The position numbers were made by a program, and so were the translations under genes. The notes beneath the pieces were generated by a model. It was not told the origin of the DNA. It saw only the letters and a program-made list of their open reading frames with translations, and ran no database searches. This document shows positions 1 to 64,000 of a stretch of DNA of 64,000 nt, piece after piece (the first letter of the stretch is position 1; the number at the start of each line of letters is the position of its first letter). This stretch comes from Loktanella sp. PT4BL. Its GTDB lineage: Bacteria; Pseudomonadota; Alphaproteobacteria; Rhodobacterales; Rhodobacteraceae. The DNA lies in contig NZ_QJJL01000008.1 in NCBI RefSeq assembly GCF_003201935.1, forward strand, positions 1 through 64,000, read 5' to 3'.

Positions 1-61
1 CCACGAGTTCGCGGAACCTGGCTTCCGTAACCACATTTGGTGCTTCGATGTCCCAGTTCAT
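1..61 (-). CDS. Possible 5' end of a gene running off the left edge
   Basis: On the minus strand an ATG at 59-61 opens a frame that stays open to the window edge and reads MNWDIEAPNVVTEARF. Only about 20 codons are visible, so no family can be assigned. It would be transcribed divergently from the exported protein at 230-523, with the TATAC palindrome between them. No convincing ribosome binding site is seen, so this may not be a real gene. Confidence 0.25.
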   Translation of the reverse strand, partial: MNWDIEAPNVVTEARFRELV

Positions 62-125
62 GGCCCGGCTCACGCTTTCTCCAATGGCGCGACCCCAGGC
101 ATTCCCACTTGAAGCCCAGAGTTAC

Positions 126-139
126 GATAGTATACTATC
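126..139. promoter_or_regulatory. Perfect palindrome GATAGTATACTATC, likely operator
   Basis: This 14-bp perfect inverted repeat lies upstream of the exported protein at 230-523. A near-identical 16-bp version (one mismatched pair) lies at 10271-10286, upstream of another exported orphan. Two copies in front of two genes of similar character suggest a shared regulator, possibly a backbone regulator of the mobile element. The binding protein is unknown. Confidence 0.5.
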
Positions 140-229
140 AACCGCAAGATGTAATATCGTGCTTTAGCTGTAGTTTGGTCACGCAAACACTAGTCACGGC
201 CAGTGTCTGCGATCAAGGAGATAACAGGT

Positions 230-523
230 TTGAGAAACCCAAGGTTGACAGGCCTGCTCCCATTGCAAGCTATGGTCCTTCTGATCTGCGTTCCCGGGCC
301 GGTTTTGGCGGAATCCTGCTTCGCCCCGGCCCGTCCTTTCCTGCCAAGCGATTCGCAGGCCGCGCGGGACTATGTGGATATCATCCGCGGCGACTTCGAA
401 GATTACATTCAGGATATCCAGAGCTACTTCCGTTGCCTCGACGGTGAACGGGCCCGTGCCTTCGAGGAAGCGAGGGAGGTCAGTGAGGACTACGGCCGAT
501 TTCTGCAATTGGTAGGGGATTGA
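230..523 (+). CDS. Small exported protein of unknown function
   Basis: This encodes about 97 residues. I chose a TTG start at 230 because AAGGAG (215-220) lies nine bases upstream; the frame also allows a GTG at 203. The N-terminus is a signal peptide (hydrophobic LLPLQAMVLLICV, cleavage after VLA). The mature part has two Cys (in ESCFAP and YFRCLD), an acidic helical middle (DYVDIIRGDFEDYIQDIQ) and no domain I recognise. The two Cys could form a periplasmic disulfide. It is preceded by the GATAGTATACTATC palindrome also found upstream of 9538-10233, so the two may be co-regulated and may be element backbone. Function is not assigned. Confidence 0.65.
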   Translation: MRNPRLTGLLPLQAMVLLICVPGPVLAESCFAPARPFLPSDSQAARDYVDIIRGDFEDYIQDIQSYFRCLDGERARAFEEAREVSEDYGRFLQLVGD

Positions 524-587
524 TGGCCAACCTCGGGAGCATCAGACTTGCAGCCCATGGAAACCAGACGCCGATAACACCCTCAAA

Positions 588-604
588 TATCTACTTTTTA
601 GATA
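588..604. promoter_or_regulatory. Inverted repeat TATCTA-N5-TAGATA upstream of the XRE gene
   Basis: Six-base perfect arms separated by CTTTT lie about 45 bases upstream of the XRE regulator start at 648. A dyad there is a natural candidate for an autoregulatory operator, but this rests on position and symmetry only. Confidence 0.3.
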
Positions 605-647
605 ACAGATTTCATCCGCTAGCGACGTCACAAAAGGTATGTGACGC

Positions 648-905
648 GTGGCGAAAACAATCAGAAGCAAGGGACAAGTGGCACTCTGTCAGGCGTTGGT
701 TGACGCCCGTGTCAAAGCGGGCCTTGGTCAGAAAGACCTGGCAGACAGGCTCAGATGCCACCAGTCCCTTATTGCCCGCCTTGAGAGCGGCCAGCGCCGG
801 GTCGACGTTGTCGAGCTGGTCGTCCTGGCGCGCGCCATCGGCTTTGACCCGTTCGAGGTTCTGGCGATCGTTGAAGCCGCCACGGAGCCCGACCACAGGA
901 TTTGA
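648..905 (+). CDS. XRE-family helix-turn-helix regulator
   Basis: An 85-residue single-domain protein that is almost entirely an HTH_3/XRE DNA-binding domain. The helix-turn-helix reads GLGQKDLADRLRCHQSLIARLESGQRRVDVVELVVLA (residues 25-60), with the typical Q at the start of helix 2 and the E-x-G-x-R turn. The start is GTG with a weak AAGG upstream. There is no sensor domain, so it probably acts as a small repressor, perhaps of itself through the dyad at 588-604 or of nearby element genes. Toxin-antitoxin partnership is possible, but no toxin-like neighbour is evident. Confidence 0.8.
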   Translation: MAKTIRSKGQVALCQALVDARVKAGLGQKDLADRLRCHQSLIARLESGQRRVDVVELVVLARAIGFDPFEVLAIVEAATEPDHRI

Positions 906-1074
906 AGCCAATGAATTGTTGAGAACACGGGAACCCATTTTCTCGGTCTGATGATCAGTCCCTCATCGAGGACCAGGTAGCCAAAATCAACGAAGTCCGG
1001 CGCGCGGTCGTAGTGAACGCTCTGCAACCCCACGCCGCAATTTGCAGCGCCACAGTGCAGGAAGTTAGTAAACA

Positions 1075-1302
1075 GTGAACGATGATAGGGGTGAGGGCGT
1101 CGCGATCGCAAATTTGATCGGGAAGGACGAGCATAGTGTTGTTGGCTGGGTATATCGTTGGAATACGGGCGCGTTGGCGGTGATGTGGGATGTCAACGGC
1201 CCGCGGCGCGTCTCAAGCGTTCAGCCAGACCTCGGTGATGCGGAGAAGCGTGAAATTGACTTCGATGGCTTGAAGAGAATTCGGCTTCGCGGCAGCGGGT
1301 AG
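1075..1302 (+). CDS. Small conserved-looking protein of unknown function
   Basis: A 75-residue frame with a GTG start and AGGAAG twelve bases upstream. It is polar and charged, with no signal peptide or membrane segment, and has a short Trp-containing beta-like stretch (VVGWVYRWNTGALAVMW). I do not recognise a domain. It lies between the XRE gene and the ArsR-rhodanese gene with 170- and 136-base gaps in which I see nothing else. It is supported only by coding length and a plausible start. Confidence 0.45.
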   Translation: MNDDRGEGVAIANLIGKDEHSVVGWVYRWNTGALAVMWDVNGPRRVSSVQPDLGDAEKREIDFDGLKRIRLRGSG

Positions 1303-1438
1303 GGTTAGCCACAGCGATGTCGAAGCGGACATTGAAACCGTCTGCGGCGAATGGCTCGAAAGAGCCCAAACTTCACAATGCTGCGCTCTGTTCAAAGGTC
1401 CGCTAGCAAGAATGCGCACTAACAAACGCCTTACCGCT

Positions 1439-2104
1439 TCAGGTCACGCCAATTTGGACGTCCCGACCTTCGGCTCTCCATTCGGGCAATCCCCCTTCTA
1501 GGTGATGCGCTTGAAAACCTTGTTTGCGCAGGGCTGCGACCGCCTGATGTGCGTAGATGCAGTAGGGGCCGCGGCAATAGGCGACGATGTCAACATCTGT
1601 CGCAAGAGCGGGGAGTAGCTGGTCCAGATCTGATAGCGTTGTGTTGAGAGCGTTGGGAATATGGGCTGCAGCGTATTCGTCGGCAGGCCGCACGTCGAGC
1701 ACGATGACCGACCCTTCGGCAAGGCGCTCGGCAAGCTCTGCGCGACTGACGGGTACTGGGGCATCTTCCCCGTTCCAAAGGTCGCGCAAAATCCGGTCGA
1801 CTTGCGCCAAGTTACGCTCGGCGACGACACGCAGCAGGTCCATCAGCTCAAGTGTTTTCGCATCAGTCAGCCGATAGATCATGGCTTTTCCGTCGCGGCG
1901 GCTGGTGACCAACGCTGCGCGACGTAGTTGCTGCAAATGCTGTGAGCAGTTCGCGATAGTGAGCTCTGTTTTTTCTGCAAGCGCCTCTACGCCACTTTCC
2001 TGCTGTGCGAGTTGTTCGAGGAGCATAAGCCGCGCCGGTGCAGAAAGAGCGCGTGCGACGAGCACATATTCTTCAAGGAGGGCCATTTTTGCGCTGGTTG
2101 ACAT
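1439..2104 (-). CDS. ArsR-family repressor fused to a rhodanese domain
   Basis: This 221-residue cytoplasmic regulator has two domains. Residues 1-115 are a winged-helix ArsR/SmtB domain with the recognition helix ELTIANCSQHLQQL carrying Cys53. Residues 120-220 are a rhodanese domain with Cys177 in the active loop CRGPYC. ArsR-rhodanese proteins are thought to sense reactive sulfur species or thiophilic metals through such cysteines. The ATG at 2102-2104 is the first residue of the conserved part; a longer upstream reading of the frame has no family support. It is divergent from the sterol-desaturase-family gene, with a dyad between them, suggesting it represses both itself and that gene. Confidence 0.85.
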   Translation of the reverse strand: MSTSAKMALLEEYVLVARALSAPARLMLLEQLAQQESGVEALAEKTELTIANCSQHLQQLRRAALVTSRRDGKAMIYRLTDAKTLELMDLLRVVAERNLAQVDRILRDLWNGEDAPVPVSRAELAERLAEGSVIVLDVRPADEYAAAHIPNALNTTLSDLDQLLPALATDVDIVAYCRGPYCIYAHQAVAALRKQGFQAHHLEGGLPEWRAEGRDVQIGVT

Positions 2105-2122
2105 CTGATCATCCGTAAATCT

Positions 2123-2148
2123 ATTATTCAAGTGATTGATTGAATGAT
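2123..2148. promoter_or_regulatory. Probable ArsR operator between divergent genes
   Basis: ATTATTCAA (2123-2131) and TTGAATGAT (2140-2148) form an inverted repeat with an 8-bp centre and one mismatch. AT-rich dyads of this shape are typical ArsR/BigR operators. It sits 18 bases from the ArsR-rhodanese start and upstream of the preferred desaturase start at 2192. Confidence 0.6.
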
Positions 2149-2191
2149 AGCGATTCCAGCGCGGCTGACAACACTGAAGGCGAGCAAGGCC

Positions 2192-3061
2192 ATGATCGAG
2201 GCAATTCTGAATGCAGAACCGACCCTGCGCCTTGCTGCCTTCCTTGGCATTCTGGTCATCATGGCGCTTTGGGAAGTCGCAGCACCACGCAGACGACGTG
2301 ACATCCCGAGGGTCACACGTTGGACCAACAACATTGCCCTCGTTGTCCTTGATACCGCGATCCTGCGGTTGACCTTTCCCATTCTTGCGGTCGGTCTTGC
2401 CGTGATGGCCGAAGAACAAGGCTGGGGTCTTTTCAATATCGTTGATGTCCCAATCTGGGTGTCCATCGTCGCCTCAATGCTGCTACTCGATCTTGCGATC
2501 TACCTGCAGCACGTGATGTTCCACGCGGTGCCGGGGCTCTGGCGACTGCACCGCATGCACCACGCCGATCTCGACTTCGACGCGACGACTGGACTGCGGT
2601 TTCATCCAATCGAAATTCTGATTTCCATGGGGGTCAAACTGGCCGTGGTCGCGGCCCTTGGCCCACCCGCCGTTGCCGTCTTGTTGTTTGAGGTGCTGCT
2701 GAACGCCACAGCGCTCTTCAATCACGCGAACATTAACTTGCCGCGCCGTCTGGACCGCGTTCTTCGGCTGGTGGTCGTCACCCCTGACATGCACCGCGTC
2801 CATCATTCCGTCGATCCGCGCGAAACCAATTCCAACTACGGGTTCAACCTGCCGTGGTGGGACCGATTGCTCGGCACATATGTCGCCCAGCCCGCGAAAG
2901 GCCATGAAGGCATGCAGATCGGAATTGAACAGTTCCGCACACGTCGTGACCTGTGGCTTGATCGAATGTTGATACAGCCACTGCGCGGCCCCGCGTCGGG
3001 CCATGCGCTTGATGTGCCGTTAGTCTCACAGGCCGCGACCACATCCGATAAGGATCATTGA
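2192..3061 (+). CDS. Sterol desaturase / fatty acid hydroxylase family membrane protein
   Basis: This integral membrane di-iron oxygenase family protein has about 289 residues. The diagnostic histidine clusters are present: HVMFH (HxxxH), HRMHH (HxxHH), the intermediate FNHAN region and HRVHH (HxxHH) further on. Several membrane segments precede and interleave them. I prefer the ATG at 2192 (MIEAILNAEP), because the earlier ATG at 2144 lies inside the ArsR dyad. Its substrate is unknown; members hydroxylate or desaturate sterols, carotenoids or fatty acids. The divergent ArsR-rhodanese gene suggests induction by reactive sulfur or metal, and so possibly a lipid-modification response. Confidence 0.8.
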   Translation: MIEAILNAEPTLRLAAFLGILVIMALWEVAAPRRRRDIPRVTRWTNNIALVVLDTAILRLTFPILAVGLAVMAEEQGWGLFNIVDVPIWVSIVASMLLLDLAIYLQHVMFHAVPGLWRLHRMHHADLDFDATTGLRFHPIEILISMGVKLAVVAALGPPAVAVLLFEVLLNATALFNHANINLPRRLDRVLRLVVVTPDMHRVHHSVDPRETNSNYGFNLPWWDRLLGTYVAQPAKGHEGMQIGIEQFRTRRDLWLDRMLIQPLRGPASGHALDVPLVSQAATTSDKDH

Positions 3062-3080
3062 AGCTGGGAAGCCGGAGCGC

Positions 3081-3497
3081 TCAGTGTTCCCGATCACACA
3101 GACCATGGTCGGACAAGGACGCCAGAACGTAGCAATCTTCGGATACACCGCTGCCGTCACAGCCCTTCGATATCCGAACCAGTTCCTTTTCCAAGGCTTT
3201 CAGTTGTTTGATCTTTGCACGCACGCTCACCAACTGCGATGTCGCAATACTGTTCGCTGCCTCGCACGAGCGGTCCGGATGATCCTGCAATTCAATCAAC
3301 GATAAGATTGCTTCGATAGAAAAGCCCAGATCACGGGCGTGGCGGATGAAGCTCAACCGCTCTAATCCATCCTTGTCGTATCGCCTTTGGTTACCTGCCG
3401 TGCGTTCAGCCTCAGCTAGTAGCCCCATTTCCTCATAATAGCGGATGGTCGGGACTTTGACCTTTGTTCGCTTGGAAAGCTCACCGATGGAAAACAT
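3081..3497 (-). CDS. MerR-family metal regulator, ZntR/CadR/PbrR-like (module A)
   Basis: A 138-residue MerR regulator with an N-terminal winged HTH (FSIGELSKRTKVKVPTIRYYEEMGLL), a dimerisation helix and a Cys-containing C-terminus. Cys78 (in DRSCEA) matches the helix cysteine of ZntR, CadR and PbrR that CueR lacks, and Cys113, Cys122 and Cys134 could complete a divalent-metal site. The start is the ATG at 3495-3497; the upstream extension of the frame covers the operator. It is divergent from the transglutaminase gene, with the MerR-type promoter 12 bases upstream of its own start, and is likely autoregulatory. The metal (Zn, Cd, Pb or other) is inferred, not known. Confidence 0.9.
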   Translation of the reverse strand: MFSIGELSKRTKVKVPTIRYYEEMGLLAEAERTAGNQRRYDKDGLERLSFIRHARDLGFSIEAILSLIELQDHPDRSCEAANSIATSQLVSVRAKIKQLKALEKELVRISKGCDGSGVSEDCYVLASLSDHGLCDREH

Positions 3498-3508
3498 GAA
3501 AAAACCTC

Positions 3509-3539
3509 TTGAACCTCTAGTCACTAGAGATCGTATATG
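3509..3539 (+). promoter_or_regulatory. MerR-type promoter/operator of module A
   Basis: -35 TTGAAC (3509-3514), a 19-bp spacer and -10 TATATG (3534-3539). The spacer holds a perfect dyad CTCTAGT-C-ACTAGAG (3515-3529). An over-long 19-bp spacer with a central dyad is the hallmark of MerR-activated promoters. It drives the transglutaminase-CDF-methyltransferase operon starting at 3568. Confidence 0.9.
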
Positions 3540-3567
3540 ACTTGGGACACAGACAAAAGGCTTTCCC

Positions 3568-4338
3568 ATGTCCCACGATTATCTCTCCGAAACGCCACTT
3601 TTGGACTATCGCGTACCCGCAATTCAAGAGCTGATCGCACAGCGCGGCTGGACGCGATTATCATACGAAGATCGCATTGGTGCTGCCTATGAATTCGTGC
3701 GGAATGACATCCTCTTTGGCTACAACGCCGATGACGCACTACCTGCCTCTTGTGTGCTGGCAGATGGCTATGGGCAGTGCAATACCAAGGGGACCCTACT
3801 CATGGCACTCCTACGTGCCCTAGAGATACCTTGCCGGTTTCACGGATTCACAATCGACAAGGGATTACAGCGGGGAGTGGTGCCAGAACTGATCTATCCG
3901 CTTGTACCACGCAGCATCATCCATTCTTGGATCGAGGTGCAGCAGGACGGCACTTGGTTGGACCTCGAAGGCTTCATTTTGGACCAAGGGGTTCTTACGG
4001 CTCTTCAGGCGGCGTTTCCCGAACGCGACACACTTTGCGCCTATGGGGCCGGAACGGATTGCCTGCAGAAGCCTGATGTCGCATGGGCTGGCCAAAGCAC
4101 CTACATCCAGAAAACCGGGATCAATCGCGATTTTGGCGTTTTTGATAACCCCGACGCATTCTATGCCACTCACCGTCAACTCACCGGACTACGCGGCCTA
4201 ATCTATCGGCACATCATACGACATTGGATGAACCGGCGGGTCGGACAAATGCGCGAAGGCGTCATTCCTGTAATTCCTGGAGGGGAGACACACCTTGTTC
4301 CGGGGATAGCGCACCCTCACACGAAGGAGGCTGTATAA
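3568..4338 (+). CDS. Transglutaminase-like cysteine peptidase-fold protein (module A)
   Basis: A 256-residue protein with a transglutaminase-core fold. Candidate triad: Cys71 in DGYGQCNTKG, His119 in IIHSWIEV and Asp132 in LDLEG. No signal peptide is seen, so it is probably cytoplasmic. The family includes peptidases, amidases and cross-linking enzymes; the substrate here is unknown. It is the first gene of a MerR-controlled operon and overlaps the next start by one base (TAATG), so translation is likely coupled. A homologue similar along the whole length lies at 12485-13240 in module B, also directly behind a MerR-type promoter, so this enzyme appears to be a core part of the metal response. 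Confidence 0.85.
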   Translation: MSHDYLSETPLLDYRVPAIQELIAQRGWTRLSYEDRIGAAYEFVRNDILFGYNADDALPASCVLADGYGQCNTKGTLLMALLRALEIPCRFHGFTIDKGLQRGVVPELIYPLVPRSIIHSWIEVQQDGTWLDLEGFILDQGVLTALQAAFPERDTLCAYGAGTDCLQKPDVAWAGQSTYIQKTGINRDFGVFDNPDAFYATHRQLTGLRGLIYRHIIRHWMNRRVGQMREGVIPVIPGGETHLVPGIAHPHTKEAV

Positions 4339-4976
4339 TGTCGGGTTGTTGCGGACATGACGCCAAATTTGACGGCGTTTCAGACGACTACAAACGACGG
4401 CTTTGGATCGTCATTGCGCTCAACGCGACGATGTTCGTGGTCGAGATGACGGCGGGCCACTTGGCCAAATCACAAGCCTTGCAAGCCGATGCCCTCGATT
4501 TTGCAGGCGACGCGCTGACCTATGGCATTTCGCTTGCGGTGATTGGGGCCTCGATAACCGCGCGGACGAATGCCGCGCTGTTTAAGGGCCTCAGCCTCCT
4601 CTTGATGGGTCTCTGGGTTTTCGGATCGACCGTCTATCGCGTGTTCTATGTCGGCGTTCCCACAGCAGAAATTATGGGTGTTGTCGGCTTCCTCGCCCTG
4701 CTGACAAACTTGGCCAGTGTGTTTCTTTTGGTCCGCTACAAGGATGGCGATGCAAACGTGCGGTCGGTTTGGCTGTGTTCACGCAATGACGCTATCGGCA
4801 ACGTGGCGGTGATGTTCGCCGCACTAGGTGTCTGGGGCACTGCCAGCGGTTGGCCCGATTTGATCGTTGCGGCGATTATGGCTGGGCTGTTCCTGTCATC
4901 TGCGTTCCAGATTGTCAGACAGGCACTCGCAGAAAAGAGAGAGATGATGAACCACGAACACGCGGACGCGGGATAA
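4338..4976 (+). CDS. Short atypical CDF-like cation transporter (module A)
   Basis: A 212-residue inner-membrane protein of the cation diffusion facilitator fold with about six membrane helices. The N-terminus carries CCGHD. The TM2 metal site is DxxxD (Asp54, Asp58), but the TM5 position reads RNDAIGN, so the usual HxxxD is replaced by a DxxxN-like pattern. The cytoplasmic C-terminal domain of classical CDFs is missing; the tail ends with HEH. The ATG overlaps the upstream stop. The protein at 13336-13965 has the same unusual pattern, so the two define a subfamily. Divalent-metal efflux is the likely role, but the altered site leaves substrate and direction open. Confidence 0.75.
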   Translation: MSGCCGHDAKFDGVSDDYKRRLWIVIALNATMFVVEMTAGHLAKSQALQADALDFAGDALTYGISLAVIGASITARTNAALFKGLSLLLMGLWVFGSTVYRVFYVGVPTAEIMGVVGFLALLTNLASVFLLVRYKDGDANVRSVWLCSRNDAIGNVAVMFAALGVWGTASGWPDLIVAAIMAGLFLSSAFQIVRQALAEKREMMNHEHADAG

Positions 4977-5524
4977 TGCAGGTATTGTTGGTTATCTTAG
5001 GGCTGAGCATCGCAGGCGCGGCACTGGCGGCATTCATTTGGTCGATCGCCTATCCAACTCGGCGCATTTGGCCACCAAACCGCTACACTGCGGTCACGCC
5101 TATTCTGGTCTGGGTTCCAACCTTTGCGCTGTTCGGTAGTTTGTTTGTTCTTGGTATCTGGGGCTGGGGCTCTTTGGACTTGCCTAATTGGCTGCGCTTT
5201 GGAGTCGGGATACCGTTCATCTTAGCGGGCAACATTGTTGTTTGGTCAGAGGTTTCACACTTTGGCGTGCCCCAAACCGGAGGGGCTATAGGTTCACTGC
5301 GCACCGCAGGCATGTATCGATACTCGCGCAACCCTCAATACATGGCCGATATCGCCATTGTCAGCGGCTGGATGGTCCTTTCAGCGGCACCTTGGACTCT
5401 CGTAGTTGCTATCGCTGCTATCGTCGTTCTTGTTGCAGCCCCATTCGCAGAAGAACCATGGCTTGAGGAACAATACGGCCAAGCGTTCGATGCGTACCGC
5501 GCCCGTGTTAGGCGGTTCTTGTAA
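4976..5524 (+). CDS. Isoprenylcysteine carboxyl methyltransferase / PEMT-like membrane protein (module A)
   Basis: A 182-residue membrane protein with four to five hydrophobic segments and the SAM-binding signature of the ICMT/phospholipid methyltransferase group: YRYSRNPQYMADI in the middle and EEPWLEEQYG...Y...VRRFL at the C-terminus. Bacterial members methylate lipids or unknown small substrates, and prenylated proteins are not expected here. Its ATG overlaps the CDF stop (TAATG), so it is the third translationally coupled gene of module A. A homologue ends module B at 11024-11581. The association with metal-regulated transglutaminase and CDF genes suggests envelope lipid modification, which is inference. 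Confidence 0.8.
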   Translation: MQVLLVILGLSIAGAALAAFIWSIAYPTRRIWPPNRYTAVTPILVWVPTFALFGSLFVLGIWGWGSLDLPNWLRFGVGIPFILAGNIVVWSEVSHFGVPQTGGAIGSLRTAGMYRYSRNPQYMADIAIVSGWMVLSAAPWTLVVAIAAIVVLVAAPFAEEPWLEEQYGQAFDAYRARVRRFL

Positions 5525-5631
5525 GTTCTTCCGCGCATGCAAGGCTGGGGTCGAAAAAGAGGGGCATCAATCGAGGTAGTTTAGGCATGCGTCAAAAAGG
5601 AGGGTTTTAAATAAATAAATCCTAGCAAAAA

Positions 5632-6969
5632 TTACCGACCAGTTTCCCGTTGTGACATCCTTGGCCAATGCGGATGATAGTCGTCTATGACAATAGGGTG
5701 ACTGTGGGTTCGTCCATCCTGCACATGCGGGTGACCACTTGGGAGATCTGCATGTGAGTGGCGCAATGACCCGCTATCCTTCTTTGGCCATAAGGCAACT
5801 CCACTGATCAATCCAACTCCCGCGAGCAATGCCAGGATTGCAAAGGCCATCGCGGGACCGGCAGCTGTGATCAGCCAGCCTGCAAGGGGATACGTGATCA
5901 GCCAGCAAGCATGTGACAAGGCGAACTGTGCGGCATAGACGGCAGGCCGATCCTCGGCATGGGCTGATCGCTTGAGCAATCGACCCGATGGGGTCAGCAC
6001 AACAGAATAACCGATTCCGATAATGAACCACCCTGCAAGAAGCGGGACCCATTGAACCTGATATACCAGTGACATGAGGGACAGGCCCAGTAGCGCTGCA
6101 ACCAGCACTGTCGCACCGACGATCATTACGGGGCGGTCGGGACGGTGATCTAACAATCGGGGCAACAGGAGTGCTGCCAGCATTGACCCACCGCCAAAGG
6201 CCCCCAGTGCTATTGCAACATGCGTTTCACCTAGGTCTAAATCTGAGCGGACCAGAACCACTGTATTCACCAGCACCATCGCGCCCGCCGCCGCTGCGGC
6301 AAGGTTGAGCGACAAAAGCCCCCGTAGGCGCGGTGTGGCGAGGTAAATCCGCATGCCCCGAGTAGTACGATCATAGATGCCGCGTGTAGCCGCAGGCTGC
6401 GGACTGGGCAGCAGAACAGACACCACAAGTAAGGCCGAGCCCACGAACCCGATCACTGTGCCAAAAAAAAGTGCCTGATAACTGACCAAGGTCAGTAGGA
6501 TCGCAGCCAGCATCGGGCTGATGATGTTCTCAAGGTCGTAGGCCAGCCGCGACAGTGACAAGGCGCGGGTGTAACGCTCTTCTTCGGGCAGGATGTCCGG
6601 GATCGTGGCTTGAAACGTGGGCGTGAACGCGGCGGAGGCGGATTGCAGCACGAAGATCAGGATGTAGACCTGCCAAACCTCAGACACGAAAGGTAGGCAA
6701 AGTGCTACTGCTGCACGGATGAGATCAAGGCTGACCAGCATCTTTCGTCGCGGCCAGCGGTTGGCAAAGGCCCCCGCTATCGGCGCGATCCCCACATAGG
6801 CCACCATCTTGATCGTAAAAATAGCGCCCAGAATAAGACCCGCTCTTTCGCCAGACAGATCATAGGCCAACAGGCCGAGTGCGATGGTCGCAAGACCGGT
6901 GCCAAGCAGCGCGACGATCTGAGCCAGAAATAAATGGCGATACGTGCGGTCGGCGAGAACAGAGAGCAT
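5632..6969 (-). CDS. MFS efflux transporter with His-rich C-terminus (Ni/Co type)
   Basis: A 445-residue major facilitator protein with twelve predicted membrane helices and the loop 2-3 type motif ANRWPRRK. After the last helix comes a cytoplasmic tail rich in histidine (HSHADLPSGHPH and HSHPIVIDDYHPHW), typical of nickel/cobalt exporters such as the NreB-like group. It lies nine bases downstream of a DmeR-like repressor, in the same orientation and probably the same transcript. Across the operator are a His-rich exported protein and a HupE-like permease. Nickel or cobalt efflux is therefore the best call; specificity is inferred from context and the His tail. Confidence 0.8.
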   Translation of the reverse strand: MLSVLADRTYRHLFLAQIVALLGTGLATIALGLLAYDLSGERAGLILGAIFTIKMVAYVGIAPIAGAFANRWPRRKMLVSLDLIRAAVALCLPFVSEVWQVYILIFVLQSASAAFTPTFQATIPDILPEEERYTRALSLSRLAYDLENIISPMLAAILLTLVSYQALFFGTVIGFVGSALLVVSVLLPSPQPAATRGIYDRTTRGMRIYLATPRLRGLLSLNLAAAAAGAMVLVNTVVLVRSDLDLGETHVAIALGAFGGGSMLAALLLPRLLDHRPDRPVMIVGATVLVAALLGLSLMSLVYQVQWVPLLAGWFIIGIGYSVVLTPSGRLLKRSAHAEDRPAVYAAQFALSHACWLITYPLAGWLITAAGPAMAFAILALLAGVGLISGVALWPKKDSGSLRHSHADLPSGHPHVQDGRTHSHPIVIDDYHPHWPRMSQRETGR

Positions 6970-6978
6970 ATTGATCCC

Positions 6979-7251
6979 TCAAAGGTATTTGGTAATGGCC
7001 TTAAAATCCGCCACGGTGGACGCGTTACCCGTTCCTGTAACTGCCTCGTCAAGACAATGATCTATGTGGTCTTGGATCAAGGTGCGTTTGGCTTGCAGAA
7101 TGGCTTTCTCAACAGCGTGGAGTTGTTGAGCGATATCAGTGCAGGGTCTATTGCCTTCGATCATTGCGATGACGCTCTGAAGGTGGCCATTGGCACGTTT
7201 CAGCCGCTTTACGATATCAGGGTGGGTTGCATGAATGTGGTGTTCTGTCAT
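6979..7251 (-). CDS. dmeR: DmeR/RcnR-like metal-sensing repressor (CsoR family)
   Basis: A 90-residue all-helical CsoR/RcnR-family repressor. The family metal ligands appear as Cys37, His62 and Cys66 with neighbouring His65, plus an N-terminal His-rich arm (TEHHIHATH) of the kind that contributes ligands in nickel/cobalt sensors. The core VKRLKRANGHLQSVIAMIEG followed by CTDIAQQLHAVEKAI closely resembles DmeR of rhizobia, which senses Ni and Co. It precedes the MFS pump in a shared transcript and is divergent from the His-rich exported protein, with a C-tract/G-tract operator between. Binding of Ni or Co should relieve repression in both directions. Confidence 0.85.
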   Translation of the reverse strand: MTEHHIHATHPDIVKRLKRANGHLQSVIAMIEGNRPCTDIAQQLHAVEKAILQAKRTLIQDHIDHCLDEAVTGTGNASTVADFKAITKYL

Positions 7252-7261
7252 AAGAAATTCG

Positions 7262-7279
7262 TAACCCCCCTAGGGGGAT
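7262..7279. promoter_or_regulatory. RcnR/DmeR-type operator, CCCCCTAGGGGG
   Basis: A perfect CCCCCTAGGGGG core (7266-7277) in an AT-rich frame matches the C/G-tract dyads bound by CsoR/RcnR/FrmR-type tetramers. It sits 10-30 bases upstream of the DmeR-like gene and about 40 bases upstream of the divergent gene at 7316, so it can control both. Confidence 0.85.
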
Positions 7280-7315
7280 ATGACAAGTGGGCATAGATCC
7301 ATAGAAATAGGCGCA

Positions 7316-7666
7316 ATGACACAGCGAATTGGACCGATATTTAGACTTATGCTAACCGTCATTCTGACGGTCGGACTGGTGCTGTCGTCCACCGCGCGTA
7401 TTGCGTCCCATAATCCCGTCAGTCCCGTTGAAATGGCTTCTAAACAGCATTCAGAGACAGAAACGCACGGTCATGCTCACGATAAGGATGTGCAGGCACA
7501 TCACGGGCATGCGCACGATGTGTTGGACCACGATCATTCTTCTGCCCTCCTGCCGCCGCGCAGAAGCGTCGCTGTTTTCGTGCCAACGCGTTCTGATTGG
7601 GTGACAGCCCACAGCAGTTTACCGGGACGCGGCGAATTTGATCTGGATCGACCTCCGCGAGGGTAG
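7316..7666 (+). CDS. His-rich exported metal-binding protein
   Basis: A 116-residue protein with an N-terminal signal peptide or anchor (MTQRIGPIFRLMLTVILTVGLVLSS, quoted in part) and a mature region rich in His and Asp: HGHAHDKDV, HHGHAHDVLDHDH. I recognise no enzymatic domain. It probably binds nickel or cobalt in the periplasm, buffering it or handing it to the HupE-like permease encoded next. The ATG at 7316 is chosen over an earlier frame start because the extension would run into the DmeR operator. It is the first gene of the right-hand arm of the Ni/Co module. Confidence 0.7.
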   Translation: MTQRIGPIFRLMLTVILTVGLVLSSTARIASHNPVSPVEMASKQHSETETHGHAHDKDVQAHHGHAHDVLDHDHSSALLPPRRSVAVFVPTRSDWVTAHSSLPGRGEFDLDRPPRG

Positions 7667-7720
7667 CAATGCGCCTTTGAGCGCTTTCCCCTCACACTTC
7701 AACAAAGCGGAAATTTGAAA

Positions 7721-8455
7721 ATGATACACAATCGATCCAATAGGTCGGGGGTGATGTCGCATCATATGCGGCACACCTTGATCTTTATGACACTGGTCTT
7801 GCTGGGGGTCCTTGCGTCAGCGACCACAGCGGTGGCCCATGCCGTCACACTTGGCGATCAGGGCTATATCCAAGAAATCACCGGGGTGAACATCATCCCG
7901 TTCATCTACCTCGGTGCAAAACATATGGTCACGGGATATGACCACATCCTGTTTCTCATGGGTGTGATCTTCTTTCTCTACGGCATGAAAGAAATCGGCA
8001 TCTACGTCACTTTGTTTGCTGTGGGCCACTCGACCACAATGCTCGCAGGCGTCTGGTTCAACTTTGGCATCAACAGCTACATAATTGACGCGATCATCGG
8101 GTTTTCAGTGGCGTACAAAGCGCTGGATAATCTGGGTGCATTCCAGAAATGGTTCGGCGTCCAGCCCAACACCAAAATGGCAACGCTGATCTTCGGGTTC
8201 CTGCATGGCTTTGGTCTGGCATCCAAGATCATCGACTATGATATTTCGCCAGACGGGCTTTTGCCGAACCTTATCGCCTTCAATGTTGGCGTTGAAATCG
8301 GCCAGCTTCTCGCGCTTGCAGCCATTTTGGTCGTGATGACCCGTTGGCGGGCAACCCCTTCGTTCGTGCGCCAAGCCTACGGTGCCAATGTTCTCATGAT
8401 GGTCGCTGGCTTCACCCTGATGGGGTTTCAGATTGCTGGCTACATCGTCACTTAA
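7721..8455 (+). CDS. HupE/UreJ-type nickel/cobalt permease
   Basis: About 244 residues with a cleavable signal (ending TTAVAHA) and roughly six further membrane helices. Diagnostic HupE/UreJ_2 motifs are present: GYDHILFLMGV, AVGHSTTMLAG and FLHGFGLASK, whose histidines and acidic residues line the metal path. An alternative TTG two codons upstream and an ATG at 7754 are possible starts. The family moves Ni or Co across the inner membrane. Its association with a DmeR-like repressor and an efflux pump suggests it takes part in metal homeostasis in the module, rather than uptake for a hydrogenase or urease, neither of which is encoded nearby. Confidence 0.85.
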   Translation: MIHNRSNRSGVMSHHMRHTLIFMTLVLLGVLASATTAVAHAVTLGDQGYIQEITGVNIIPFIYLGAKHMVTGYDHILFLMGVIFFLYGMKEIGIYVTLFAVGHSTTMLAGVWFNFGINSYIIDAIIGFSVAYKALDNLGAFQKWFGVQPNTKMATLIFGFLHGFGLASKIIDYDISPDGLLPNLIAFNVGVEIGQLLALAAILVVMTRWRATPSFVRQAYGANVLMMVAGFTLMGFQIAGYIVT

Positions 8456-8470
8456 TACTCGGAGATACCA

Positions 8471-9304
8471 ATGAACAAAAATTTTGACATCGGTAGGGCA
8501 CCAGTCCCACCCCTTCGCGCTGAGCCACGCTCCAGCAAAATGCCATCACAAGACGGACATATCCGCGGTATTCCGTCCTCCTCGGGTGGTTTGATCCGTG
8601 CGACGATTGGATCAGCCATAGCGGCTGGCGCAATTTTGACCCTGTTTTGGCTTCCTGCCGAATACGGGATTGATGCGACGGGTTTGGGCCGTGTTATGGG
8701 CCTCACCCAAATGGGCGAGATCAAGCAACAGCTTTATGCCGAAGCGGCAGCAGATGACGCAGCTGCTGCGCAACCCTCACCCGTTATAATTGGATCGTCG
8801 ACTACGACTGCAACAGACCAACAGGTCCTTGAACGACTTGCAGGCATCGAAGCTCAGATTGCGGCCATCGCGGCGGTGGTCGGCACGGTGCCTGCTTCGC
8901 CCCTGGTAGCTTCCCAACAAAATGTGACGTCTCCAGATGTCGTTGCTGTGGCCCCAGAGCCAGCCACACCAGTAGCAGCGGTTGATACAGGTTGGCGCGA
9001 TGAGGTCAGCTACACGCTGGAGCCCACAGAAGGCGTGGAAGTTAAGCTGGTGATGGAAGAAGGTGCTGTCGCCGTGTTTGAGTGGACCGCCAATGGAGCA
9101 GTTGTGAACTATGATACCCATGCTGACGGGGGTGGGCAGGGCACAGTGTCTTACGAACAAGGCCGAGGTGTCGCAGACCAAACGGGCGAGCTTGTCGCTG
9201 CTTTTACGGGAAATCATGGGTGGTTTTGGCGCAATCGCACCGATGCTCCAGTATTGCTCACACTGCGGACACGCGGGGATTACAGTGAGATGAAGTTGCC
9301 TTGA
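8471..9304 (+). CDS. Membrane-anchored periplasmic protein (transmembrane anchor protein)
   Basis: A 277-residue protein with one N-terminal membrane helix (GLIRATIGSAIAAGAILTLFWL), an Ala/Pro-rich linker with a short coiled segment (LERLAGIEAQIAAIAAVVG) and a C-terminal beta-rich domain from about residue 175 (WRDEVSYTLEPTEGVEVKLVMEEG, quoted in parts), ending in GNHGWFWRNRT. Proteins of this architecture commonly follow HupE-like genes and are labelled transmembrane anchor proteins; their molecular role is not known. It starts 15 bases after the permease and closes the Ni/Co arm before a terminator-like hairpin. Confidence 0.7.
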   Translation: MNKNFDIGRAPVPPLRAEPRSSKMPSQDGHIRGIPSSSGGLIRATIGSAIAAGAILTLFWLPAEYGIDATGLGRVMGLTQMGEIKQQLYAEAAADDAAAAQPSPVIIGSSTTTATDQQVLERLAGIEAQIAAIAAVVGTVPASPLVASQQNVTSPDVVAVAPEPATPVAAVDTGWRDEVSYTLEPTEGVEVKLVMEEGAVAVFEWTANGAVVNYDTHADGGGQGTVSYEQGRGVADQTGELVAAFTGNHGWFWRNRTDAPVLLTLRTRGDYSEMKLP

Positions 9305-9310
9305 AAGAAC

Positions 9311-9340
9311 AATGGCCCCGGCAGCATCGTGGGGGCCATT
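9311..9340 (+). terminator. Hairpin after the Ni/Co module
   Basis: AATGGCCCC (9311-9319) pairs perfectly with GGGGCCATT (9332-9340). It begins six bases after the stop of the anchor protein. No T-run follows, so termination may be weak. The remaining stretch to 9537 shows no gene. Confidence 0.6.
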
Positions 9341-9537
9341 CGAAATATTAGCGAAAACCAAACAAAAAAGATCGTTTTGAACGGTTCACCGAAAGCTGCA
9401 ATTGGTGCATATGCAGCGAACTCACACTTCGTCCGACTCTTCGGACCTTGCCACCGACAGAGACGAACGGCCGGTATTTCAGTAACACAGCAGGCTCAAA
9501 TCTCTGCTGTTTGATGGCAACGCTGCCTTTGTCAGCG

Positions 9538-10233
9538 CTAGTAGTTCACCTGTTCGAAGCCGTAGTTGCCCTCATAGTCACGCCAGTCGACGAAGACAGA
9601 TCGGTGATAAATACCCGGGCAATTCTGGCCCCAACGTTCAAGTCCCAGATGGGCCTCGGGCAGGGCAGTTATGGAAGATCGGTGCCATGAAAAATCGCCT
9701 TGGGTCCCGTAGGTGCCGAGGACCACGGTCGCGCTTCGGTTGCAATCCCCATCGCGCCCGGACTCGTGCTGTCGTGCATACCGTACATCGAAGACGCGGA
9801 TGGACCGCACGAAATTGAACTCTGGCCCGCTGATATCGATGTCCGCGCGGTCCTGAACAAGCCGCAGCGTGAAGTCTGTGGGAACGAGATTATCTACTGG
9901 CAAGGACTGAAACGGTCGACGGCTGTCGGTCCGGTACAAGGCTTCAAAGATGCGGCCAGCGTTGTTTGATAGCCGATCGCTCTCATAGGAGGCGCCCATG
10001 GGACAGCGCCAGATTTGCAGCGGCGGTTCCACTGGCCAGGGCGTGATCCGCCTGATAAATTCGGCGCGAGCCCGTGCGCACGGGACGGATGCAGGCCAGC
10101 CGCCAGACAGGCACAAGAGGATCGCGCAGTCGATCGGGTATGTCTGCGCGCGGGCGGGTGCCGGCAGCGAAAAGCTTGTCACAGTCAAAGCGACAGCGAC
10201 CGAGGGGAGAAGCTTCTTGATTAGACGGTGCAT
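9538..10233 (-). CDS. Exported protein of unknown function
   Basis: A 231-residue protein with a clear signal peptide (cleavage after APARAQ) and a strong GGAGG ribosome site nine bases upstream of the ATG at 10231-10233. The mature part has several Cys near its N-terminus (YPIDCAILLCLSGGW, VPCARAR, IWRCPMG) and a Trp/Tyr-rich C-terminus (SVFVDWRDYEGNYGFEQ). The Cys arrangement suggests a disulfide-bonded periplasmic or surface protein. I recognise no domain. The upstream dyad at 10271-10286 matches the one at 126-139, linking it to the other exported orphan. It may be element backbone. Confidence 0.75.
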   Translation of the reverse strand: MHRLIKKLLPSVAVALTVTSFSLPAPARAQTYPIDCAILLCLSGGWPASVPCARARAEFIRRITPWPVEPPLQIWRCPMGASYESDRLSNNAGRIFEALYRTDSRRPFQSLPVDNLVPTDFTLRLVQDRADIDISGPEFNFVRSIRVFDVRYARQHESGRDGDCNRSATVVLGTYGTQGDFSWHRSSITALPEAHLGLERWGQNCPGIYHRSVFVDWRDYEGNYGFEQVNY

Positions 10234-10270
10234 GCTGCGAAACCTCCGGTAGAGGAGTTCAGCATACATA

Positions 10271-10286
10271 CGATAATATACTATCG
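10271..10286. promoter_or_regulatory. Dyad CGATAATATACTATCG, second copy of the TATAC palindrome
   Basis: A 16-bp inverted repeat with one mismatched pair, nearly identical to the palindrome at 126-139. It lies 38 bases upstream of the exported protein at 9538-10233, in promoter position. Confidence 0.5.
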
Positions 10287-10358
10287 CAATACTAAGTATA
10301 ACTACGCATAATGAAGTTTATGTTAAAAATAGAAGAATTAGCCAGCTTTCCTTGGCTT

Positions 10359-10928
10359 TCAGAAAATCCTGACCTGGGTTCCCACTTCTGCCAGAGCAAA
10401 AAGTTCAGCAATGTGCTCGTTGTAGAGTCCAATACAGCCGTTTGATGATTGCCGACCGATTTTGCGCGTGTCACCGGTTCCGTGCACCCGGTAATACTGC
10501 CACGACAGATAAAGTGCGTGTGTTCCAAGCGGGTTGTCAGGACCCGGCGGCCAATAGTCAGGCCATTCGGGGTTACGCTCTTTCATTGATGGAGTGGGCC
10601 GCCAACTCGGCCCCTCCACCTTCCTTATAACCTTTGTATATCCTCGGCGGGTCAACTCTTCCGAGGCAGGGACACTCGACGGGTAGAGTTTGTAGACACT
10701 TTCGTCTTCCGACCAATACTGGACTGCACGCGAGTCGATGTCGCACAAAATTGCACCGTGCTGAAGGTTATCGAAGTGGTCTTGCCAGGAATCCGCACTA
10801 AAGGACGAAATATTTCTGCGTACCGCCGAGGGCTCCTGCTCCTGAGCACGGAGAAGGGAAGGTGTTGCCAGAAGTCCGATCATAGTTGTCGAGACGAACT
10901 GGCGTCGTGTTTTCAGTGTCTTTGTCAT
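10359..10928 (-). CDS. L,D-transpeptidase (YkuD domain), copy 1
   Basis: A 189-residue exported L,D-transpeptidase. The N-terminus has a twin-arginine-like signal (TRRQFVSTTMIGLLATPSLLRAQ, in part). The YkuD catalytic signature is present: His149 in VHGTGD and Cys165 in SSNGCIGL. These enzymes make 3-3 cross-links in peptidoglycan or attach proteins to it in the periplasm. A MerR-type promoter with a CCTCTAG/CTAAAGG dyad lies at 10958-10988, so this enzyme appears metal-inducible. Two other family members are encoded at 28651-29199 and 32047-32727. L,D-transpeptidases are known targets of copper poisoning, which gives a possible reason for extra copies. Confidence 0.85.
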   Translation of the reverse strand: MTKTLKTRRQFVSTTMIGLLATPSLLRAQEQEPSAVRRNISSFSADSWQDHFDNLQHGAILCDIDSRAVQYWSEDESVYKLYPSSVPASEELTRRGYTKVIRKVEGPSWRPTPSMKERNPEWPDYWPPGPDNPLGTHALYLSWQYYRVHGTGDTRKIGRQSSNGCIGLYNEHIAELFALAEVGTQVRIF

Positions 10929-10957
10929 ATGCCTTGCCTCACTCTTTTGTTGGCTGA

Positions 10958-10988
10958 CGGATACGACCTTTAGTAGCTAGAGGTTCAA
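10958..10988 (-). promoter_or_regulatory. MerR-type promoter upstream of L,D-transpeptidase copy 1
   Basis: On the minus strand: -35 TTGAAC (10983-10988), a 19-bp spacer, -10 TATCCG (10958-10963). The dyad is CCTCTAG-CTA-CTAAAGG, with one mismatched pair. It resembles the module A operator at 3509-3539 and points at the gene starting at 10928. Confidence 0.8.
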
Positions 10989-11023
10989 CTGAAAAACGAT
11001 GACGTTCTCGTGAGGCAGCGAGT

Positions 11024-11581
11024 TTACAAGTATCGACGCGTTTCAGCGCAATAATCGCGATACTTGGAGCCGTATTGTTCATGCAGCCATGGCTCTTCCG
11101 CGAGCGGGGCAAGGGCCAGCGCGGCAACTCCAACGATGACGATAGGCCAAACCCAAGATGAGGCGAAGAAAAGACCAAAACCTATCAGGATGGACATGTC
11201 AGCAAGGTATTGCGGATGCCGCAAGAAACGGTAGAGACCCGAAGTGATCAACTCGTCTTTCGCACCGCTAGTGGCTTTCAGTCCAATGCTGAATGCTCCC
11301 CACCAGACAATCAGATTTCCGGTTGCGATCAAGAACGGCCCGACCGCCCAACGGAGCGCGTTGGTCATAGAAGCGGATTTCCAATCCAAAATGCCCAAAC
11401 CGATCACCGCCCCAAACACGGCCAATGTGAGTCCCCATGCAATGTTTGGTATGACTGAATGCTCTCTGTTTGGAGGCCAGATGCGCTCGGACGGGCGGGC
11501 GATCGACCAAAGGAGCGCACCAATCAAAACCAGACCGGACAGCAGGCCAATGACCACTAGTATGCCTTGGGCACTCGTCAT
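11024..11581 (-). CDS. Isoprenylcysteine carboxyl methyltransferase / PEMT-like membrane protein (module B)
   Basis: A 185-residue paralogue of the protein at 4976-5524. It shares the N-terminal helix followed by ARPSERIWPPNREH, the LYRFLRHPQYLADM signature and the C-terminal EEPWLHEQYG...ETRRYL. It has about five membrane segments and is probably a SAM-dependent methyltransferase on a membrane substrate. Its ATG overlaps the stop of the upstream canonical CDF gene (11578-11581), so it is the last gene of module B. That the methyltransferase is kept in both modules argues it is functionally tied to the metal response. Confidence 0.8.
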   Translation of the reverse strand: MTSAQGILVVIGLLSGLVLIGALLWSIARPSERIWPPNREHSVIPNIAWGLTLAVFGAVIGLGILDWKSASMTNALRWAVGPFLIATGNLIVWWGAFSIGLKATSGAKDELITSGLYRFLRHPQYLADMSILIGFGLFFASSWVWPIVIVGVAALALAPLAEEPWLHEQYGSKYRDYCAETRRYL

Positions 11582-12495
11582 GGGCGGTGCCCGAATACCT
11601 GCGCCTCCTGATGCGCATTGTCGCTCGCTTCGAATTCAAGCGTGGAATGCTCGATTGAGAAACGTTCATGCAGCACCGATTTGACGTTTTCTTTAATCTT
11701 GTCGGCCTCACCCATCCTTTCGCGTTCGACGACTATATGGCAGTCCAATGCCGCAGCGTGCTCCTGCATTTGCCACAGGTGGACATGATGCACGTCCACA
11801 ACGCCATCGACACTCTGGATCGCTCTGACTACGTCATTTCCATCAATATCTGGTGGGCTCCCAAGCATCAGGGTTCGAATTGGGCCCCCTATTTCGGTGA
11901 AGGACAAATACAGGATGTAGAGCGCGATGCCGATGGTGATGGCCGGATCAACCCAACGCATTTCATAGAGTATGATGAGCGTCCCGCCGACTATGACGGC
12001 CACTGAAGCCAACGCATCCGAAAGGTTGTGGAGAAAAAGCGCACGGATGTTCACGCTCCCCTTCTGCATCGAATAGGTCAGCATTGCGGTCAGCGTGTCG
12101 ACCACAAGCGCGATTCCACCGAGAATGACGACGGTCCACCCCATGACTTCGGGTGGATCAATCATGCGCATGCCACCTTCGTAGATCAGATAGAAGCCGA
12201 TCACGATGAGGGTGGTGTAGTTGATCAGGGCTGCGACGATTTCGACCCGGCCATATCCGAAGGTCATGCGCTCATCAGCCGGGCGGCGCGCGATCCTGCG
12301 CGCGGCAAAGGCAATGACAAGCGAAGCCATATCGGAAAAGTTGTGCAGCGCATCGGCGATCAGTGCCAGACTACCCGAGAATATGCCCCCGACGATCTGC
12401 GCAACGGTAAGAAGCCCGTTCGCCCAGATGGCGATGGCAACCCGCCGGTCCCCAGAATTCGGATCGATATGCGCGTGCCCGTGGTCATGTAGCAT
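11578..12495 (-). CDS. Cation diffusion facilitator, CzcD/ZitB type
   Basis: A 305-residue classical CDF exporter: a His-rich N-terminus (LHDHGHAHID), six membrane helices and a cytoplasmic C-terminal ferredoxin-like domain (VVDVHHVHLWQMQEHAAALDCHIVV, in part). Both canonical metal-site motifs are intact, HNFSD in TM2 and HNLSD in TM5. It exports Zn, Cd or Co from the cytoplasm in exchange for protons. It overlaps the upstream transglutaminase gene by 11 bases and the downstream methyltransferase by four. Module A has no equivalent, so module B combines a canonical and an atypical CDF. Confidence 0.9.
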   Translation of the reverse strand: MLHDHGHAHIDPNSGDRRVAIAIWANGLLTVAQIVGGIFSGSLALIADALHNFSDMASLVIAFAARRIARRPADERMTFGYGRVEIVAALINYTTLIVIGFYLIYEGGMRMIDPPEVMGWTVVILGGIALVVDTLTAMLTYSMQKGSVNIRALFLHNLSDALASVAVIVGGTLIILYEMRWVDPAITIGIALYILYLSFTEIGGPIRTLMLGSPPDIDGNDVVRAIQSVDGVVDVHHVHLWQMQEHAAALDCHIVVERERMGEADKIKENVKSVLHERFSIEHSTLEFEASDNAHQEAQVFGHRP

Positions 12496-13240
12496 TGGCA
12501 GGCTCCGCGTGCGCGTGTGTCGCGCGTCGGTCAGTCTTCAGGCGGCCGCTGCGGAAACCACGTACGCGCGCATTCATCCAGTGGCGTATTATATGACGGT
12601 AAAGGGCGCCACGCAGCCATCCAAAGGATTGCTCATGGGACAAATAGAAGGCGTCCGGCGTATCGTACACGCCAAAATCTTGCACAATGCCGGTTTTCTG
12701 AATGTAGGTATCTTCTCCGTTCCAGGCGACGGGAGGCGCGCCAAGGCAATCCGTGCCCGCGCCATAACCGCAGAGACTTTCTGTGTCCGAGAATGACGTT
12801 TGCAGGACATCGAGGAAAGCGTCATCCAGGATGAAGCCTTCAAGGTTGATCCAGGCACCTTGAAATTCGATCTCGACCCATGAGTGGAGAATTTCCTGCG
12901 GAGCAAGCGGATACACCAGCTCAGGGACAACACCGCGCTGCAAGCCTTTGTGGATCGTAAACCCATGTAAACGACAGCGAATACCAACACCGCGTAGCAA
13001 TGCCATCAAGAGCGTGCCTTTGGTATTGCACTGCCCGTAGCCGTCAGAAAGCACCTCGGATGCGGGGATATCGTCAGCTCGATTGTATCCGAACGCGATT
13101 TCATTCCGAACGAAATCATAGGCGGCTCCGATCCGATCGTATTCGGATAAGCCGCGCCAGCTGCGGTTCTCAATTAGATGCGCAAGAGGCGCGGCCTCAA
13201 AATCCAGTAGTTTGGTGGGTACAAGTAGGGGGTCGGTCAT
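12485..13240 (-). CDS. Transglutaminase-like protein (module B)
   Basis: A 251-residue homologue of 3568-4338, similar over the whole length. Cys71 (DGYGQCNTKG) and His119 (ILHSWVEI) are conserved, but the third triad position is Asn132 (INLEG), where the module A protein has Asp. Papain-type enzymes use Asn there, so activity is still possible. No signal peptide is seen. It is directly behind its own MerR-type promoter (13276-13306) and overlaps the canonical CDF gene. Its substrate is unknown; joint occurrence with metal exporters and a methyltransferase in both modules is the main clue. Confidence 0.85.
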   Translation of the reverse strand: MTDPLLVPTKLLDFEAAPLAHLIENRSWRGLSEYDRIGAAYDFVRNEIAFGYNRADDIPASEVLSDGYGQCNTKGTLLMALLRGVGIRCRLHGFTIHKGLQRGVVPELVYPLAPQEILHSWVEIEFQGAWINLEGFILDDAFLDVLQTSFSDTESLCGYGAGTDCLGAPPVAWNGEDTYIQKTGIVQDFGVYDTPDAFYLSHEQSFGWLRGALYRHIIRHWMNARVRGFRSGRLKTDRRATHAHAEPANAT

Positions 13241-13275
13241 ATGTAACGGGTCGCTCCTCGAATCGTCTTAGAACA

Positions 13276-13306
13276 AGACTAATTGCTATAGTCACTGTAG
13301 CTTCAA
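13276..13306 (-). promoter_or_regulatory. MerR-type promoter inside module B
   Basis: On the minus strand: -35 TTGAAG (13301-13306), a 19-bp spacer, -10 TAGTCT (13276-13281), dyad CTACAGT-G-ACTATAG. It lies between the short CDF gene and the transglutaminase-like gene and points at the latter, giving the second half of module B its own metal-responsive start. Confidence 0.8.
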
Positions 13307-13335
13307 TCCTTTCTTTTAGAAAAAATCTCCCGCAA

Positions 13336-13965
13336 CTATTTGCCCGTATGAACTGCTTTGTGGTGTTCGCCGTGTGCGTCGCGCAGAATGTCGATACCTC
13401 CCCAGGCCGCGATCCCGGCGACAATCACGCCGACGACGAGGTCCGGCCAGTTGGTTCCCAGCCAGGCGACGAGGCCGCCAGCCACGACGATTCCGAGGTT
13501 CGCGGCGAAATCGTTGTAACTGAAGGTGTTGGCCGCGCGGATGTTGACATCCGGATCTTTGAGCTTAGCGAGCAGCCAGACGCAGACTGCGTTGATAGCC
13601 GCCGCGATCAGGGCCATGGCGATCATGATCGTCCCGAGCGGATCTGACCCGCCGATGTAGCGGCGCCATGCATCGTAAAGGATACCAGCGGCGAACAGGA
13701 TCAGCAGCCCGCCGGAAACGTTCGCCGCCCCGCGTTTCCATTTGGCGGATCGGGACAAAGCGAAAAGGCTGATCGCGTAGACGAAGCTGTCGGAAAGGTT
13801 ATCGAGCCCGTTGGCTATCAGGGCACTTGAGTCGCCGAAGGCGCCTGTTGCGAAAAAGGCCACGGCCAAACCGATATTGAGCGCCAGAACGATCAAAAGT
13901 GTCCGTCTCTCCATTGAATCTTGTCTAGCGGCCATGTTGTGGTTCCAGTTTGTGTTGTACGACAC
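13336..13965 (-). CDS. Short atypical CDF-like cation transporter (module B)
   Basis: A 209-residue homologue of 4338-4976. TM2 reads GLDNLSDSF (DxxxD) and TM5 reads SYNDFAANLG, so the usual HxxxD is again a DxxxN pattern. The C-terminal cytoplasmic domain is absent and the tail is HGEHHKAVH. I took the GTG at 13965, with GGAAG seven bases upstream; an ATG at 13935 is an alternative. It lies 52 bases downstream of the MerR gene and is probably co-transcribed with it. Likely an inner-membrane divalent-metal transporter of unproven substrate. Confidence 0.75.
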   Translation of the reverse strand: MSYNTNWNHNMAARQDSMERRTLLIVLALNIGLAVAFFATGAFGDSSALIANGLDNLSDSFVYAISLFALSRSAKWKRGAANVSGGLLILFAAGILYDAWRRYIGGSDPLGTIMIAMALIAAAINAVCVWLLAKLKDPDVNIRAANTFSYNDFAANLGIVVAGGLVAWLGTNWPDLVVGVIVAGIAAWGGIDILRDAHGEHHKAVHTGK

Positions 13966-14017
13966 AATAACTTCCGCGGCTGATTTGCGTTCCAGCCGGG
14001 ATGTTGGCTGACTTCCT

Positions 14018-14446
14018 TCAGGCCCCGATTTCCTCGTGCTCGGTCAAGCATTCAGAATGGTCCCGCAAGACTTCCAAAACACGGCAATCGGAGGATTTTC
14101 CACCGCTGCACTCATGCACCATCCGCTTGAGCTCTTTTTGAAGCGCTTCTAGCCTGGCCATTCTTTGCTCGACCTGAATGAGCTGGCGCCGCGCGATGGC
14201 GTCTGCCTCATGGCAGGGCCGGTTCGGATCATCGGAAAGATCCAAAAGCTCACGAATGGCATCCAGTGAAAAGCCGAGCTGACGGGCATGCCGGACAAAC
14301 GACAAGCGGTCGAGTTGCGTTTCATCATAACGTCGCTGACCGCCTGCGGTTCTTCCGGGCTGTGGCATCAGACCAATTTCCTCGTAATAACGAATGGTCT
14401 GCACCTTTGTACCAGTCTTTTTGCCGAGTGTTCCGATCGTGAGCAT
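14018..14446 (-). CDS. MerR-family metal regulator, ZntR/CadR/PbrR-like (module B)
   Basis: A 142-residue paralogue of the module A regulator: HTH LTIGTLGKKTGTKVQTIRYYEEIGL (in part), dimerisation helix, and Cys78 (NRPCHE), Cys113, Cys121 and Cys133. The helix Cys and the spaced C-terminal Cys pair put it with divalent-metal sensors, not CueR. The start is the ATG at 14444-14446. It is divergent from the SCO-to-CtaG run, whose MerR-type promoter lies 110 bases away, and upstream of the short CDF gene. It may control the module B, SCO and other TTGAAC-type promoters, possibly in overlap with the module A regulator. Confidence 0.9.
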   Translation of the reverse strand: MLTIGTLGKKTGTKVQTIRYYEEIGLMPQPGRTAGGQRRYDETQLDRLSFVRHARQLGFSLDAIRELLDLSDDPNRPCHEADAIARRQLIQVEQRMARLEALQKELKRMVHECSGGKSSDCRVLEVLRDHSECLTEHEEIGA

Positions 14447-14555
14447 ATACAAGCCTCTTGAATGTGAAGCGACTGTAGGTTTACTGGGTGGGACTTGCAA
14501 GGAGCAGCCCTTACTCACAAGCGCGTGATTCAGCGACATACAAGGAAAAAGAGGA

Positions 14556-14586
14556 TTGAACCTCTAGTTGCTGGAGGATGTAGACG
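14556..14586 (+). promoter_or_regulatory. MerR-type promoter of the SCO-to-CtaG run
   Basis: -35 TTGAAC (14556-14561), a 19-bp spacer, -10 TAGACG (14581-14586), dyad CCTCTAG-TTG-CTGGAGG with one mismatched pair. It points at the twelve-gene run starting at 14624. Confidence 0.85.
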
Positions 14587-14623
14587 CACACGAAATGAAA
14601 GAATCACGGGCGGGCAGATAGCA

Positions 14624-15223
14624 TTGAAACTGACGGCATTTCAGAAAGCACTATGGGGTCTGACGGGCATTGCAACGCTGGCTTTTGCTTGGCTACTGTT
14701 TTGGTCAGACTTTAGGGCAGATTTATCTGGTGATGGTGAATCAGCATTTCGAGCCGCTTTCGAGCTGACCGACCATCGCGGTATGGTCCAAACAGAAGAT
14801 GATTTCTCGGGGCGCTGGATGCTTGTGTTCTTCGGCTTTACAAATTGTCCTGACATTTGCCCAACTACGCTGTCTGAGGTAGCGGCCGTGATGGATGGTC
14901 TCGGGAACGAGGCGGGTAAGGTTCAGCCCATTTTTGTTACCATCGATCCCGAACGCGACACGCCCAGTGTCCTCGCAGAATACGTGCAACTGTTCGACGC
15001 GGGGATCATTGGCCTTACCGGCACTTCGCAACAAATCGCGGAGACATCCGAATCTTTCCCAATCTTCTTTGAACGTATCGAAGAAGCGTCTGCGCCGGGT
15101 GGCTACACGATGGGGCACACGTCGCATCTTTTCCTTTTTGACCCTGAAGCAGGTTTTGCGGATTCTTGGTCTTATGGGACCCCAGCAGAAGAAATCCTTG
15201 CCGATCTGAAAGCGAGGATCTAA
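14624..15223 (+). CDS. SCO1/SenC-family copper chaperone/thiol oxidoreductase, copy 1
   Basis: About 199 residues with an N-terminal membrane anchor (ALWGLTGIATLAFAWLLFW) and a periplasmic thioredoxin-like domain. The copper/thiol motif is FTNCPDICPTT (Cys75, Cys79) and the conserved His is in MGHTSHLFLFD. SCO proteins deliver or reduce the CuA site of cytochrome oxidase. The frame has no ATG downstream of the promoter; the TTG at 14624 is the likely start, with only a weak GGGCGGG upstream. Upstream in-frame codons lie inside the MerR promoter. It is the first gene of a continuous operon to 23651. A second SCO is encoded at 16792. Confidence 0.85.
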   Translation: MKLTAFQKALWGLTGIATLAFAWLLFWSDFRADLSGDGESAFRAAFELTDHRGMVQTEDDFSGRWMLVFFGFTNCPDICPTTLSEVAAVMDGLGNEAGKVQPIFVTIDPERDTPSVLAEYVQLFDAGIIGLTGTSQQIAETSESFPIFFERIEEASAPGGYTMGHTSHLFLFDPEAGFADSWSYGTPAEEILADLKARI

Positions 15224-15228
15224 CAAGC

Positions 15229-15651
15229 ATGCCTTACAAGACAGGAGAAACGGCGCTTGGCCTGGCGTGGTCCATTGCGTTAGTCGCATCGCTCGCCGTT
15301 TTGTTTATCGGAGAGGTGTTGGGGCAGACACCCTGTGTGCTCTGCTGGTTCCAGCGCGCTTTCATGTTCCCTCTCGCAATAATACTGGGCCTTGGTCTGT
15401 GGTGGCAAGACCGCAAAGTTGGTCGCTACGGCATCGCCCTAGCCCTTGGTGGCGCGGCGGTCGCCCTCTGGCATATGGGTCTTTATGTCGGCGTAATCCC
15501 TGAGCGGATTCAACCCTGCACCGCGACAGGCCCATCCTGCACAGATGACAATCAATTGATCTTCGGCATTCCGATCCCGCTTATGGCGCTCGCCGCCTTC
15601 ACACTTATCGCCGCGCTGTCGGCCCTTTCCTTGAAGGAGACACAAGAATGA
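15229..15651 (+). CDS. DsbB-family quinone-coupled disulfide oxidase, copy 1
   Basis: A 140-residue inner-membrane protein with four helices. Cys36/Cys39 in PCVLCWFQR form the first redox pair; the second pair lies in QPCTATGPSC. The ATG at 15229 is five bases after the SCO stop. DsbB reoxidises a DsbA-type partner, and the next gene, overlapping by four bases, encodes such a partner. The pair probably serves disulfide formation or Cys redox control for the copper proteins of this operon. A second DsbB is encoded at 48016-48507. Confidence 0.9.
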   Translation: MPYKTGETALGLAWSIALVASLAVLFIGEVLGQTPCVLCWFQRAFMFPLAIILGLGLWWQDRKVGRYGIALALGGAAVALWHMGLYVGVIPERIQPCTATGPSCTDDNQLIFGIPIPLMALAAFTLIAALSALSLKETQE

Positions 15652-16307
15652 ACAGACGCGGTCTGATCCTATCCGTTCTCGCGCTTGGCACTGCTGGGTT
15701 TGGCGGTGCGGCGTGGTACGCAACCCGCCCTGACGCGCTCGCAGAGTCCGTACCCGTTGCACCCGAATTGGCGGAGGCGTTGATGCGGCCCCACTCGCCG
15801 ATCCTCGGACCAGAGAATGCGCCCGTGACGATTGTTGAGTTTTTCGACCCGGCCTGCGAAGCCTGCCGCGCGTTTCACCCGATCGTCAAAGACATCATGG
15901 CCGAACACGGCGACGCAGTCCGGGTCATCATCCGGTATACGCCGTTTCATGGGGAAGGGTCAGAAACGGCGATAAGGGTGCTGGAAGCCGCTCGGATGCA
16001 AGATGTTTATCTTCCAGTTTTTGAAGCGATTTTGGAAGCGCAGCCGCGTTGGGCGTCCCACGGCGGTATTCGACCTGAGCTTATCTTAGCGATTGCGGCC
16101 AGTGCCGGACTGGATGAAGAGGCAGCGCGTACCCAGATGATGGCCCCGCAAACCATCGGGATACTGAATCAAGACCGCGCAGACGTTGAAACGATGGGTG
16201 TACGCCAAACGCCGACGTTCTTCGTGAACGGAAAACCCCTCGATCCATTCGGAGAAGCAGAGTTGCGGCGCTTCGTGGCTGCCGAGGTTGCAGCCACGCA
16301 AAGCTAA
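15648..16307 (+). CDS. DsbA-family periplasmic thiol oxidoreductase
   Basis: A 219-residue exported thioredoxin-fold protein: N-terminal signal or anchor, then a Thioredoxin_4 domain with CEAC in FFDPACEACRAFHP and the cis-Pro loop GVRQTPTFFVNG. It overlaps dsbB (ATGA), making a complete local oxidative pair. It lies in the middle of SCO and PCuAC genes, so its likely clients are periplasmic copper-handling proteins or the oxidase itself. Confidence 0.88.
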   Translation: MNRRGLILSVLALGTAGFGGAAWYATRPDALAESVPVAPELAEALMRPHSPILGPENAPVTIVEFFDPACEACRAFHPIVKDIMAEHGDAVRVIIRYTPFHGEGSETAIRVLEAARMQDVYLPVFEAILEAQPRWASHGGIRPELILAIAASAGLDEEAARTQMMAPQTIGILNQDRADVETMGVRQTPTFFVNGKPLDPFGEAELRRFVAAEVAATQS

Positions 16308-16327
16308 CAAAGAAAGAGCAAAACTCT

Positions 16328-16792
16328 ATGAATGTAGTATTGAAAATTTTGGCTGCGACCGCCTTGTCCATCCTAGGGTTTGTGGGGGCCGCCATGGCCG
16401 AGGAGCAATCCGTGGTCGTTGAAGATGCTTGGTCCCGTGCGTCAATTGGCGTGAACCGGCCCGGTGCAGCCTATATGACGGTCCGCAATATTGGCGAAGA
16501 TACAGTAATCTTGACTGGTCTGCGCACTGACCTTGCGAAGATGCCAGAAATCCACCTCACATCCACCAATGACCAGGGTGTGAGTTCTATGACACCAGCC
16601 GGTGATATCGAAATCGCTCCCGGCGAAGCAGCAGAACTTGAGCCCGGCGGGCTGCATGCCATGCTGATGCGGTTATCGCGACCAATGGTGGAAGGGGAAG
16701 CGTTCGCGCTGACGCTCATCTTTGCCGACGGCGATGAAATCACCGTCGATGTGCCAATTCTGCGTGTTGCCGCGCGTGGGCCCGAGAGCTGA
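16328..16792 (+). CDS. PCuAC-type periplasmic copper(I) chaperone
   Basis: A 154-residue protein with a signal peptide (cleavage after AAMA) and a cupredoxin-like PCuAC domain. The copper ligands fit the family pattern exactly: His76, Met88, then 21 residues to His110-x-Met112. PCuAC binds Cu(I) and works with SCO to metallate the CuA site of oxidases. It is followed, with a one-base overlap, by the second SCO gene, the classical pairing. Confidence 0.92.
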   Translation: MNVVLKILAATALSILGFVGAAMAEEQSVVVEDAWSRASIGVNRPGAAYMTVRNIGEDTVILTGLRTDLAKMPEIHLTSTNDQGVSSMTPAGDIEIAPGEAAELEPGGLHAMLMRLSRPMVEGEAFALTLIFADGDEITVDVPILRVAARGPES

Positions 16793-17418
16793 TGCAACGG
16801 CGCAGACTTCTAGGCTTGAGTACAGCGGCCGTGGCGCTCGCTGGCGGCACACTGTTTGCTGGTTGGTGGCAGGTAGACGGGCCAGGTGCGACCGAGGTCA
16901 TTGGGCAACGTCCTCTGCCGCTTTCGCAGATGGAATTTGAGCTGACCAACCACAAGGGCGATGCAGTGGGTCCTGAGACCCTCATTGGGCGTCCCAGCAT
17001 GGTGTTCTTCGGTTTTACATATTGCCCGGATGTTTGCCCGACGACCCTTTCGGATATCTCGGGTTGGCTCGACGATATGGGCAAGGAAGCCGCCGATATG
17101 AACGTAGTGTTTATCACCGTTGATCCAGAGCGCGACACGGTTGCGGCGATGGCAGACTATGTCAGCTATTTTCACCCTGCCGTGCGCGGGTGGACGGGTG
17201 CCGAAGATGAGATTACACGCGCGGCAGAAGGATTTCGGGCTACTTATACAAAAGTGCCGACCGATGACGGTGAATACACCATGAACCACACAGCAAGCGT
17301 TTTCCTGTTTGATGCCGGGGGACGCTTTGTAAGCACAATCGACTATCACGAGCCGCGGGAATTCGCGGTGCCGAAACTCCGGCGCGCGATGCAGGGCAAT
17401 ACTGAGGAAAAGACATGA
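16792..17418 (+). CDS. SCO1/SenC-family copper chaperone, copy 2
   Basis: A 208-residue protein with an RRR-containing N-terminal signal or anchor (MQRRRLLGLSTAAVALAGG), then a thioredoxin-like SCO domain with FTYCPDVCPTT and the ligand His in MNHTASVFLFD. It starts within the stop of the PCuAC gene and overlaps the M23 peptidase start, so the three are translationally coupled. Two SCO paralogues in one operon may split thiol reduction and copper delivery. Confidence 0.9.
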   Translation: MQRRRLLGLSTAAVALAGGTLFAGWWQVDGPGATEVIGQRPLPLSQMEFELTNHKGDAVGPETLIGRPSMVFFGFTYCPDVCPTTLSDISGWLDDMGKEAADMNVVFITVDPERDTVAAMADYVSYFHPAVRGWTGAEDEITRAAEGFRATYTKVPTDDGEYTMNHTASVFLFDAGGRFVSTIDYHEPREFAVPKLRRAMQGNTEEKT

Positions 17419-18788
17419 AATTAAGGTACTGGGCAATGGGATTTGTCTTGGCAGGCAGCGTTTCGGGCCTGGCCGGCGCATTATCAGACGTTTGGGATGT
17501 GAGCCCCGTGCCGGAGGCGCTGGCGAAAGTCGGCGAATGGGCACCACGTGATCTGCAAGAACCGGCTGTACCGGTAGAGCGTTTACATACCATAGCATCA
17601 TCCGACAGCTGGGTGCCGCCAGTTGTTCTGCAACCGTTGGTCCCCGATCTGGCATCGGCAGCCGACATTTTGCCAGAAGTTCATGCGCCAATGACGACGT
17701 GGTCGCGCAAGATCGCGTCCGGTGAGACCCTGGATACCCTTCTCAGAGAAGCTGGGCTGGATGCGCCCGTCCGAGCAGAAGTGGCTCTCGCTCTCGGGGC
17801 GGAGTACGACCTGCGGCGATTGCGTCCGGGTCATGAGTTGACCGTTGTGAAATCGTTCAGCGACACCTTGCAAAATGTGACACTCGGCGTTGATGACGGT
17901 GTGATCGTTGAAGCGATCTTTGGGGATCGTACGGTGACCCGCACCCTTAACCCCAATCCTGAGACACTTATGCTCGCGGGGGAAACTGCCATAGACAGTT
18001 CGCTCTTCACCGCCTTGGAAGAGGCCGCTATCCCCGCGCGCTTTGCTGTCGATCTGGCGCAGATGCTGGGAGGGACGGTCGATTTTCGCAGGGAATTAAA
18101 AGGCGGAGAAACGCTCCAAGTGTTGTGGCGTGAAGCGCGCGTTGGTGACGAACGGATTGGACAGCCCGAAATAACTTTTGCAGCTCTCAATGTCGGCGAT
18201 GCGCTTTACGAGGTTGTTTGGCCCGAAGACGGAACAGGTCGCGCAACAATCTACGTCGACGGTGAAGTGTTACGTGTCTTTGCGCAACCCGTCGATGGAG
18301 CGCGGCTCAGTTCCGTGTTTGGGCAACGCCGCCACCCGGTTTACGGGAATGTCAGAATGCATACTGGCGTCGATTTTGCTGCGGCGAAGGGGACGCCCGT
18401 CAATGCAACAGCCCCCGGCCGAATAACCTTTGTTGGTTGGCGCGGCGGGTACGGACGGGTTGTCGAGATTGCGCATGGCACGGACACAAAAACACGATAC
18501 GCCCATCTGAGCGCGGTTCCCGATGAGATGTCTGTGGGCCAACGGGTAATGGCCGGGGACATCATTGGCAATGTCGGTGCGACGGGCACTGCGACCGGAC
18601 CTAATTTACATTATGAAGTGCTCGTTGATGGTCGTCCAACCGACCCTCTCTCTGATGACCGGCTGGCTGCCGCGACCGCCAATAACGCACAAGAGGCATT
18701 GGCGGCTGCCCGATTGGAAGAGGCCCGAAAGCGTTTTGAAGCGCATTTGGCGACTTTGTTTGCAACCGACCAAAACGAAAGGCTTTAG
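17415..18788 (+). CDS. M23-family (LytM-type) peptidoglycan endopeptidase with variant HxH motif
   Basis: A 457-residue exported protein with an N-terminal signal, a LysM/OapA-like region around residues 90-150 (SGETLDTLLREAGL, LRPGHELTVVKSF) and a C-terminal Peptidase_M23 domain. Zinc-site HTGVD is intact and YAHLS is present, but the usual PHLHYE reads PNLHYE, so the first His of HxH, the catalytic base in LytM, is Asn. The metal ligands remain, so it may be a weak enzyme or a regulator of amidases like EnvC. Its placement in a metal-inducible copper-chaperone operon adds cell-wall remodelling to that response. Confidence 0.85.
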   Translation: MKLRYWAMGFVLAGSVSGLAGALSDVWDVSPVPEALAKVGEWAPRDLQEPAVPVERLHTIASSDSWVPPVVLQPLVPDLASAADILPEVHAPMTTWSRKIASGETLDTLLREAGLDAPVRAEVALALGAEYDLRRLRPGHELTVVKSFSDTLQNVTLGVDDGVIVEAIFGDRTVTRTLNPNPETLMLAGETAIDSSLFTALEEAAIPARFAVDLAQMLGGTVDFRRELKGGETLQVLWREARVGDERIGQPEITFAALNVGDALYEVVWPEDGTGRATIYVDGEVLRVFAQPVDGARLSSVFGQRRHPVYGNVRMHTGVDFAAAKGTPVNATAPGRITFVGWRGGYGRVVEIAHGTDTKTRYAHLSAVPDEMSVGQRVMAGDIIGNVGATGTATGPNLHYEVLVDGRPTDPLSDDRLAAATANNAQEALAAARLEEARKRFEAHLATLFATDQNERL

Positions 18789-18791
18789 TCC

Positions 18792-19247
18792 ATGAAATCC
18801 CACCTTCTCGCTATCACACTTGTGTTCAGCGCGCTTACCGCAGCTCCGGCGTTTGCAGTGGCGACCTCAATCGACGTCAAGAAAACCAATGGGTGTGGAT
18901 GCTGTCGTAGCTGGATGAACCATCTGGAAGAGAACGGCTTTGCCCCAACCGGTGAGGATTTGAATGGAGGACTGCTTGTCCGCCTCAAGCTAGACAGTGG
19001 TGTGCCGCAACGCATGGCTTCCTGCCATACTGCCTTCGTCGACGGCTACGTGATCGAAGGCCATGTTCCGGCTGCTGACATTCGCCATCTCCTTGATGAG
19101 CGCCCTGATGCGATTGGTCTGGCGGTGCCGGGAATGCCATATGGCTCGCCGGGCATGGGTCCGGAAGACGACCGCGAGGCATATGATGTGTTTCTGATCA
19201 ATGATGACGGATCGACTGAGGTCTTTTCGTCTTACACCAAAAACTAG
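18792..19247 (+). CDS. DUF411 putative metal-binding exported protein
   Basis: A 151-residue protein with a signal peptide (cleavage after APAFA) and a DUF411 domain: KKTNGCGCCRSWMNHL near the N-terminus of the mature part, MASCHTAFVDGYVIEGHVP, and the C-terminal GMPYGSPGMG. The GCGCC cluster and conserved Cys-His suggest soft-metal binding. DUF411 genes are common in copper-resistance loci, but the exact role is unknown. It is four bases after the M23 gene. Confidence 0.88.
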   Translation: MKSHLLAITLVFSALTAAPAFAVATSIDVKKTNGCGCCRSWMNHLEENGFAPTGEDLNGGLLVRLKLDSGVPQRMASCHTAFVDGYVIEGHVPAADIRHLLDERPDAIGLAVPGMPYGSPGMGPEDDREAYDVFLINDDGSTEVFSSYTKN

Positions 19248-19259
19248 ATAGAATATAAT

Positions 19260-20042
19260 TTGGAATTTCTTTCTCCTATCGCACTAGGGTTCTTTGGCAG
19301 CCTGGCCGCTGGCCTGATGACAGCTTTTGGAGCCTTTCCGATCCTTTTCGGTCGTGTCCCGTCGCAAGCGACCCGCGATCTATCTTTGGGATTTGCCGCC
19401 GGCGTGATGCTTGCGGCTTCGTTCTTCTCGCTGATCATCCCTGCCCTCGATGCAGCCGAACCAATGTTCGCGAACGAAGCAGCCCCCGCCGCTATCGTCT
19501 GCATCGCGATCTTGTTGGGGATGGGTGCTGTGGCATTGATGAACGAGAAGCTGCCACACGAACACTTCAAGACAGGACGAGAAGGACCTGAATCAGCATC
19601 ACTGCGCCGCGTCTGGCTTTTCATCATCGCAATCACCATCCACAATTTCCCCGAGGGTTTGGCCGTCGGTGTGGGCTTTGGATCTGGCGGTGTTGAGGGT
19701 GGGATGCCGCTTGCCATTGGGATTGGACTTCAGAATGCCCCTGAGGGACTTGCCGTTGCTGTAGCACTCCTTGGTGAAGGGTATTCGAAATTCCGCGCAT
19801 GGGGCATCGCGGCCCTGACCGGTTTGGTGGAACCCGTGGGCGGTTTACTGGGTGCTGGTATCATCACGCTGTCTGAGCCGCTTTTGCCTTGGGGCTTGGC
19901 CTTTGCGGCTGGCGCGATGCTTTACGTCATTAGCCACGAGATCATTCCCGAAACGCACCGCAGCGGTCACCAGAACAAGGCAACGCTAGGTCTGGCGATT
20001 GGCCTTGTGATTATGCTGTTTCTCGACGTTTGGCTGGGGTGA
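19260..20042 (+). CDS. ZIP-family metal transporter
   Basis: A 260-residue membrane protein with eight helices. Family motifs HNFPEGLAVGVGF in TM4 and LQNAPEGLAVAVALLGEG in TM5 carry the metal ligands; SHEIIPETHR follows in the C-terminal part. The frame begins with TTG at 19260, directly before the hydrophobic start that aligns with other ZIPs; no clear ribosome site is seen, so coupling to the upstream gene is likely. ZIPs normally import Zn or Fe, so its place in a metal-induced operon is unexpected. It might re-supply zinc or act in efflux like the GufA subgroup. Confidence 0.88.
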   Translation: MEFLSPIALGFFGSLAAGLMTAFGAFPILFGRVPSQATRDLSLGFAAGVMLAASFFSLIIPALDAAEPMFANEAAPAAIVCIAILLGMGAVALMNEKLPHEHFKTGREGPESASLRRVWLFIIAITIHNFPEGLAVGVGFGSGGVEGGMPLAIGIGLQNAPEGLAVAVALLGEGYSKFRAWGIAALTGLVEPVGGLLGAGIITLSEPLLPWGLAFAAGAMLYVISHEIIPETHRSGHQNKATLGLAIGLVIMLFLDVWLG

Positions 20043-20046
20043 CTGT

Positions 20047-20550
20047 ATGAAACCGCCAAAAAGTCCAAAAATCATCGGTTTAATTGCGATGATCTCGGCC
20101 ATCGTTATCGATCAAGCGACAAAGGCGTGGGTTGTTGCAAATGCAGACATGCTCAGTTCCGGACTTGCGGTTTTTCCAGGGTTCAACCTCGTCTTTGGGC
20201 GCAACGACGGTGTGTCGTTTGGATTGTTGGGAGGCGTGCCTTGGTGGAGCCTCGTAGTCTTGGCTCTCGTTATCTGCGCTTGGATGCTTGGCTTGATGAT
20301 GCGTGCAGAACATCGAATTGAAGCCTTAGCATATGGGTTGGTCGTCGGCGGAGCGCTCGGAAATGTCGTGGATCGAGTGCGCTATGGCGCAGTGACAGAC
20401 TTTCTCGACCTGTATGTCGGTTCAATGCATTGGCCGGCCTTTAACCTGGCCGATGCATTGCTAGTCAGTGGCTTTGTGATTTTGTTGCTGGCAAGTCACT
20501 TGCGCCGATACTTCGCTGCTGCCGAACAGAAGAAGGAACAGAACACATGA
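20047..20550 (+). CDS. lspA: Lipoprotein signal peptidase (LspA)
   Basis: A 167-residue inner-membrane aspartyl peptidase with four helices and both catalytic motifs: GNVVDRVRYGAVTDF and FNLADALLVSG. It removes the signal peptide of lipoproteins after Lgt has added diacylglycerol. An lgt gene lies in the same window at 46288-47199, so both early steps of lipoprotein maturation are duplicated on the island. It sits four bases after the ZIP gene and overlaps a 55-codon gene (ATGA). Confidence 0.92.
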   Translation: MKPPKSPKIIGLIAMISAIVIDQATKAWVVANADMLSSGLAVFPGFNLVFGRNDGVSFGLLGGVPWWSLVVLALVICAWMLGLMMRAEHRIEALAYGLVVGGALGNVVDRVRYGAVTDFLDLYVGSMHWPAFNLADALLVSGFVILLLASHLRRYFAAAEQKKEQNT

Positions 20551-20714
20551 TCATAGCTATAGCTGGTATTGGTGGCGCCATCTGGGGCGTCCTTTTGGCC
20601 AAGAAACGAGGTGGGAATCGCCTAGACATGGTACAGCATGCGGCGAGCTGCGCCATCGCGTCTGGGTTATTGGGTTTGTTTGCCTCAATCGCCCTTGCCC
20701 GTATTTTTGGCTAG
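20547..20714 (+). CDS. 55-residue membrane protein downstream of lspA
   Basis: A small frame, ATG at 20547 overlapping the lspA stop, ending TAG at 20712-20714. It reads as two hydrophobic segments (IIAIAGIGGAIWGVLLA and SGLLGLFASIALARIFG) flanking a charged loop KKRGGNRLDMVQHA. Tight coupling to lspA and a hairpin-like topology with a Lys/Arg loop support a real small membrane protein. It could be an accessory to LspA or to the next gene product. No family is recognised. Confidence 0.7.
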   Translation: MIIAIAGIGGAIWGVLLAKKRGGNRLDMVQHAASCAIASGLLGLFASIALARIFG

Positions 20715-20739
20715 CGCGTATGCGATCAGAAACACAAAG

Positions 20740-22659
20740 ATGAGGGCAATATTCCGGTTTCTGATGCGGGCATTTCTGGCGGTCACCGCCATCGCTGGGT
20801 TGATGGCTGGGTCAGCAATTTATTTGTTGGTCGCGTCAATTCCGGATTACTCCGAAGAGTTCAGCGTCACCGGTCTCAGTGGTGAAGTCGAAATTCTCAG
20901 GGATACGTCCGCAGTTCCGCACATTTCCGGGACTTCTGAGGACGATATCTACTTTGCCCTGGGTTTCGTGCACGCCCAAGATAGGCTCGGCCAACTGCTT
21001 CGGAAGCGGCGCGCATCTGGAGGGCTCAGGACTCAATCGATGCAAGCGGCACTGCCCATGGAGGTTGAGGCAGCCCTGGTGGCCTATTCGAACGGTGTCA
21101 ACGCCTGGATCAGCGAAATCTCCCAAGGCGGACGGGGACGAGGAGCACCGGAGTCGCTCCTTTCGCGGTCATCTATCGCTCCGTGGACGCCGTCCGACAG
21201 TCTTGCAATCGCAAAGAACTTTCTTATCGGTGTGCAAGAAAACTCGAGTGCACCTGTCTGGCGCGAAGAAGTGAGACGCCAGATCCCCACGGGCAGGCCC
21301 GACGTACCAGAACTGTATGGTGCCTCCGTCGGACCATATCTGCGGGCATGGGGGATTCCGGCAGCGCGCACAGTGTCAGGTCAACCTATCATTCTTGCCG
21401 ATATTGCGGGGCCTCTGAGCCTGCCGTCGCAATGGTATCTTGCTGATCTCAGGCTCCCGAGCGGGCCAGTAATTGGCGCTACTCTTCCTGGTCTGCCAAT
21501 GGTAATTGTTGGACGTTCCGACAGGCTTGTCTGGGGCGTTCAAAGTAGTGGTTTGGCCACCACCACGATCCTTGATGCCAATGAGTTTGGTACCTCTGGG
21601 GAGTTTCTGAGCGTCCTTGACCGTCTTATGAAGGCTGATGATGCAGTTCAGGCGATGCGCAGGTTGGACAAGTTTTCCATACCAACCTTCAGATTTGTGA
21701 TCGCAGATCGTGAGATCTTGCTCGAATGGCCGACGACACAACGCCAGCCCGAGTCTCCCGAGGATTTCCAGAGGCTTCGCCGCGACAGGCTCGCCATGCG
21801 CCAGCCGATCTTCTCTCTGGATGGGGCAGTGGCCGCGCAATTGGATACCGTGAGCGAAGCGGCCCGTACCCTTCTGCCGTTAATGGCGCGGGAATTCTGG
21901 TTCAATGATCCTTCATTGTCTGGGATGTCTTCGGACACACGCGTGCTGCGCGAACAGGTCTTGGCCCGTCTGGCGCGCTGGAATGGCGATATGAATCGAC
22001 TGTCACCCGAACCGCTGATCTATTGGACTTGGGTTCGCGCCTTGCAGCGCAGAGTTTTCGAAGACGAATTTCCGTCCATGGAGGTATTGTGGGCCACTCC
22101 CAATCCAAATCTGTTATATGCTGTTCTGAGCAATCGCGACGGCGCTGCGGCCTGGTGCGATATTTTGCCGTCCGAACGGCTCGAAACCTGTCAAGACGCG
22201 GTCGGACTGGCGCTGAATGACGCATTGAACTGGATCACGGAACGATACGGTGATGATCCGACCACCTGGTACTGGGGAGCGGAGCACACGCTCGTCATGG
22301 AGTGGTCCGCAATCCGTAACGTAGGCTTGGTGGGAAGCCTCGTCAGCCTCGCTGCGCCGATCTCTGGCGGACCCGACACCCAGAGGGCCTCTTTCTTTGA
22401 CTCAAGCGCCAGTTGGCCGTTTGAAACCCGGCGCGGGTCAAATTTTCAAGCGGTGATGTCCTTGGCAAATGCGAACAGCTCACGTTACATCATTCCAGCA
22501 GGCCAGTCCGGGCATCCGCTGTCACGGTTCTATGACAACTTTCTTTTACTTTGGACGCAGGGCGAATACCTCACCATGACAACGGATATCGCGGTTGTCA
22601 GCGGTGCAGCCGCCGGTGTGACGCGCCTGATTCCATCTACGCCAGCCATTGCACAGTGA
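20740..22659 (+). CDS. Penicillin acylase-family protein lacking the Ntn nucleophile
   Basis: A 639-residue protein with an N-terminal membrane anchor. The acylase family is clear from VEILRDTSAVPHISG, GFVHAQDRLGQLL and YSNGVNAWI in the alpha part, and ARTVSGQPIILAD, LPSQWYLADLRLP and VIGATLPGLPMVIVGR in the beta part. The family sequence around the nucleophile, usually SNNW, here reads LRAW, so the catalytic Ser is Leu; the oxyanion Asn position (usually GRND/GHN) reads GRSD. It is therefore probably not self-processing and not a normal amidase. The ATG at 20740 is used because the longer frame overlaps the small gene. It overlaps ctaG by GTGA. Confidence 0.8.
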   Translation: MRAIFRFLMRAFLAVTAIAGLMAGSAIYLLVASIPDYSEEFSVTGLSGEVEILRDTSAVPHISGTSEDDIYFALGFVHAQDRLGQLLRKRRASGGLRTQSMQAALPMEVEAALVAYSNGVNAWISEISQGGRGRGAPESLLSRSSIAPWTPSDSLAIAKNFLIGVQENSSAPVWREEVRRQIPTGRPDVPELYGASVGPYLRAWGIPAARTVSGQPIILADIAGPLSLPSQWYLADLRLPSGPVIGATLPGLPMVIVGRSDRLVWGVQSSGLATTTILDANEFGTSGEFLSVLDRLMKADDAVQAMRRLDKFSIPTFRFVIADREILLEWPTTQRQPESPEDFQRLRRDRLAMRQPIFSLDGAVAAQLDTVSEAARTLLPLMAREFWFNDPSLSGMSSDTRVLREQVLARLARWNGDMNRLSPEPLIYWTWVRALQRRVFEDEFPSMEVLWATPNPNLLYAVLSNRDGAAAWCDILPSERLETCQDAVGLALNDALNWITERYGDDPTTWYWGAEHTLVMEWSAIRNVGLVGSLVSLAAPISGGPDTQRASFFDSSASWPFETRRGSNFQAVMSLANANSSRYIIPAGQSGHPLSRFYDNFLLLWTQGEYLTMTTDIAVVSGAAAGVTRLIPSTPAIAQ

Positions 22660-23651
22660 TTGAGCGACTCCTTACCAGTGATCCATTTGGGCCAGCGGTT
22701 TCGCCGATATTTGTTCTTTTTCTTTTGACGACACTGGGCCTGTACCTCCGGGGTCTGTCACGACTGGCCCGATTGCGTCGGCCTGTTAGTAAGTTGCAAT
22801 CAGGGTTCTTTGTGGCAGGTCTTGGCAGCATCGCGCTGGCAAGCAATGCGCCATTGGCTCCTCTTGGTCACAGTCTTTTTTCGGCTCATCAGGCCGAACA
22901 TCTGCTGCTCAGACTGCTTGGTCCGCTCTTAGTTACCATGTCATATCCGTGGCGTCTGATACATGTTGCCCTACCCCGTCGCTGGCGTCGCAGATTAGGT
23001 TTGTACGGGAAAAAGCGTCTCATACGAAGTTTCGCACACCCCGCCGTTTCCACAGCAATGCTGATTGCCGGACTTTTTGTGTGGCAAATCCCACCTGCCT
23101 ACGGGCTTGCTCAAAGAATTCCAGCCGTGGAAACGTTTGCTCACATTCTAATGATGGCGACGGGACTATGGTACTTTGCGATGTTGCTTGATCCGCGCGA
23201 CCCGCCCGAGGGCCATGCACGTGGAGCGCGACTGATGTCAGGCTTCGTCCTAATTGTCTCAAACATCCTTCTCGGATCGCTCACAACGCTAAAAGCGACG
23301 GTGATTTATTCTGAATACCATAGTCTTGTTCGGAGCGGCACCTTGAGCCCGATGGCCGACGAAACAATCGGTGGATTTACGATCTGGGTGCCGTCATCGA
23401 TGGTCATGATACTGTCTATCATTCTTGTGCTGAATGAATGGAATCGTGCAGAAGAACAGAGATGGGCCATGCGATTTACACACCGGTGTTCCAACTCCGC
23501 TGCTCTGGAATTCCCCGAAACCGCCGCTGAATTGCAGTTGAAGGTCGCGGACCCTAATCGGCAGGTGGGTCGATCGTTGGCTTTGGGTGCCTTGGCCATG
23601 TTCTGCCTCGTTATGGTGACAGCAATCAGCGTACTCTCTATGGCCCGCTGA
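22656..23651 (+). CDS. CtaG (caa3-type) cytochrome oxidase assembly family membrane protein
   Basis: About 331 residues with seven or so membrane helices and the CtaG_caa3 pattern: SAHQAEHLLLRLLGPLL, HILMMATGLWYF, GARLMSGFVLIVSNILLGS (in parts). The GTG start at 22656 overlaps the upstream stop. Family members support assembly or copper loading of cytochrome oxidases, which matches the SCO and PCuAC genes of this operon. It is the last gene of the run; the MntR-like gene follows on the other strand. Confidence 0.85.
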   Translation: MIERLLTSDPFGPAVSPIFVLFLLTTLGLYLRGLSRLARLRRPVSKLQSGFFVAGLGSIALASNAPLAPLGHSLFSAHQAEHLLLRLLGPLLVTMSYPWRLIHVALPRRWRRRLGLYGKKRLIRSFAHPAVSTAMLIAGLFVWQIPPAYGLAQRIPAVETFAHILMMATGLWYFAMLLDPRDPPEGHARGARLMSGFVLIVSNILLGSLTTLKATVIYSEYHSLVRSGTLSPMADETIGGFTIWVPSSMVMILSIILVLNEWNRAEEQRWAMRFTHRCSNSAALEFPETAAELQLKVADPNRQVGRSLALGALAMFCLVMVTAISVLSMAR

Positions 23652-23738
23652 CCTCAGTATTGCCGGGCGGTACTGCGATTGCGACCTGGCGTGAGATCGG
23701 TTGCATGTCATGATCGGCGGGTTGACTCAAAATCCGCG

Positions 23739-24200
23739 TTACCCGCGTTCTTGGAGATGGCGTTCGAACGCCTGTAGAGTTGCTTCACTGACATGATGCT
23801 CGATGCCTTCTGCGTCTCGCTCGGCTGTCTCCTCGTCGATCCCGAGGCCGCGGAGAAACGCCACTACGACCCGGTGCCGCCGCTTGCAGGTCTCGGCCAG
23901 CACCCTCCCCTCTTCTGTAAGAAAAATCGCCCGATATGGTTCTCGGCGAACCAACCCAGCGGCCTTGAGCCGTGAGATATTCTTGGTGACGGTAGGTGGT
24001 TTGACCCCAAGGCGTCCAGCGATCTCGACTGGGCGTGCTTCTCCTCGCGTCTCAATGAGCTCGGCGATCAGCTCGACGTAGTCTTCTGCCATTTCGGTTT
24101 CATGGGCCTGACGCACTGTTGCAAAGCCCTCAGCCTGGATCTCAGGGGCTCGTTGGTCAGCGTCAAAGGTGTTACGACTAAGGGATTGCGATTTGGTCAT
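23739..24200 (-). CDS. mntR: DtxR-family manganese-type repressor (MntR-like)
   Basis: A 153-residue protein with an N-terminal winged HTH (VEIAGRLGVKPPTVTKNISRLKAAGLV, in part) preceded by the MntR-type METAL helix ETEMAEDYVELI, and a C-terminal dimerisation domain with DAEGIEHHVSEATLQAFE. No SH3-like third domain is present, as in MntR. The ATG at 24198-24200 is used. It is divergent from the di-heme peroxidase/ABC operon, with a TTAG-N6-CTAA dyad at the start of that operon. Manganese is the expected corepressor by family; iron cannot be excluded. Confidence 0.85.
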   Translation of the reverse strand: MTKSQSLSRNTFDADQRAPEIQAEGFATVRQAHETEMAEDYVELIAELIETRGEARPVEIAGRLGVKPPTVTKNISRLKAAGLVRREPYRAIFLTEEGRVLAETCKRRHRVVVAFLRGLGIDEETAERDAEGIEHHVSEATLQAFERHLQERG

Positions 24201-24256
24201 GATCAGACTTTGAATTGAAACGAAAGCATTGACAACTAGTTTGCTTTGGGTAGATA

Positions 24257-24275
24257 AATTAGACACGGCTAACTT
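24257..24275 (+). promoter_or_regulatory. DtxR/MntR-type operator, TTAG-N6-CTAA
   Basis: TTAG (24259-24262) and CTAA (24269-24272) flank ACACGG, resembling DtxR-family boxes. It touches the first possible TTG codon of the peroxidase gene, so binding should block its transcription. Confidence 0.6.
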
Positions 24276-26174
24276 TTGGCGTTGGAGGCGATTTTTATCC
24301 GAGATTTTCTAAAGCTTCTATTCATCGCGTGGATCGGTGCGGTTGTCTTTCCGGGATCAGTTTCGGCCACACCGGCAAAAGAGGCATCATGGCTCCCCGA
24401 GGCAGCAGCCTATCGTCTGACGCTCTTCCTAGGAAATCTTGAACCATTGCCTTGGGGCCAAGTTTCAATCGCTTGGTCTGAGCCTTACCGCGGGTCGAAA
24501 TATTCCGTGGGAGCGTTAGACTGGCTCGATGCCAAAAGCGAAATTAACGTGACACGGTTGCTAGAGGCAATTGATCAACAGGATCGACAGGCGCTTTTTA
24601 CAGAGGCGACCCGCCTGATTGCATTCAGAATCGAGGAAGAACTGGATCGGTTACTTATCGCCGAAAACCCGACTGCCACTCGGCAGGCAGTGCAGACGGG
24701 CCGTGAACTCTATCGCGCATTTGCCGATGGTGTAACAGCCGCCGATCCCGAGGCGGCGCGAAACGTCGGGATCGCATGGTTGGATTTGAATAGCAGTGCC
24801 GGGTCATCGGGCGTGCTGGGTGCAGGCGCGATATCCTCTGACCGAGAGACCATGGGCGTCGCTGTCGCGGTTATCTCAGATTACCTTAAGCAGAACTACC
24901 TTGTGGACGACTTCGCGCCGCGCAGAAGGCTGAGCGCGCTACCGGAGACCGCAGTGCTCAACGGACGCACCATTGACGTACCACCGAGCCTGCCGCCCGG
25001 TTCCGACATTTTCGACCAGAGTCCACTTCCGCGGCTCGTTCTCAACTTTGAGGAACAAGGAATTGACGAGGCGGACCTTCCGCTTGTCGCCTATGGCGAC
25101 ATGCTGTTTGACAGCGCGCAGATCTTCGGCGGTCCGGCGCGCGATCTTGGCATTGCTTGCTCCGCCTGCCACAACCGCTCGGATGTGAACCAACGCCTGT
25201 TCATTCCAGGCGCCAGTCACCAGCCCGGCGCAATCGACGTGGATGGCGCGTTTTTCAATCCAATCTTCAACGATCGGCGCGACGACCCGATCGACATCCC
25301 AAGCCTTCGCGGCCTGCGCTTTACTGGACCCTATGGTCGCGACGGGCGCTTCGCGTCGTTGCGGGACTTCACTCGCAACGTGGTCGTCAATGAGTTTGGG
25401 GGCGTTGAACCGACGCCATTCATGCTGGACGCACTGGTCGCCTACATGCTCGAATTCGACTTCCTGCCGAACTCGATGCTGGCGCATGATGGCAGGTTGA
25501 CCGACGCCGCCCCAGTCGCCGCCCGGCGCGGCGAAGCGATATTCAACCGTCCCTTAGCAGGGCTTGGTGAGCGTTCCTGCGCGAGTTGCCACGTGCCGCA
25601 AAGCAACTTCCTCGATCGGCAAGCGTATGACATCGGCTCGGCCACGTCGCCATACGCTGGCGCGCGCGCGGGCGCGTTCGACACGCCAACGCTTCTGGGC
25701 ACGGTTTACACGGCCCCCTATTTCCATGACGGATCCCTGCCTAGCCTGAGCGCGGTCGTGGATTGGTTCGATGAGACGAAATCTCTTGGTCTGACAGGAA
25801 CAGAACGCTCTGACCTCACGGCCTACCTTGAAACCATCGGCGCGGCGGATGAGCCCTACGAAGCCTTCGACGACGAGAACACCGCCTTCCGGCTGGCTTT
25901 CTCGGAACTGACGACCTTCGCGTCGACCCTTAATACGCTGTTGCCAAGGCGGGACGCCGAGCACATCCTGCTTTTGACCGACACCGTCGCAGCAGACCTC
26001 TCTGCAGACGCCAGCACAATGTCTAACCTTGCCGCCCGGCCCGAGGTTTACGCGCTGGCTGACCGTCTTGACGAGGTTGGAGCAGCCGTGCGCGCCGGGG
26101 AATGGGTAGCAGCAGAGACAAGCTGGGCGGCATTTCAGAGGCAAGCCGCAAGTCTCGACCAGAGTGCGTTCTGA
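24276..26174 (+). CDS. Di-heme cytochrome c peroxidase / MauG-like protein with N-terminal extension
   Basis: Up to 632 residues. After a signal (VVFPGSVSA) comes a 230-residue extension of mixed helices, then a CcpA/MauG domain with two haem motifs, CSACH (in IACSACHNRSD) and CASCH (in RSCASCHVPQ), and a helical C-terminal part from about residue 530. Such enzymes reduce peroxide or oxidise protein side chains in the periplasm. The start is unclear: TTG codons at 24276 and 24282 abut the operator, and GGAGG at 24284 would suit a non-ATG start near 24297. It is the first gene of an MntR-linked operon, overlapping the substrate-binding protein. Confidence 0.8.
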   Translation: MALEAIFIRDFLKLLFIAWIGAVVFPGSVSATPAKEASWLPEAAAYRLTLFLGNLEPLPWGQVSIAWSEPYRGSKYSVGALDWLDAKSEINVTRLLEAIDQQDRQALFTEATRLIAFRIEEELDRLLIAENPTATRQAVQTGRELYRAFADGVTAADPEAARNVGIAWLDLNSSAGSSGVLGAGAISSDRETMGVAVAVISDYLKQNYLVDDFAPRRRLSALPETAVLNGRTIDVPPSLPPGSDIFDQSPLPRLVLNFEEQGIDEADLPLVAYGDMLFDSAQIFGGPARDLGIACSACHNRSDVNQRLFIPGASHQPGAIDVDGAFFNPIFNDRRDDPIDIPSLRGLRFTGPYGRDGRFASLRDFTRNVVVNEFGGVEPTPFMLDALVAYMLEFDFLPNSMLAHDGRLTDAAPVAARRGEAIFNRPLAGLGERSCASCHVPQSNFLDRQAYDIGSATSPYAGARAGAFDTPTLLGTVYTAPYFHDGSLPSLSAVVDWFDETKSLGLTGTERSDLTAYLETIGAADEPYEAFDDENTAFRLAFSELTTFASTLNTLLPRRDAEHILLLTDTVAADLSADASTMSNLAARPEVYALADRLDEVGAAVRAGEWVAAETSWAAFQRQAASLDQSAF

Positions 26175-27049
26175 TGGTAACCCTTTTGAACCGCAGATCG
26201 GCGCTAATTCTTTCCGGTGCGAGTGTCCTGGCACTCTCCACCCCCCTCGTCGCTCAGGACCGGCGCTTGCGCCTTGCGTTCATTCCGCAGGAGAACCCCG
26301 AGAAACTGCTTGGGGACATCGCAGTGGTGACCGCTTGGCTGGCCGATGAAATCGGGGTGGCGGTCGAAGGATTTGTTACAATCGATCATGCCGCCGCCGT
26401 CGAGGCGCTGCGGAACGGCGACGCGGATATCTCCTTCATGGGGGCGCTTCCCTTTGTGCTTGCCGAAGCTCAAATCGGCGCGGTACCACTTCTGTCCGAG
26501 GTTTATCGCGGCGCGCCAAGCTACACAGGCCGCATCTTCGTGCGCCGCGATAGTGGTATTAAGACACTCTCTGACTTACGGGACCGTGACATCGCGTTCG
26601 CCGACCCGATCTCGGAGTCGGGATACCTCTATCCGCTTGCAGAGTTCGAGAGGGTGGGGCTGATAGAGGGCCCCGGCGCAGCCGAGGCCTTCTTTGGCCG
26701 CATCTTCTTTGCCGGCGGTTATCAGCAGGCGATGCAGGCCATGGCTGAGGGCCTGGTCGAGGCCGCGGGCGCGAGCCAATACGCCGACTTACTTCTTACA
26801 CCCGATCAGCAGGCCGAGGTGACCTGGATTGCGGAAAGCGATAAGATCCCGAGCCATGTCGTTATCGCGCGTCCCGGGCTGGACGCGGATATTCAAGCAA
26901 GGTTCGTCGAAGCCATGTTGACACTCAATCAACCTGCGAACCGCGACATGCTGCGTTATCTCTACGGACCCGACGGCTATGTTGTTTCTGCCCCCGGCGT
27001 CTTCGACGGGGTGCGAGATATCGCGCGTCACTACGGATTGCTGCGATGA
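26174..27049 (+). CDS. PhnD-like periplasmic substrate-binding protein
   Basis: A 291-residue exported binding protein (signal RRSALILSGASVLALSTPLVAQ, in parts) with the PhnD-family opening RLRLAFIPQENPEKLLGD and the core DADISFMGALPFVLAE and FADPISESGYLYPL. Family members bind phosphonate, phosphite or other oxyanions, and some have been annotated for selenate. Its ATG overlaps the peroxidase stop and its own stop overlaps the ATPase start. MntR-type control suggests a metal-linked ligand, so the family name should not be taken as the substrate. Confidence 0.85.
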   Translation: MVTLLNRRSALILSGASVLALSTPLVAQDRRLRLAFIPQENPEKLLGDIAVVTAWLADEIGVAVEGFVTIDHAAAVEALRNGDADISFMGALPFVLAEAQIGAVPLLSEVYRGAPSYTGRIFVRRDSGIKTLSDLRDRDIAFADPISESGYLYPLAEFERVGLIEGPGAAEAFFGRIFFAGGYQQAMQAMAEGLVEAAGASQYADLLLTPDQQAEVTWIAESDKIPSHVVIARPGLDADIQARFVEAMLTLNQPANRDMLRYLYGPDGYVVSAPGVFDGVRDIARHYGLLR

Positions 27050-27828
27050 CTGCTGCCGCGCAAATCGACGATGTAAGCTTCGCGCACTCTGGAGCCGACA
27101 CTTCCGCTTTGGAGCATGTGTCGCTTTCACTTCCGGTGGGTGAGATAGTTGCGCTTTTTGGACCATCGGGTGCTGGAAAGACGACTTTACTGACGCTGCT
27201 GGACGGCAGGCTTCGGCATTGGTGCGGGCGCGTCTCCATCCTAGGTGCGTCACTCGATCCGGATCATCCACCGTTGCGCGCCTGTCGCGCGGACACTGGC
27301 TTTGTGTTTCAGGAATTTGCCCTGGTCGAGCGTTCGAACGTGCTGCGCAACGTGCTGAATGGCCGTCTTGGGCGCATGTCTCCGATTCGAGCTTTCTTTG
27401 GAACGCCCAGGGAACGTGACCTTCAAGTTGCAAAAACTGCGCTCGCCGATTGTGGCATTGCCGATCTTGAAGATCGTAGAGTCGACAGTCTGAGCGGCGG
27501 ACAAAGACAGCGCGTTTCCATTGCACGTTGTCTCGCACAGGAACCACGATTGATCCTCGCGGACGAGCCAGTGAGCAGTCTTGATCCGACGCGTGCGGCC
27601 GAGGTCTTGACTCTGTTGACAGAGGCGGCGCTCGTGCGAGGCGCAACGGTTGTATTCTCATCGCATCAGCCGGATCTCGCGCGGCGCTTTGCGCAGCGAA
27701 TTGTCGGCATGCGAGACGGGCGCGTCGCTTTCGATTTGCCGACATCCGAGTTGTCCGAAGCTGCAATGGCGGATCTCTACCGGGACGCCGCACAAATGCC
27801 TGCAATTAGTCTTAGGGTAGCCAGCTAA
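27046..27828 (+). CDS. ABC transporter ATPase, PhnC-like
   Basis: A 260-residue nucleotide-binding subunit with Walker [10 protein letters not shown], signature LSGGQRQR and Walker B LILADEP. It resembles PhnC-type ATPases, with the [12 protein letters not shown] region between Walker A and the signature. It overlaps the binding-protein gene by four bases and its stop shares a base with the permease ATG, so the three transporter parts are coupled. Confidence 0.9.
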
Positions 27829-28586
27829 TGCGGGCCCGTGGATTTGCCAGTTTCACGGCTGCAGTACTGTTTGCTGGCGCTGTTCTCTGGTCACTCGCCA
27901 CGACAGATGTTGAGCTGAGGCGACTTGTGTCGTCTGGCCCGCGGATCGCGGATTTCCTTGGCCGCATGTTCCCGCCTGACCCTACGGTCATGGAAGAGAT
28001 TGTGAGCGGTAGTGCCGAAACACTAAGAATAGCGATCCTGGGAACGCTTGGCGCAGTGCTTCTCTCCGTCCCGTTGGGGCTTTTGGCGTCCGAGACAATG
28101 TCCCCCCCTGCGGTCTACCGTCCGGTCCGGATTCTGCTGGCGCTCATTCGGGCAATCCCGCTGATCCTTGTGGCGATGTTGATGGTGGGCGCGGTCGGGC
28201 TCGGTCCCCTGCCCGGTATCATCGCTGTCGCCTTTCATGCCACAGGCATGCTTGCCAAATTTTATTCTGAAGCTATCGACGGCGTAGCGCGCGCGCCGAT
28301 TGCCGCGCTGGAAAGTGCGGGCGCCGGGCCGCTTGCGCGGCTGAGGTACGCAATTTGGCCTCAGATGGCACCTGTCGTGGCGCGTGACACGATCTTCCGG
28401 TTTGAATTGAACCTGCGAGAATCCTTGATCCTTGGAGTTGTCGGTGCGGGCGGGATCGGGTTCTACATCCAGACGTATGTGCGTTCTTTCCAGTATGACA
28501 AGGCCGCGAGCGTCACCATAGCCGTGGTTGTCATGGTGGTGGCGATCGAAGCTTTCAACGGCGCTTTGCGTCGCCGTTTCTCTTGA
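27828..28586 (+). CDS. ABC transporter permease, PhnE-like
   Basis: A 252-residue inner-membrane permease with about six helices and the EAA loop (SAGAGPLARLRYAIWPQMAP, in the second half) followed by RDTIFRFELNLRESLILGVVGAGG in part. It completes a PhnCDE-like importer whose only other operon member is the di-heme peroxidase. No phosphonate lyase or phosphite dehydrogenase gene is nearby, which argues against phosphonate use. Confidence 0.88.
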   Translation: MRARGFASFTAAVLFAGAVLWSLATTDVELRRLVSSGPRIADFLGRMFPPDPTVMEEIVSGSAETLRIAILGTLGAVLLSVPLGLLASETMSPPAVYRPVRILLALIRAIPLILVAMLMVGAVGLGPLPGIIAVAFHATGMLAKFYSEAIDGVARAPIAALESAGAGPLARLRYAIWPQMAPVVARDTIFRFELNLRESLILGVVGAGGIGFYIQTYVRSFQYDKAASVTIAVVVMVVAIEAFNGALRRRFS

Positions 28587-28618
28587 TCAAACTCATTGCC
28601 GTTGGTTCAAGATTTGCT

Positions 28619-28645
28619 ACCAATCGTTCCTTGAAACGAATTGGT
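28619..28645. terminator. Hairpin between convergent genes
   Basis: ACCAATCGTT (28619-28628) pairs with AACG-A-ATTGGT (28635-28645) with a one-base bulge. It lies between the convergent ABC permease and L,D-transpeptidase genes and could terminate both. Confidence 0.5.
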
Positions 28646-28650
28646 GAATA

Positions 28651-29199
28651 TCATGCATAGATGTCGATGGGCGTTCCGTCCCTCACCATGGCGTAGATTT
28701 CTTCAATCTGGCTATCAGTCACTGCAATGCATCCAGCTGTCCAGTCCCGCACATCAGTCGGATCAATACCGGGCCTTGGACCGCCGTGAATGAAGATATC
28801 GCTACCGGGCGGTTTCCCTTGAGCAGCAGCAAAGGCCCTGTCTGCTTCATTTGGATATGAAATCCCAATCGAGAGGTGGAATAGACTTGCAGGGTTTCGG
28901 CGATCTATCAGATATGACCCCTCAGGCGTTCTTCCGTCGCCCTCAAATTGCTTGTGGCCAGTTGGCGCAAAGCCAAGACCAACTGGATAAGTGCGCAAGG
29001 GTTCCGACACACCATCAAGAACCAGCATGCGTTGCGATTTGTACAAGCGCAAACGGGCAACTTCCGGTCCGTTGTAAGTTTGGGGTTTGTTCGCACACCC
29101 AGACAGAACGGCGGCACTCAGGCCTCCAAGCACTGCCTTGCGTCGCGTAGTTGAAAGTGATCTCACTGCTCTTGCACCCTTTTTTAGTGCCATTTTCAT
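28651..29199 (-). CDS. L,D-transpeptidase lipoprotein (YkuD domain), copy 2
   Basis: A 182-residue protein with a lipobox LSGC (Cys35), so probably a membrane-attached lipoprotein. The YkuD signature is FIHGGPRPG followed by DWTAGCIAV. It forms or edits 3-3 peptidoglycan links or anchors proteins in the periplasm. It lies 27 bases downstream of the ZntA-type ATPase gene on the same strand and probably shares its MerR-type promoter at 31618-31648, so a cell-wall enzyme is induced together with a metal pump. Confidence 0.85.
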   Translation of the reverse strand: MKMALKKGARAVRSLSTTRRKAVLGGLSAAVLSGCANKPQTYNGPEVARLRLYKSQRMLVLDGVSEPLRTYPVGLGFAPTGHKQFEGDGRTPEGSYLIDRRNPASLFHLSIGISYPNEADRAFAAAQGKPPGSDIFIHGGPRPGIDPTDVRDWTAGCIAVTDSQIEEIYAMVRDGTPIDIYA

Positions 29200-29226
29200 C
29201 CAGACTACCGACTTGGTCTGATCCGA

Positions 29227-31587
29227 TCAATGCCCCTTTAGCAAAGCGCCTTTTGCCAACTGCTCACCCACACCATCTCCGCCGGATAGATCGATCCGGG
29301 CTTCTCTTGCTTGGAGAAGACGCAGGGCATTGGCGACAACCAACAGTGACACACCTACATCGGCGGCAATCGCCCCCCACATCGTTGCCATTCCAAAGGC
29401 TGTCAAGCCCACGAAGACAGCTTTGGTGGCCAGCGAGATGCCGATGTTCTGCCGGATGATCGACATCGTCCTGCGCGAGTGACCGATCAGCCAAGGCACT
29501 TTACTGATATCGTCGGTCATCAATGCAATATCTGCCGTTTCAATGGCCGCATCTGAACCAACAGCCCCCATGGCAATGCCGTAATGTGCGCGCGCCATGG
29601 CAGGCGCATCATTAACCCCATCACCGATCATCGCGACCATGTCGTACTGTGATACCAACTCTTCGATGGCCGTTACCTTGTCTTGGGGTAAAAGCTCGGC
29701 ACGCACCTCGTCGATGCCCACTTCGGCGGCCACAGCCAGGGCAGTCCTTTCGTTGTCACCGGTTAGCATGATTATCTTTTTCACGCCCTGCGCGTGCAAC
29801 TGTGCGATAACACCTTTGGCGTCGGGGCGAATACGGTCACGCAGTTCAAGAAGACCGGTCACGCCAGTTTCATCACCAACTGCGACCAGTGTGTTGCCCG
29901 CCTCTTCTATTCGATCCCGAAGATCTAAGGGGAGAGTGCTGCCAAACCCCTTTTCCTCCGCGAACCGATCAGACCCCAGCCAGACAATTCGTCCACCAAC
30001 GCGGCCTTCAAGCCCGCGCCCCGGCACGGTCCGGGTATCCTCGGCAGCTTTGACGGCGACCCCGTCACGTTCAGCCTTACCGATAATGGCGCGCGCAAGA
30101 GGATGTGAGGACCGCGCCTCTAAAGCACCCGCAAGGGTCAAAAGGTCAACTTCGGACGTGTCACCCAGTGGATAGACAGCCGCCACTTCCGGCTCTCCCA
30201 TGGTGATTGTGCCCGTTTTGTCCATGGCAAGAGCCGTGGTGCGACCGGGGGCTTCGACATAGGCACCACCTTTGATCAGCACACCGGCCCTGGCAGATGC
30301 CGCAAGGGCAGCAACGATAGATACCGGGGTCGAAATAACCAGCGCGCAGGGGCAAGCGATGACAAGCAGGACCAGCGCGTTATAGAACCAGTAATTCCAC
30401 GCACCACCCAAAAAGAGAGGCGGTAAGACAGCAATCGCAACCGCGAGTGCCATAACGATGGGCGTATAAATCCGGGCGAATTTTGCGACCCATTGCTCGA
30501 CCTCGGCGCGTTTGGAATGTGCGTCGCCAACCATGCGGATGATTTTCGACAGAACCGTATCGCTGGCAGCTTTTGTTGCGCGGACCGTAAGCGTGCCCTC
30601 ACCGTTGATGGTCCCCGCGTAAACATCGTCCCCCGTTTCCTTTGGGACAAGCGCACTTTCGCCCGTGATGGGGGCCTGATCGACGGCACCAGTTCCATCT
30701 GTCACCTCACCGTCAAGCGGGATCCGGTCGCCGCCTCGGACAATGAACTGTGTCCCAACCGCAACCTCGGCCGCTGGTACATCGGCTTCTGATCCATCAT
30801 CATTTAGAACACGCGCCGTCGGCGGTGCCAAATCAAGAAGCGCGGAAACAGCGTTCCGGGCGCGCCCCACGCTCCAGCTCTCCAGATAGAGCGATAGCGA
30901 GAAAAAGAACGCAACGGTCGCCGCCTCGAAGTATTCGCCAAGCCCAATTGCACCCACCACAGCAACCACCATGAGAAGGTTCATATCGGGAGACAGGCGG
31001 CGTGCAGACGACCACGCCTTTGGTGCGACCAGCCATACCCCAAAAAGGATTGCGAAACCAAATAATGCGACCTCTGGGATTGGCATCGCGGCCTCGCCAT
31101 GCCCTGAGAACAGGCCAAGTGCGCCACTCAGTCCGGTCTCCACGATATGGTATCCAAAACCCGCGGCCCAAAACCCACCACTCAGAAAAGTAAACCACTT
31201 CTGCTTGGCAAGATGCGCCGCCTGATCGGCGCTGGCGTTGTCAGCGTTCCATGGACGGGCCGTCATGCCTGTGCTGGCAACCAATTCTGTGATTTGACTA
31301 TCTGAAATCTGTTTAGCGCTGTCCAAGACCGTCATGCGCCCATTGATCACATCAAACGCAAGATGTTCAGCCCCACCGAGTTTCGGGCCAACGACTTTGG
31401 AGAGGATTGAAACCTCTTCAGCGCAGTCTAAGCCGCTGACCTGAAAGCTACGTCCGTGTTCGGGAGGAGGGGCGGACGGAATGCCGGTCACCTGTTCTGC
31501 GCCACAGCACGCAGATCCATCAGACAGGTGATCTGAGTGGTCGTGGGCGTGATCGCCATCTTCGTGCGCAGTTTTGGAATTCACCAT
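29227..31587 (-). CDS. zntA: Zn/Cd/Pb-type P1B ATPase (ZntA-like)
   Basis: A 786-residue metal-exporting ATPase. The N-terminus is His-rich (HAHDHSDH, with CC in ACCGAEQ), followed by a degenerate HMA domain with GLDCAEEV, which has one Cys in place of CxxC. Membrane motif CPCALVISTP is the P1B-2 (Zn, Cd, Pb) form; phosphorylation site DKTGTITMGEP, TGES and GDGVNDAPA are intact. It expels divalent soft metals from the cytoplasm. A MerR-type promoter with a TTGAAC box lies at 31618-31648, matching the ZntR-like regulators of modules A and B. Confidence 0.92.
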   Translation of the reverse strand: MVNSKTAHEDGDHAHDHSDHLSDGSACCGAEQVTGIPSAPPPEHGRSFQVSGLDCAEEVSILSKVVGPKLGGAEHLAFDVINGRMTVLDSAKQISDSQITELVASTGMTARPWNADNASADQAAHLAKQKWFTFLSGGFWAAGFGYHIVETGLSGALGLFSGHGEAAMPIPEVALFGFAILFGVWLVAPKAWSSARRLSPDMNLLMVVAVVGAIGLGEYFEAATVAFFFSLSLYLESWSVGRARNAVSALLDLAPPTARVLNDDGSEADVPAAEVAVGTQFIVRGGDRIPLDGEVTDGTGAVDQAPITGESALVPKETGDDVYAGTINGEGTLTVRATKAASDTVLSKIIRMVGDAHSKRAEVEQWVAKFARIYTPIVMALAVAIAVLPPLFLGGAWNYWFYNALVLLVIACPCALVISTPVSIVAALAASARAGVLIKGGAYVEAPGRTTALAMDKTGTITMGEPEVAAVYPLGDTSEVDLLTLAGALEARSSHPLARAIIGKAERDGVAVKAAEDTRTVPGRGLEGRVGGRIVWLGSDRFAEEKGFGSTLPLDLRDRIEEAGNTLVAVGDETGVTGLLELRDRIRPDAKGVIAQLHAQGVKKIIMLTGDNERTALAVAAEVGIDEVRAELLPQDKVTAIEELVSQYDMVAMIGDGVNDAPAMARAHYGIAMGAVGSDAAIETADIALMTDDISKVPWLIGHSRRTMSIIRQNIGISLATKAVFVGLTAFGMATMWGAIAADVGVSLLVVANALRLLQAREARIDLSGGDGVGEQLAKGALLKGH

Positions 31588-31617
31588 TCGATCTCTCCGG
31601 AATCATTCTATACACTA

Positions 31618-31648
31618 CGTGTAATGTCTACAGTGGCTTTAGGTTCAA
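31618..31648 (-). promoter_or_regulatory. MerR-type promoter of zntA
   Basis: On the minus strand: -35 TTGAAC (31643-31648), a 19-bp spacer, -10 TACACG (31618-31623), dyad CTAAAGC-C-ACTGTAG, imperfect. It points at zntA and the following L,D-transpeptidase. Confidence 0.75.
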
Positions 31649-31752
31649 GAGGTTTTTCGCTGGAAGATCTGCGCCTGACGAAATAGTGAAGAAGCAGACA
31701 CGGTTGATAAACGAAAATTTGCGCAACTGAAAATGAACAAGGTGGACGCTGA

Positions 31753-32022
31753 ATGATAAAAACACTGACACTTGCCATCGTCGGCGTCGTTACGTTATCC
31801 GCTTGCGCGGGTGCGCCAGTTGAAGACACCGGTGCCAATACCGACGTAGTCATCCCACCCGAATTGGTGAACTTGGCCGCGCCAAACCAAGATATCTCAA
31901 CTGCACGGATGTTACCGGAAGACCGGTGCTATTGGTATGAACATCGCGGACGGGTCGAAACCACGCTTCTGCCCGTTATGACACGAAATGGTCGTCGCAT
32001 CTGTCTCCCCGCACAAACCTAG
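31753..32022 (+). CDS. Small lipoprotein of unknown function
   Basis: An 89-residue protein with a signal peptide and lipobox LSAC (Cys18), then a short mature part with two Cys (DRCYWYEHRGR and RRICLP) that could form one disulfide. No known domain. It stands alone on the plus strand between zntA and an L,D-transpeptidase gene. As a lipoprotein it would depend on Lgt and LspA, both of which are encoded on this island. Confidence 0.7.
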   Translation: MIKTLTLAIVGVVTLSACAGAPVEDTGANTDVVIPPELVNLAAPNQDISTARMLPEDRCYWYEHRGRVETTLLPVMTRNGRRICLPAQT

Positions 32023-32046
32023 GCTGTTTGTCTGTTACACTTGGAT

Positions 32047-32727
32047 TTACCAGAGCGCTCCGACACTGGGGGTGGCAACGCTGTCTTCTGCAGAATAAAG
32101 ATGCGCCGTCGATCCTATTTTAACGAGCGAATATAGATCATTTATATGGGGCATGACCATACGCACACAACCGGAACTGGCGCGGCTTCCGATACTTCTG
32201 GGCAGTGGTGTCCCGTGTATCCGCAGATATGTATCCCGATCACCGACGTAGAGGTAGAGCGCCCGTGAACCCAACGCGTTTTGAGGCCCGGGCTCCACCC
32301 CGCCCTCGAATTGTGCATAGGTTTCAGGCTCACGTTCAATCATGTTTTGGGTCGGGGTCCAGTGCGGCCACTCGACCTTTCGCTTAATTGTGTAGATGCC
32401 CGGCTCATACAGATCGCCCCGTCCGATCGCCACGCCGTAACGCATCGCCGTTCCGCCCTCTTCTATGTGATAGAGATAACGCGCAACCGCATCGACATGG
32501 ATATCACCAGGTATCAAACCGTCATTCCGCGCTACGCGTTGGGGTAAAAACCGAGGTTCCAACCCCCAGGGGTTAGATGTTGCGGGATCATATCCCGCCG
32601 GGGTCACCTGCATATCCCATAAAGCCTTCTCCGCAGCAGTGGGCCAGCTCTTTGCAAACGCAGGGCTGGCAAATGGAGCAGAAAACATGGCTACGCTCGT
32701 TGCGATGAAATGACGTCTTGTTAACAT
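32047..32727 (-). CDS. L,D-transpeptidase (YkuD/ErfK type), copy 3
   Basis: A 226-residue exported protein with a twin-arginine-like signal (LTRRHFIATSVAMFS, cleavage after SPAFA) and an ErfK/YbiS-type YkuD domain: LRIHGTPLPRSIG and ASSGCVRM carry the catalytic His and Cys. The ATG at 32725-32727 has GGAG eight bases upstream. A MerR-type promoter lies at 32790-32820. With copies at 10359 and 28651, all three L,D-transpeptidases of the window are downstream of MerR-type promoters. Confidence 0.88.
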   Translation of the reverse strand: MLTRRHFIATSVAMFSAPFASPAFAKSWPTAAEKALWDMQVTPAGYDPATSNPWGLEPRFLPQRVARNDGLIPGDIHVDAVARYLYHIEEGGTAMRYGVAIGRGDLYEPGIYTIKRKVEWPHWTPTQNMIEREPETYAQFEGGVEPGPQNALGSRALYLYVGDRDTYLRIHGTPLPRSIGSRASSGCVRMVMPHINDLYSLVKIGSTAHLYSAEDSVATPSVGALW

Positions 32728-33070
32728 AAATCGTACTCCGGCTATTACTTTGCACATGCTAGTTTTTTGTCAGCATGAAATGAATCCACTCCTTACAACC
32801 TCAAGCAACTTTAGGTTCAATACCCTACCTTGGTTCGTTCGTCACATTTCCTTGAGCTTAACGGGCTTTCCAGTAGTCAAAGTTGGGTTATTTTCAAACA
32901 AAGTTGACACCTCTATCAACAAATACAAGGAGATGCAGCATCGCTGGCCGCCTACCCAAACACAGCACCGACGCATTTGCGGATCGCTAGGAAAGACAGT
33001 CTGGACTTCGATCCGCGTGGTTCCGAATATTTGTCGCCTTCGGCAGTTTCATCGCATTGCCCAGTCTGCA
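32728..33070. other. 343-base stretch without a gene
   Basis: It holds the leader and MerR-type promoter of L,D-transpeptidase copy 3 (32728-32820) and, to the right, the region beyond the ccmI stop. An open frame crosses it on the plus strand but has no coding character. I see no clear terminator for ccmI. Confidence 0.6.
32790..32820 (-). promoter_or_regulatory. MerR-type promoter of L,D-transpeptidase copy 3
   Basis: On the minus strand: -35 TTGAAC (32815-32820), a 19-bp spacer, -10 TAAGGA (32790-32795), dyad CCTAAAG-TTG-CTTGAGG with one mismatched pair. It closely matches the sites at 10958-10988 and 14556-14586. Confidence 0.8.
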
Positions 33071-34228
33071 TCACGGCCGCAGCCTCGAAAGAGCGTCGTC
33101 GATAGCTTGAGTTCTAGGGTCCTCTGCCCCGGCATTCGCAGTAAGCGCCTCCGCCCGTTCATACGCAGCAATTGCAGCCCCTGTTTGCCCAAGAACTGAA
33201 TAGGCATTCCCCAATCGCATCCAACCATCAAGATCGCCCGGTTCCTCTTCCAGACGGTTCGCCAGACGCGCCACCATCGAAAGAATGAACGCTTGCCTGT
33301 CATCATCAGACATCTCTTGTGCGTTCGCGACATCTTCAGTGGTGGGGCCGGGAGCATTCACCATTGGCGCGAAGTCAGCCAGTGAAAGCTGTGGCTTCCC
33401 AATCTCGGCGCCAATGCGGTTAGCTTCTACCAAGAGGCTTTCCATCCAAGGATAGAACCCATCTGCTGTATTCAGGCGTGCGATAAGCAATTCATACCCA
33501 CGCGAGGACTCGCCCTTTTGCGACAGTGCCAAAGCCTTGTAGTAGACGCTCGCGGGATTGTCTGGGTTTATTGACATTGCGCGATCAATTGCTGCTTCGG
33601 CAGCTGGTGTGACCACACCTTGCTCTGCATAGATGAGTGCTTCTGCCAACATGGAAAACACGCCTGAATCTGCTTCTGGCCGCTCGGATACGACCTTAAA
33701 AGCTGCAGCGGCATCCTCAAACCGGCCCATCCTTGAATAGGTCTGACCCAAAAGCATCCAGCCTTCACTTGGTCCACCATCCGGATCACTGATAAGCCGG
33801 TCATAGAGTTGGGAGGATAAATCAGCGATCTGGGCCGCCTCTTGCCGTTCTGACGCGCGGTCGGCAAAGGCCAGACCCTCAATCTCGGGTGATCCCATCG
33901 TCATGTAATAGCCAACCGCAAAGAGTGGCACAAAGACAGCACCCAAGATCACACCAACACGACCGCCGGTATTGGTTGTAGTGCTGCGTGAGCTTGACTT
34001 GCGTGCCTGCATCAAGATGCGCCGCTTGATCTCCTGCTCGGCGGCTTTCGCTTCGACTTCAGAGATAATGTTACGTTCCAGATCGCGTTTCACCTCCTTC
34101 AACTGATCCAAAAGCACTGCTGGCGTCGTGTCTTCAGGAACGGCGGAGGGTTGCAATTTGGTGCGAAGCGGCAGCACCATGAGCGACAGAGCCATTAGGG
34201 AAAGAAGTACGAAAAACAGCCAGATCAT
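33071..34228 (-). CDS. ccmI: Cytochrome c biogenesis protein CcmI (CycH)
   Basis: A 385-residue protein with an N-terminal pair of membrane segments enclosing a basic cytoplasmic loop (VKRDLERNIISEVEAKAAEQEIKRR, in part) and a periplasmic TPR region (GGPSEGWMLLGQTYSRMGRFEDAAAAF and LDGWMRLGNAYSVLGQTGAAIAAYERA, in parts). CcmI holds apocytochrome c for haem ligation by CcmF/CcmH. It overlaps ccmH by four bases and is the last gene of ccmFGHI. Confidence 0.92.
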   Translation of the reverse strand: MIWLFFVLLSLMALSLMVLPLRTKLQPSAVPEDTTPAVLLDQLKEVKRDLERNIISEVEAKAAEQEIKRRILMQARKSSSRSTTTNTGGRVGVILGAVFVPLFAVGYYMTMGSPEIEGLAFADRASERQEAAQIADLSSQLYDRLISDPDGGPSEGWMLLGQTYSRMGRFEDAAAAFKVVSERPEADSGVFSMLAEALIYAEQGVVTPAAEAAIDRAMSINPDNPASVYYKALALSQKGESSRGYELLIARLNTADGFYPWMESLLVEANRIGAEIGKPQLSLADFAPMVNAPGPTTEDVANAQEMSDDDRQAFILSMVARLANRLEEEPGDLDGWMRLGNAYSVLGQTGAAIAAYERAEALTANAGAEDPRTQAIDDALSRLRP

Positions 34229-34695
34229 GTTTCTTTGCTCACTTTATTCTGCTCAATAAAGCGCGCCACTTCGTCTTCTTCGGCAGCAGAAAGGCCGGCT
34301 GCAGTCTTTCGTCGTCGGCTCGCCGATAACACGCTCCATCCAATCAGGAGAGCGGACAAGGCAAGGACAAAAGGTGCAAGCCACAGTGCTGCTGTCGAAA
34401 GATTGAACGGAGGGCGCATCAAAACGTAGTCACCATAGCGTGAATGGACATAGTTGATCACTTCCTCGTCGCTGTCTCCGGCGACCAGACGCTCTCTGAC
34501 CAGAATGCGCAGATCACGCGCAACGCCAGCATTTGAGCTGTCGATGTCCTGATTTTGGCAGACAACACAGCGCAGTTCCTTTGATATTTCTCGTGCGCGC
34601 TGCTCCAGCACGGAATCTTGCAATATCTCATCAGGCTCGACCGCAAAAACGGCCATGGGCAGAATGAGGAATATTAGTAATATCAGATGTCTCAT
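34225..34695 (-). CDS. ccmH: Cytochrome c biogenesis protein CcmH (Ccl2)
   Basis: A 156-residue exported and membrane-anchored thiol protein with the diagnostic LRCVVCQNQDI (RCxxCQ) motif and a C-terminal helix. It reduces apocytochrome CxxCH cysteines together with CcmG. It overlaps both ccmG and ccmI by four bases. Confidence 0.93.
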   Translation of the reverse strand: MRHLILLIFLILPMAVFAVEPDEILQDSVLEQRAREISKELRCVVCQNQDIDSSNAGVARDLRILVRERLVAGDSDEEVINYVHSRYGDYVLMRPPFNLSTAALWLAPFVLALSALLIGWSVLSASRRRKTAAGLSAAEEDEVARFIEQNKVSKET

Positions 34696-35258
34696 CCGCC
34701 TGCCTCGATTTCCATCGCGCCGGCCTGATCCAGCGCTTCTCTGAACTTTTTGACTGCGTCATCTCCCACGACCGGGCCAACATAACGGTATAGAACAGTG
34801 CCGTCTGACCCGACGATGAATGTTTCAGGCACACCGGAAATGCCCCACTCGATCCCAGCCCTGCCCGTGCTGTCCGCGCCGATCATTTCGTATGGGTTCC
34901 CAAGTTCGGTCAGCCAGCGAACAGCGTCCTCGGGCTTGTCTTTGTAGTTGATCCCGAAAAGCCGCTGACCTTCACGTTCGACGAGCTGGGTCAGCACAGC
35001 ATGTTCGGCACGGCATGGCACACACCAAGAGGCAAAGACATTCACGATCACGGGGCCCTGATTGCCAACAAGATCGGTCCGCGCAAAGCTTGGTGTCGCT
35101 AATCCCTCGACGTCCATGAGCGTGAACTCTGGCGCCTGTTGGGAAATCAAGACCGAGGGGATATCATTCGGATCCCGGTCTGGATTGAGACCCCACAAGA
35201 AGAAACCGCCAAAGACAACCGCGATCAGCAGCGGAATAAGAGCAAGAGCACGTGTCAT
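34692..35258 (-). CDS. ccmG: Cytochrome c biogenesis thioredoxin CcmG (DsbE)
   Basis: A 188-residue membrane-anchored periplasmic thioredoxin with WCVPCR in VFASWCVPCRAEH and the GVPETFIV cis-Pro loop. It keeps apocytochrome cysteines reduced; its own reductant is a DsbD/CcdA-type protein, and a ScsB/DsbD homologue is encoded at 52656. It lies two bases after ccmF. Confidence 0.93.
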   Translation of the reverse strand: MTRALALIPLLIAVVFGGFFLWGLNPDRDPNDIPSVLISQQAPEFTLMDVEGLATPSFARTDLVGNQGPVIVNVFASWCVPCRAEHAVLTQLVEREGQRLFGINYKDKPEDAVRWLTELGNPYEMIGADSTGRAGIEWGISGVPETFIVGSDGTVLYRYVGPVVGDDAVKKFREALDQAGAMEIEAGG

Positions 35259-35260
35259 CT

Positions 35261-37273
35261 TTATTCCGCCGGAATCTTTGCCGAATTTGATATCTTTTTG
35301 ACTGAACCACGACGCGGCGCACCAACGCGCAACCGCCGGTCCGAGAGAGATAGCCCACCGCCCAAAACAAGCATGGCTGATCCAATCCAGATGAAATTGA
35401 CCAAAGGCTCGTAAAGAATGCGCAGTGTCAACGCGCCCCCTGCCCCGGCTTCTTCTGATGCTGGTCTGGCGATAGAAGCGTAAAGGTCACCAGCCATCGT
35501 CGAGCGAATAGCGCTTTCAGTCGTGTTGCTCTCCGCCACTGGGTAGTAGCGGCTTTCAGGAAAAAGCTCTGTTACAAAAACCCCGTCTTGTCTAACGGTT
35601 AGTTTGCCGCGATCGGCGACATAGTTTGGTCCACGAACCCGTTCAAGGCCCTCGAATGTGACATCAAATCCTGCAATTTCGATCTGGCTGCCCGGCTGAA
35701 CAAAGACAATCTCCTCAGTCTTCCAAACGCTTGAGCCGATGAAGCCAAACATAGCGACGGCTAGTCCGGTATGTGCGAGTGTCATTCCATAGACTGATCT
35801 AGGAAGGTTGGCGGCACGCCTGCGCGACTCTGTGAACGGCACCTCAAACAGTTTAATCCGCACTGTCCACTCTTTGAGGGTCGCCATGAAAAGCCAAATG
35901 GCGAGAAGGATGGATAAATAGCCAAGCACCGGACCGCCGCGCACGATGTACCAGACCGCGAGTGTCGCCAGAACTGTCAGAACCGCGACAATCCGCAGCC
36001 TTTGAAGTACACCCGGTAGGTCTGCACGTTTCCAAGACAGGAACGGCCCGATGCCCATGACGAAAACCAACGGCAGCATAATCGGTATGAAGGCTGCATT
36101 GAAAAATGGCGGCCCGACAGACAGCTTTTGGCCGTCCGTCAACGCTTCATAAAACAGCGGATAAAGTGTTCCAAACAGGACGATGCCTGTCGCTGTCGCA
36201 AGGATCAGGTTGTTGATGAGCAAACCTGCCTCTCGGCTGATCGGTTTGAAGATGCCACCTGGTTCCATGACGGGTGCACGCCACGCAAAGAGTGCTAAAG
36301 AGCCACCGATCGACACCGCCAGAAGACCCAGAATGTATAAGCCACGTTCAGGATCGACTGCAAAAGCATGAACAGAAGTCAGCAGACCTGACCGAACAAT
36401 AAATGTACCAAGTAGCGAGAGCGAAAATGTCAGGATCGCAAGGAGGATTGTCCAGCTTTTGAAGGCATCCCGCTTCTCTGTAACGATTGCAGAATGAAGA
36501 AGGGCTGTGCCCATGAGCCAAGGCATGAAGCTGACGTTCTCGACCGGGTCCCAGAACCACCAGCCGCCCCAGCCCAGTTCGTAATATGCCCACCAAGACC
36601 CCAATGCGATGCCAGCGGTCAGGCTTAGCCAAGCGGCGAGTGTCCAGGGGCGGACCCATCTGGCCCAGGCCGCATCTACACGCCCTTCGATCAAGGCCGC
36701 GACGGCAAAGGAAAATACAATCGAAAACCCAACATACCCAATGTAAAGAAGTGGCGGGTGCATTGCCAAACCGACGTCCTGAAGCAATGGGTTCAGATCT
36801 TGACCATCTATCGGGGGCGGAAAGACGCGGTCAAAAGGGTTTGATGTGAACAGCATAAACGTGATGAAACCAACGCTGATCCACGCTTGCACCGAGAGGG
36901 TCCGCGCTTTCAAGCTATCAGGAATGTTGGCGCCAAATACCGAAACGGCGGCACCAAAAACTGTCAGGATCAACACCCAAAGCAAAAGCGACCCTTCGTG
37001 ACTGCCCCAGGTGCCTGCGATCTTGAACAGCATGGGTTTGAGCGAATGCGAGTTTTCAACGACATTTTTGACGGTGAAGTCGCTCGTGACGAAGGCCTGA
37101 AGCAGGGCGAAGAACGCGATAGATGTGAAAAAAACCTGGCCCAGTGATGACCACTTTGCAGATTGCATCCATAGAATATTACCGCGCGCAGCACCCAGTA
37201 TTGGCAGCACACTCTGAACAATCGCCATGGCAAGTGCAAGCGCCAGCGCGAAGTGACCGATCTCTGGTGTCAT
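35261..37273 (-). CDS. ccmF: Cytochrome c haem lyase subunit CcmF
   Basis: A 670-residue, about fifteen-helix membrane protein with the WWD haem-handling domain WGGWWFWDPVEN and flanking conserved histidines. It ligates haem to apocytochrome with CcmH and CcmI. ccmABCDE are not in this window, so the island supplies only the lyase half of system I; the remaining parts must be elsewhere. The five c-type cytochromes of the window would be its clients. Confidence 0.93.
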   Translation of the reverse strand: MTPEIGHFALALALAMAIVQSVLPILGAARGNILWMQSAKWSSLGQVFFTSIAFFALLQAFVTSDFTVKNVVENSHSLKPMLFKIAGTWGSHEGSLLLWVLILTVFGAAVSVFGANIPDSLKARTLSVQAWISVGFITFMLFTSNPFDRVFPPPIDGQDLNPLLQDVGLAMHPPLLYIGYVGFSIVFSFAVAALIEGRVDAAWARWVRPWTLAAWLSLTAGIALGSWWAYYELGWGGWWFWDPVENVSFMPWLMGTALLHSAIVTEKRDAFKSWTILLAILTFSLSLLGTFIVRSGLLTSVHAFAVDPERGLYILGLLAVSIGGSLALFAWRAPVMEPGGIFKPISREAGLLINNLILATATGIVLFGTLYPLFYEALTDGQKLSVGPPFFNAAFIPIMLPLVFVMGIGPFLSWKRADLPGVLQRLRIVAVLTVLATLAVWYIVRGGPVLGYLSILLAIWLFMATLKEWTVRIKLFEVPFTESRRRAANLPRSVYGMTLAHTGLAVAMFGFIGSSVWKTEEIVFVQPGSQIEIAGFDVTFEGLERVRGPNYVADRGKLTVRQDGVFVTELFPESRYYPVAESNTTESAIRSTMAGDLYASIARPASEEAGAGGALTLRILYEPLVNFIWIGSAMLVLGGGLSLSDRRLRVGAPRRGSVKKISNSAKIPAE

Positions 37274-37358
37274 GTGAAGCTTACCCTTGGCTAGGTGTTT
37301 GCGCGAATGCGAGATGCCTAGAATTTATCAAGTGATGCCGCAGGCTGTTAGGGGTGCG

Positions 37359-37377
37359 TTTGTCACCTTTTGTAACC
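37359..37377 (+). promoter_or_regulatory. 10-bp-period direct repeat TTTGTCACC-T-TTTGTAACC
   Basis: Two copies of TTTGTnACC spaced one helical turn apart lie about 100 bases upstream of the EF-hand gene and 85 bases from ccmF. Similar repeats lie at 48598, 50032 and 52571. Such repeats are typical of OmpR-family response regulators. Confidence 0.5.
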
Positions 37378-37475
37378 AAAATCCGCGACATAACATTACA
37401 AAACACCGATGCGTCAGACCTTTACCCGGATGAAGACGATCCCGATATTTGTTGTACAAATGGAAAGGAAAGAAG

Positions 37476-38054
37476 ATGTCGATTAAACGTGTTTTGGTAC
37501 TCGCTGCGTTGGTTTCAGCCGGAATGTCGCAGATAGTTTATGCTGATGAAGATCCTGGAGACACCTTAGATGCAGATACGGATATGATGTCAGAAATGGA
37601 TAACGGTAGCGGTATGGGCATGGGTGGCGACGTGTCACAAATGGGAATGATGAACGGCAATATGATGCCCATGATGATGCAGATGCATGAGAACATGATG
37701 GGCAGTAGCGGCCAGATGGGTATGATGAATGGTGCCAACCGGATGGCTATGATGGACCGCGATATCATGGGCATGATGATGCCTGACGGTGATCCTAAAA
37801 ATATGGCACCGCATATGGCGGTCAAGATGCAGGAGTTTGATGCAGACTCTGATGGCGCCTTGACGCTCGAGGAATTTGAAGCACTGCACACCAACGCGGT
37901 ACGTGACCGGATGGTGGATCGCTTCCAGCATCTTGATGCGGATGCAGATGGTGCAGTCACGCAAGAAGAGATGCAAGCGGCGGGGACGCGGATTGGTGCC
38001 ATGGGTAACATGTCCGATGACGGTGCCGCAGACCATCATGGTGATGACAATTAA
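37476..38054 (+). CDS. Met-rich EF-hand periplasmic protein
   Basis: A 192-residue exported protein (signal cleaved after VYADE region). Residues 37-118 hold about 29 methionines in clusters such as MMPMMMQMHENMM, a pattern used for Cu(I) or Ag(I) binding. Residues 121-170 contain two EF-hand loops, DADSDGALTLEEF and DADADGAVTQEEM, expected to bind calcium. The combination suggests a periplasmic copper buffer with a calcium-stabilised domain. It heads a three-gene run with a rhodanese and a multicopper oxidase. The ATG at 37476 follows a good AAAGGAAAG site. Confidence 0.8.
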   Translation: MSIKRVLVLAALVSAGMSQIVYADEDPGDTLDADTDMMSEMDNGSGMGMGGDVSQMGMMNGNMMPMMMQMHENMMGSSGQMGMMNGANRMAMMDRDIMGMMMPDGDPKNMAPHMAVKMQEFDADSDGALTLEEFEALHTNAVRDRMVDRFQHLDADADGAVTQEEMQAAGTRIGAMGNMSDDGAADHHGDDN

Positions 38055-38069
38055 ATCAGGAGGCCCGTA

Positions 38070-38537
38070 ATGGCACACTTTCTCACCCGCCGTAAGGTAG
38101 TGACGACGTTGGTTGCAACCGCAGTTGCGCCATCGCTCGGGTTAGCGCAGTCATCTGAGATTTGGTCGGTAGGCCAAGCATATGAGGCGCTTAAGGCTGA
38201 CCAGATCCGTTTGATTGACGTGCGTTCACGCGCGGAGTGGGACGAGACTGGCGTGGCAGAAGGCGCATGGACGATTAGTTTGCACGAAGACCGGTTTCCT
38301 GACCGCCTCTTTGCCGCGCGAGAACTGGCAGATGGGCGACCCGTTGCCCTGACTTGCGCGACTGGCGGGCGATCAGGCAGCGTGATGCGCAGTCTGAGAC
38401 AGGCTGGATATACGGGGTTCATTGATGTTTCCGAAGGCATGCTGGGGTCATCATTGGGACCAGGTTGGATCGCGGCTGGTCTTCCCATTGTTGATGTTGA
38501 AACGGCACTGGCAGCGTTGCCAGCCGGCCTTGTGTGA
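38070..38537 (+). CDS. Exported rhodanese-like protein
   Basis: A 155-residue protein with a signal (TRRKVVTTLVATAVAPSLGLAQ, in part; RR present, so possibly TAT) and one rhodanese domain with Cys96 in LTCATGGRS and the opening LIDVRSRAEWDETG. It probably handles sulfane sulfur in the periplasm, perhaps to protect against copper-thiol chemistry. It lies 15 bases after the EF-hand gene and seven before the oxidase start. Confidence 0.85.
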   Translation: MAHFLTRRKVVTTLVATAVAPSLGLAQSSEIWSVGQAYEALKADQIRLIDVRSRAEWDETGVAEGAWTISLHEDRFPDRLFAARELADGRPVALTCATGGRSGSVMRSLRQAGYTGFIDVSEGMLGSSLGPGWIAAGLPIVDVETALAALPAGLV

Positions 38538-38544
38538 GCAGGTG

Positions 38545-39987
38545 ATGCTGAACCGAAGACAAGCTTTGCTTTGTGGCGCCAGTTTCGGTGCTGTGGCTGC
38601 ACTTCCTGTACAACTTGCCGCTCAGACGCGTGAGCACCTCACTTATCCACCGCTTTTGGATGCGACCAGATCACAGCGGTTTCGATTGCGGGCGCAAGCT
38701 GGAAAAACACGTTTCAACGGTGGCGCGACCACTGACACGCTCGGTTACAATCAAGACTATCTGGGGCCAACACTGCGGTTGATGACTGGCGCAGACACGC
38801 AAGCCGAGGTCGAAAATCAGCTGCGCGCACCGGTGTCAGCTCACTGGCATGGATTGCTTGTTCCGGGCGACGTTGACGGCGGGCCACATCAAGCGATCGC
38901 GCCCGGACAGAGTTGGCGTCCTGTTTTATCCTTGGATCAGCCTCCAGCTACGGCATGGTATCATAGTCACGTCCATGGGACGACGGCGGAACAGGTGATG
39001 TTCGGACTTGCCGGTGTGTTACATGTCACCGACGGACAGGACGACAGACGCGGACTGCCATCTGCTTACGGGATCGACGATCTGACCCTTGTTTTGCAAG
39101 ACCGCCAGTTCAACCGGCGCGGGCGTATGACATATAACAGCGGCATGCATGACGCCATGAATGGCTTTCTGGGCGATACGATGCTGGTGAATGGACAAGT
39201 AGGTGCCACTGCCGTCGTGCCAAAGGGGATTGTGCGGTGTCGTCTTGTCAATGGCTCCAACGCGCGGATTTATAGGCTTTCACTTTCGGACAACCGGCCC
39301 ATGCATCTGATCGCCACTGATGGCGGCTATCTCGACCGCCCCGTCGCACTCAATGCCTTTGTCCTTGCTCCTGGTGAGCGCGCAGAGGTCCTTGTCGATT
39401 TCACAAGTGGTACCAATTGCTCACTTGTTTCCGAAAACATTGCAAATTCTGCAATGGGTGGGATGATGGGTGGGCGTTCTGGCGGCCAGTTTGTGGTTCT
39501 GCCATTCGCCATCGATACCACGCTTCCTACACGGATCGACGGCCTGCCCGATAGCCTTGATGGTGCTTTGCCAAACCTGGATATTACTGGCGCATCAGTC
39601 AGGGGGTTTTCGCTCGATATGTCCATGGGAATGGGCATGATGATGACACGATCCAACGAGCAGTTTTCAATCAACAATGCTGCTTTTGATGAATCAGCGC
39701 TCAACTTCGCCGTGGCACATAACAGTCTCGAACGCTGGATCGTTCAAGGGGACCTGATGATGCATCCATTCCACATTCACGGCGTTCGTTTTCAAGTGCT
39801 TTCGGAAAACGGACAGCGGCCAAGGCCGGAGAACCGTGGGTGGAAAGATACCGTATTGGTCAATGGTCAAGTGGAGTTAGCCGTAAGGTTTGAAAAACTG
39901 GCCTCACGATCCGCGCCGTATATGTACCACTGTCACATTCTGGAACACGAAGATGGCGGGATGATGGGCCAATTTAGCGTCAGTTAG
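38545..39987 (+). CDS. Multicopper oxidase, CueO/CopA-like, copy 1
   Basis: A 480-residue TAT-exported oxidase (LNRRQALLCGASFGAVAALP). Copper ligands: HWHG, WYHSHVHG, HPFHIHG and YHCHILEHEDGGM. A Met-rich insertion (NSAMGGMMGG and SLDMSMGMGMMM) resembles the CueO Cu(I) entry region. It oxidises Cu(I) to the less toxic Cu(II) in the periplasm. The ATG at 38545 with GAGCAGG upstream is preferred over a TTG frame extension that overlaps the rhodanese. Two more oxidases lie at 51212 and 60796. Confidence 0.92.
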   Translation: MLNRRQALLCGASFGAVAALPVQLAAQTREHLTYPPLLDATRSQRFRLRAQAGKTRFNGGATTDTLGYNQDYLGPTLRLMTGADTQAEVENQLRAPVSAHWHGLLVPGDVDGGPHQAIAPGQSWRPVLSLDQPPATAWYHSHVHGTTAEQVMFGLAGVLHVTDGQDDRRGLPSAYGIDDLTLVLQDRQFNRRGRMTYNSGMHDAMNGFLGDTMLVNGQVGATAVVPKGIVRCRLVNGSNARIYRLSLSDNRPMHLIATDGGYLDRPVALNAFVLAPGERAEVLVDFTSGTNCSLVSENIANSAMGGMMGGRSGGQFVVLPFAIDTTLPTRIDGLPDSLDGALPNLDITGASVRGFSLDMSMGMGMMMTRSNEQFSINNAAFDESALNFAVAHNSLERWIVQGDLMMHPFHIHGVRFQVLSENGQRPRPENRGWKDTVLVNGQVELAVRFEKLASRSAPYMYHCHILEHEDGGMMGQFSVS

Positions 39988-39998
39988 GCATTTCGTCC

Positions 39999-40029
39999 TT
40001 GACCCTCCCCTGACTGGAACCCGCAAAGG
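39999..40029 (+). promoter_or_regulatory. Probable CueR-type promoter of the DUF6010-TVP38 pair
   Basis: -35 TTGACC (39999-40004), a 19-bp spacer with CTCCCCTGACTGGAAC, -10 CAAAGG (40024-40029). The dyad is weaker than at 59273 and the -10 is poor, so this is the least certain of the five. Confidence 0.45.
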
Positions 40030-40057
40030 TGATTCCAGAATTTAATGAGAATGCACA

Positions 40058-40462
40058 ATGGAATCAGAATTTCACGTCCGCCGCCCGGCCCTTCTTGGTG
40101 GTTTGCTTTTTATCGTCTCGGCACCGGTGCACTTTGTCGTCACGCAAGATGTTTCGATTGCGATTGCGGCAGTCACGTTGGGCATGATTGGAGGTGCCTA
40201 CATCGGTTTTGGAGCACAGGCAAGCGACAGCAAAACACTAGCGTTGGAGCTTCTGGTGGCTGTCCTTTTTGGCATGGCTGCACTGGCAGGTCTATTGTGG
40301 CATTGGATCGCGATCCCGCTCGGCTTGGCCCTGCATGCGATTTGGGATTTACTGCATCATAAACCAATTGTCGGGGCCCGCGTCCCGCGTTGGTACATTC
40401 CGTTCTGTGTGATTTACGACCTCTCAGCAGCCTTTTTTCTGGTGATGCTCTATGCCTTCTAA
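40058..40462 (+). CDS. DUF6010-family membrane protein
   Basis: A 134-residue four-helix membrane protein with HAIWDLLHH and RWYIPFCVIYDLSAAFF, which I associate with DUF6010. Function is unknown; the His/Asp cluster at the membrane surface might bind a metal. It overlaps the TVP38 gene by 11 bases and follows a probable CueR-type site. Confidence 0.65.
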   Translation: MESEFHVRRPALLGGLLFIVSAPVHFVVTQDVSIAIAAVTLGMIGGAYIGFGAQASDSKTLALELLVAVLFGMAALAGLLWHWIAIPLGLALHAIWDLLHHKPIVGARVPRWYIPFCVIYDLSAAFFLVMLYAF

Positions 40463-41126
40463 GAATGAGAATTTTCGCCGGATGGGTTTCTGGCTCTTCG
40501 TTGTTGCGGTTGCTGCCGCTATTGGCGCATGGGTCCTAGGGTATATGCCCCAGATTGACCGTGAGACCATTGAAGGCTGGATCGCTCTCGCTGGGCCGTG
40601 GGGCCCTGTTCTAATCATTGTTTTGATGATGGCCGCAGTTGTGGCAAGCCCGATCCCCAGCGCGCCAATTGCATTGGTCAGTGGTGCTGCATACGGCCAT
40701 GTGGCCGGTGCCATCTATGTAGCCATTGGGTCAGAGCTGGGAGCTTTAGTTGCCTTCCTGATCGCACGCTACTTCGCACGCGATCAAGTTGAGCGCTGGC
40801 TTGGTGACAAAGCAACTTATGGCCTGCTTGGCTCGCAAAACTGGTTGATGCTGACGGTCTTTGGTTCCCGCCTATTGCCGTTCATTTCGTTCGACGCGAT
40901 GAGCTATGCGGCTGGGCTCAGTCGGTTGCATTTGTGGCGCTTTCTGGTCGCAACACTGGCAGGCATTTTGCCTGCCAGCTTCCTTCTCGCGCACTTTGGC
41001 GCAGAGGCGATGTCGGGCGATTTCGGCACGTCCGAATGGATTGTTCTGGGCTTGGGACTTATGACTGCTGCTCCGTTCATATTGGGTGCTCTTTGGCACC
41101 GCAACAGTCGGGCAAAAACGCAGTGA
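40452..41126 (+). CDS. TVP38/TMEM64 (DedA-superfamily) membrane protein
   Basis: A 224-residue membrane protein with the VTT/SNARE-associated region: SGAAYGHVAGAIYVAIGSELGALVAFLIARYF in part and FGSRLLPFISFDAMSYAAGLS in part. Relatives are proton-linked lipid scramblases or transporters, and TVP38 proteins recur in metal and selenium loci. It is coupled to DUF6010 and followed by the Rieske gene with its own CueR-type promoter. Confidence 0.85.
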   Translation: MPSKNENFRRMGFWLFVVAVAAAIGAWVLGYMPQIDRETIEGWIALAGPWGPVLIIVLMMAAVVASPIPSAPIALVSGAAYGHVAGAIYVAIGSELGALVAFLIARYFARDQVERWLGDKATYGLLGSQNWLMLTVFGSRLLPFISFDAMSYAAGLSRLHLWRFLVATLAGILPASFLLAHFGAEAMSGDFGTSEWIVLGLGLMTAAPFILGALWHRNSRAKTQ

Positions 41127-41178
41127 AGCGCACAGTGTTTCGCCTGCTCCAGTCTGAGGACTGTCTTCGCCGATAGCA

Positions 41179-41209
41179 TTGACCTTCCTGTGGGGGAACG
41201 ATGTAGCAT
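41179..41209 (+). promoter_or_regulatory. CueR-type promoter of the Rieske gene, leaderless
   Basis: -35 TTGACC (41179-41184), a 19-bp spacer with CTTCCTGTGGGGGAACG, -10 TAGCAT (41204-41209). The Rieske ATG follows only six bases after the -10, so transcription should begin at or next to the start codon. Confidence 0.75.
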
Positions 41210-41215
41210 CGAATC

Positions 41216-41779
41216 ATGGAAAGTGATTTAGACGCCAGCCCCGCACGACGTGATTTTCTTTATTATGCGACTGCCGGTGCAGGCACCGTTGCCGCTGGCG
41301 CGGCCATATGGCCCTTAGTCAATCAGATGAACCCATCGGCGGATGTCCTCGCTTTGTCGAGTATTAGGGTTGATGTGTCCAGTGTTGAACCCGGTACCCA
41401 ACTTACGATCATGCTGTCTGGAAAGCCCGTATTCATTCGCCATCGGACCGAGGAGGAAGTCAATCAGGCGCGTGCGGAGGACCTCAGCGACTTGCCGGAT
41501 ACAAGCGCTAGAAACCCCAACCTGATTGGCGAGGATACTGCTTCGGATGCCAATAGGGTTGTGCCCGGACATGACGCTTTTTTGGTCATGATCGGTGTAT
41601 GTACGCACCTTGGCTGCGTGCCGCTTGGCAACAGGGCCGGAGACTTTGGCGGCTGGTTCTGCCCCTGCCACGGATCTCACTACGATACTGCCGGTCGCAT
41701 ACGAAAAGGGCCAGCACCAGAAAACCTGCATATTCCAGTTATGTCAGTTTCAGACGATCTGGTTTTGACTTTGGGTTGA
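41216..41779 (+). CDS. petA: Rieske iron-sulfur subunit of cytochrome bc1 (lone petA)
   Basis: A 187-residue TAT-exported, membrane-anchored Rieske protein ([15 protein letters not shown]). Cluster ligands [10 protein letters not shown] and CPCHGSHYD are complete, as in the bc1 type. No cytochrome b or c1 gene is adjacent, so it is a spare subunit for a complex encoded elsewhere. It has its own CueR-type promoter and almost no leader, so it seems to be made on copper stress. Copper is known to attack iron-sulfur clusters, which would explain a replaceable copy. Confidence 0.92.
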
Positions 41780-41853
41780 CCCGTCTCTGTCTGGAAATCG
41801 CGAGTAGCGGTGTCGCCGTTACGAAATGATACAATTGGAGAAGACCACCCGCC

Positions 41854-41884
41854 TTGACCTTCCTGTTGCTGGAATGAGTAACTT
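41854..41884 (+). promoter_or_regulatory. CueR-type promoter of copA copy 1
   Basis: -35 TTGACC (41854-41859), a 19-bp spacer, -10 TAACTT (41879-41884), dyad CTTCCTG-TTG-CTGGAATG with one imperfect pair. It drives copA and, by proximity, the PBP2 gene. Confidence 0.85.
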
Positions 41885-41910
41885 CGTGAGTGTCAAGCAC
41901 GTGAAGGACT

Positions 41911-44274
41911 ATGATAATGGCTAATGATCACCAACACGAACAGGGACACGATCACGGGCATCTCCAAGCCCAAGTGCCCAAAAGCGCCAAGACAGATACC
42001 GATCCGGTCTGTGGCATGACTGTCGAAGTGAATGAAAGCACCCGACACGCTGATTATGACAGAGAGCGCTTCCATTTTTGTTCTGAAAACTGCGAAACCA
42101 AGTTTGCTGCAGATCCCTATTTCTATGCATCTGGAAATGCTCGTAATACACAGATGGTCGATGAGACAGGCACGCAATGGACGTGTCCCATGCACCCGGA
42201 GATCCTGAAGGATGCTCCAGGCGCCTGCCCCATTTGTGGGATGGCACTTGAGCCAATGGTGCCTTCAGATGAACCCTCCGAGGAATTGACTGACTTTACC
42301 AGACGCATGTGGATCAGTGCAGTCGCTGCCGTACCGTTGGTCATATTGACGATGGGTGAGCTTGTCGGCTTGCAGGTACGTGATTGGATTGGCCATCAAA
42401 CAGCCATCTACATCGAATTTCTACTGGCCACGCCAATCATACTCTGGGCCGCACTTCCCTTTTTCAGAAGGGGTATAGACTCGATCAAGAACGTGTCGCC
42501 AAACATGTGGACGTTAATCGCGCTCGGCGTTGGTGCGGCGTATCTCTATTCGCTGGCGGCGACTTTCCTTCCCGGAATATTCCCCGATGAATATCGCACG
42601 GGCGAGAGCGTAGGCACCTACTACGAAGCAGCGGTCGTCATCGTTACATTGATCTTTGTTGGCCAAGTGCTTGAACTTCGTGCGCGGGAACGGACCGGAG
42701 ACGCAATTCGAGCCTTGCTTGATCTAGCTCCCAAGACGGCGCGTCGCATCCTGCCCGATGGCACGGAATATGACGCACCATTAGAACATATCATTGAGGG
42801 GGATATGTTGCGGGTCCGTCCAGGCGATAGCATTCCCGTGGATGCCGAAGTAATTGAAGGACGCTCTTCAATCGATGAAAGCATGATCACGGGTGAACCT
42901 TTGCCCGTTGAAAAAGGTGAAGGTGATCGCGTCACGGGCGGGACATTGAATAAGAACGGCACCTTGGCAATTCGCGCGACGCAAGTTGGGGCGGACACGG
43001 TTCTTTCGCAGATTGTGGATATGGTTGCGGGGGCGAAACGGTCGCGCGCACCTATTCAGGGATTGGCCGACCGCGTCTCATCGGTTTTTGTCCCAACCGT
43101 TGTACTGATCGCTATTGTTTCGTTCTTCGTTTGGCTCACGTTCGGGCCTGATCCGGCGTTGGCCTTTGCGGTGACGGCCGCCGTTTCAGTCCTAATCATC
43201 GCCTGCCCTTGCGCATTAGGTTTGGCCACGCCGATCTCAATCACCACAGCGGCTGGCCGGGGGGCGCAAGCCGGTGTTCTCATCAAAGATGCCGAGGCGC
43301 TCGAACGGATAGCACGGGTTGATACCGTTATCGTCGACAAGACTGGCACGCTGACCCGAGGACGTCCAAAGCTAACGGATGTTGTGGTGACTGGTGATCA
43401 GTCAGAAAGCGATGTGCTCGCCCTCGCCGCGGCACTGGAGCGCGGATCAGAACACCCCTTAGCTGAAGCTATTGTTGAAGGGGCACGCGAGCGCGGCTTA
43501 TCGTTAGGAAACGCAACAGAATTTGAAGCCGTCACCGGTAAAGGGGTGCAAGGTCGGGTGCGAGACCATGACGTTGCGTTGGGGAACCCAGCCATGATGC
43601 ACGAAATCGGTGTAGATCATACACTTGCGGAGAATACCGCAGATGATCTTCGAGCGGCGGGGAAGACGGCAATGTTTGTCGCGGTTGATGGAAAATTCGC
43701 AGGAATCGTGGCCGTGGCCGATCCGATCAAGGAAACCGCAGCAGGCGCGATCGAAGATCTTCATCGTCTTGGGCTTCGGGTCATTATGGCCACGGGGGAC
43801 AACCAGAAAACAGCTGATGCGGTCGCGAAAAAGCTGGGGATTGATGAAGTTTACGCTGGCGTTCTGCCAGAGGATAAGAAGGATCTGGTCGATAAGCTCC
43901 GAAAGAGCGGTGCACAAGTCGCGATGGCGGGCGACGGCGTCAACGATGCCCCTGCCCTTGCGGCCGCTGATGTTGGGATTGCCATGGGTACAGGTGCCGA
44001 TGTCGCGGTGGAAAGCGCTGGTATCACGCTGCTTGGTGGCGATTTGGTTGGTCTTGTGCGTGCGCGGAAACTGGCGAGAGCAACAGTACGCAACATCAAG
44101 CAGAACCTGTTTTTTGCATTTGCCTACAACACCGCTGGTGTCCCGGTTGCCGCAGGTATTCTTTACCCGTTTTTTGGATTGCTGCTGTCTCCAATGATTG
44201 CGGCGGCAGCAATGAGCCTGTCATCAGTGTCTGTGATTGCGAACGCTTTGCGTTTGCGACGTGTCAAGCTTTAG
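41911..44274 (+). CDS. copA: Cu(I)-exporting P1B ATPase with YHS and metal-binding domains, copy 1
   Basis: A 787-residue ATPase. The N-terminus is His-rich, then a YHS domain (DPVCGMTV, residues 31-72) and a CPMHPEI...[10 protein letters not shown] heavy-metal-binding domain (residues 90-116) replace the usual HMA repeats. Membrane motif [10 protein letters not shown] (Cys432, Cys434) indicates Cu(I); Asp476 in DKTGTLTRG is phosphorylated; GDGVNDAPA is present. It exports copper to the periplasm. A CueR-type promoter precedes it and the PBP2 gene follows by 24 bases. Confidence 0.93.
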
Positions 44275-44298
44275 GAGCCGAATGCGTGGTAAGGTTCC

Positions 44299-46236
44299 AT
44301 GGTCCGCAGTACTAAAGATCAAATCCAGCAGTTCAGAGGTGTCTCAAGGCGCGCGCTCATTGTTGGGATGGGTCAGATCGGCGTGCTGGGCATTATCGGA
44401 TGGCGCATGCGTTCACTCCAGATCGAGAACGCAGATCAGTACCGGCTTCTGGCCGAAGAAAACCGTATCAACGTTCAACTCATTCCTCCATCGCGTGGCC
44501 TGATCTTTGATCGCAACGGCATCCTGCTTGCCGAGAACGAACAGAACTATCGTTTGGTCATCACACGCGAAGAGGCTGGTGACCCGGTTGAAGCAATTGC
44601 AAGGCTGGCGAACGCGATCGAACTCGATCCCGACGACATCGCGCGCGCCCTTTCTGAGATGGAACAGAAGGCACCATTCATCCCTGTCACACTGAAGGAA
44701 CGTTTGTCTTGGGACGAAGTCGCTTTCATTAACATCAATGCACCGGCACTGCCCGGCGTACGTTCAGAGGTGGGACTTTCCCGTCTATATCCTCTTGGGG
44801 CCGATCTGGCCCATGTCGTCGGCTATGTGGGCCCGGTAAGTGACTACGATCTTGGCCGAACAAATGACCCCGATCCACTTTTGCGGATACCAAGGTATCA
44901 GATTGGCAAAACAGGCGTAGAAAACAAGCTCGACCGATCCTTAAGAGGTGTTGCTGGAACACGCCAAGTCGAGGTAAATGCGAATGGGCGAGTCATACGT
45001 GAACTCGGCCAAATTGACAGCACGGCTGGTCCAGATGTGCAGCTTACGATCGACACATCCTTGCAAAGTTTCGCACAGGCGCGCCTTGCGGGCGAAAGCG
45101 CGAGCGCCGTGGTCATGGACATCGAGACCGGAGAACTGCGATGCATTGCATCTGCTCCAACCTTTGACCCAAATCAGTTTGTCCGGGGGATTTCGGTAGA
45201 GAATTGGACCGCCCTGAACGAGGATCCATACCGCCCTTTGGCAGCCAAAGCCTTTCAAGGGACCTATCCGCCAGGATCAACTTACAAGATGATCGTTGCC
45301 CTTGCAGCTCTTGAGGCGGGTGTCGTGGCACCAGAAGAGACTATCTATTGCCCCGGATTTGTGGATGTAGGTGAAACACGTTTCCATTGTTGGAAGCGTG
45401 GCGGGCATGGGAACATGAACCTACACGAAAGCCTGAAGCAGTCGTGTGACAGTTATTACTATGAGATCAGCCAACGCGTCGGGATTGACGCGATATCGCA
45501 GATGGCGGCCCGGTTTGGTATCGGCGTGCGTCCTGACTTGCCGCTGTCAGCGGTAGCCGAAGGCCTCAATCCGACGCGCACGTGGAAACGAAGCGTGCGC
45601 GATGAAACGTGGAGGGTGGGTGACACTGTCAACGCATCAATCGGTCAGGGATATGTTTTGGCCTCTCCGCTACAACTCGCGATCATGACGGCGCGCCTTG
45701 CGTCGGGGAAGGACATCACACCGCGATTGGTGAAATCGTTACTTTGGACTGAGCCGCCGCCCGAAGCAGAAAGACTTCCGATCAATGAAAATGCCCTAAG
45801 ACGCTGCCGCGCCGCAATGGCGGATGTTGTTAATCACAACCGAGGTACCGCCTACGGTTCACGCGTGCTTTCGACAGGATACGATCTAGCAGGCAAGACT
45901 GGGACGAGCCAAGTGCGCCGGATCACGGCAGAGGAGCGCGCGCTTGGCATTATTCGGAACGAAGACTTGGCTTGGGAACGAAGGGATCATGCGTTGTTCG
46001 TTGGGTTCGCGCCTATCGAGAACCCCAAGTACAGCATCGCCGTGGTAATTGAACATGGCGGAAGCGGATCAGGTGCGGCTGCACCAATCGCGCGGGATAT
46101 CATGCTGCAAGCGCTTTATGATGGTCGACCGCCGCTTGAAGCCTATCCCGAGAGACAGAGGCCATACATTTTAGAACAGCAAGAGCGGGTGCGCGGGCGG
46201 GTCATGATGGAAGGTGAAATAAGCGACCGTACATGA
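44299..46236 (+). CDS. mrdA: Penicillin-binding protein 2 (class B PBP, MrdA type)
   Basis: A 645-residue class B PBP with an N-terminal anchor, a PBP dimerisation domain (PSRGLIFDRNGILLAENEQNY, in part) and a transpeptidase domain with Ser327-Thr-Tyr-Lys330, SCD and Lys533-Thr-Gly. It makes 4-3 cross-links for cell elongation. No rodA, mreB or mreC gene is adjacent; instead it follows copA by 24 bases and should share its CueR-type promoter. It is therefore likely a second, copper-inducible PBP2 of the host. Confidence 0.9.
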   Translation: MVRSTKDQIQQFRGVSRRALIVGMGQIGVLGIIGWRMRSLQIENADQYRLLAEENRINVQLIPPSRGLIFDRNGILLAENEQNYRLVITREEAGDPVEAIARLANAIELDPDDIARALSEMEQKAPFIPVTLKERLSWDEVAFININAPALPGVRSEVGLSRLYPLGADLAHVVGYVGPVSDYDLGRTNDPDPLLRIPRYQIGKTGVENKLDRSLRGVAGTRQVEVNANGRVIRELGQIDSTAGPDVQLTIDTSLQSFAQARLAGESASAVVMDIETGELRCIASAPTFDPNQFVRGISVENWTALNEDPYRPLAAKAFQGTYPPGSTYKMIVALAALEAGVVAPEETIYCPGFVDVGETRFHCWKRGGHGNMNLHESLKQSCDSYYYEISQRVGIDAISQMAARFGIGVRPDLPLSAVAEGLNPTRTWKRSVRDETWRVGDTVNASIGQGYVLASPLQLAIMTARLASGKDITPRLVKSLLWTEPPPEAERLPINENALRRCRAAMADVVNHNRGTAYGSRVLSTGYDLAGKTGTSQVRRITAEERALGIIRNEDLAWERRDHALFVGFAPIENPKYSIAVVIEHGGSGSGAAAPIARDIMLQALYDGRPPLEAYPERQRPYILEQQERVRGRVMMEGEISDRT

Positions 46237-46287
46237 CGGTTCACTCCTCTACAGATGAGTATCATTGAAGAAATGGTCGGCGCCGCG

Positions 46288-47199
46288 CTAGGGTTGGTTC
46301 GCTAGCCCTGCCTTCCTTTGTCCAAGAACAGGCCACAGGATCAATACAACACCAATCAAGATCATTGGAATGGAGAGGCTCTGCCCCATCGTGATGCCCC
46401 AGTTTCCCCAGAGCAGTGCATAGCCGATCGGATTGTCTGGCGTGACAAACTGCATGTCGGGTTGTCGGAAAAACTCGACGAAAACGCGAGAACTTCCATA
46501 ACCTAGCAGAAACACTCCGGTAAGCCGACCGGGGGTACGCAACCAACCGCGCAGCCAAGCCAGAAATAGGAGCAATGCTCCGAGGATCAAACCTTCAAGA
46601 ATTGCTTCGTAAAGTTGAGACGGGTGCCGTGCGCAAACACCAACAACCCCGGGACAGGCCTGCGCCACCTCGCCGGGGAATGCTACACCCCATGGCAGAT
46701 CGGTCGGCCGCCCCCACAGCTCGTTGTTGGTGAAGTTCGCTACCCGCCCCAGGAAAAGACCGGGTGGTGTGGCGATTGCCAAAAGATCTGCTGTCGGCAG
46801 GACAGCGACACCTTGCCGATGACAGAAGATTAGCGTTGAGAGAACGACGCCGAGAAATCCCCCGTGAAATGACATGCCACCTTGCCATACCATCAGGATT
46901 TCCAGTGGGTTCTGCAGATAGTATTCTGGCTGGTAAAACAGAACAAATCCCAGCCGCCCCCCGATAATTACGCCCGCGACGATCCAGGTGAACAAATCTT
47001 CCAATTGCCGCTTCAAAAACGGTGGTCCAGCCTTTGCCCAGAAATCGGCACGGCTGATAGTCCGTGCACAAATGCGCCAACCAACAAAGAGCCCAACGAT
47101 GTAAGCAAGCGCATACCAGCGCAGTGCCAGTCGAAATCCACCCAGCTCAAGCGCAAATATCTCGGTCCCAATATCAGGAAATGGAAGATAGCCGATCAT
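46288..47199 (-). CDS. lgt: Prolipoprotein diacylglyceryl transferase (Lgt)
   Basis: A 303-residue seven-helix enzyme with [22 protein letters not shown] and [13 protein letters not shown], all conserved in Lgt. It transfers diacylglycerol to the lipobox Cys. The second ATG (47199) fits the AAGGA site better than the first (47202). It ends the DsbB-DUF2182-Lgt run, 67 bases after the DUF2182 gene, and pairs functionally with LspA at 20047. Confidence 0.92.
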
Positions 47200-47265
47200 C
47201 ATTGGTCCTTCGTTTCTTAAAGATTGAGGCGCGGGCATGGCCGACTTGCTGGCCCGTGATGCCCC

Positions 47266-47970
47266 TCATTGAATGAGGGTGAAGATGCTCCAAGAGATCA
47301 GGCCCACGCCGAGTGGCCGCGTCAGGTATCTACCCACCTGAGGGAGCTTTTCCAAAGTCATCAAAAGCGTCGCACCCCCCATCCAAAGCAAGTCCATGAC
47401 GCCGCCAACAAAACCAATGACCATCAAACCCCAGCAACAGGCGACGCAATAGGCGCCATGATGCAATCCCATGTAGGCTCCGCCAGAGAAACCTGTCCGC
47501 CAGTGTGCGAGAAATTGGAATGTCGGCGACCTGCAGTGATCCAAGCATCGATCCTTCAGTGCGGTAAACTGGTAGACACCGGCGGAAAGCAGGAGGGCCG
47601 CAGAGAAATACTTCGATACGGACTGTCCCATAGCCGTTAGCACGCCAACTTCGATCAGCCGATACTGCGCGAATGCGATCAACCCCGCGAAACCGACCCA
47701 AACAACAAAGAAGCCCAGGACCACGCCGACTGAACCTGATCTGCTCCCATCGGCCGATGTAATCAGGTCTTCATATGCGCGCATGGTTGGCACAAATGTT
47801 GGGCCCATCATCGCCGCCATCATGATCGCCCACATTGAGAAGAGACCCAGATACTTGCTAGGCATCATCGACATTGGCGCGATTGTCATGCTGAACATGA
47901 CCCACCAAGCCCACAGCACAATTGCAAAGAACCCCAACCAAAATGTGTTTCGAAGTATTATTTGCTGCAC
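47266..47970 (-). CDS. DUF2182-family membrane protein
   Basis: A 234-residue protein with six to seven helices and DUF2182 features: MWAIMMAAMMGPTFVPTMRAYE in part, LKDRCLDHCRSP and GAYCVACCWGLM. The Met-rich helix and Cys pairs suggest metal handling in the membrane. Function is unknown. It lies between DsbB and Lgt genes in a run that begins after the direct repeat at 48598. Confidence 0.85.
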   Translation of the reverse strand: MQQIILRNTFWLGFFAIVLWAWWVMFSMTIAPMSMMPSKYLGLFSMWAIMMAAMMGPTFVPTMRAYEDLITSADGSRSGSVGVVLGFFVVWVGFAGLIAFAQYRLIEVGVLTAMGQSVSKYFSAALLLSAGVYQFTALKDRCLDHCRSPTFQFLAHWRTGFSGGAYMGLHHGAYCVACCWGLMVIGFVGGVMDLLWMGGATLLMTLEKLPQVGRYLTRPLGVGLISWSIFTLIQ

Positions 47971-48015
47971 AAGCCGTGTCCGTTTGTTAGGGGGTCAATT
48001 GCGCGGAACTGCGCC

Positions 48016-48507
48016 TCAGACAGATGCACGCGAACGGTAAGCCAATACTGCAGCGATAACCCAGAAGACCGCGATCATCAGGCTAAAAATCGCATTCCAA
48101 CTTGCCATCGAAAGGCTAAGAAACTCCCAGACGACTTCATCGCATAGGACCATGTTCAAGGGCTCCGCAGTCGATAGCAATTGATCTGCAGTCATGCTGG
48201 ACATGTCTGAACCTGACCCTGTGCAGGTACTTGGCCCTTCCCACCAGTTGCGTTCGACACCTGTGTGATAAAGCCCTAGGCCAGCGGTCGTTGCCGCTGC
48301 AAGTGCGCCAAATACATACACTCCGATGTGTCGTAGACCGAAGAGGACCAACAGACCCAAGAGAATGGCAATTGCATGCGGATACCGCTGCCAAATGCAC
48401 ATGGCGCAAGGCGCGTATCCAAGCGCTTGGAAGATCCAAGCGCCCGTGAGCAAGAATAGTGAGCCTGCAGATGCCAGCAGTGCAATGTGGTGCGATTTGT
48501 AAGTCAT
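48016..48507 (-). CDS. dsbB: DsbB-family disulfide oxidase, copy 2
   Basis: A 163-residue four-helix protein with the first redox pair in APCAMCIWQRYPH and further Cys in STCTGSG and LCDE. It passes electrons from DsbA-type proteins to quinone. The DsbA-family gene at 50114 may be its partner. A 10-bp-period direct repeat lies about 90 bases upstream. Confidence 0.92.
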   Translation of the reverse strand: MTYKSHHIALLASAGSLFLLTGAWIFQALGYAPCAMCIWQRYPHAIAILLGLLVLFGLRHIGVYVFGALAAATTAGLGLYHTGVERNWWEGPSTCTGSGSDMSSMTADQLLSTAEPLNMVLCDEVVWEFLSLSMASWNAIFSLMIAVFWVIAAVLAYRSRASV

Positions 48508-48597
48508 GAAAAACTGCTCAGGTGAATTTGATCAGGCGCGAAGATGGTTTAGAAATGAGCTATCGTCCATGCCTCGAACTCTTTGAACACAGAGAGT

Positions 48598-48617
48598 TTT
48601 GTAACGATTTGTAATCA
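48598..48617 (-). promoter_or_regulatory. 10-bp-period direct repeat TTTGTAACGA TTTGTAATCA
   Basis: Two tandem copies one helical turn apart, written on the plus strand. It lies at the end of the APC permease gene and about 90 bases upstream of dsbB. It is the best conserved of four such repeats in the window. Confidence 0.55.
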
Positions 48618-49943
48618 TCGATGCGCACTTTCTTGTGCCGGTGCGATCCAGCGGGACAGATAGATCCTTTGAAGCGCAAATACTGTCATGATTGAAACGA
48701 TGGCGATGACCACAATGGCGGGGTCTGATCTCAGCTTCATTATTGTGAATGCCGCCAGCACAACCGCATCAAGAGCCAATGCAGTAAGGATGACTAGCCC
48801 GTTTGCCTTGATCTCGTGACGCATAAATCGCCACACGCCCCAATGTACGATCATGTCCATCACAAGATAGAAAAATGCACCTAGCGACGCAATACGGGAC
48901 AAGTCAAAAAACACCGCCAAAAATGAAGCCACGACGACCGTATAGACCAGCATATGACCTTGGATCGGCCCCGACATGCCAAAATGCCGATGTGGGATCA
49001 TTTTCATGTCTGTCAGCATCGTGAGCATGCGAGACACTGCAAACACGCTGGCCAAGACGCCAGAGGCGGTTGCTATTGCTGCCAAAACCACTGTGAAGTA
49101 GAATCCGGTCTGTCCCAAAACAGGTGCCGCGGCCTCGGCGAGCGAATAGTCCTTTGCAGCGATGATTTCATCAATGGTTAGGCTCGAACCGACAGCAAAT
49201 GCCACGAGCAAGTATACGACAACGCATATGGCAATAGAGATCATGATCGTCCGGCCAACGTTGCGATGCGGATCCACGATCTCTCCACCGCTGTTGGTAA
49301 TCGTCGTGAAACCCTTGAAGGCGAGAATGGCAAGAGCGACGGATGCGACAAAACCGATTACATCACCTTCGAATGTTGCTTCGGTTTCGGCTGCGAAGGA
49401 AAATCCACCCGCCCACAGCGCCGCAATGCCGAACAGGGCGATACCCCCTATCTTCAAAAATGCCATCACGAGAGACAGTGCACCGACCGATCTACTCCCA
49501 AATTTGTTCACAATGAAGGCAAAGACGATGACGCCTACCGCGAGCACCGGTATGAGAGGTCCGTCAGAGATTCCAAATGGCCTCAAAACATAAGTCGCAA
49601 ACGTACGTGCGACCAAGCTCTCTGCGATCACCATAGATATCGCCATCAGGAGTGCCGCGGCCGCAGCAATGGCCCCGGACCCATAAGCCTTTTGCAGTAT
49701 CATCGCGATACCACCTGATGAAGGCCAAGCGTTTGACATCTTGATATAGCTGTAGGCGCTGAAACTGGTCACAATTGCGCCGGCAATGAATGCCAAAGGA
49801 AAAATCGGTCCGGCGAGCTGCGCAATTTGGCCCGTAAGCGCAAAGATACCCGCGCCAATCATGACGCCTGTTCCCATCGCAACAGCACTGCTGAGGGTTA
49901 TGCGATCATCACTTTGCGGCTTGTTCGAATGATCATGGTCCAT
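48615..49943 (-). CDS. APC-family amino acid/polyamine permease
   Basis: A 442-residue permease with twelve helices and the APC opening VAMGTGVMIGAGIFALTGQIAQLAGP (in part), plus ISMVIAESLVARTF and GGEIVDPHRNVGRTI. Substrate unknown; uptake or exchange of an amino acid or polyamine is likely. The N-terminus carries HDHS. It stands between two disulfide genes and may be linked to the spermidine-synthase-like gene at 54795 by function, which is speculative. Confidence 0.88.
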   Translation of the reverse strand: MDHDHSNKPQSDDRITLSSAVAMGTGVMIGAGIFALTGQIAQLAGPIFPLAFIAGAIVTSFSAYSYIKMSNAWPSSGGIAMILQKAYGSGAIAAAAALLMAISMVIAESLVARTFATYVLRPFGISDGPLIPVLAVGVIVFAFIVNKFGSRSVGALSLVMAFLKIGGIALFGIAALWAGGFSFAAETEATFEGDVIGFVASVALAILAFKGFTTITNSGGEIVDPHRNVGRTIMISIAICVVVYLLVAFAVGSSLTIDEIIAAKDYSLAEAAAPVLGQTGFYFTVVLAAIATASGVLASVFAVSRMLTMLTDMKMIPHRHFGMSGPIQGHMLVYTVVVASFLAVFFDLSRIASLGAFFYLVMDMIVHWGVWRFMRHEIKANGLVILTALALDAVVLAAFTIMKLRSDPAIVVIAIVSIMTVFALQRIYLSRWIAPAQESAHR

Positions 49944-50031
49944 CTGGCGTCACTCGCTCTGGGTCTCGGTTGCTAAGAAGCACTATCCTAGAAGCCGGGG
50001 CAACGCGGCGTAACCCAGTCGAACCGACTGT

Positions 50032-50051
50032 TTTGTATCGATATGTAAAGT
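50032..50051 (+). promoter_or_regulatory. 10-bp-period direct repeat TTTGTATCGA TATGTAAAGT
   Basis: Between the divergent APC permease and DsbA-family genes, 62 bases upstream of the latter. It resembles the repeats at 37359 and 48598. Confidence 0.5.
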
Positions 50052-50113
50052 TGATCAAATGACCTTCACAAGCCTATAGAAAACGGGCTTATTTTTCTAA
50101 AACGAGGCGCAGT

Positions 50114-50899
50114 GTGGACGAGAAAAAGCGCAGCACTCTGATCACGCTATCAGCGGTTGTGGCGGGTTATGCTGCGCTCAGGTACGGCCCAAACCTAATA
50201 CCGCAAGAGCTTCAATTGGTGGACTTAGATCGGCCGATTGGATTTCGTAAATTCGTTGCGGGTGAGACAAGTGGCGGTTCTTTCGACCCCTTTGCAGGAA
50301 TGGGCGATAGCGATTCTGTAGCCATAAATGAAGCGAAACTACGGGCAGATGCGCGGGTCGGTGAAAACGTCTGTCGGGCATTATATGGTGAACTTGACCT
50401 CACGACAGGGCAAGTTCCCGTTGCGTCTTTTTCAGACTATTATTGCCCGTTTTGCAGAATCCAAACAAAGCGCCTTGCAGATATCGTCAAGTCCAAAGGT
50501 AATGAAATATCTGTCGCATGGCATGAGCTTCCTTTACTCGGAGAAGGGTCCAGCCTTGCAGCAAAAGCAGCTTTGGCTGCCAAGCGACAAGGTGCATATG
50601 TCGCGTTTCATGAAAGGCTGATGAAAACGCCATTTGTCGCAAACCCAGAATACTTGGCCCGATTATCCCAAGATCTAGAAATCGATGAGGAACAATTGCT
50701 CGCAGACATCGATAGCACAGCGGTTTCTCAGGAATTGGAAAACAGCGCCGCATTGTCGCGTGCGTTGGCACTAGTGGGAACGCCTGCCCTCGTGATTGGG
50801 CGCACGGTTGTTCAGGGTCAAGTCAGCGATTCAATGATTATGAGGATCATAGCGTTGGAGCGTGAAGAAGGGTGGGCTGAGCAGTGCAATTATGCGTGA
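50114..50899 (+). CDS. DsbA-family thiol oxidoreductase with N-terminal anchor
   Basis: A 261-residue protein with an N-terminal membrane segment (TLITLSAVVAGYAAL), a linker, and a Thioredoxin_4 domain with CPFC in FSDYYCPFCRIQTKR and cis-Pro loop VGTPALVIG. The GTG start has CGAGG seven bases upstream. It probably oxidises or isomerises periplasmic proteins with DsbB (48016) or ScsB (52656). Confidence 0.88.
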   Translation: MDEKKRSTLITLSAVVAGYAALRYGPNLIPQELQLVDLDRPIGFRKFVAGETSGGSFDPFAGMGDSDSVAINEAKLRADARVGENVCRALYGELDLTTGQVPVASFSDYYCPFCRIQTKRLADIVKSKGNEISVAWHELPLLGEGSSLAAKAALAAKRQGAYVAFHERLMKTPFVANPEYLARLSQDLEIDEEQLLADIDSTAVSQELENSAALSRALALVGTPALVIGRTVVQGQVSDSMIMRIIALEREEGWAEQCNYA

Positions 50900-50959
50900 C
50901 ATGTCACCAGAAATACCGACGCAGGACCAAGCCGGAACGCTAATTACGGGGGTATTGAA

Positions 50960-51193
50960 TTGACGCGAAACAGCGAACAACTTAGCGCCTTTCTCGATGG
51001 TGAGTTGACCGAAGCAGAGACTGAAATGCTCGAAAAAGCCTTGCTGATAGACACTCATCTGCGCGCAGAACTGCAACAGCTGTGTGAGGCGAATGCGGTA
51101 GCGCGCAGCGAATTTGCCGCCATGCTCGACGAGCCAGTTTCTGCTCGGCTTATCAGCACAATTTGGCAAACGCCTATCGCCGCTAAAGACTAG
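50960..51193 (+). CDS. Small anti-sigma-like protein without a visible sigma factor
   Basis: A 77-residue protein with the anti-sigma N-terminal pattern LSAFLDGELTEAETEMLEKALL, but no zinc-binding HxxxCxxC and no membrane helix. The TTG start follows GGGGG. A 23-codon frame starting at 50891 ends across it and may couple its translation to the DsbA-family gene. No ECF sigma gene is nearby. It could be a truncated anti-sigma factor or a stand-alone regulator. Confidence 0.6.
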   Translation: MTRNSEQLSAFLDGELTEAETEMLEKALLIDTHLRAELQQLCEANAVARSEFAAMLDEPVSARLISTIWQTPIAAKD

Positions 51194-51211
51194 CCGCACA
51201 TCATCCTGAGG

Positions 51212-52501
51212 CTACGCGACCAGCAACCAGGTGGCCATGCCGTCTTCTTGATGGCTCAACATATGACAATGAATCAACCATGCGCCGGGATTGTCGAGGA
51301 CACAGAGTATCTCTCGGCTTTCTCCTGCTTCAACAAGCGTCGTGTCGCGCAGGACCGTCGGCGCTTGGCTTTCGTCGGTTTCCCAAAAATGATGACCATG
51401 TAGATGAATACCGTGCGGAAAAGCCGTATCATTGCGCAGTCGAATAAGGACTGTTTCACCACGCCCTGCCGATATGATCGGCTGCCGCGGCAGGCCACTT
51501 ACATCGTTCAAGGCCCAACTGCCAAAGCCGCCATGTGGTTTTCCCCCTGCCCCGCCTTGCATCACAAGATCAACGCTTTGCGTGATACGGCCGGGCTGCG
51601 GCAGGCGGTTTGGTGGCAATGGTGCGAATGCCGTCTGTCTTTCGTCGCGGGAACCGGATGGGCTGATCTTGGTCAGCAACAATGGTTTGGATGCTGATTG
51701 CTCAAGAACATGAACATCTGCTTCAACATCTCCAATCACATCGACGCGTTGCCCCGGCGCTAAGACCAGTTCGCTCAGTAGCTGCGGTTCCGCCAGTGGC
51801 ATGCCGTCAAGTGCGACGACCACGCCGGACAACCCTTGGAGTGCGATCTTGAACACCCGATCAACTGACGGATTGATCAACCGCAGGCGCAATCGCTCAC
51901 CAACACGCGTCTGAGATGATGATGAAAAGGCCGTCATGACATCACCAAGCCGCCCCTCTGTCGTGTAGTGAGCTGGATGAAACGCACGGTCGAAATTGCC
52001 TTCTGCGTCGGTGAGAATATCTAAAAGCTGGATCGTGATGTCTTGATCGACGTCAGGTGGGTTACGCTCTTCAACAATCAAAGGTCCAAACATGCCGCGG
52101 CTGACTTGGTCGAGGGAAAGATAATGTGAGTGATACCAGAATGTCCCTGCATCCGGCACGGCGAAACGGTAGTCAAAACTGCCGCCCGGTATGACCGCGT
52201 CCTGCGTGAGGACGTTTACGCCATCCATCGTATTGGGAAGCCTGATACCGTGCCAATGGATCATGGTCCCCTCCTCAAGCGTGTTCTCAAGGCGGGCCGA
52301 TAGGGTGTCGTTTTGAGGCAGCCTGATTTCTGGACCAGGGACAGAGTTGTTGAAACCCAGCATCTCGATCATGCGCCCGTTGACCGACAACCCCACTCTT
52401 GTAGGACGTAAGATAACGCTGCTTTCTGCCGCCAGTATTGGCTGGGGCAGCGCTGCCGCACTTAATCCAATAAGCAACTGCCGTCGATTGATGTTCATCA
52501 T
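51212..52501 (-). CDS. Multicopper oxidase, copy 2
   Basis: A 429-residue TAT-exported oxidase (NINRRQLLIGLSAAALPQP). Copper ligands: IHWHGIRLP, FWYHSHYLS, HGIHLHGHHFW and IHCHMLSHQEDGM. It lacks the Met-rich insert of copy 1 and resembles copy 3 (60796-62184) more closely. ATGs at 52501 and 52498 are both possible; the latter suits the AAGG site better. It is divergent from scsB, with a direct repeat between. Confidence 0.92.
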   Translation of the reverse strand: MMNINRRQLLIGLSAAALPQPILAAESSVILRPTRVGLSVNGRMIEMLGFNNSVPGPEIRLPQNDTLSARLENTLEEGTMIHWHGIRLPNTMDGVNVLTQDAVIPGGSFDYRFAVPDAGTFWYHSHYLSLDQVSRGMFGPLIVEERNPPDVDQDITIQLLDILTDAEGNFDRAFHPAHYTTEGRLGDVMTAFSSSSQTRVGERLRLRLINPSVDRVFKIALQGLSGVVVALDGMPLAEPQLLSELVLAPGQRVDVIGDVEADVHVLEQSASKPLLLTKISPSGSRDERQTAFAPLPPNRLPQPGRITQSVDLVMQGGAGGKPHGGFGSWALNDVSGLPRQPIISAGRGETVLIRLRNDTAFPHGIHLHGHHFWETDESQAPTVLRDTTLVEAGESREILCVLDNPGAWLIHCHMLSHQEDGMATWLLVA

Positions 52502-52570
52502 CTACCTTTTGGGTTCGATCAGCACCTAAAAAGCATAGATAGAGCCCTGCCGAAAGGCCGCATCAGTCAG

Positions 52571-52590
52571 ACATTTTGATACATTTCTGA
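52571..52590. promoter_or_regulatory. 10-bp-period direct repeat between oxidase copy 2 and scsB
   Basis: ACATTTTGAT ACATTTCTGA on the plus strand; read on the minus strand the half-site core is ATGT. It is similar to, though weaker than, the TTTGTAAC repeats, and is placed to serve both divergent genes. Confidence 0.4.
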
Positions 52591-52655
52591 ACTCTTCATT
52601 GAAGGACGACAGGTATATCACTGGGACTGATCACATCACCTGAGCGAGCACATCA

Positions 52656-54719
52656 ATGCTGTCTGCCAGCCGAAATTTCTTATTCACGGTTCTGAGTATC
52701 CTCTGGGCATCCATGGTAGTGGCTGAGGTCTCGGAACCCTACACCAACCCTGCTATAACCGCGCGGTTGATTTCGGTGGAGAATGCGGTTCCTCCCAATG
52801 CGACGACGCTTTCCCTTGGATTGGACCTCAAACTTGAGGAAGGTTGGAAAGCATACTGGCGCTCACCGGGCGAGGTTGGTTTGCCACCACAAATTTCTTG
52901 GGATGGGTCGCAGAACCTTGCCAGTGCAGAAATTCTATGGCCTGCCCCCGAGAGGTTCACCGCGTTTGGCATCGAAAATTTCGGCTATCACGACCGGGTT
53001 GTCCTGCCTGTTCAGATTCATTTGCAAGAAGCCGGTGAGCCGGCGCTGTTAAACGCGAGCGTAACCTTGCTGACATGCTCCGAAATCTGTGTTCCACATG
53101 ATTTCACCTTAAGCCTTTCACTGCCCGCTGGAGTCGGGATCGACCTGAATGCGGGTGATCTGATTACTGAGTACGCGCGCAAGGTTCCCTTGGACCCTGC
53201 TGCAAGCGACATCGTTGTCGAAACAGCAGTCATCACCGATGATGCGCTTTATGTGACTGCCAGTTCCGAGAACCGCTTTGTTGCGCCGGATGTTTTTCCT
53301 GAAATGGGTCCTAGCTTCACCTTTGGTAAGCCTGATATCAGAACCAATAGTTCTGGAACGGAAGTATGGGCAAAGCTGCCCCTTTACGCCCGCGATGCTG
53401 TTGTTCCACTGGTACAGGTAACGCTGACAGATGGCTCACGTTCTGTCACGGCAAACCCAGCTTGGTCGCAAGATGTACCGCAGGCACCTTTCACACTGAC
53501 AGAGGGTCGGCCCGACCTGTCTCAGATCATGACAATCGCCATGTTTGCGCTGCTGGGTGGATTGATACTAAACGTCATGCCCTGCGTGCTGCCTGTTCTT
53601 TCCATCAAGCTGACGTCAGTGCTGAACCAAGCTGACAAACCTGCGCAACAAGTCCGCTACGGCTTCCTGATGTCAGCTCTTGGCGTCTTGGCCTTCATGT
53701 GGGTCCTCTCAGCTACAATTCTGGCACTGCAATCCGTTGGGGTCACCGTGGGCTGGGGTGTGCAGTTTCAAAGTCCTGTATTCCTGACGATCATGTTTTT
53801 GGTGCTCGCAGTTTTTGCGGCAAATCTGTTCGGCGTATTCGAGATCTCATTGCCATCCGGATTGCAAACGCGGCTAGCGCGATCTAGCGGGCGCGAAGGA
53901 TATGGCGGGGACTTTGCCACAGGTGCTTTCGCAGCCGTATTGGCCACACCGTGCTCTGCACCCTTCCTTGGCACAGCTGTTGCCTTTGCCCTGACAGGGC
54001 AGCCAGTTGATGTGATTGTAGTGTTTACGGCGTTGGGTCTTGGGCTCGCCCTGCCTTATCTCCTTTTTGCATGGAAGCCCGGCTTGATCAGACTGATGCC
54101 AAAGCCTGGACGCTGGATGGTTGTTATCAAATGGGTTCTGGGCTTGCTTCTAGCGGCAACGGCGGCTTGGTTATTGTGGGTCCTAAGCGGCGTAGCGGGG
54201 GTGCAGGCCGCAGCATTTTTGCTTGGCTTGGCGACCCTTTTCGTGGCGATTGCAGCTATTCCAAAGATTGGTAGCTTGACCCGAGTTGTCTCACTCACCG
54301 TCATCGCGATTTTCGGTCTTGCCATGACCGGTAGCGTGACCTCGCCAGCAGAGGCGAAACAGGTTGATCAGGATTGGGTCGTCTTCGACCGTGGCGAGAT
54401 CCCCCGCCTTGTGTCCCAAGGCAAGACGGTTTTCGTCGATGTTACCGCAGACTGGTGTCTGACCTGTAAGGCAAACAAGGCATTGGTCCTAGATCGCGCA
54501 CCTATTTTTGACCGGCTTCAAGGTAACGATGTCATCGCTATGCAAGCTGATTGGACACGTTCCGACCCCGCCATTTCGCGATATCTGGAGTCTCATGACC
54601 GTTTTGGGATTCCGTTCAATATTGTGTATGGGCCAAATGCGCCTGATGGGATCATTCTATCAGAGGTGTTATCAACGGCCGCCGTGATGGCAGTCCTGGA
54701 CGAGGCTGCTTTGCGCTGA
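52656..54719 (+). CDS. scsB: ScsB/DsbD-like membrane thiol-disulfide reductase
   Basis: A 687-residue protein: signal peptide, N-terminal DsbD-like domain with Cys pair LTCSEICVPH, a central eight-helix DsbD core with MPCVLPVLSIKLTSVL and ATPCSAPFLGTA, and a C-terminal thioredoxin domain with ADWCLTCKANK. It carries electrons from cytoplasmic thioredoxin to periplasmic partners. The N-terminal domain type matches ScsB, known for suppressing copper sensitivity. Likely clients are the ScsC-like protein (59592), the DsbA-family protein (50114) and CcmG. Confidence 0.88.
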   Translation: MLSASRNFLFTVLSILWASMVVAEVSEPYTNPAITARLISVENAVPPNATTLSLGLDLKLEEGWKAYWRSPGEVGLPPQISWDGSQNLASAEILWPAPERFTAFGIENFGYHDRVVLPVQIHLQEAGEPALLNASVTLLTCSEICVPHDFTLSLSLPAGVGIDLNAGDLITEYARKVPLDPAASDIVVETAVITDDALYVTASSENRFVAPDVFPEMGPSFTFGKPDIRTNSSGTEVWAKLPLYARDAVVPLVQVTLTDGSRSVTANPAWSQDVPQAPFTLTEGRPDLSQIMTIAMFALLGGLILNVMPCVLPVLSIKLTSVLNQADKPAQQVRYGFLMSALGVLAFMWVLSATILALQSVGVTVGWGVQFQSPVFLTIMFLVLAVFAANLFGVFEISLPSGLQTRLARSSGREGYGGDFATGAFAAVLATPCSAPFLGTAVAFALTGQPVDVIVVFTALGLGLALPYLLFAWKPGLIRLMPKPGRWMVVIKWVLGLLLAATAAWLLWVLSGVAGVQAAAFLLGLATLFVAIAAIPKIGSLTRVVSLTVIAIFGLAMTGSVTSPAEAKQVDQDWVVFDRGEIPRLVSQGKTVFVDVTADWCLTCKANKALVLDRAPIFDRLQGNDVIAMQADWTRSDPAISRYLESHDRFGIPFNIVYGPNAPDGIILSEVLSTAAVMAVLDEAALR

Positions 54720-54794
54720 GCACATGCTCTCTTCTAATACATGATGATGCGGTAAAGGTTGTCGGAGGTGCGACAGAAGGCGTGTTCGTTAAAC

Positions 54795-56204
54795 CTAGCG
54801 ATGCCCGATCCAGCCACGATTGTCTGTAAATGGGCGGCTTGGTGTGATTGTTGTATCCATGTACTCACTCGGCATTCCGTCAAGTGGCGGAAGCGGTACA
54901 GGAGACGCTATCAGGATAGTATTGGCGTAGCCGCGCGCACTAACGGGTCCCATGACTGCGGATACGTGCGGATAAAGCTGCGAAAGGATGGCAAAAGTGC
55001 CTCGGGCCAGCCGTCCGTCTGGCTTGTCGATTAGGTTCACATAGACTGGTCCGGCGACAATCTCGCGCAGTCGCTGATAGGTCTCCAGCGTCACCAGATG
55101 GGCGGGGACAGATCCGGATGAAAACGCATCCATAACAACCGCATCAAACTGGCGTTCTGTTTCATTGATAAACCTTCGCCCATCCGCATGAACGATCTCG
55201 AGCCGTCTGTTATTTCGGATTACAGAGCCGGCCCAAGGGAGGTTTTCCTTCGCCACTGCAGTTATAAGCGGGTCTATCTCGACCGCTACGGCTCGTGCTA
55301 GTGGGCGCATACTCAACAACTGACTTGGCAACGTATACCCGCCGCCACCCACAAAGAGTACGTTTGCATCTGTAGGCAGATCAAGCGACATGCGCGCCCA
55401 TAGCATTTGCGTATAACGCAGAACCAATGCGCCCTCTTGCGATCGAGCACCGTTAGAATTTATCCGCTCAGCCGCTTGCGTAATGCGGTCTGAAAATAGG
55501 CGAACTTCACCGTTGCGCTGACCGACGTCGATGCAGGATAAGCCCGATTCATATCGACAGACCGGCCCATTCGTAAGTCCTAATGCTATGATCAATCCAG
55601 CAGGTGCGATCACTCCGAGTATAGACTGCGGACCGCCACGCACGAAAAGGACGCATAACAGAGCTATAGCACCGCATCCTGCAAAGGTCAGTGCCGAACC
55701 CAAGAGCGGTAATGCCACAAATCCTGCCAAAATCGCCCCTACGATGGCGCCCAATGAACCAGCCGCTAGTACGATGCCCAACGATGATCCCTCTCGTCCT
55801 GGCCGCGCCTCAACAGCCAGCTTCGCCAAATAGGGAGAGGGAAAGCTGACAAGCACTGACGCGGGAAAGAACGCTACGATAACCGACAGGATCATCCCAC
55901 CCGTATTACGCGCTCCTAGCCCATACAGTATCGAAAGGATTGTCGGTGACAACGCCATCAGCAATGCAGTAGCTATCAGAGCTCTCCTGACGATCTGCGC
56001 CGCGACATCTCGCTCGCGTTCTGCAATCAACCCGCCGAGTGCGCTACCCAACGAAAACCCTGCTAAGACCGTCGCGATTACAGTGGTCCAAGTGACCAGC
56101 GACGTCCCAAAAAACGGGGCCAATACGCGGCCAGCCGCAATTTCATAAGTAAGTCCAACCGCGGACAGCACCAGAATAAGGCCGACCGTCTCCCAAAACC
56201 GCAT
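54795..56204 (-). CDS. Membrane-fused spermidine synthase-like protein
   Basis: A 469-residue protein with about seven N-terminal helices (TYEIAAGRVLAPFFGTSLVTW in part) and a C-terminal Rossmann domain of the spermidine synthase type (VLFVGGGGYTLPSQLL, AVEIDPLITAVAKENL, DAVVMDAFSSGSVPAHLVT). Such fused proteins transfer aminopropyl groups or act on other amines; the activity is not proven. It is convergent with scsB and upstream on the same strand of nothing obvious. Polyamine control of envelope or metal stress is possible. Confidence 0.8.
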   Translation of the reverse strand: MRFWETVGLILVLSAVGLTYEIAAGRVLAPFFGTSLVTWTTVIATVLAGFSLGSALGGLIAERERDVAAQIVRRALIATALLMALSPTILSILYGLGARNTGGMILSVIVAFFPASVLVSFPSPYLAKLAVEARPGREGSSLGIVLAAGSLGAIVGAILAGFVALPLLGSALTFAGCGAIALLCVLFVRGGPQSILGVIAPAGLIIALGLTNGPVCRYESGLSCIDVGQRNGEVRLFSDRITQAAERINSNGARSQEGALVLRYTQMLWARMSLDLPTDANVLFVGGGGYTLPSQLLSMRPLARAVAVEIDPLITAVAKENLPWAGSVIRNNRRLEIVHADGRRFINETERQFDAVVMDAFSSGSVPAHLVTLETYQRLREIVAGPVYVNLIDKPDGRLARGTFAILSQLYPHVSAVMGPVSARGYANTILIASPVPLPPLDGMPSEYMDTTITPSRPFTDNRGWIGHR

Positions 56205-56334
56205 GACAGCCCCCTATTTCGTGCACACGGCCTGATACATTGTCATCATACAAGCCACAATCACCCTCAAATCCAACCGCAGAACGCTATTATATCTAAC
56301 AAGTTTCTGCATTTAGCGCGATTACGACGATCGG

Positions 56335-56724
56335 TCAGACGCCCCGCGACAGATCCTTTAAAATCGGACAATCCGGGCGGTGGTCGCCTTGACAGGCCTC
56401 TACCAGATGAGACAGTGTCTCGCGCATCGACTTCAGCTGTGCAATTTTGTTGTCGATCTCAGCCAAATGTTCTTTGGCGACGGCTTTCACTTGTGCACTC
56501 TCGCGCGTCTCGTCTTCGTATAGATCCATCAACGTGCGGCAGTCTTCGATAGAAAACCCCAAGGCGCGCGCACGTCCCAAGAATGCCAGCTTGTGAATGT
56601 CGCTTTCACGGAAACTGCGGTAACCATTGTCGCTCCTCAACGGACGGACGAGATTGATGTCTTCGTAGTAACGGATTGTCTTTGGCGGCAATCCTGAGCG
56701 TTCAGATACTTCTCCGATGTTCAT
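56335..56724 (-). CDS. cueR: CueR-type copper-sensing MerR regulator
   Basis: A 129-residue MerR protein: HTH MNIGEVSERSGLPPKTIRYYEDINL (in part), dimerisation helix without the ZntR-type helix Cys, and a C-terminal metal loop CQGDHRPDCPIL with two Cys spaced as in CueR. It senses Cu(I) or Ag(I) and activates promoters with a 19-bp spacer. It lies nine bases downstream of copA copy 2 and is probably transcribed from the CueR promoter at 59273-59303, giving positive feedback. Confidence 0.92.
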   Translation of the reverse strand: MNIGEVSERSGLPPKTIRYYEDINLVRPLRSDNGYRSFRESDIHKLAFLGRARALGFSIEDCRTLMDLYEDETRESAQVKAVAKEHLAEIDNKIAQLKSMRETLSHLVEACQGDHRPDCPILKDLSRGV

Positions 56725-56733
56725 AGTGAACTC

Positions 56734-59244
56734 CTATTCTGCAGGTTGCGTTATCAATTTGGTTGTGGCCGCTTTGAGTGGAGCTGCCTCTGGCATTTTT
56801 GGCGTAATGCGCCGTAAACGCAGGGCATTGGTCAGGACCGAGACTGATGAAAGCGCCATGGCACCTGCAGCGAAAACTGGCGAAAGGAGCAATCCAAAGG
56901 CTGGGTACAGCGCGCCTGCCGCAACCGGGATCAAGGCGACGTTATATCCAAATGCCCAGACAAGGTTCTGGTGGATATTTCGCATTGTCGCCTGAGAAAC
57001 CTCAGCAGCATTAACCACACCGCGCAAGTCGCCCGACATCAACACGACATCTGCGCTTTCAATGGCAACATCAGTTCCTGTGCCAATCGCAATCCCAACA
57101 TCGGCGTGTGCAAGTGCAGGTGCATCATTGATGCCATCGCCGACAAAGGCGATCTTGCGTCCGCCCTGCCTCAGCCTTTCAAGCGCCGCCACCTTGCCAT
57201 CAGGCAATACACCAGCAATAACCTCATCGATCCCGACCTCGCGACCGATTGCATCAGCCGTCTCCTGCTTGTCCCCAGTAATCATGGCGACTTTGAGCCC
57301 GCGGGCGTGCAAAGCTTCGATGACGCTGGCACTAGACGCTTTGACAGGGTCAGCAACAGCGATCACTGCAGCCAGAGATCCGTCGATCGCCGCGTAGAGG
57401 GCTGTCCTCCCCTGCTCTGCCAGCGTACGTTCCTCAGCCTCAAGCGCTGTCGTATCAATGTTTTGCTGCTCCATGAAACGGTCTGCACCAACAAGCACTT
57501 TTTGACCGTCGACCATAGCCTCGACGCCGTAGCCGGTCACGGACCGGAAATCTGTCGCAGCTGGGAAATCCAAACCTTCCTCGACGGCCGAGCGCACGAT
57601 GGCCTCGGCAACAGGATGCTCTGATTGCGCTTCAACAGCTGCTATTATGGCGAGGGTTTCGGAGCGTTCAAAGCCTTGTGTGGTGACCAAGTCTGTGAGT
57701 GTCGGTTGGCCTTCAGTCACAGTGCCGGTCTTGTCCAACGCGATGATTTCAACTTCGTTGAGATGCTGCAGCGCATCACCTTTGCGGAACAATACACCCA
57801 TTTCGGCAGCCCGTCCGGTGCCGACCATAATTGAGGTGGGCGTTGCCAAGCCCATTGCACAGGGGCATGCGATAATCAGGACTGATACGCCTGCAACCAA
57901 CGCAAAGGTCAGGGCGGGATCAGGACCGATCAAAAGCCAAACAATAACGGTCAGCAGTGCAAGTGCCAGAACAGCGGGCACAAACCACATGGTGACGCGG
58001 TCCACCAAACCCTGGATGGGCAACTTTGCACCCTGCGCCTCTTCGACCATGCGAATGATCTGTGCGAGGGTCGTATCTGCACCAACCCGTGTGGCTGCGA
58101 AGGTCAGGCTGCCGGTGCCATTGACGGTCCCGCCAGTGACGAAATCATCAGCGCTTTTTGGCACTGCAAGCGGTTCGCCGGTGATCATGCTTTCATCAAC
58201 GTTGCTGCTGCCTTCAGTGACGGCGCCGTCAACCGGAATCCGTTCACCGGGGCGCACAAGGACGAGATCGCCTATTGCAAGCCTGTCGATGTCGACCTCG
58301 ACGGTTTCACCATCACGCAAAACGCGGGCTGTCTTTGCTTGCAATCCCAAGAGCGCTTGAATCGCGGCGCCAGTTCTTCCTTTGGCACGTGCCTCGAGCC
58401 ACCGCCCAAGCAAAATAAGCACAACAATAACAGCTGCTGCTTCAAAGTAGACCGCACGGACACCATCCGGCAGCACCTGCGGCAGGAATGTTGCGACAAC
58501 CGAATAGCTCCATGCTGCACCTGTACCGAGAGCCACGAGGCTGTTCATATCAGGCGTACGTCTCAGCAGAGCGGGGATACCCTTAGCGAAGAACCCCCAC
58601 CCCGGGCCAAAGAGAACAATCGTCGCAAGAACAAATTGAATGAGCCAAGATGTTTGAATGCCGATGGTACGTTCGATCAGATGGTGAAAGCTGGGGATTG
58701 TATGCGCACCCATTTCCAGAACAAACACGGGCACAGTAAGGATGGCTGCGAAAACAACGCGATTCAGGAGGGCCTTTGCTTCATCGGCTTTGCGCTCTGA
58801 ACGCGAGGCCTGCGCGTCTGCTTGCGCGACTTCGGCCGGGTAGCCAGCGTCGCTGCTGACAGCGACAAGGTGTTCGGCTGTCGTCGCCCCGGTGACATAC
58901 ACAATAGTTGCATTTTCCGCCGCGAGGTTGACCGACGCCTCAAGCACGCCGGGTGCCGTCAGGAAGGCTTTCTCGACACGTCCAACACAGGACGCGCATG
59001 TCATTGACGCGATGTTCAATGTGATACGCGATGTGCGGGCGGGATATCCAAGGTCGATCAAAGCATTGACGGCGGATTTCAGGCCGTCCGGCCCAGAAAC
59101 CGTCACCGTCGCCGCCTCCGTCGCAAGATTAACGGTTGCCTTGGTCACGCCATCCACACCGTTTAACCCCTGCTCGACCCTGCCGACACAGGATGCACAA
59201 CTCATGCCTTCGATGGATAAATTCAGGGTTCTTTGTTCGGTCAT
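56734..59244 (-). CDS. copA: Cu(I)-exporting P1B ATPase with two HMA domains, copy 2
   Basis: An 836-residue classical CopA with two N-terminal HMA domains (GMSCASC and SMTCASC), [10 protein letters not shown] in the membrane, [11 protein letters not shown] and GDGINDAPA. It exports Cu(I) from the cytoplasm. The second of two adjacent ATGs (59244) suits the AGGAG site; 59247 is the alternative. It is divergent from copZ, with two CueR-type promoters between, and is followed by cueR. It differs from copy 1, which has YHS/CPMH domains. Confidence 0.94.
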
Positions 59245-59272
59245 CATGCGGCTCCTCTAAACTCTTGCGATA

Positions 59273-59303
59273 GAGATAGGGCTTCCAGCAACTGGAAGCT
59301 CAA
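59273..59303 (-). promoter_or_regulatory. CueR-type promoter of copA copy 2-cueR
   Basis: On the minus strand: -35 TTGAGC (59298-59303), a 19-bp spacer, -10 TATCTC (59273-59278). The dyad GCTTCCAG-N3-CTGGAAGC (59281-59299) is perfect and is the strongest CueR site of the window. Confidence 0.93.
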
Positions 59304-59342
59304 GGCCTAAGTTGGATTTTTTCAAATTTAAAAATTATCGGA

Positions 59343-59373
59343 TTGACTCTCCACCAACTGGAAGCCGCAACTT
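59343..59373 (+). promoter_or_regulatory. CueR-type promoter of copZ
   Basis: -35 TTGACT (59343-59348), a 19-bp spacer with CTCCACCAACTGGAAG, -10 CAACTT (59368-59373). One arm is imperfect. It points at copZ starting at 59401. Confidence 0.75.
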
Positions 59374-59400
59374 GAGCCAAACACATGAATGGAGAGCGAC

Positions 59401-59595
59401 ATGATTTTCCGCGTACCCAAGATGAGCTGCGGCCACTGCACCTCGGCCATTGAAAAAGGCATCAAAGCCAAAGACCCTACGGCAGTTATCACAACTGATT
59501 TAGATTTGCGCTTGGTCACTGTTCAGAGCGACCTTGCAAAAACTGACGTCCAAAAAGCGATTGTCGATGCAGGCTACGAAGCCTCTGCCGCTTAG
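59401..59595 (+). CDS. copZ: CopZ-like copper chaperone
   Basis: A 64-residue single HMA domain with MSCGHC near the N-terminus. It carries Cu(I) in the cytoplasm to CopA or CueR. The ATG at 59401 is preferred because GGAGAG precedes it; an in-frame ATG at 59389 is less likely. Its stop overlaps the end of the convergent ScsC-like gene by four bases. Confidence 0.92.
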   Translation: MIFRVPKMSCGHCTSAIEKGIKAKDPTAVITTDLDLRLVTVQSDLAKTDVQKAIVDAGYEASAA

Positions 59596-60311
59596 TTATT
59601 GGCGCGGGCTTGATTGACCATGCTGATCATTTGGTCAGCGTCAATCAGGCCTGGTGCCAGACTGTCGCCAATCACAAACGAGGGCGTTCCGCTAAATCCA
59701 ATGGCACGGCTCAAACGCATCGACGTTTGAATATGTTCGTCAATCTCTGGTGCGTTCATATCCCGACGCAACTGCGCAATGTTAAGGCCAATTTCCTCAG
59801 CGGCACGGATCACGGTTGCTTCCTCCGCGCGACCATTAAGCCCCATCATCGCCCAGTGAAACTCATCATACTTGCCTTGATTGCGCGATGCCAAAGCGGC
59901 GCGGGCCGCAAACACGGAGCCTTCGCCCAGAATTGGCCACTCACGATAAACCACGCGCACATTCGGGTCTGCCGCAAGTAAGGCCTCCATATGCGGCTTT
60001 ACTCGCCGACAGTACGGGCAGTTGTAGTCAAAGAATTCCACAACAGTGACATCGCCCTCAGGGTTCCCGAGTACAGGCGCATTTGGATCACGCTCCAGCG
60101 CGTCTCTTTCTGTTGCCAGAACCTGAGCGGCGACCAGCGCTTGGCTAGCCTGCTGTTGTTCTTCAAAGAGTTGCGCGGCCTCAAAGACAATTCCCGGATT
60201 TTCGCGAATTGCTTCCAGCACGAGCTCTTTTATCCTGTCTTCGGTCAGTTCATCGGCGACCGCCATGAACGGGATCACCAACATGGCTGTACTGATCAGT
60301 AGTTTCTTCAT
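59592..60311 (-). CDS. ScsC-like DsbA-family protein
   Basis: A 239-residue exported protein with a signal (cleavage after MAVADE region), an N-terminal helical stalk of the trimerising ScsC/Com1 type (LTEDRIKELVLEAIRENPG and FEEQQQASQAL) and a thioredoxin domain with CPYC in FFDYNCPYCRRVKP and GFSGTPSFVIG. ScsC works with ScsB in copper tolerance. It overlaps the cytochrome gene upstream by four bases and ends the oxidase/cytochrome run. Confidence 0.88.
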   Translation of the reverse strand: MKKLLISTAMLVIPFMAVADELTEDRIKELVLEAIRENPGIVFEAAQLFEEQQQASQALVAAQVLATERDALERDPNAPVLGNPEGDVTVVEFFDYNCPYCRRVKPHMEALLAADPNVRVVYREWPILGEGSVFAARAALASRNQGKYDEFHWAMMGLNGRAEEATVIRAAEEIGLNIAQLRRDMNAPEIDEHIQTSMRLSRAIGFSGTPSFVIGDSLAPGLIDADQMISMVNQARANN

Positions 60312-60799
60312 CGCTCATCTCCTTGCACCGCTATGTCAGCGGCCGTGCGCTCAGCCTGAGCAGCACGCACGCGCTCGGGCCATGTGGATTTTATGTAGGA
60401 AAGGATATTCCAGATCTCTTCGTCGCTGAGTTGTTCACCAAACCCGGGCATCCCACTGTCAAAATCCATGCCCTGTGCAGCCAAAGTCTCTCGGCCGCCA
60501 AGTTTGGTATAGGTGAATAGTAGGCTGTCGGCATGATGCCATGTGTGACCCGTTTCATCATGTGGCGGGGCTGGCAGGCGTCCGTCCGCTCCGGGACTGC
60601 GCCAGTTCTCTTGACCTTCGAGATTTGCACCATGGCAGGACGCGCAATACTGTCCATAGAGCTCTGCCCCCGCTACAATATCGACTGGGAAATCCGATGG
60701 AGCCAGGGCAACCTCTTCTTCTGACTGCGCCAGAACAACAGCCCCTCCGGCCGCCAAGGCCAGAAAGCCAAACCCGAAAAGCAGCGTGCGGCGTGTCAT
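60308..60799 (-). CDS. Class I c-type cytochrome
   Basis: A 163-residue exported or anchored monohaem cytochrome: TRRTLLFGFGFLALAAGGAVV leader in part, haem motif CASCHG, and axial-Met region MDFDSGMPGFGEQLSDEEIWNIL in part. It starts within the stop of the oxidase gene (ATG at 60797-60799) and overlaps the ScsC-like gene. It may accept electrons from, or donate to, oxidase copy 3. Confidence 0.88.
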   Translation of the reverse strand: MTRRTLLFGFGFLALAAGGAVVLAQSEEEVALAPSDFPVDIVAGAELYGQYCASCHGANLEGQENWRSPGADGRLPAPPHDETGHTWHHADSLLFTYTKLGGRETLAAQGMDFDSGMPGFGEQLSDEEIWNILSYIKSTWPERVRAAQAERTAADIAVQGDER

Positions 60800-62184
60800 G
60801 CCACCACAATCCGTGTCATCATCCCTGATGCGGCATGGGACAGCATATGGCAGTGCAGCAACCACTCTCCGGGATTATCCGCGACAAATGCAATCTCGCG
60901 CGAGGTGTTTCTTTCAAGAAGTGTCGTATCGCGGAGTGATCCGAGAGAACCATCCTCGGCGACTTCGTGAAAATGCATGCCGTGCAAGTGCATCGCATGC
61001 GGAAACGCAGTGTCGTTGCGAATTGCCACACGAACATGCTCGCCAATACTTACCCGCGCGAGAGGTGGACCATCCATTCCGTCGGCGGCGCCATTAAACG
61101 CCCAAAACCGACCAGCATCGACAATCTCGCGCATCGATTTTTCTTCGCCACCCAGTGTGGCGGTCCGCAATCCGCCCATGGCACCGCCTTCCATGTTCAA
61201 GGTCAGTGCGGTCGCCTTTCCAAGATCTACAGGCGTGTAATTATTCGGCGGCAGCGCATCAGGCGCCGCCCGTCTGGTGGTCGCTCCACCAGTGCCGACT
61301 TCAAACGCAACCTGACTGAATGCTTCTTGTTGCCCGAGGTGGACAAGATGCGCCGTCTCGCCTGAGTCCGCAATCACATCGATGATCAGGTCAACTCGCT
61401 GGGCAGGCCCCAAAACTAGCGCTTCCGTCACTTTCTGTGGGACCGCCAAAGGCATACCATCCAAAGCAACCGTCCATCCATCGAGACCCTGCAGTTGCAG
61501 CGGGAAGATCCGAGCGTTCGATGCATTGATCAAGCGCAGACGCAGACGCTCATTCTTACGTGTATTGAGGACCAGATTGTACGTCGCATTGGTGGTGATG
61601 AAGTTACCAATTCTACCTGCATGGCTGAGGGCATGCGACGCTTCAAAATCATCGTCCAGCTGGGCGGTATCGGGATTGACCAGCCAGTCATCCAAGACCA
61701 AAACCTCTTCGCGGTCGATGTCGATTCTATCGGCCTCTTCGACAATGAGTGGGCCGTATAGACCACGCGCGACCTGCTGCGTGGACATGTTGTGAGCGTG
61801 ATACCAGTACGTGCCTGCATCAGGCGCGACAAAGTCGTAGTCGAATTCTGCGCCAGGCAGAACGGCGTTTTGGGTGAGGCCCGAGACACCATCCATCGCA
61901 TTGTCAATGCGGATTCCGTGCCAATGGACCGACGTTGGTTGTGACAGAGTATTTCGGAGCATGCGTTTGACCCGCGCGCCCTGCGCGACCCGTATCTCGG
62001 CACCTGGCGCATTCCCGTTAAAACCCCAAAGTGTCGTCCGACCATAGTTATCCGGCAAAAGTTGGACGCTGACCTCTTGTGCAGACAAGAGGTCAGCGTT
62101 TGCGTCGGCAAATGCACGTGAACTGGGGAGGGTTGCGAGTGCAGTTGCTGACGCTATGAACTGGCGGCGGTTAAGGCTGCGCAT
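60796..62184 (-). CDS. Multicopper oxidase, copy 3
   Basis: A 462-residue TAT-exported oxidase (RSLNRRQFIASATALATLP). Copper ligands: VHWHGIRID, YWYHAHNMS, HAMHLHGMHF and LHCHMLSHAASGM. It is closely similar to copy 2 in layout. It sits in a run of c-type cytochromes, so it may pass electrons through them, unlike the stand-alone oxidases. Confidence 0.92.
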   Translation of the reverse strand: MRSLNRRQFIASATALATLPSSRAFADANADLLSAQEVSVQLLPDNYGRTTLWGFNGNAPGAEIRVAQGARVKRMLRNTLSQPTSVHWHGIRIDNAMDGVSGLTQNAVLPGAEFDYDFVAPDAGTYWYHAHNMSTQQVARGLYGPLIVEEADRIDIDREEVLVLDDWLVNPDTAQLDDDFEASHALSHAGRIGNFITTNATYNLVLNTRKNERLRLRLINASNARIFPLQLQGLDGWTVALDGMPLAVPQKVTEALVLGPAQRVDLIIDVIADSGETAHLVHLGQQEAFSQVAFEVGTGGATTRRAAPDALPPNNYTPVDLGKATALTLNMEGGAMGGLRTATLGGEEKSMREIVDAGRFWAFNGAADGMDGPPLARVSIGEHVRVAIRNDTAFPHAMHLHGMHFHEVAEDGSLGSLRDTTLLERNTSREIAFVADNPGEWLLHCHMLSHAASGMMTRIVVA

Positions 62185-62199
62185 AAGTGAAGAACCTTC

Positions 62200-63090
62200 C
62201 TAAATCTCGTTATCCATGATGTAGGTCGCCATCGCGTCCAAATCATCATCGGTTAAGAACCTTGTGCCAAATTGAACTACCTCTGCCATAGATCCGCCAA
62301 AGACATCACCCGACGGGGTAATGCCTGAGCGCAGTGCATAGGCGAGGTCGTCTGCGGTCCACCCTTCCGCCAAAAGGTCACTTGAAAGTATCGAAGGCGC
62401 CTTTCCACCGACGGGCAGATCGGCGTTGCCTGAAAGACGCTCGGTTATAACCCGTGCGCCTACAACATTCCTTGGTGTATGGCAGGCTGCACAATGGGTC
62501 GCCCCGTTCACGAGCTCTTTGCCGCGGTTCCATGCCTCGCTCCTGCCTGGCTCAGGGGCGGTATTTGGTTCTGGCAAAAAGGCTGCCCGCCAAAGCTTCA
62601 GACCCCATCTTTGATCAAACGGAAAGGTGACTTGGTGCTCCGGTGCTGCCTCGCCGACCGGTGGCACTGTCTGAAATGCAGCCCAAAGATCGGCGATATC
62701 CTGATCCGAGAAGTTCGCATAAAAGGGATAGGTGAAGGTCGGATAGTAAGGTTCGCCGTCGGGTGAGATGCCCTGCCGGACAGCACGCGCAAAATCTTCG
62801 GCTGACCAACTTCCCATCCCGTAGTCAGGATCGGTGGTCAAATTCGGCGGATAGAACGTGCCGAAGTCTGTTTTGAGAGGTGCTCCTCCTGCGAGAGGTG
62901 CACCGCCCTCTTCCGCATTCGTATGGCACGCGATACATCCGCTCGCGCGTGCGAGGTAGGCACCCTTATTCACATCGCCGACCAATGCAATCTCTTCAAC
63001 TTCCTTGCCAATCGGCCAAACGATCGTAGCAGCCACTGTTCCGACGACTGCAAGCAAACCTGCCCCGACAACCCAACGAAAAATGCCCAC
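62200..63090 (-). CDS. Di-haem c-type cytochrome
   Basis: A 296-residue protein with an N-terminal anchor and two haem motifs, GCIACH and HCAACH, in two cytochrome domains like the subunit II cytochromes of membrane dehydrogenases (LTTDPDYGMGSWSAEDFARAVRQGI in part; LAYALRSGITPSGDVFG). No dehydrogenase gene is seen in the window. It lies 15 bases upstream of the oxidase and three downstream of the c' gene. Confidence 0.88.
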   Translation of the reverse strand: MGIFRWVVGAGLLAVVGTVAATIVWPIGKEVEEIALVGDVNKGAYLARASGCIACHTNAEEGGAPLAGGAPLKTDFGTFYPPNLTTDPDYGMGSWSAEDFARAVRQGISPDGEPYYPTFTYPFYANFSDQDIADLWAAFQTVPPVGEAAPEHQVTFPFDQRWGLKLWRAAFLPEPNTAPEPGRSEAWNRGKELVNGATHCAACHTPRNVVGARVITERLSGNADLPVGGKAPSILSSDLLAEGWTADDLAYALRSGITPSGDVFGGSMAEVVQFGTRFLTDDDLDAMATYIMDNEI

Positions 63091-63093
63091 GGC

Positions 63094-63675
63094 CTAGTCG
63101 TCCTCGGCGCGGAATTTTTGGTGACACGCAGAACATGTTTGCGCAACTGCAGCAAATGCTGTGTCTGTTGGCATGGTCGCGAACATATCGACTGTCATCA
63201 TGTCGCCTGGGCCACTCATACCACCGCCCATTGCGGGCGCCTGATCGGATCCCATCATGCCGCCACCCATCATTGAAGCCGCTTGATCAGCTTGGCTCGC
63301 AGCCAAACCAACATCGGCACTCAACTTCAGACCTTCTGCACGCAACTCCAACTGTTCGGCCAGCTCTACGAACTCGTCCCAGTCTTCCCAAACAGATGGC
63401 AACACTTTTGAGACTGGTTGAATCGAACCTTCTGGAAACAGGCTGGTCATTTGTTGGCCCGCATGTGTGACCATCACATCTGCACCGGCGCGCACCTGAT
63501 CTGCATCAAAAGGCGTCCGGCCACGCATCATTGGGGTCAGCTCTTTAACGACATCACCTAAAGCGGTCATGCCTTGCATGCGTTCCAGCACCACGCCAGT
63601 TGCACCTTTGTGCGCCAAAGCTGCCGTTGCCGCGATGATGCTTGCTGTCGTCAGAATTACCAGTCCAGCGCGCAT
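63094..63675 (-). CDS. Cytochrome c'-family protein with Met-rich insert
   Basis: A 193-residue exported four-helix cytochrome with C-terminal CSACHQKFR, typical of class II. A Gly/Met-rich insert (SMMGGGMMGSDQAPAMGGGM in part) precedes the last helix and could bind copper. The ATG at 63673-63675 begins the signal peptide. It may protect against or sense copper near the oxidase. Confidence 0.85.
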   Translation of the reverse strand: MRAGLVILTTASIIAATAALAHKGATGVVLERMQGMTALGDVVKELTPMMRGRTPFDADQVRAGADVMVTHAGQQMTSLFPEGSIQPVSKVLPSVWEDWDEFVELAEQLELRAEGLKLSADVGLAASQADQAASMMGGGMMGSDQAPAMGGGMSGPGDMMTVDMFATMPTDTAFAAVAQTCSACHQKFRAEDD

Positions 63676-63688
63676 TCTCGTATCCCTT

Positions 63689-64000
63689 CTAAAATATGCC
63701 GTTAGCTCTTTGGAGCTCGCGGATGTAGGCGACAACCATCTTCACATCGCCGTCGGTCAGACCTTCAACGGGGGGCATGTTGCCGAACCTCCAATGATGC
63801 GCTCTCACCCCATTCCTGACCGCGAGGAGAAATGAAGCGTCGCCATGATGCCCGGGTTCATAGGTGATATGAACCAATGGCGGTGCGATCCCATTTTGTC
63901 CTGCTGCATTCGTACCGTGGCATTCGGCGCAGGCAACGTTAAACACTTGCTCACCGAATTGAGCATTTGCAGAAAGCTCCGACGGCATATTCACTTCAAC
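63689..64000 (-). CDS. Class I c-type cytochrome, N-terminus cut by the window edge
   Basis: At least 103 codons of a cytochrome c with CAECHG, HITYEPGHHGD and NMPPVEGLTDGDVKMVV. No signal peptide is visible, and the frame stays open to base 64000, so the start lies beyond the edge. It is the most upstream visible gene of the minus-strand cytochrome/oxidase run, whose promoter is outside the window. Confidence 0.85.
   Translation of the reverse strand, partial: VEVNMPSELSANAQFGEQVFNVACAECHGTNAAGQNGIAPPLVHITYEPGHHGDASFLLAVRNGVRAHHWRFGNMPPVEGLTDGDVKMVVAYIRELQRANGIF

Follow-up and report, generated by a model that had tools for sequence, protein, structure and literature searches.

Metal efflux operons are usually treated as a sensor and a pump. 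Those of the Cad/Pbr type, as described in the available part of PMC1526738, combine a CadR or PbrR regulator with CadA/PbrA or a CDF protein and with a signal peptidase (PbrC/CadC). CdfX of Cupriavidus metallidurans is a CDF protein without a cytoplasmic domain that is under MerR-type (ZntR) control and adjoins the cad region on a genomic island (PMC11580412, partial text). The czc and ncc determinants encode CzcN and NccN, members of the Pfam PEMT/ICMT superfamily found in a metal-efflux operon (PMC7563307, PMC3056050, partial texts).

The window, the whole 64,000-nucleotide stretch of Loktanella sp. PT4BL DNA that was analysed, holds two modules, A and B (Table 1), on a metal-resistance island, that have a metal-sensing MerR regulator and an exporter in common with Cad/Pbr-type operons; a dyad promoter with a 19-bp spacer and an LspA gene in the regulon are also found in both (PMC1526738, partial text; pMOL30 annotation). 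Unlike those operons, the modules add a transglutaminase-fold protein (TGase), an L,D-transpeptidase and an ICMT-like methyltransferase. None of the words transglutaminase, methyltransferase and transpeptidase appears in the available part of PMC1526738, and the first two are likewise absent from that of PMC11580412. The short CDF proteins of the window resemble CdfX in lacking a cytoplasmic domain and in their MerR-type control, a likeness of description and not of sequence (PMC11580412, partial text). Methyltransferases A and B and CzcN all score above the PF04191 cut-off, and CzcN of pMOL30 matches B at 27% over 78 residues and A at 24% over 82; the partner of CzcN/NccN is an RND system, whereas that of the window's methyltransferase is a CDF. 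Among the papers listed by literature searches naming transglutaminase, none links this enzyme with metal efflux; two of these listings mention it a single time, in the review PMC12857756, and PMC4338557, in the part available, concerns the unrelated LapP.

As the original prediction had it, both modules carry a MerR regulator, a TGase, a short CDF and an ICMT/PEMT-like methyltransferase, and B adds a full-length CDF; the genes are open and match Pfam families, with the starts of MerR-A, methyltransferase A and MerR-B slightly adjusted. The overlaps of one to eleven bases that it described were recovered as one base each between TGase and short CDF and between short CDF and methyltransferase in module A, and as 11 bases between TGase and CDF and four between CDF and methyltransferase in module B. 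It was also right that the modules are not a recent duplication: identity between A and B is 53% for MerR, 63% for TGase, 44% for the methyltransferase and 31% for the short CDF, the tree places the two TGases in separate groups and the short CDFs belong to different lineages. Both short CDFs contain the Cation_efflux domain and lack the cytoplasmic ZT_dimer (Pfam, alignment), and the TM5 His replaced in each is presumably a residue of the canonical site. Short CDF B probably starts near 13914, on the model of an annotated relative in locus L016; its open frame extends to 13965.

Table 1. Features of modules A and B and of the adjoining divergent row (positions in the window)
Feature	Position	Strand	Remarks
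MerR regulator A	3081..3497	-	Pfam MerR_1/MerR-DNA-bind; CadR/PbrR-like, three conserved Cys
MerR-type promoter, TGase A	3509..3539	+	-35 TTGAAC, 19-bp spacer, dyad 7/7, -10 TATATG; ends 38 bp before TGase A
TGase A	3568..4338	+	256 aa, no TM segment (hydropathy); PF01841 36 bits (curated cut-off 23); alignment
Short CDF A	4338..4976	+	212 aa; PF01545, without ZT_dimer; TM5 His replaced by Cys (alignment)
ICMT/PEMT-like membrane methyltransferase A	4976..5524	+	PF04191 54 bits
L,D-transpeptidase (YkuD), end of module B	10359..10928	-	PF03734; own MerR-type promoter
MerR-type promoter, L,D-transpeptidase	10958..10988	-	19-bp spacer, dyad 5/7
ICMT/PEMT-like membrane methyltransferase B	11024..11581	-	PF04191 55 bits, PF04140 28.6 bits
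Full-length CDF exporter with ZT_dimer	11578..12495	-	PF01545 and PF16916; TIGR01297 248 bits
TGase B	12485..13240	-	251 aa; PF01841 46.3 bits (curated cut-off 23); Cys71/His119/Glu134; Cys157; model pLDDT 82
MerR-type promoter, TGase B	13276..13306	-	TTGAAG, 19-bp spacer, TAGTCT; dyad 6/7; ends 45 bp before start
Short CDF B	13336..13914 (probable start)	-	PF01545, without ZT_dimer; TM5 His replaced by Phe (alignment)
MerR regulator B, metal-sensor type	14018..14446	-	Pfam; NCBIfam best CueR; PDB best 5gpe and CadR
MerR-type promoter before divergent SCO/Dsb/PCuAC/ZIP/LspA row	14556..14586	+	
Divergent row: SCO, DsbB, DsbA-like, PCuAC, SCO, M23, DUF411, ZIP, LspA	14621..20550	+	Pfam

Across 64 dereplicated TGase rows with metal context or operator, Cys71 is kept in 63 (Tyr in the other), as are His119 and Glu134 (each with one gap), and from this alignment and the fold we take the three residues to be the catalytic triad. 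The aligned acid is Glu in the TGase and Asp in four paralogues. The triad and the motif GQCNTK are kept equally strictly in the metal, AraC-linked and paralogous groups, and catalysis therefore looks ancestral and retained; the TGase is likely to be catalytic. The best Foldseek match of the TGase model is the transglutaminase-like cysteine protease 3isr (E 3.4e-5, with a low TM-score of 0.36), and S. pyogenes TglA (9crn) follows at E 6.8e-4; likeness to the pseudomurein endoisopeptidase PeiP (8z4f), to another transglutaminase-like cysteine protease (3kd4) and to arylamine N-acetyltransferases is weaker (E at least 0.028), and TM-scores to all these fold relatives, by query length, are at most 0.36. 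None of them is known to be metal-induced. A PDB sequence search with the TGase gave no useful match (3isr at E 0.034), and the viral contigs searched held no relative.

Cys157 is found in 63 of the 64 rows, the remaining one having a gap, and in 159/162 metal-labelled loci vs 4/30 others; in these counts locus L302, which is AraC-linked, has Ser157 and adjoins a czc/CDF cluster, is metal-labelled (AraC-linked in the promoter count below), and L224, assigned to metal by hand in the tree, is "none" by rule. The position is Cys in intact metal-group proteins and Ser, Gln or Ile in AraC-linked relatives. At two AraC-linked loci, L267 (Ser157) and L274 (Gln157), a gene labelled CueR lies no more than 2.5 kb away; the metal rule does not count this label. 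The column was picked by scanning all columns, and Cys157 may be a mere clade marker. It changes just three times on the tree (L090 and L218 were excluded from the first tree for length), and of four independent, well-supported pairs with contrasting contexts, one differs in Cys157 in the same direction and three show no difference there. The apparent link between Cys157 and metal context rests on few independent changes and falls short of statistical proof, and for this reason the strong form, that Cys157 proves metal binding, was dropped. With low Foldseek TM-scores and a pLDDT below 50 for residues 154-157, the model gives Cys157 no reliable position in the fold. Binding of metal through this residue is a tentative proposal, a little short of an even chance.

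A labelled CDF, MerR or ZntA-like gene lies within 2.5 kb of the TGase in 79/80 genome_contigs loci, the best 80 of at least 564 and near the window's relatives, and in 47 of 60 further loci that were hand-picked and include four paralogues and four AraC-type rows; neighbours were labelled by BLAST against proteins of the window or of a chosen locus, a procedure that may overlook metal genes of unlike sequence. The adjoining exporter is a CDF in Roseobacters, Acinetobacter and genomes from other classes of the phylum (Pfam); in the betaproteobacteria Diaphorobacter and Acidovorax, in one Deinococcus and in one Flavobacterium it is a Zn/Cd-type P-type ATPase. All four partner ATPases clear the TIGR01512 (Cd-type) threshold, and three also just pass the copper model. 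Regulators at TGase loci comprise CadR/MerR and ArsR/SmtB types and a marginal Fur match. The 11-base overlap of TGase and full CDF recurs in 62 pairs in the 80 loci and 19 in the 60. In locus L093, labelled operator-only in the tree, a short Cation_efflux protein is encoded directly 3' of the TGase.

The best NCBIfam model of MerR-A is CadR-PbrR (TIGR02047; 117.3 bits, below the equivalog cut-off of 151.45), on which MerR-B reaches 106.5 bits; MerR-B fits CueR best (118.7 bits, below the cut-off of 147.4). MerR-A finds 5gpe and then CadR 6jgv in the PDB, and three Cys of both regulators, which we assume to bind metal, align with those of the two structures. The promoter present at both modules, with its 19-bp spacer and dyad, is of a type common to other metal-sensing MerR regulators, that of TGase B being detected by a looser pattern only. 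A MerR-type promoter precedes TGase genes with metal neighbours in 78/98 distinct upstream regions (made distinct by exact identity alone). The TGase is also found without exporter or methyltransferase, with such a promoter in front in most cases; the promoter precedes lone Cys157 TGase genes in 5/9, or 7/9 at dyad 5/7. None was detected in 23 distinct regions of AraC-linked relatives, in front of four paralogues, or before the TGase in 11 distinct regions of operons in which the short CDF comes first, and shuffled-sequence controls gave 0-0.6. The AraC-linked relatives share the active site but have neither a MerR-type promoter nor Cys157, and so offer a natural control.

An accessory role in metal detoxification is very likely, and the TGase is probably an overlooked helper of this process. 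The metals served are likely to be Zn, Cd and Pb, at odds lowered because MerR-B fits the copper model best. We favour, at a probability of about 0.48, a common core consisting of a metal-induced cytosolic cysteine enzyme of transglutaminase fold that would serve the efflux of these divalent soft metals; we would read it as a hydrolase or acyltransferase that works through a cysteine and has gained a thiolate, its substrate, metal binding and exact metals being inferred. Naming any one substrate would be a long shot. In both modules the TGase is co-oriented with, and overlaps, an exporter gene (the short CDF in A, the full CDF in B). Metal would bind the MerR regulator and the promoter would be opened, so that TGase and exporter are produced together; the enzyme, carrying an extra thiolate in Cys157 (mostly with Cys89), might bind or sense the metal and break or make amide or thioester bonds in either a metal ligand of the cytosol or a substrate that metal has damaged, a reaction by which the metal would be passed on to the exporter. 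The TGase follows the pump across exporters and regulators in three phyla (two via one locus each) and mostly keeps its promoter when alone, which suggests a missing enzymatic step in metal efflux. A bolder version, which we consider unlikely, is a widespread, horizontally moving, metal-gated enzyme family that metals induce and in which metal on Cys157 turns on the breaking or making of a bond in a cytosolic metal ligand, feeding an interchangeable CDF or P1B-type ATPase; if true, bacterial metal detoxification would have a further, enzymatic layer, new to science, placed between the sensor and the pump.

The original prediction saw a conserved unit coupled to metal export whose parts stay together, perhaps for chemical modification of a membrane or peptide component. 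The coupling stood, in the metal genes near the TGase; the single unit did not, and the modification stays a conjecture. Were it one four-part system, TGase and methyltransferase would act together in modifying an export-coupled peptide or lipid, and the co-occurrence check that had been proposed does place both families together in 18/248 family genomes, above chance (Fisher p = 1.3e-12; lists paired by eye, own genome included). The TGase matches 39 of these genomes, thus leaving most without, and the methyltransferase 23; one TGase match (G1084) is a 32% paralogue, and one shared genome (G1140) has a methyltransferase fragment and an AraC-linked TGase. At the loci, however, the methyltransferase is near the TGase in only 29/80 and 17/60 and the short CDF in 44/80 and 31/60, and both are optional parts. 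Six loci (L315, L316, L318, L328, L333, L334) have the methyltransferase behind a CDF in a stretch without TGase, five of them in genomes without a TGase match. A four-part system is highly improbable. TGase and exporter form one couple, and CDF and methyltransferase a second one that can be separated from it, in which the methyltransferase would be an accessory to the CDF. Least probable is a mere passenger on metal-resistance islands with no part in metal handling; the patchy, plasmid-rich distribution would fit, as would decayed copies (L210 has Tyr instead of Cys71; L214, L215 and L218 carry broken or short versions), but lone copies mostly retain the MerR-type promoter, the TGase adjoins two exporter families across three phyla, and Cys71 is almost invariant in the dereplicated rows.

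Two further readings accept a role in metal handling. A non-enzymatic metallochaperone or metal sink would reuse the fold, with Cys71, Cys89, Cys157 and His119 binding metal for delivery to the exporter, in keeping with the added Cys157 and Cys89 of the metal group and with a frequent TGase-exporter gene overlap that suggests matched dosage. Yet the triad and GQCNTK are kept as strictly outside the metal group, which points to a different constraint on the active site; moreover, Cys165 is kept in 47/64 rows only, and Cys89 is Asn in 2/64 and occurs in some AraC-linked rows. We regard this as unlikely. Attack on gamma-glutamyl amides belongs to the chemistry of the transglutaminase fold and the promoter is of a metal-induced type, both of which would suit a phytochelatin synthase analogue that transfers gamma-glutamyl groups on glutathione or a similar thiol to form a chelator for the exporter or the cytosol. 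Against it, the phytochelatin synthase Pfam family does not match the TGase (only Transglut_core does, at E up to 0.01), and the family also occurs in one Deinococcus and one Flavobacterium, organisms not known to rely on glutathione, which downgrades a glutathione-only scheme; a ligand-forming enzyme is thus quite improbable.

The methyltransferase keeps the motifs R-[HN]-P-Q-Y and E-E-x-W-L in 21/21 aligned rows and matches PDB 4a2n at E 1.8e-4. On NF040696 (isoprenylcysteine carboxyl methyltransferase) A scores 18.6 and B 37.3 bits, below the equivalog cut-off of 160, and Foldseek with its model found nothing at E 0.001 or below, the best related-looking one being steroid 5-alpha-reductase (E 0.67).

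The gene at 20638, considered as a penicillin-binding protein, is a penicillin amidase by Pfam. The row divergent from MerR-B holds copper-type proteins (PCuAC, SCO), and in many loci the divergent SCO/Dsb/LspA row is conserved beside module B. MerR-type sites precede all 17 distinct upstream regions of L,D-transpeptidase homologues and 57/65 of those of SCO1. The regulon may also take in the L,D-transpeptidase gene and this divergent row, whose role in it could be the repair of the envelope.

Modules A and B share a MerR regulator, a cytosolic transglutaminase-fold protein (TGase), a short CDF transporter that lacks the ZT_dimer domain and an ICMT/PEMT-like methyltransferase. The gene families of both modules are borne out by Pfam and NCBIfam, and hydropathy analysis gives 0 transmembrane segments in either TGase. 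In module B the TGase and CDF genes overlap by 11 bases and the CDF and methyltransferase genes by 4 bases. Identity between the modules is 63% for the TGase, 53% for MerR and 44% for the methyltransferase but only 31% for the short CDF, so the two have a TGase family in common and short-CDF lineages that differ.

Modules, promoter sites and neighboring genes in the window
Feature	Position	Strand	Remarks
Module A	from 3081	MerR (-); TGase, short CDF, methyltransferase (+)	MerR divergent from TGase; 1-base overlaps
243-aa protein	9538-10269		
L,D-transpeptidase (YkuD)	10359-10928		
Module B		all (-)	Order MerR, short CDF, TGase, CDF, methyltransferase, L,D-transpeptidase
Extra envelope enzymes	14621-20550, 44299-46236, 46288-47238		
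L,D-transpeptidase (YkuD)	28651-29199		
Zn/Cd-type P-type ATPase	29227-31587		
MerR-type site	31618-31648	(-)	40 bp before Zn/Cd-type P-type ATPase
L,D-transpeptidase (YkuD)	32047-32724		
MerR-type site	59283-59303	(-)	Before P-type ATPase gene ending at 59247

The TGase is found in 39/248 genomes of the family (E <=1e-20; one, G1084, is a 32% paralogue), 3/337 of the class and 14/398 of the phylum (E <=1e-100), all whole-genome counts including the centre genomes. Around the genome G393, it occurs in 1/321 genomes of that genome's class (another class of the same phylum) and, at E <=1e-40, in 41/147 and 12/150 genomes of two families of its phylum; at the same threshold 2/18 genomes in the order of G695 carry it. 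It was also detected by tblastn in 196 plasmid records, with coverage of >=80% in 179. This spread is patchy, like that of horizontally moved genes. Decay or shortening is seen in some copies (L019, L020, L210, L214, L215, and L224), marked by a stop, absence of the catalytic Cys or neighboring IS66 genes.

Metal genes accompany the TGase in most loci. Within 2.5 kb of it, the counts among the 80 best genome_contigs loci are 77 for a full CDF, 74 for MerR, 44 for a short CDF and 29 for the methyltransferase; within 4.5 kb, an L,D-transpeptidase is present in 23 and SCO1, the SCO gene divergent from MerR B, in 68. Some metal gene is near the TGase in 79/80. Sixty further loci have MerR in 46, a full CDF in 31, a short CDF in 31, any CDF in 44, the methyltransferase in 17 and any metal gene in 47; Pfam verified the CDF, short-CDF and MerR assignments of two loci that served as queries. 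Outside Roseobacters the partner differs: TGase-CDF is divergent from CadR in Acinetobacter, P-type ATPase-TGase is divergent from CadR in Diaphorobacter and Acidovorax, one Deinococcus has an overlapping ATPase-TGase-ArsR arrangement, and in one Flavobacterium a regulator (marginal Fur match), TGase and ATPase lie next to a Czc-type RND pump. On the Cd-type model TIGR01512 (cut-off 313.5), the ATPases of these last four genera reach 485-517 bits, and three of them are also narrowly above the copper model (400.5, 402.5, and 415.3 vs a cut-off of 397).

The MerR-type operator is a dyad in the spacer between the -35 and -10 boxes; PMC1526738 describes MerR promoters in which this spacer is 19-20 bp long. 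A strict operator pattern matched 5 times in the window vs 0.02 expected. Its sites lie upstream of TGase A, of the two L,D-transpeptidase genes at 10359 and 32047, of SCO1 and, at 59283-59303, of the P-type ATPase gene ending at 59247. A looser pattern matched 12 times vs a shuffle mean of 1.88 (largest shuffle 6), adding sites before TGase B and the Zn/Cd-type ATPase. In all six sites inspected, a TTGA box resembling a -35 element is separated by a 19-bp spacer from a -10 box starting TA. As these two P-type ATPase genes are preceded by such sites, MerR regulators may control them too. Across loci (<=4 mismatches, 200 bp upstream, distinct upstream regions; letter-shuffled controls 0-0.6), the operator precedes the TGase in 67/79 B-type and 19/25 A-type regions, SCO1 in 57/65, L,D-transpeptidases 1, 3 and 2 in 17/17, 3/8, and 0/6, and short CDF B in 6/41; it precedes the CDF in 1/63, methyltransferases in 0/34 and DsbA in 0/54. 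MerR A and TGase A start from a common intergenic region, as do MerR B and SCO1.

Five TGases with no adjoining CDF or MerR label (L139, L200, L208, L219, and L220) have the operator 38-63 bp upstream with 0-4 mismatches, and a CopA-labelled ATPase lies within 2.5 kb of that in L139. The lone TGases of L296-L298 have a 19-bp-spacer promoter with a different dyad; no MerR-type promoter was found upstream of the ninth, in the IS-flanked locus L224. A general promoter rule, descriptive because it was written once these promoters had been seen, finds a promoter in 78/98 distinct regions with metal neighbors, at 5/9 lone Cys157 genes (7/9 with a 5/7 dyad), and in 0/11 regions of short-CDF-first operons, 0/23 AraC-linked regions and 0/4 paralogues.

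Which metal is exported? The best NCBIfam model is CadR-PbrR for MerR A and CueR for MerR B, both under cut-off, and in the PDB both regulators are closest to 5gpe (PbrR691) and to CadR, with three Cys aligned. The exporters argue for divalent metals. For module B the metal may instead be copper, given the copper-type proteins encoded in the row that diverges from MerR B.

A cysteine at position 157 (TGase B numbering) mostly goes with the metal context. Cys157 is present in 63 of 64 dereplicated metal/operator rows, with a gap in one; the residue is Ser in four AraC-type rows of this first set and Thr or Val in paralogues, and a scan of all alignment columns showed such a group split at column 157 alone. 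Among 45 loci sampled afterwards, Cys157 occurs in 26/26 without an AraC neighbor, and the 19 with one have Ser (17), Gln (1) or Ile (1); the AraC regulator was verified by Pfam in 3/3 loci tried. A 192-locus table gives 159 loci with metal genes and Cys157, 3 with metal genes but no Cys157 (L214 has a gap there and L215 a Leu, and both copies are broken; L302 is AraC-linked and has Ser), 4 with Cys157 only (L224 and L296-L298) and 26 with neither. On the tree the AraC-linked rows comprise a single group of 16 and, in addition, L211; there are 3 changes of Cys157 and 7 of context. The well-supported independent pairs number only 4, of which 1 is concordant and 3 show no difference, so this does not demonstrate correlated evolution. 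The relatives with an adjoining AraC-type regulator (L141-L143, L211, L265-L274, L299-L303, and L306-L309) as a rule have neither metal genes nor Cys157.

What could a transglutaminase fold contribute to metal export? The TGase model (pLDDT 82, unreliable in loop 154-157) best matches 3isr in the PDB (E 3.4e-5, TM 0.36), then TglA (6.8e-4), with PeiP and N-acetyltransferases as weaker matches. Non-metal relatives conserve the active site to the same degree, from which catalysis would be ancestral and kept; the added thiolate is what sets the metal group apart. Its likeliest role is that of an enzyme whose target is a cytosolic ligand of the metal or a substrate damaged by it: metal would bind MerR, the promoter would open, TGase and exporter would be produced together, and the action of the enzyme would help the metal to reach the pump. 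We infer the substrate, the metal binding and the exporter contact. Rival, less likely proposals are that the TGase is purely a chaperone, that it synthesizes a chelator, or that it is a passenger. The window short CDF resembles CdfX, described in part of PMC11580412 as a Zn exporter without a cytoplasmic domain under ZntR. Among open-licence papers, none was found tying a TGase of this kind to metal export.

The original prediction held that the TGase and methyltransferase families belong together, and their co-occurrence was confirmed: the methyltransferase is present in 23/248 family genomes, 18 of which have both (Fisher p = 1.3e-12 over the 248). Inspection of 28 methyltransferase matches (~3.5 kb each, two being pieces of one place) found a labelled CDF immediately adjoining in 23. 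Six of these are MerR-short CDF-methyltransferase or CDF-methyltransferase loci with no TGase within the stretch, and five of the six (L315, L316, L318, L328, and L334) come from four genomes without a TGase match; the methyltransferase thus goes with the CDF and can do without the TGase. It resembles CzcN, described in PMC7563307 and PMC3056050, with which it has the Pfam PEMT/ICMT family in common (27% identity over 78 residues). Its model (pLDDT 84.6) gave no structural match at E <=0.001.

The window, part of a 3.92-Mb genome, is a metal island with P-type ATPases, ZIP, SCO, PCuAC, Dsb and envelope enzymes. Stretches with module B are 90-94% DNA-identical to Roseobacter-group plasmids among the 20 matches listed, and its gene content and order are identical in one annotated relative. 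Plasmid records of Klebsiella (118) and Enterobacter (44) match some part of the query 3081-14539 in DNA. The 243-aa protein, which has no Pfam match, is seen again close to module B in many loci, with identities of 49-94%. The extra envelope enzymes comprise DsbA/DsbB, SCO, M23, LspA, a PBP2-type transpeptidase and Lgt; such island enzymes perhaps stand in for metal-sensitive host enzymes. Two of the three L,D-transpeptidases have their own MerR-type promoter, and one follows the Zn/Cd-type ATPase gene. As described in part of PMC11390936, L,D-transpeptidases are inhibited by copper and by none of the other metal salts tested there.
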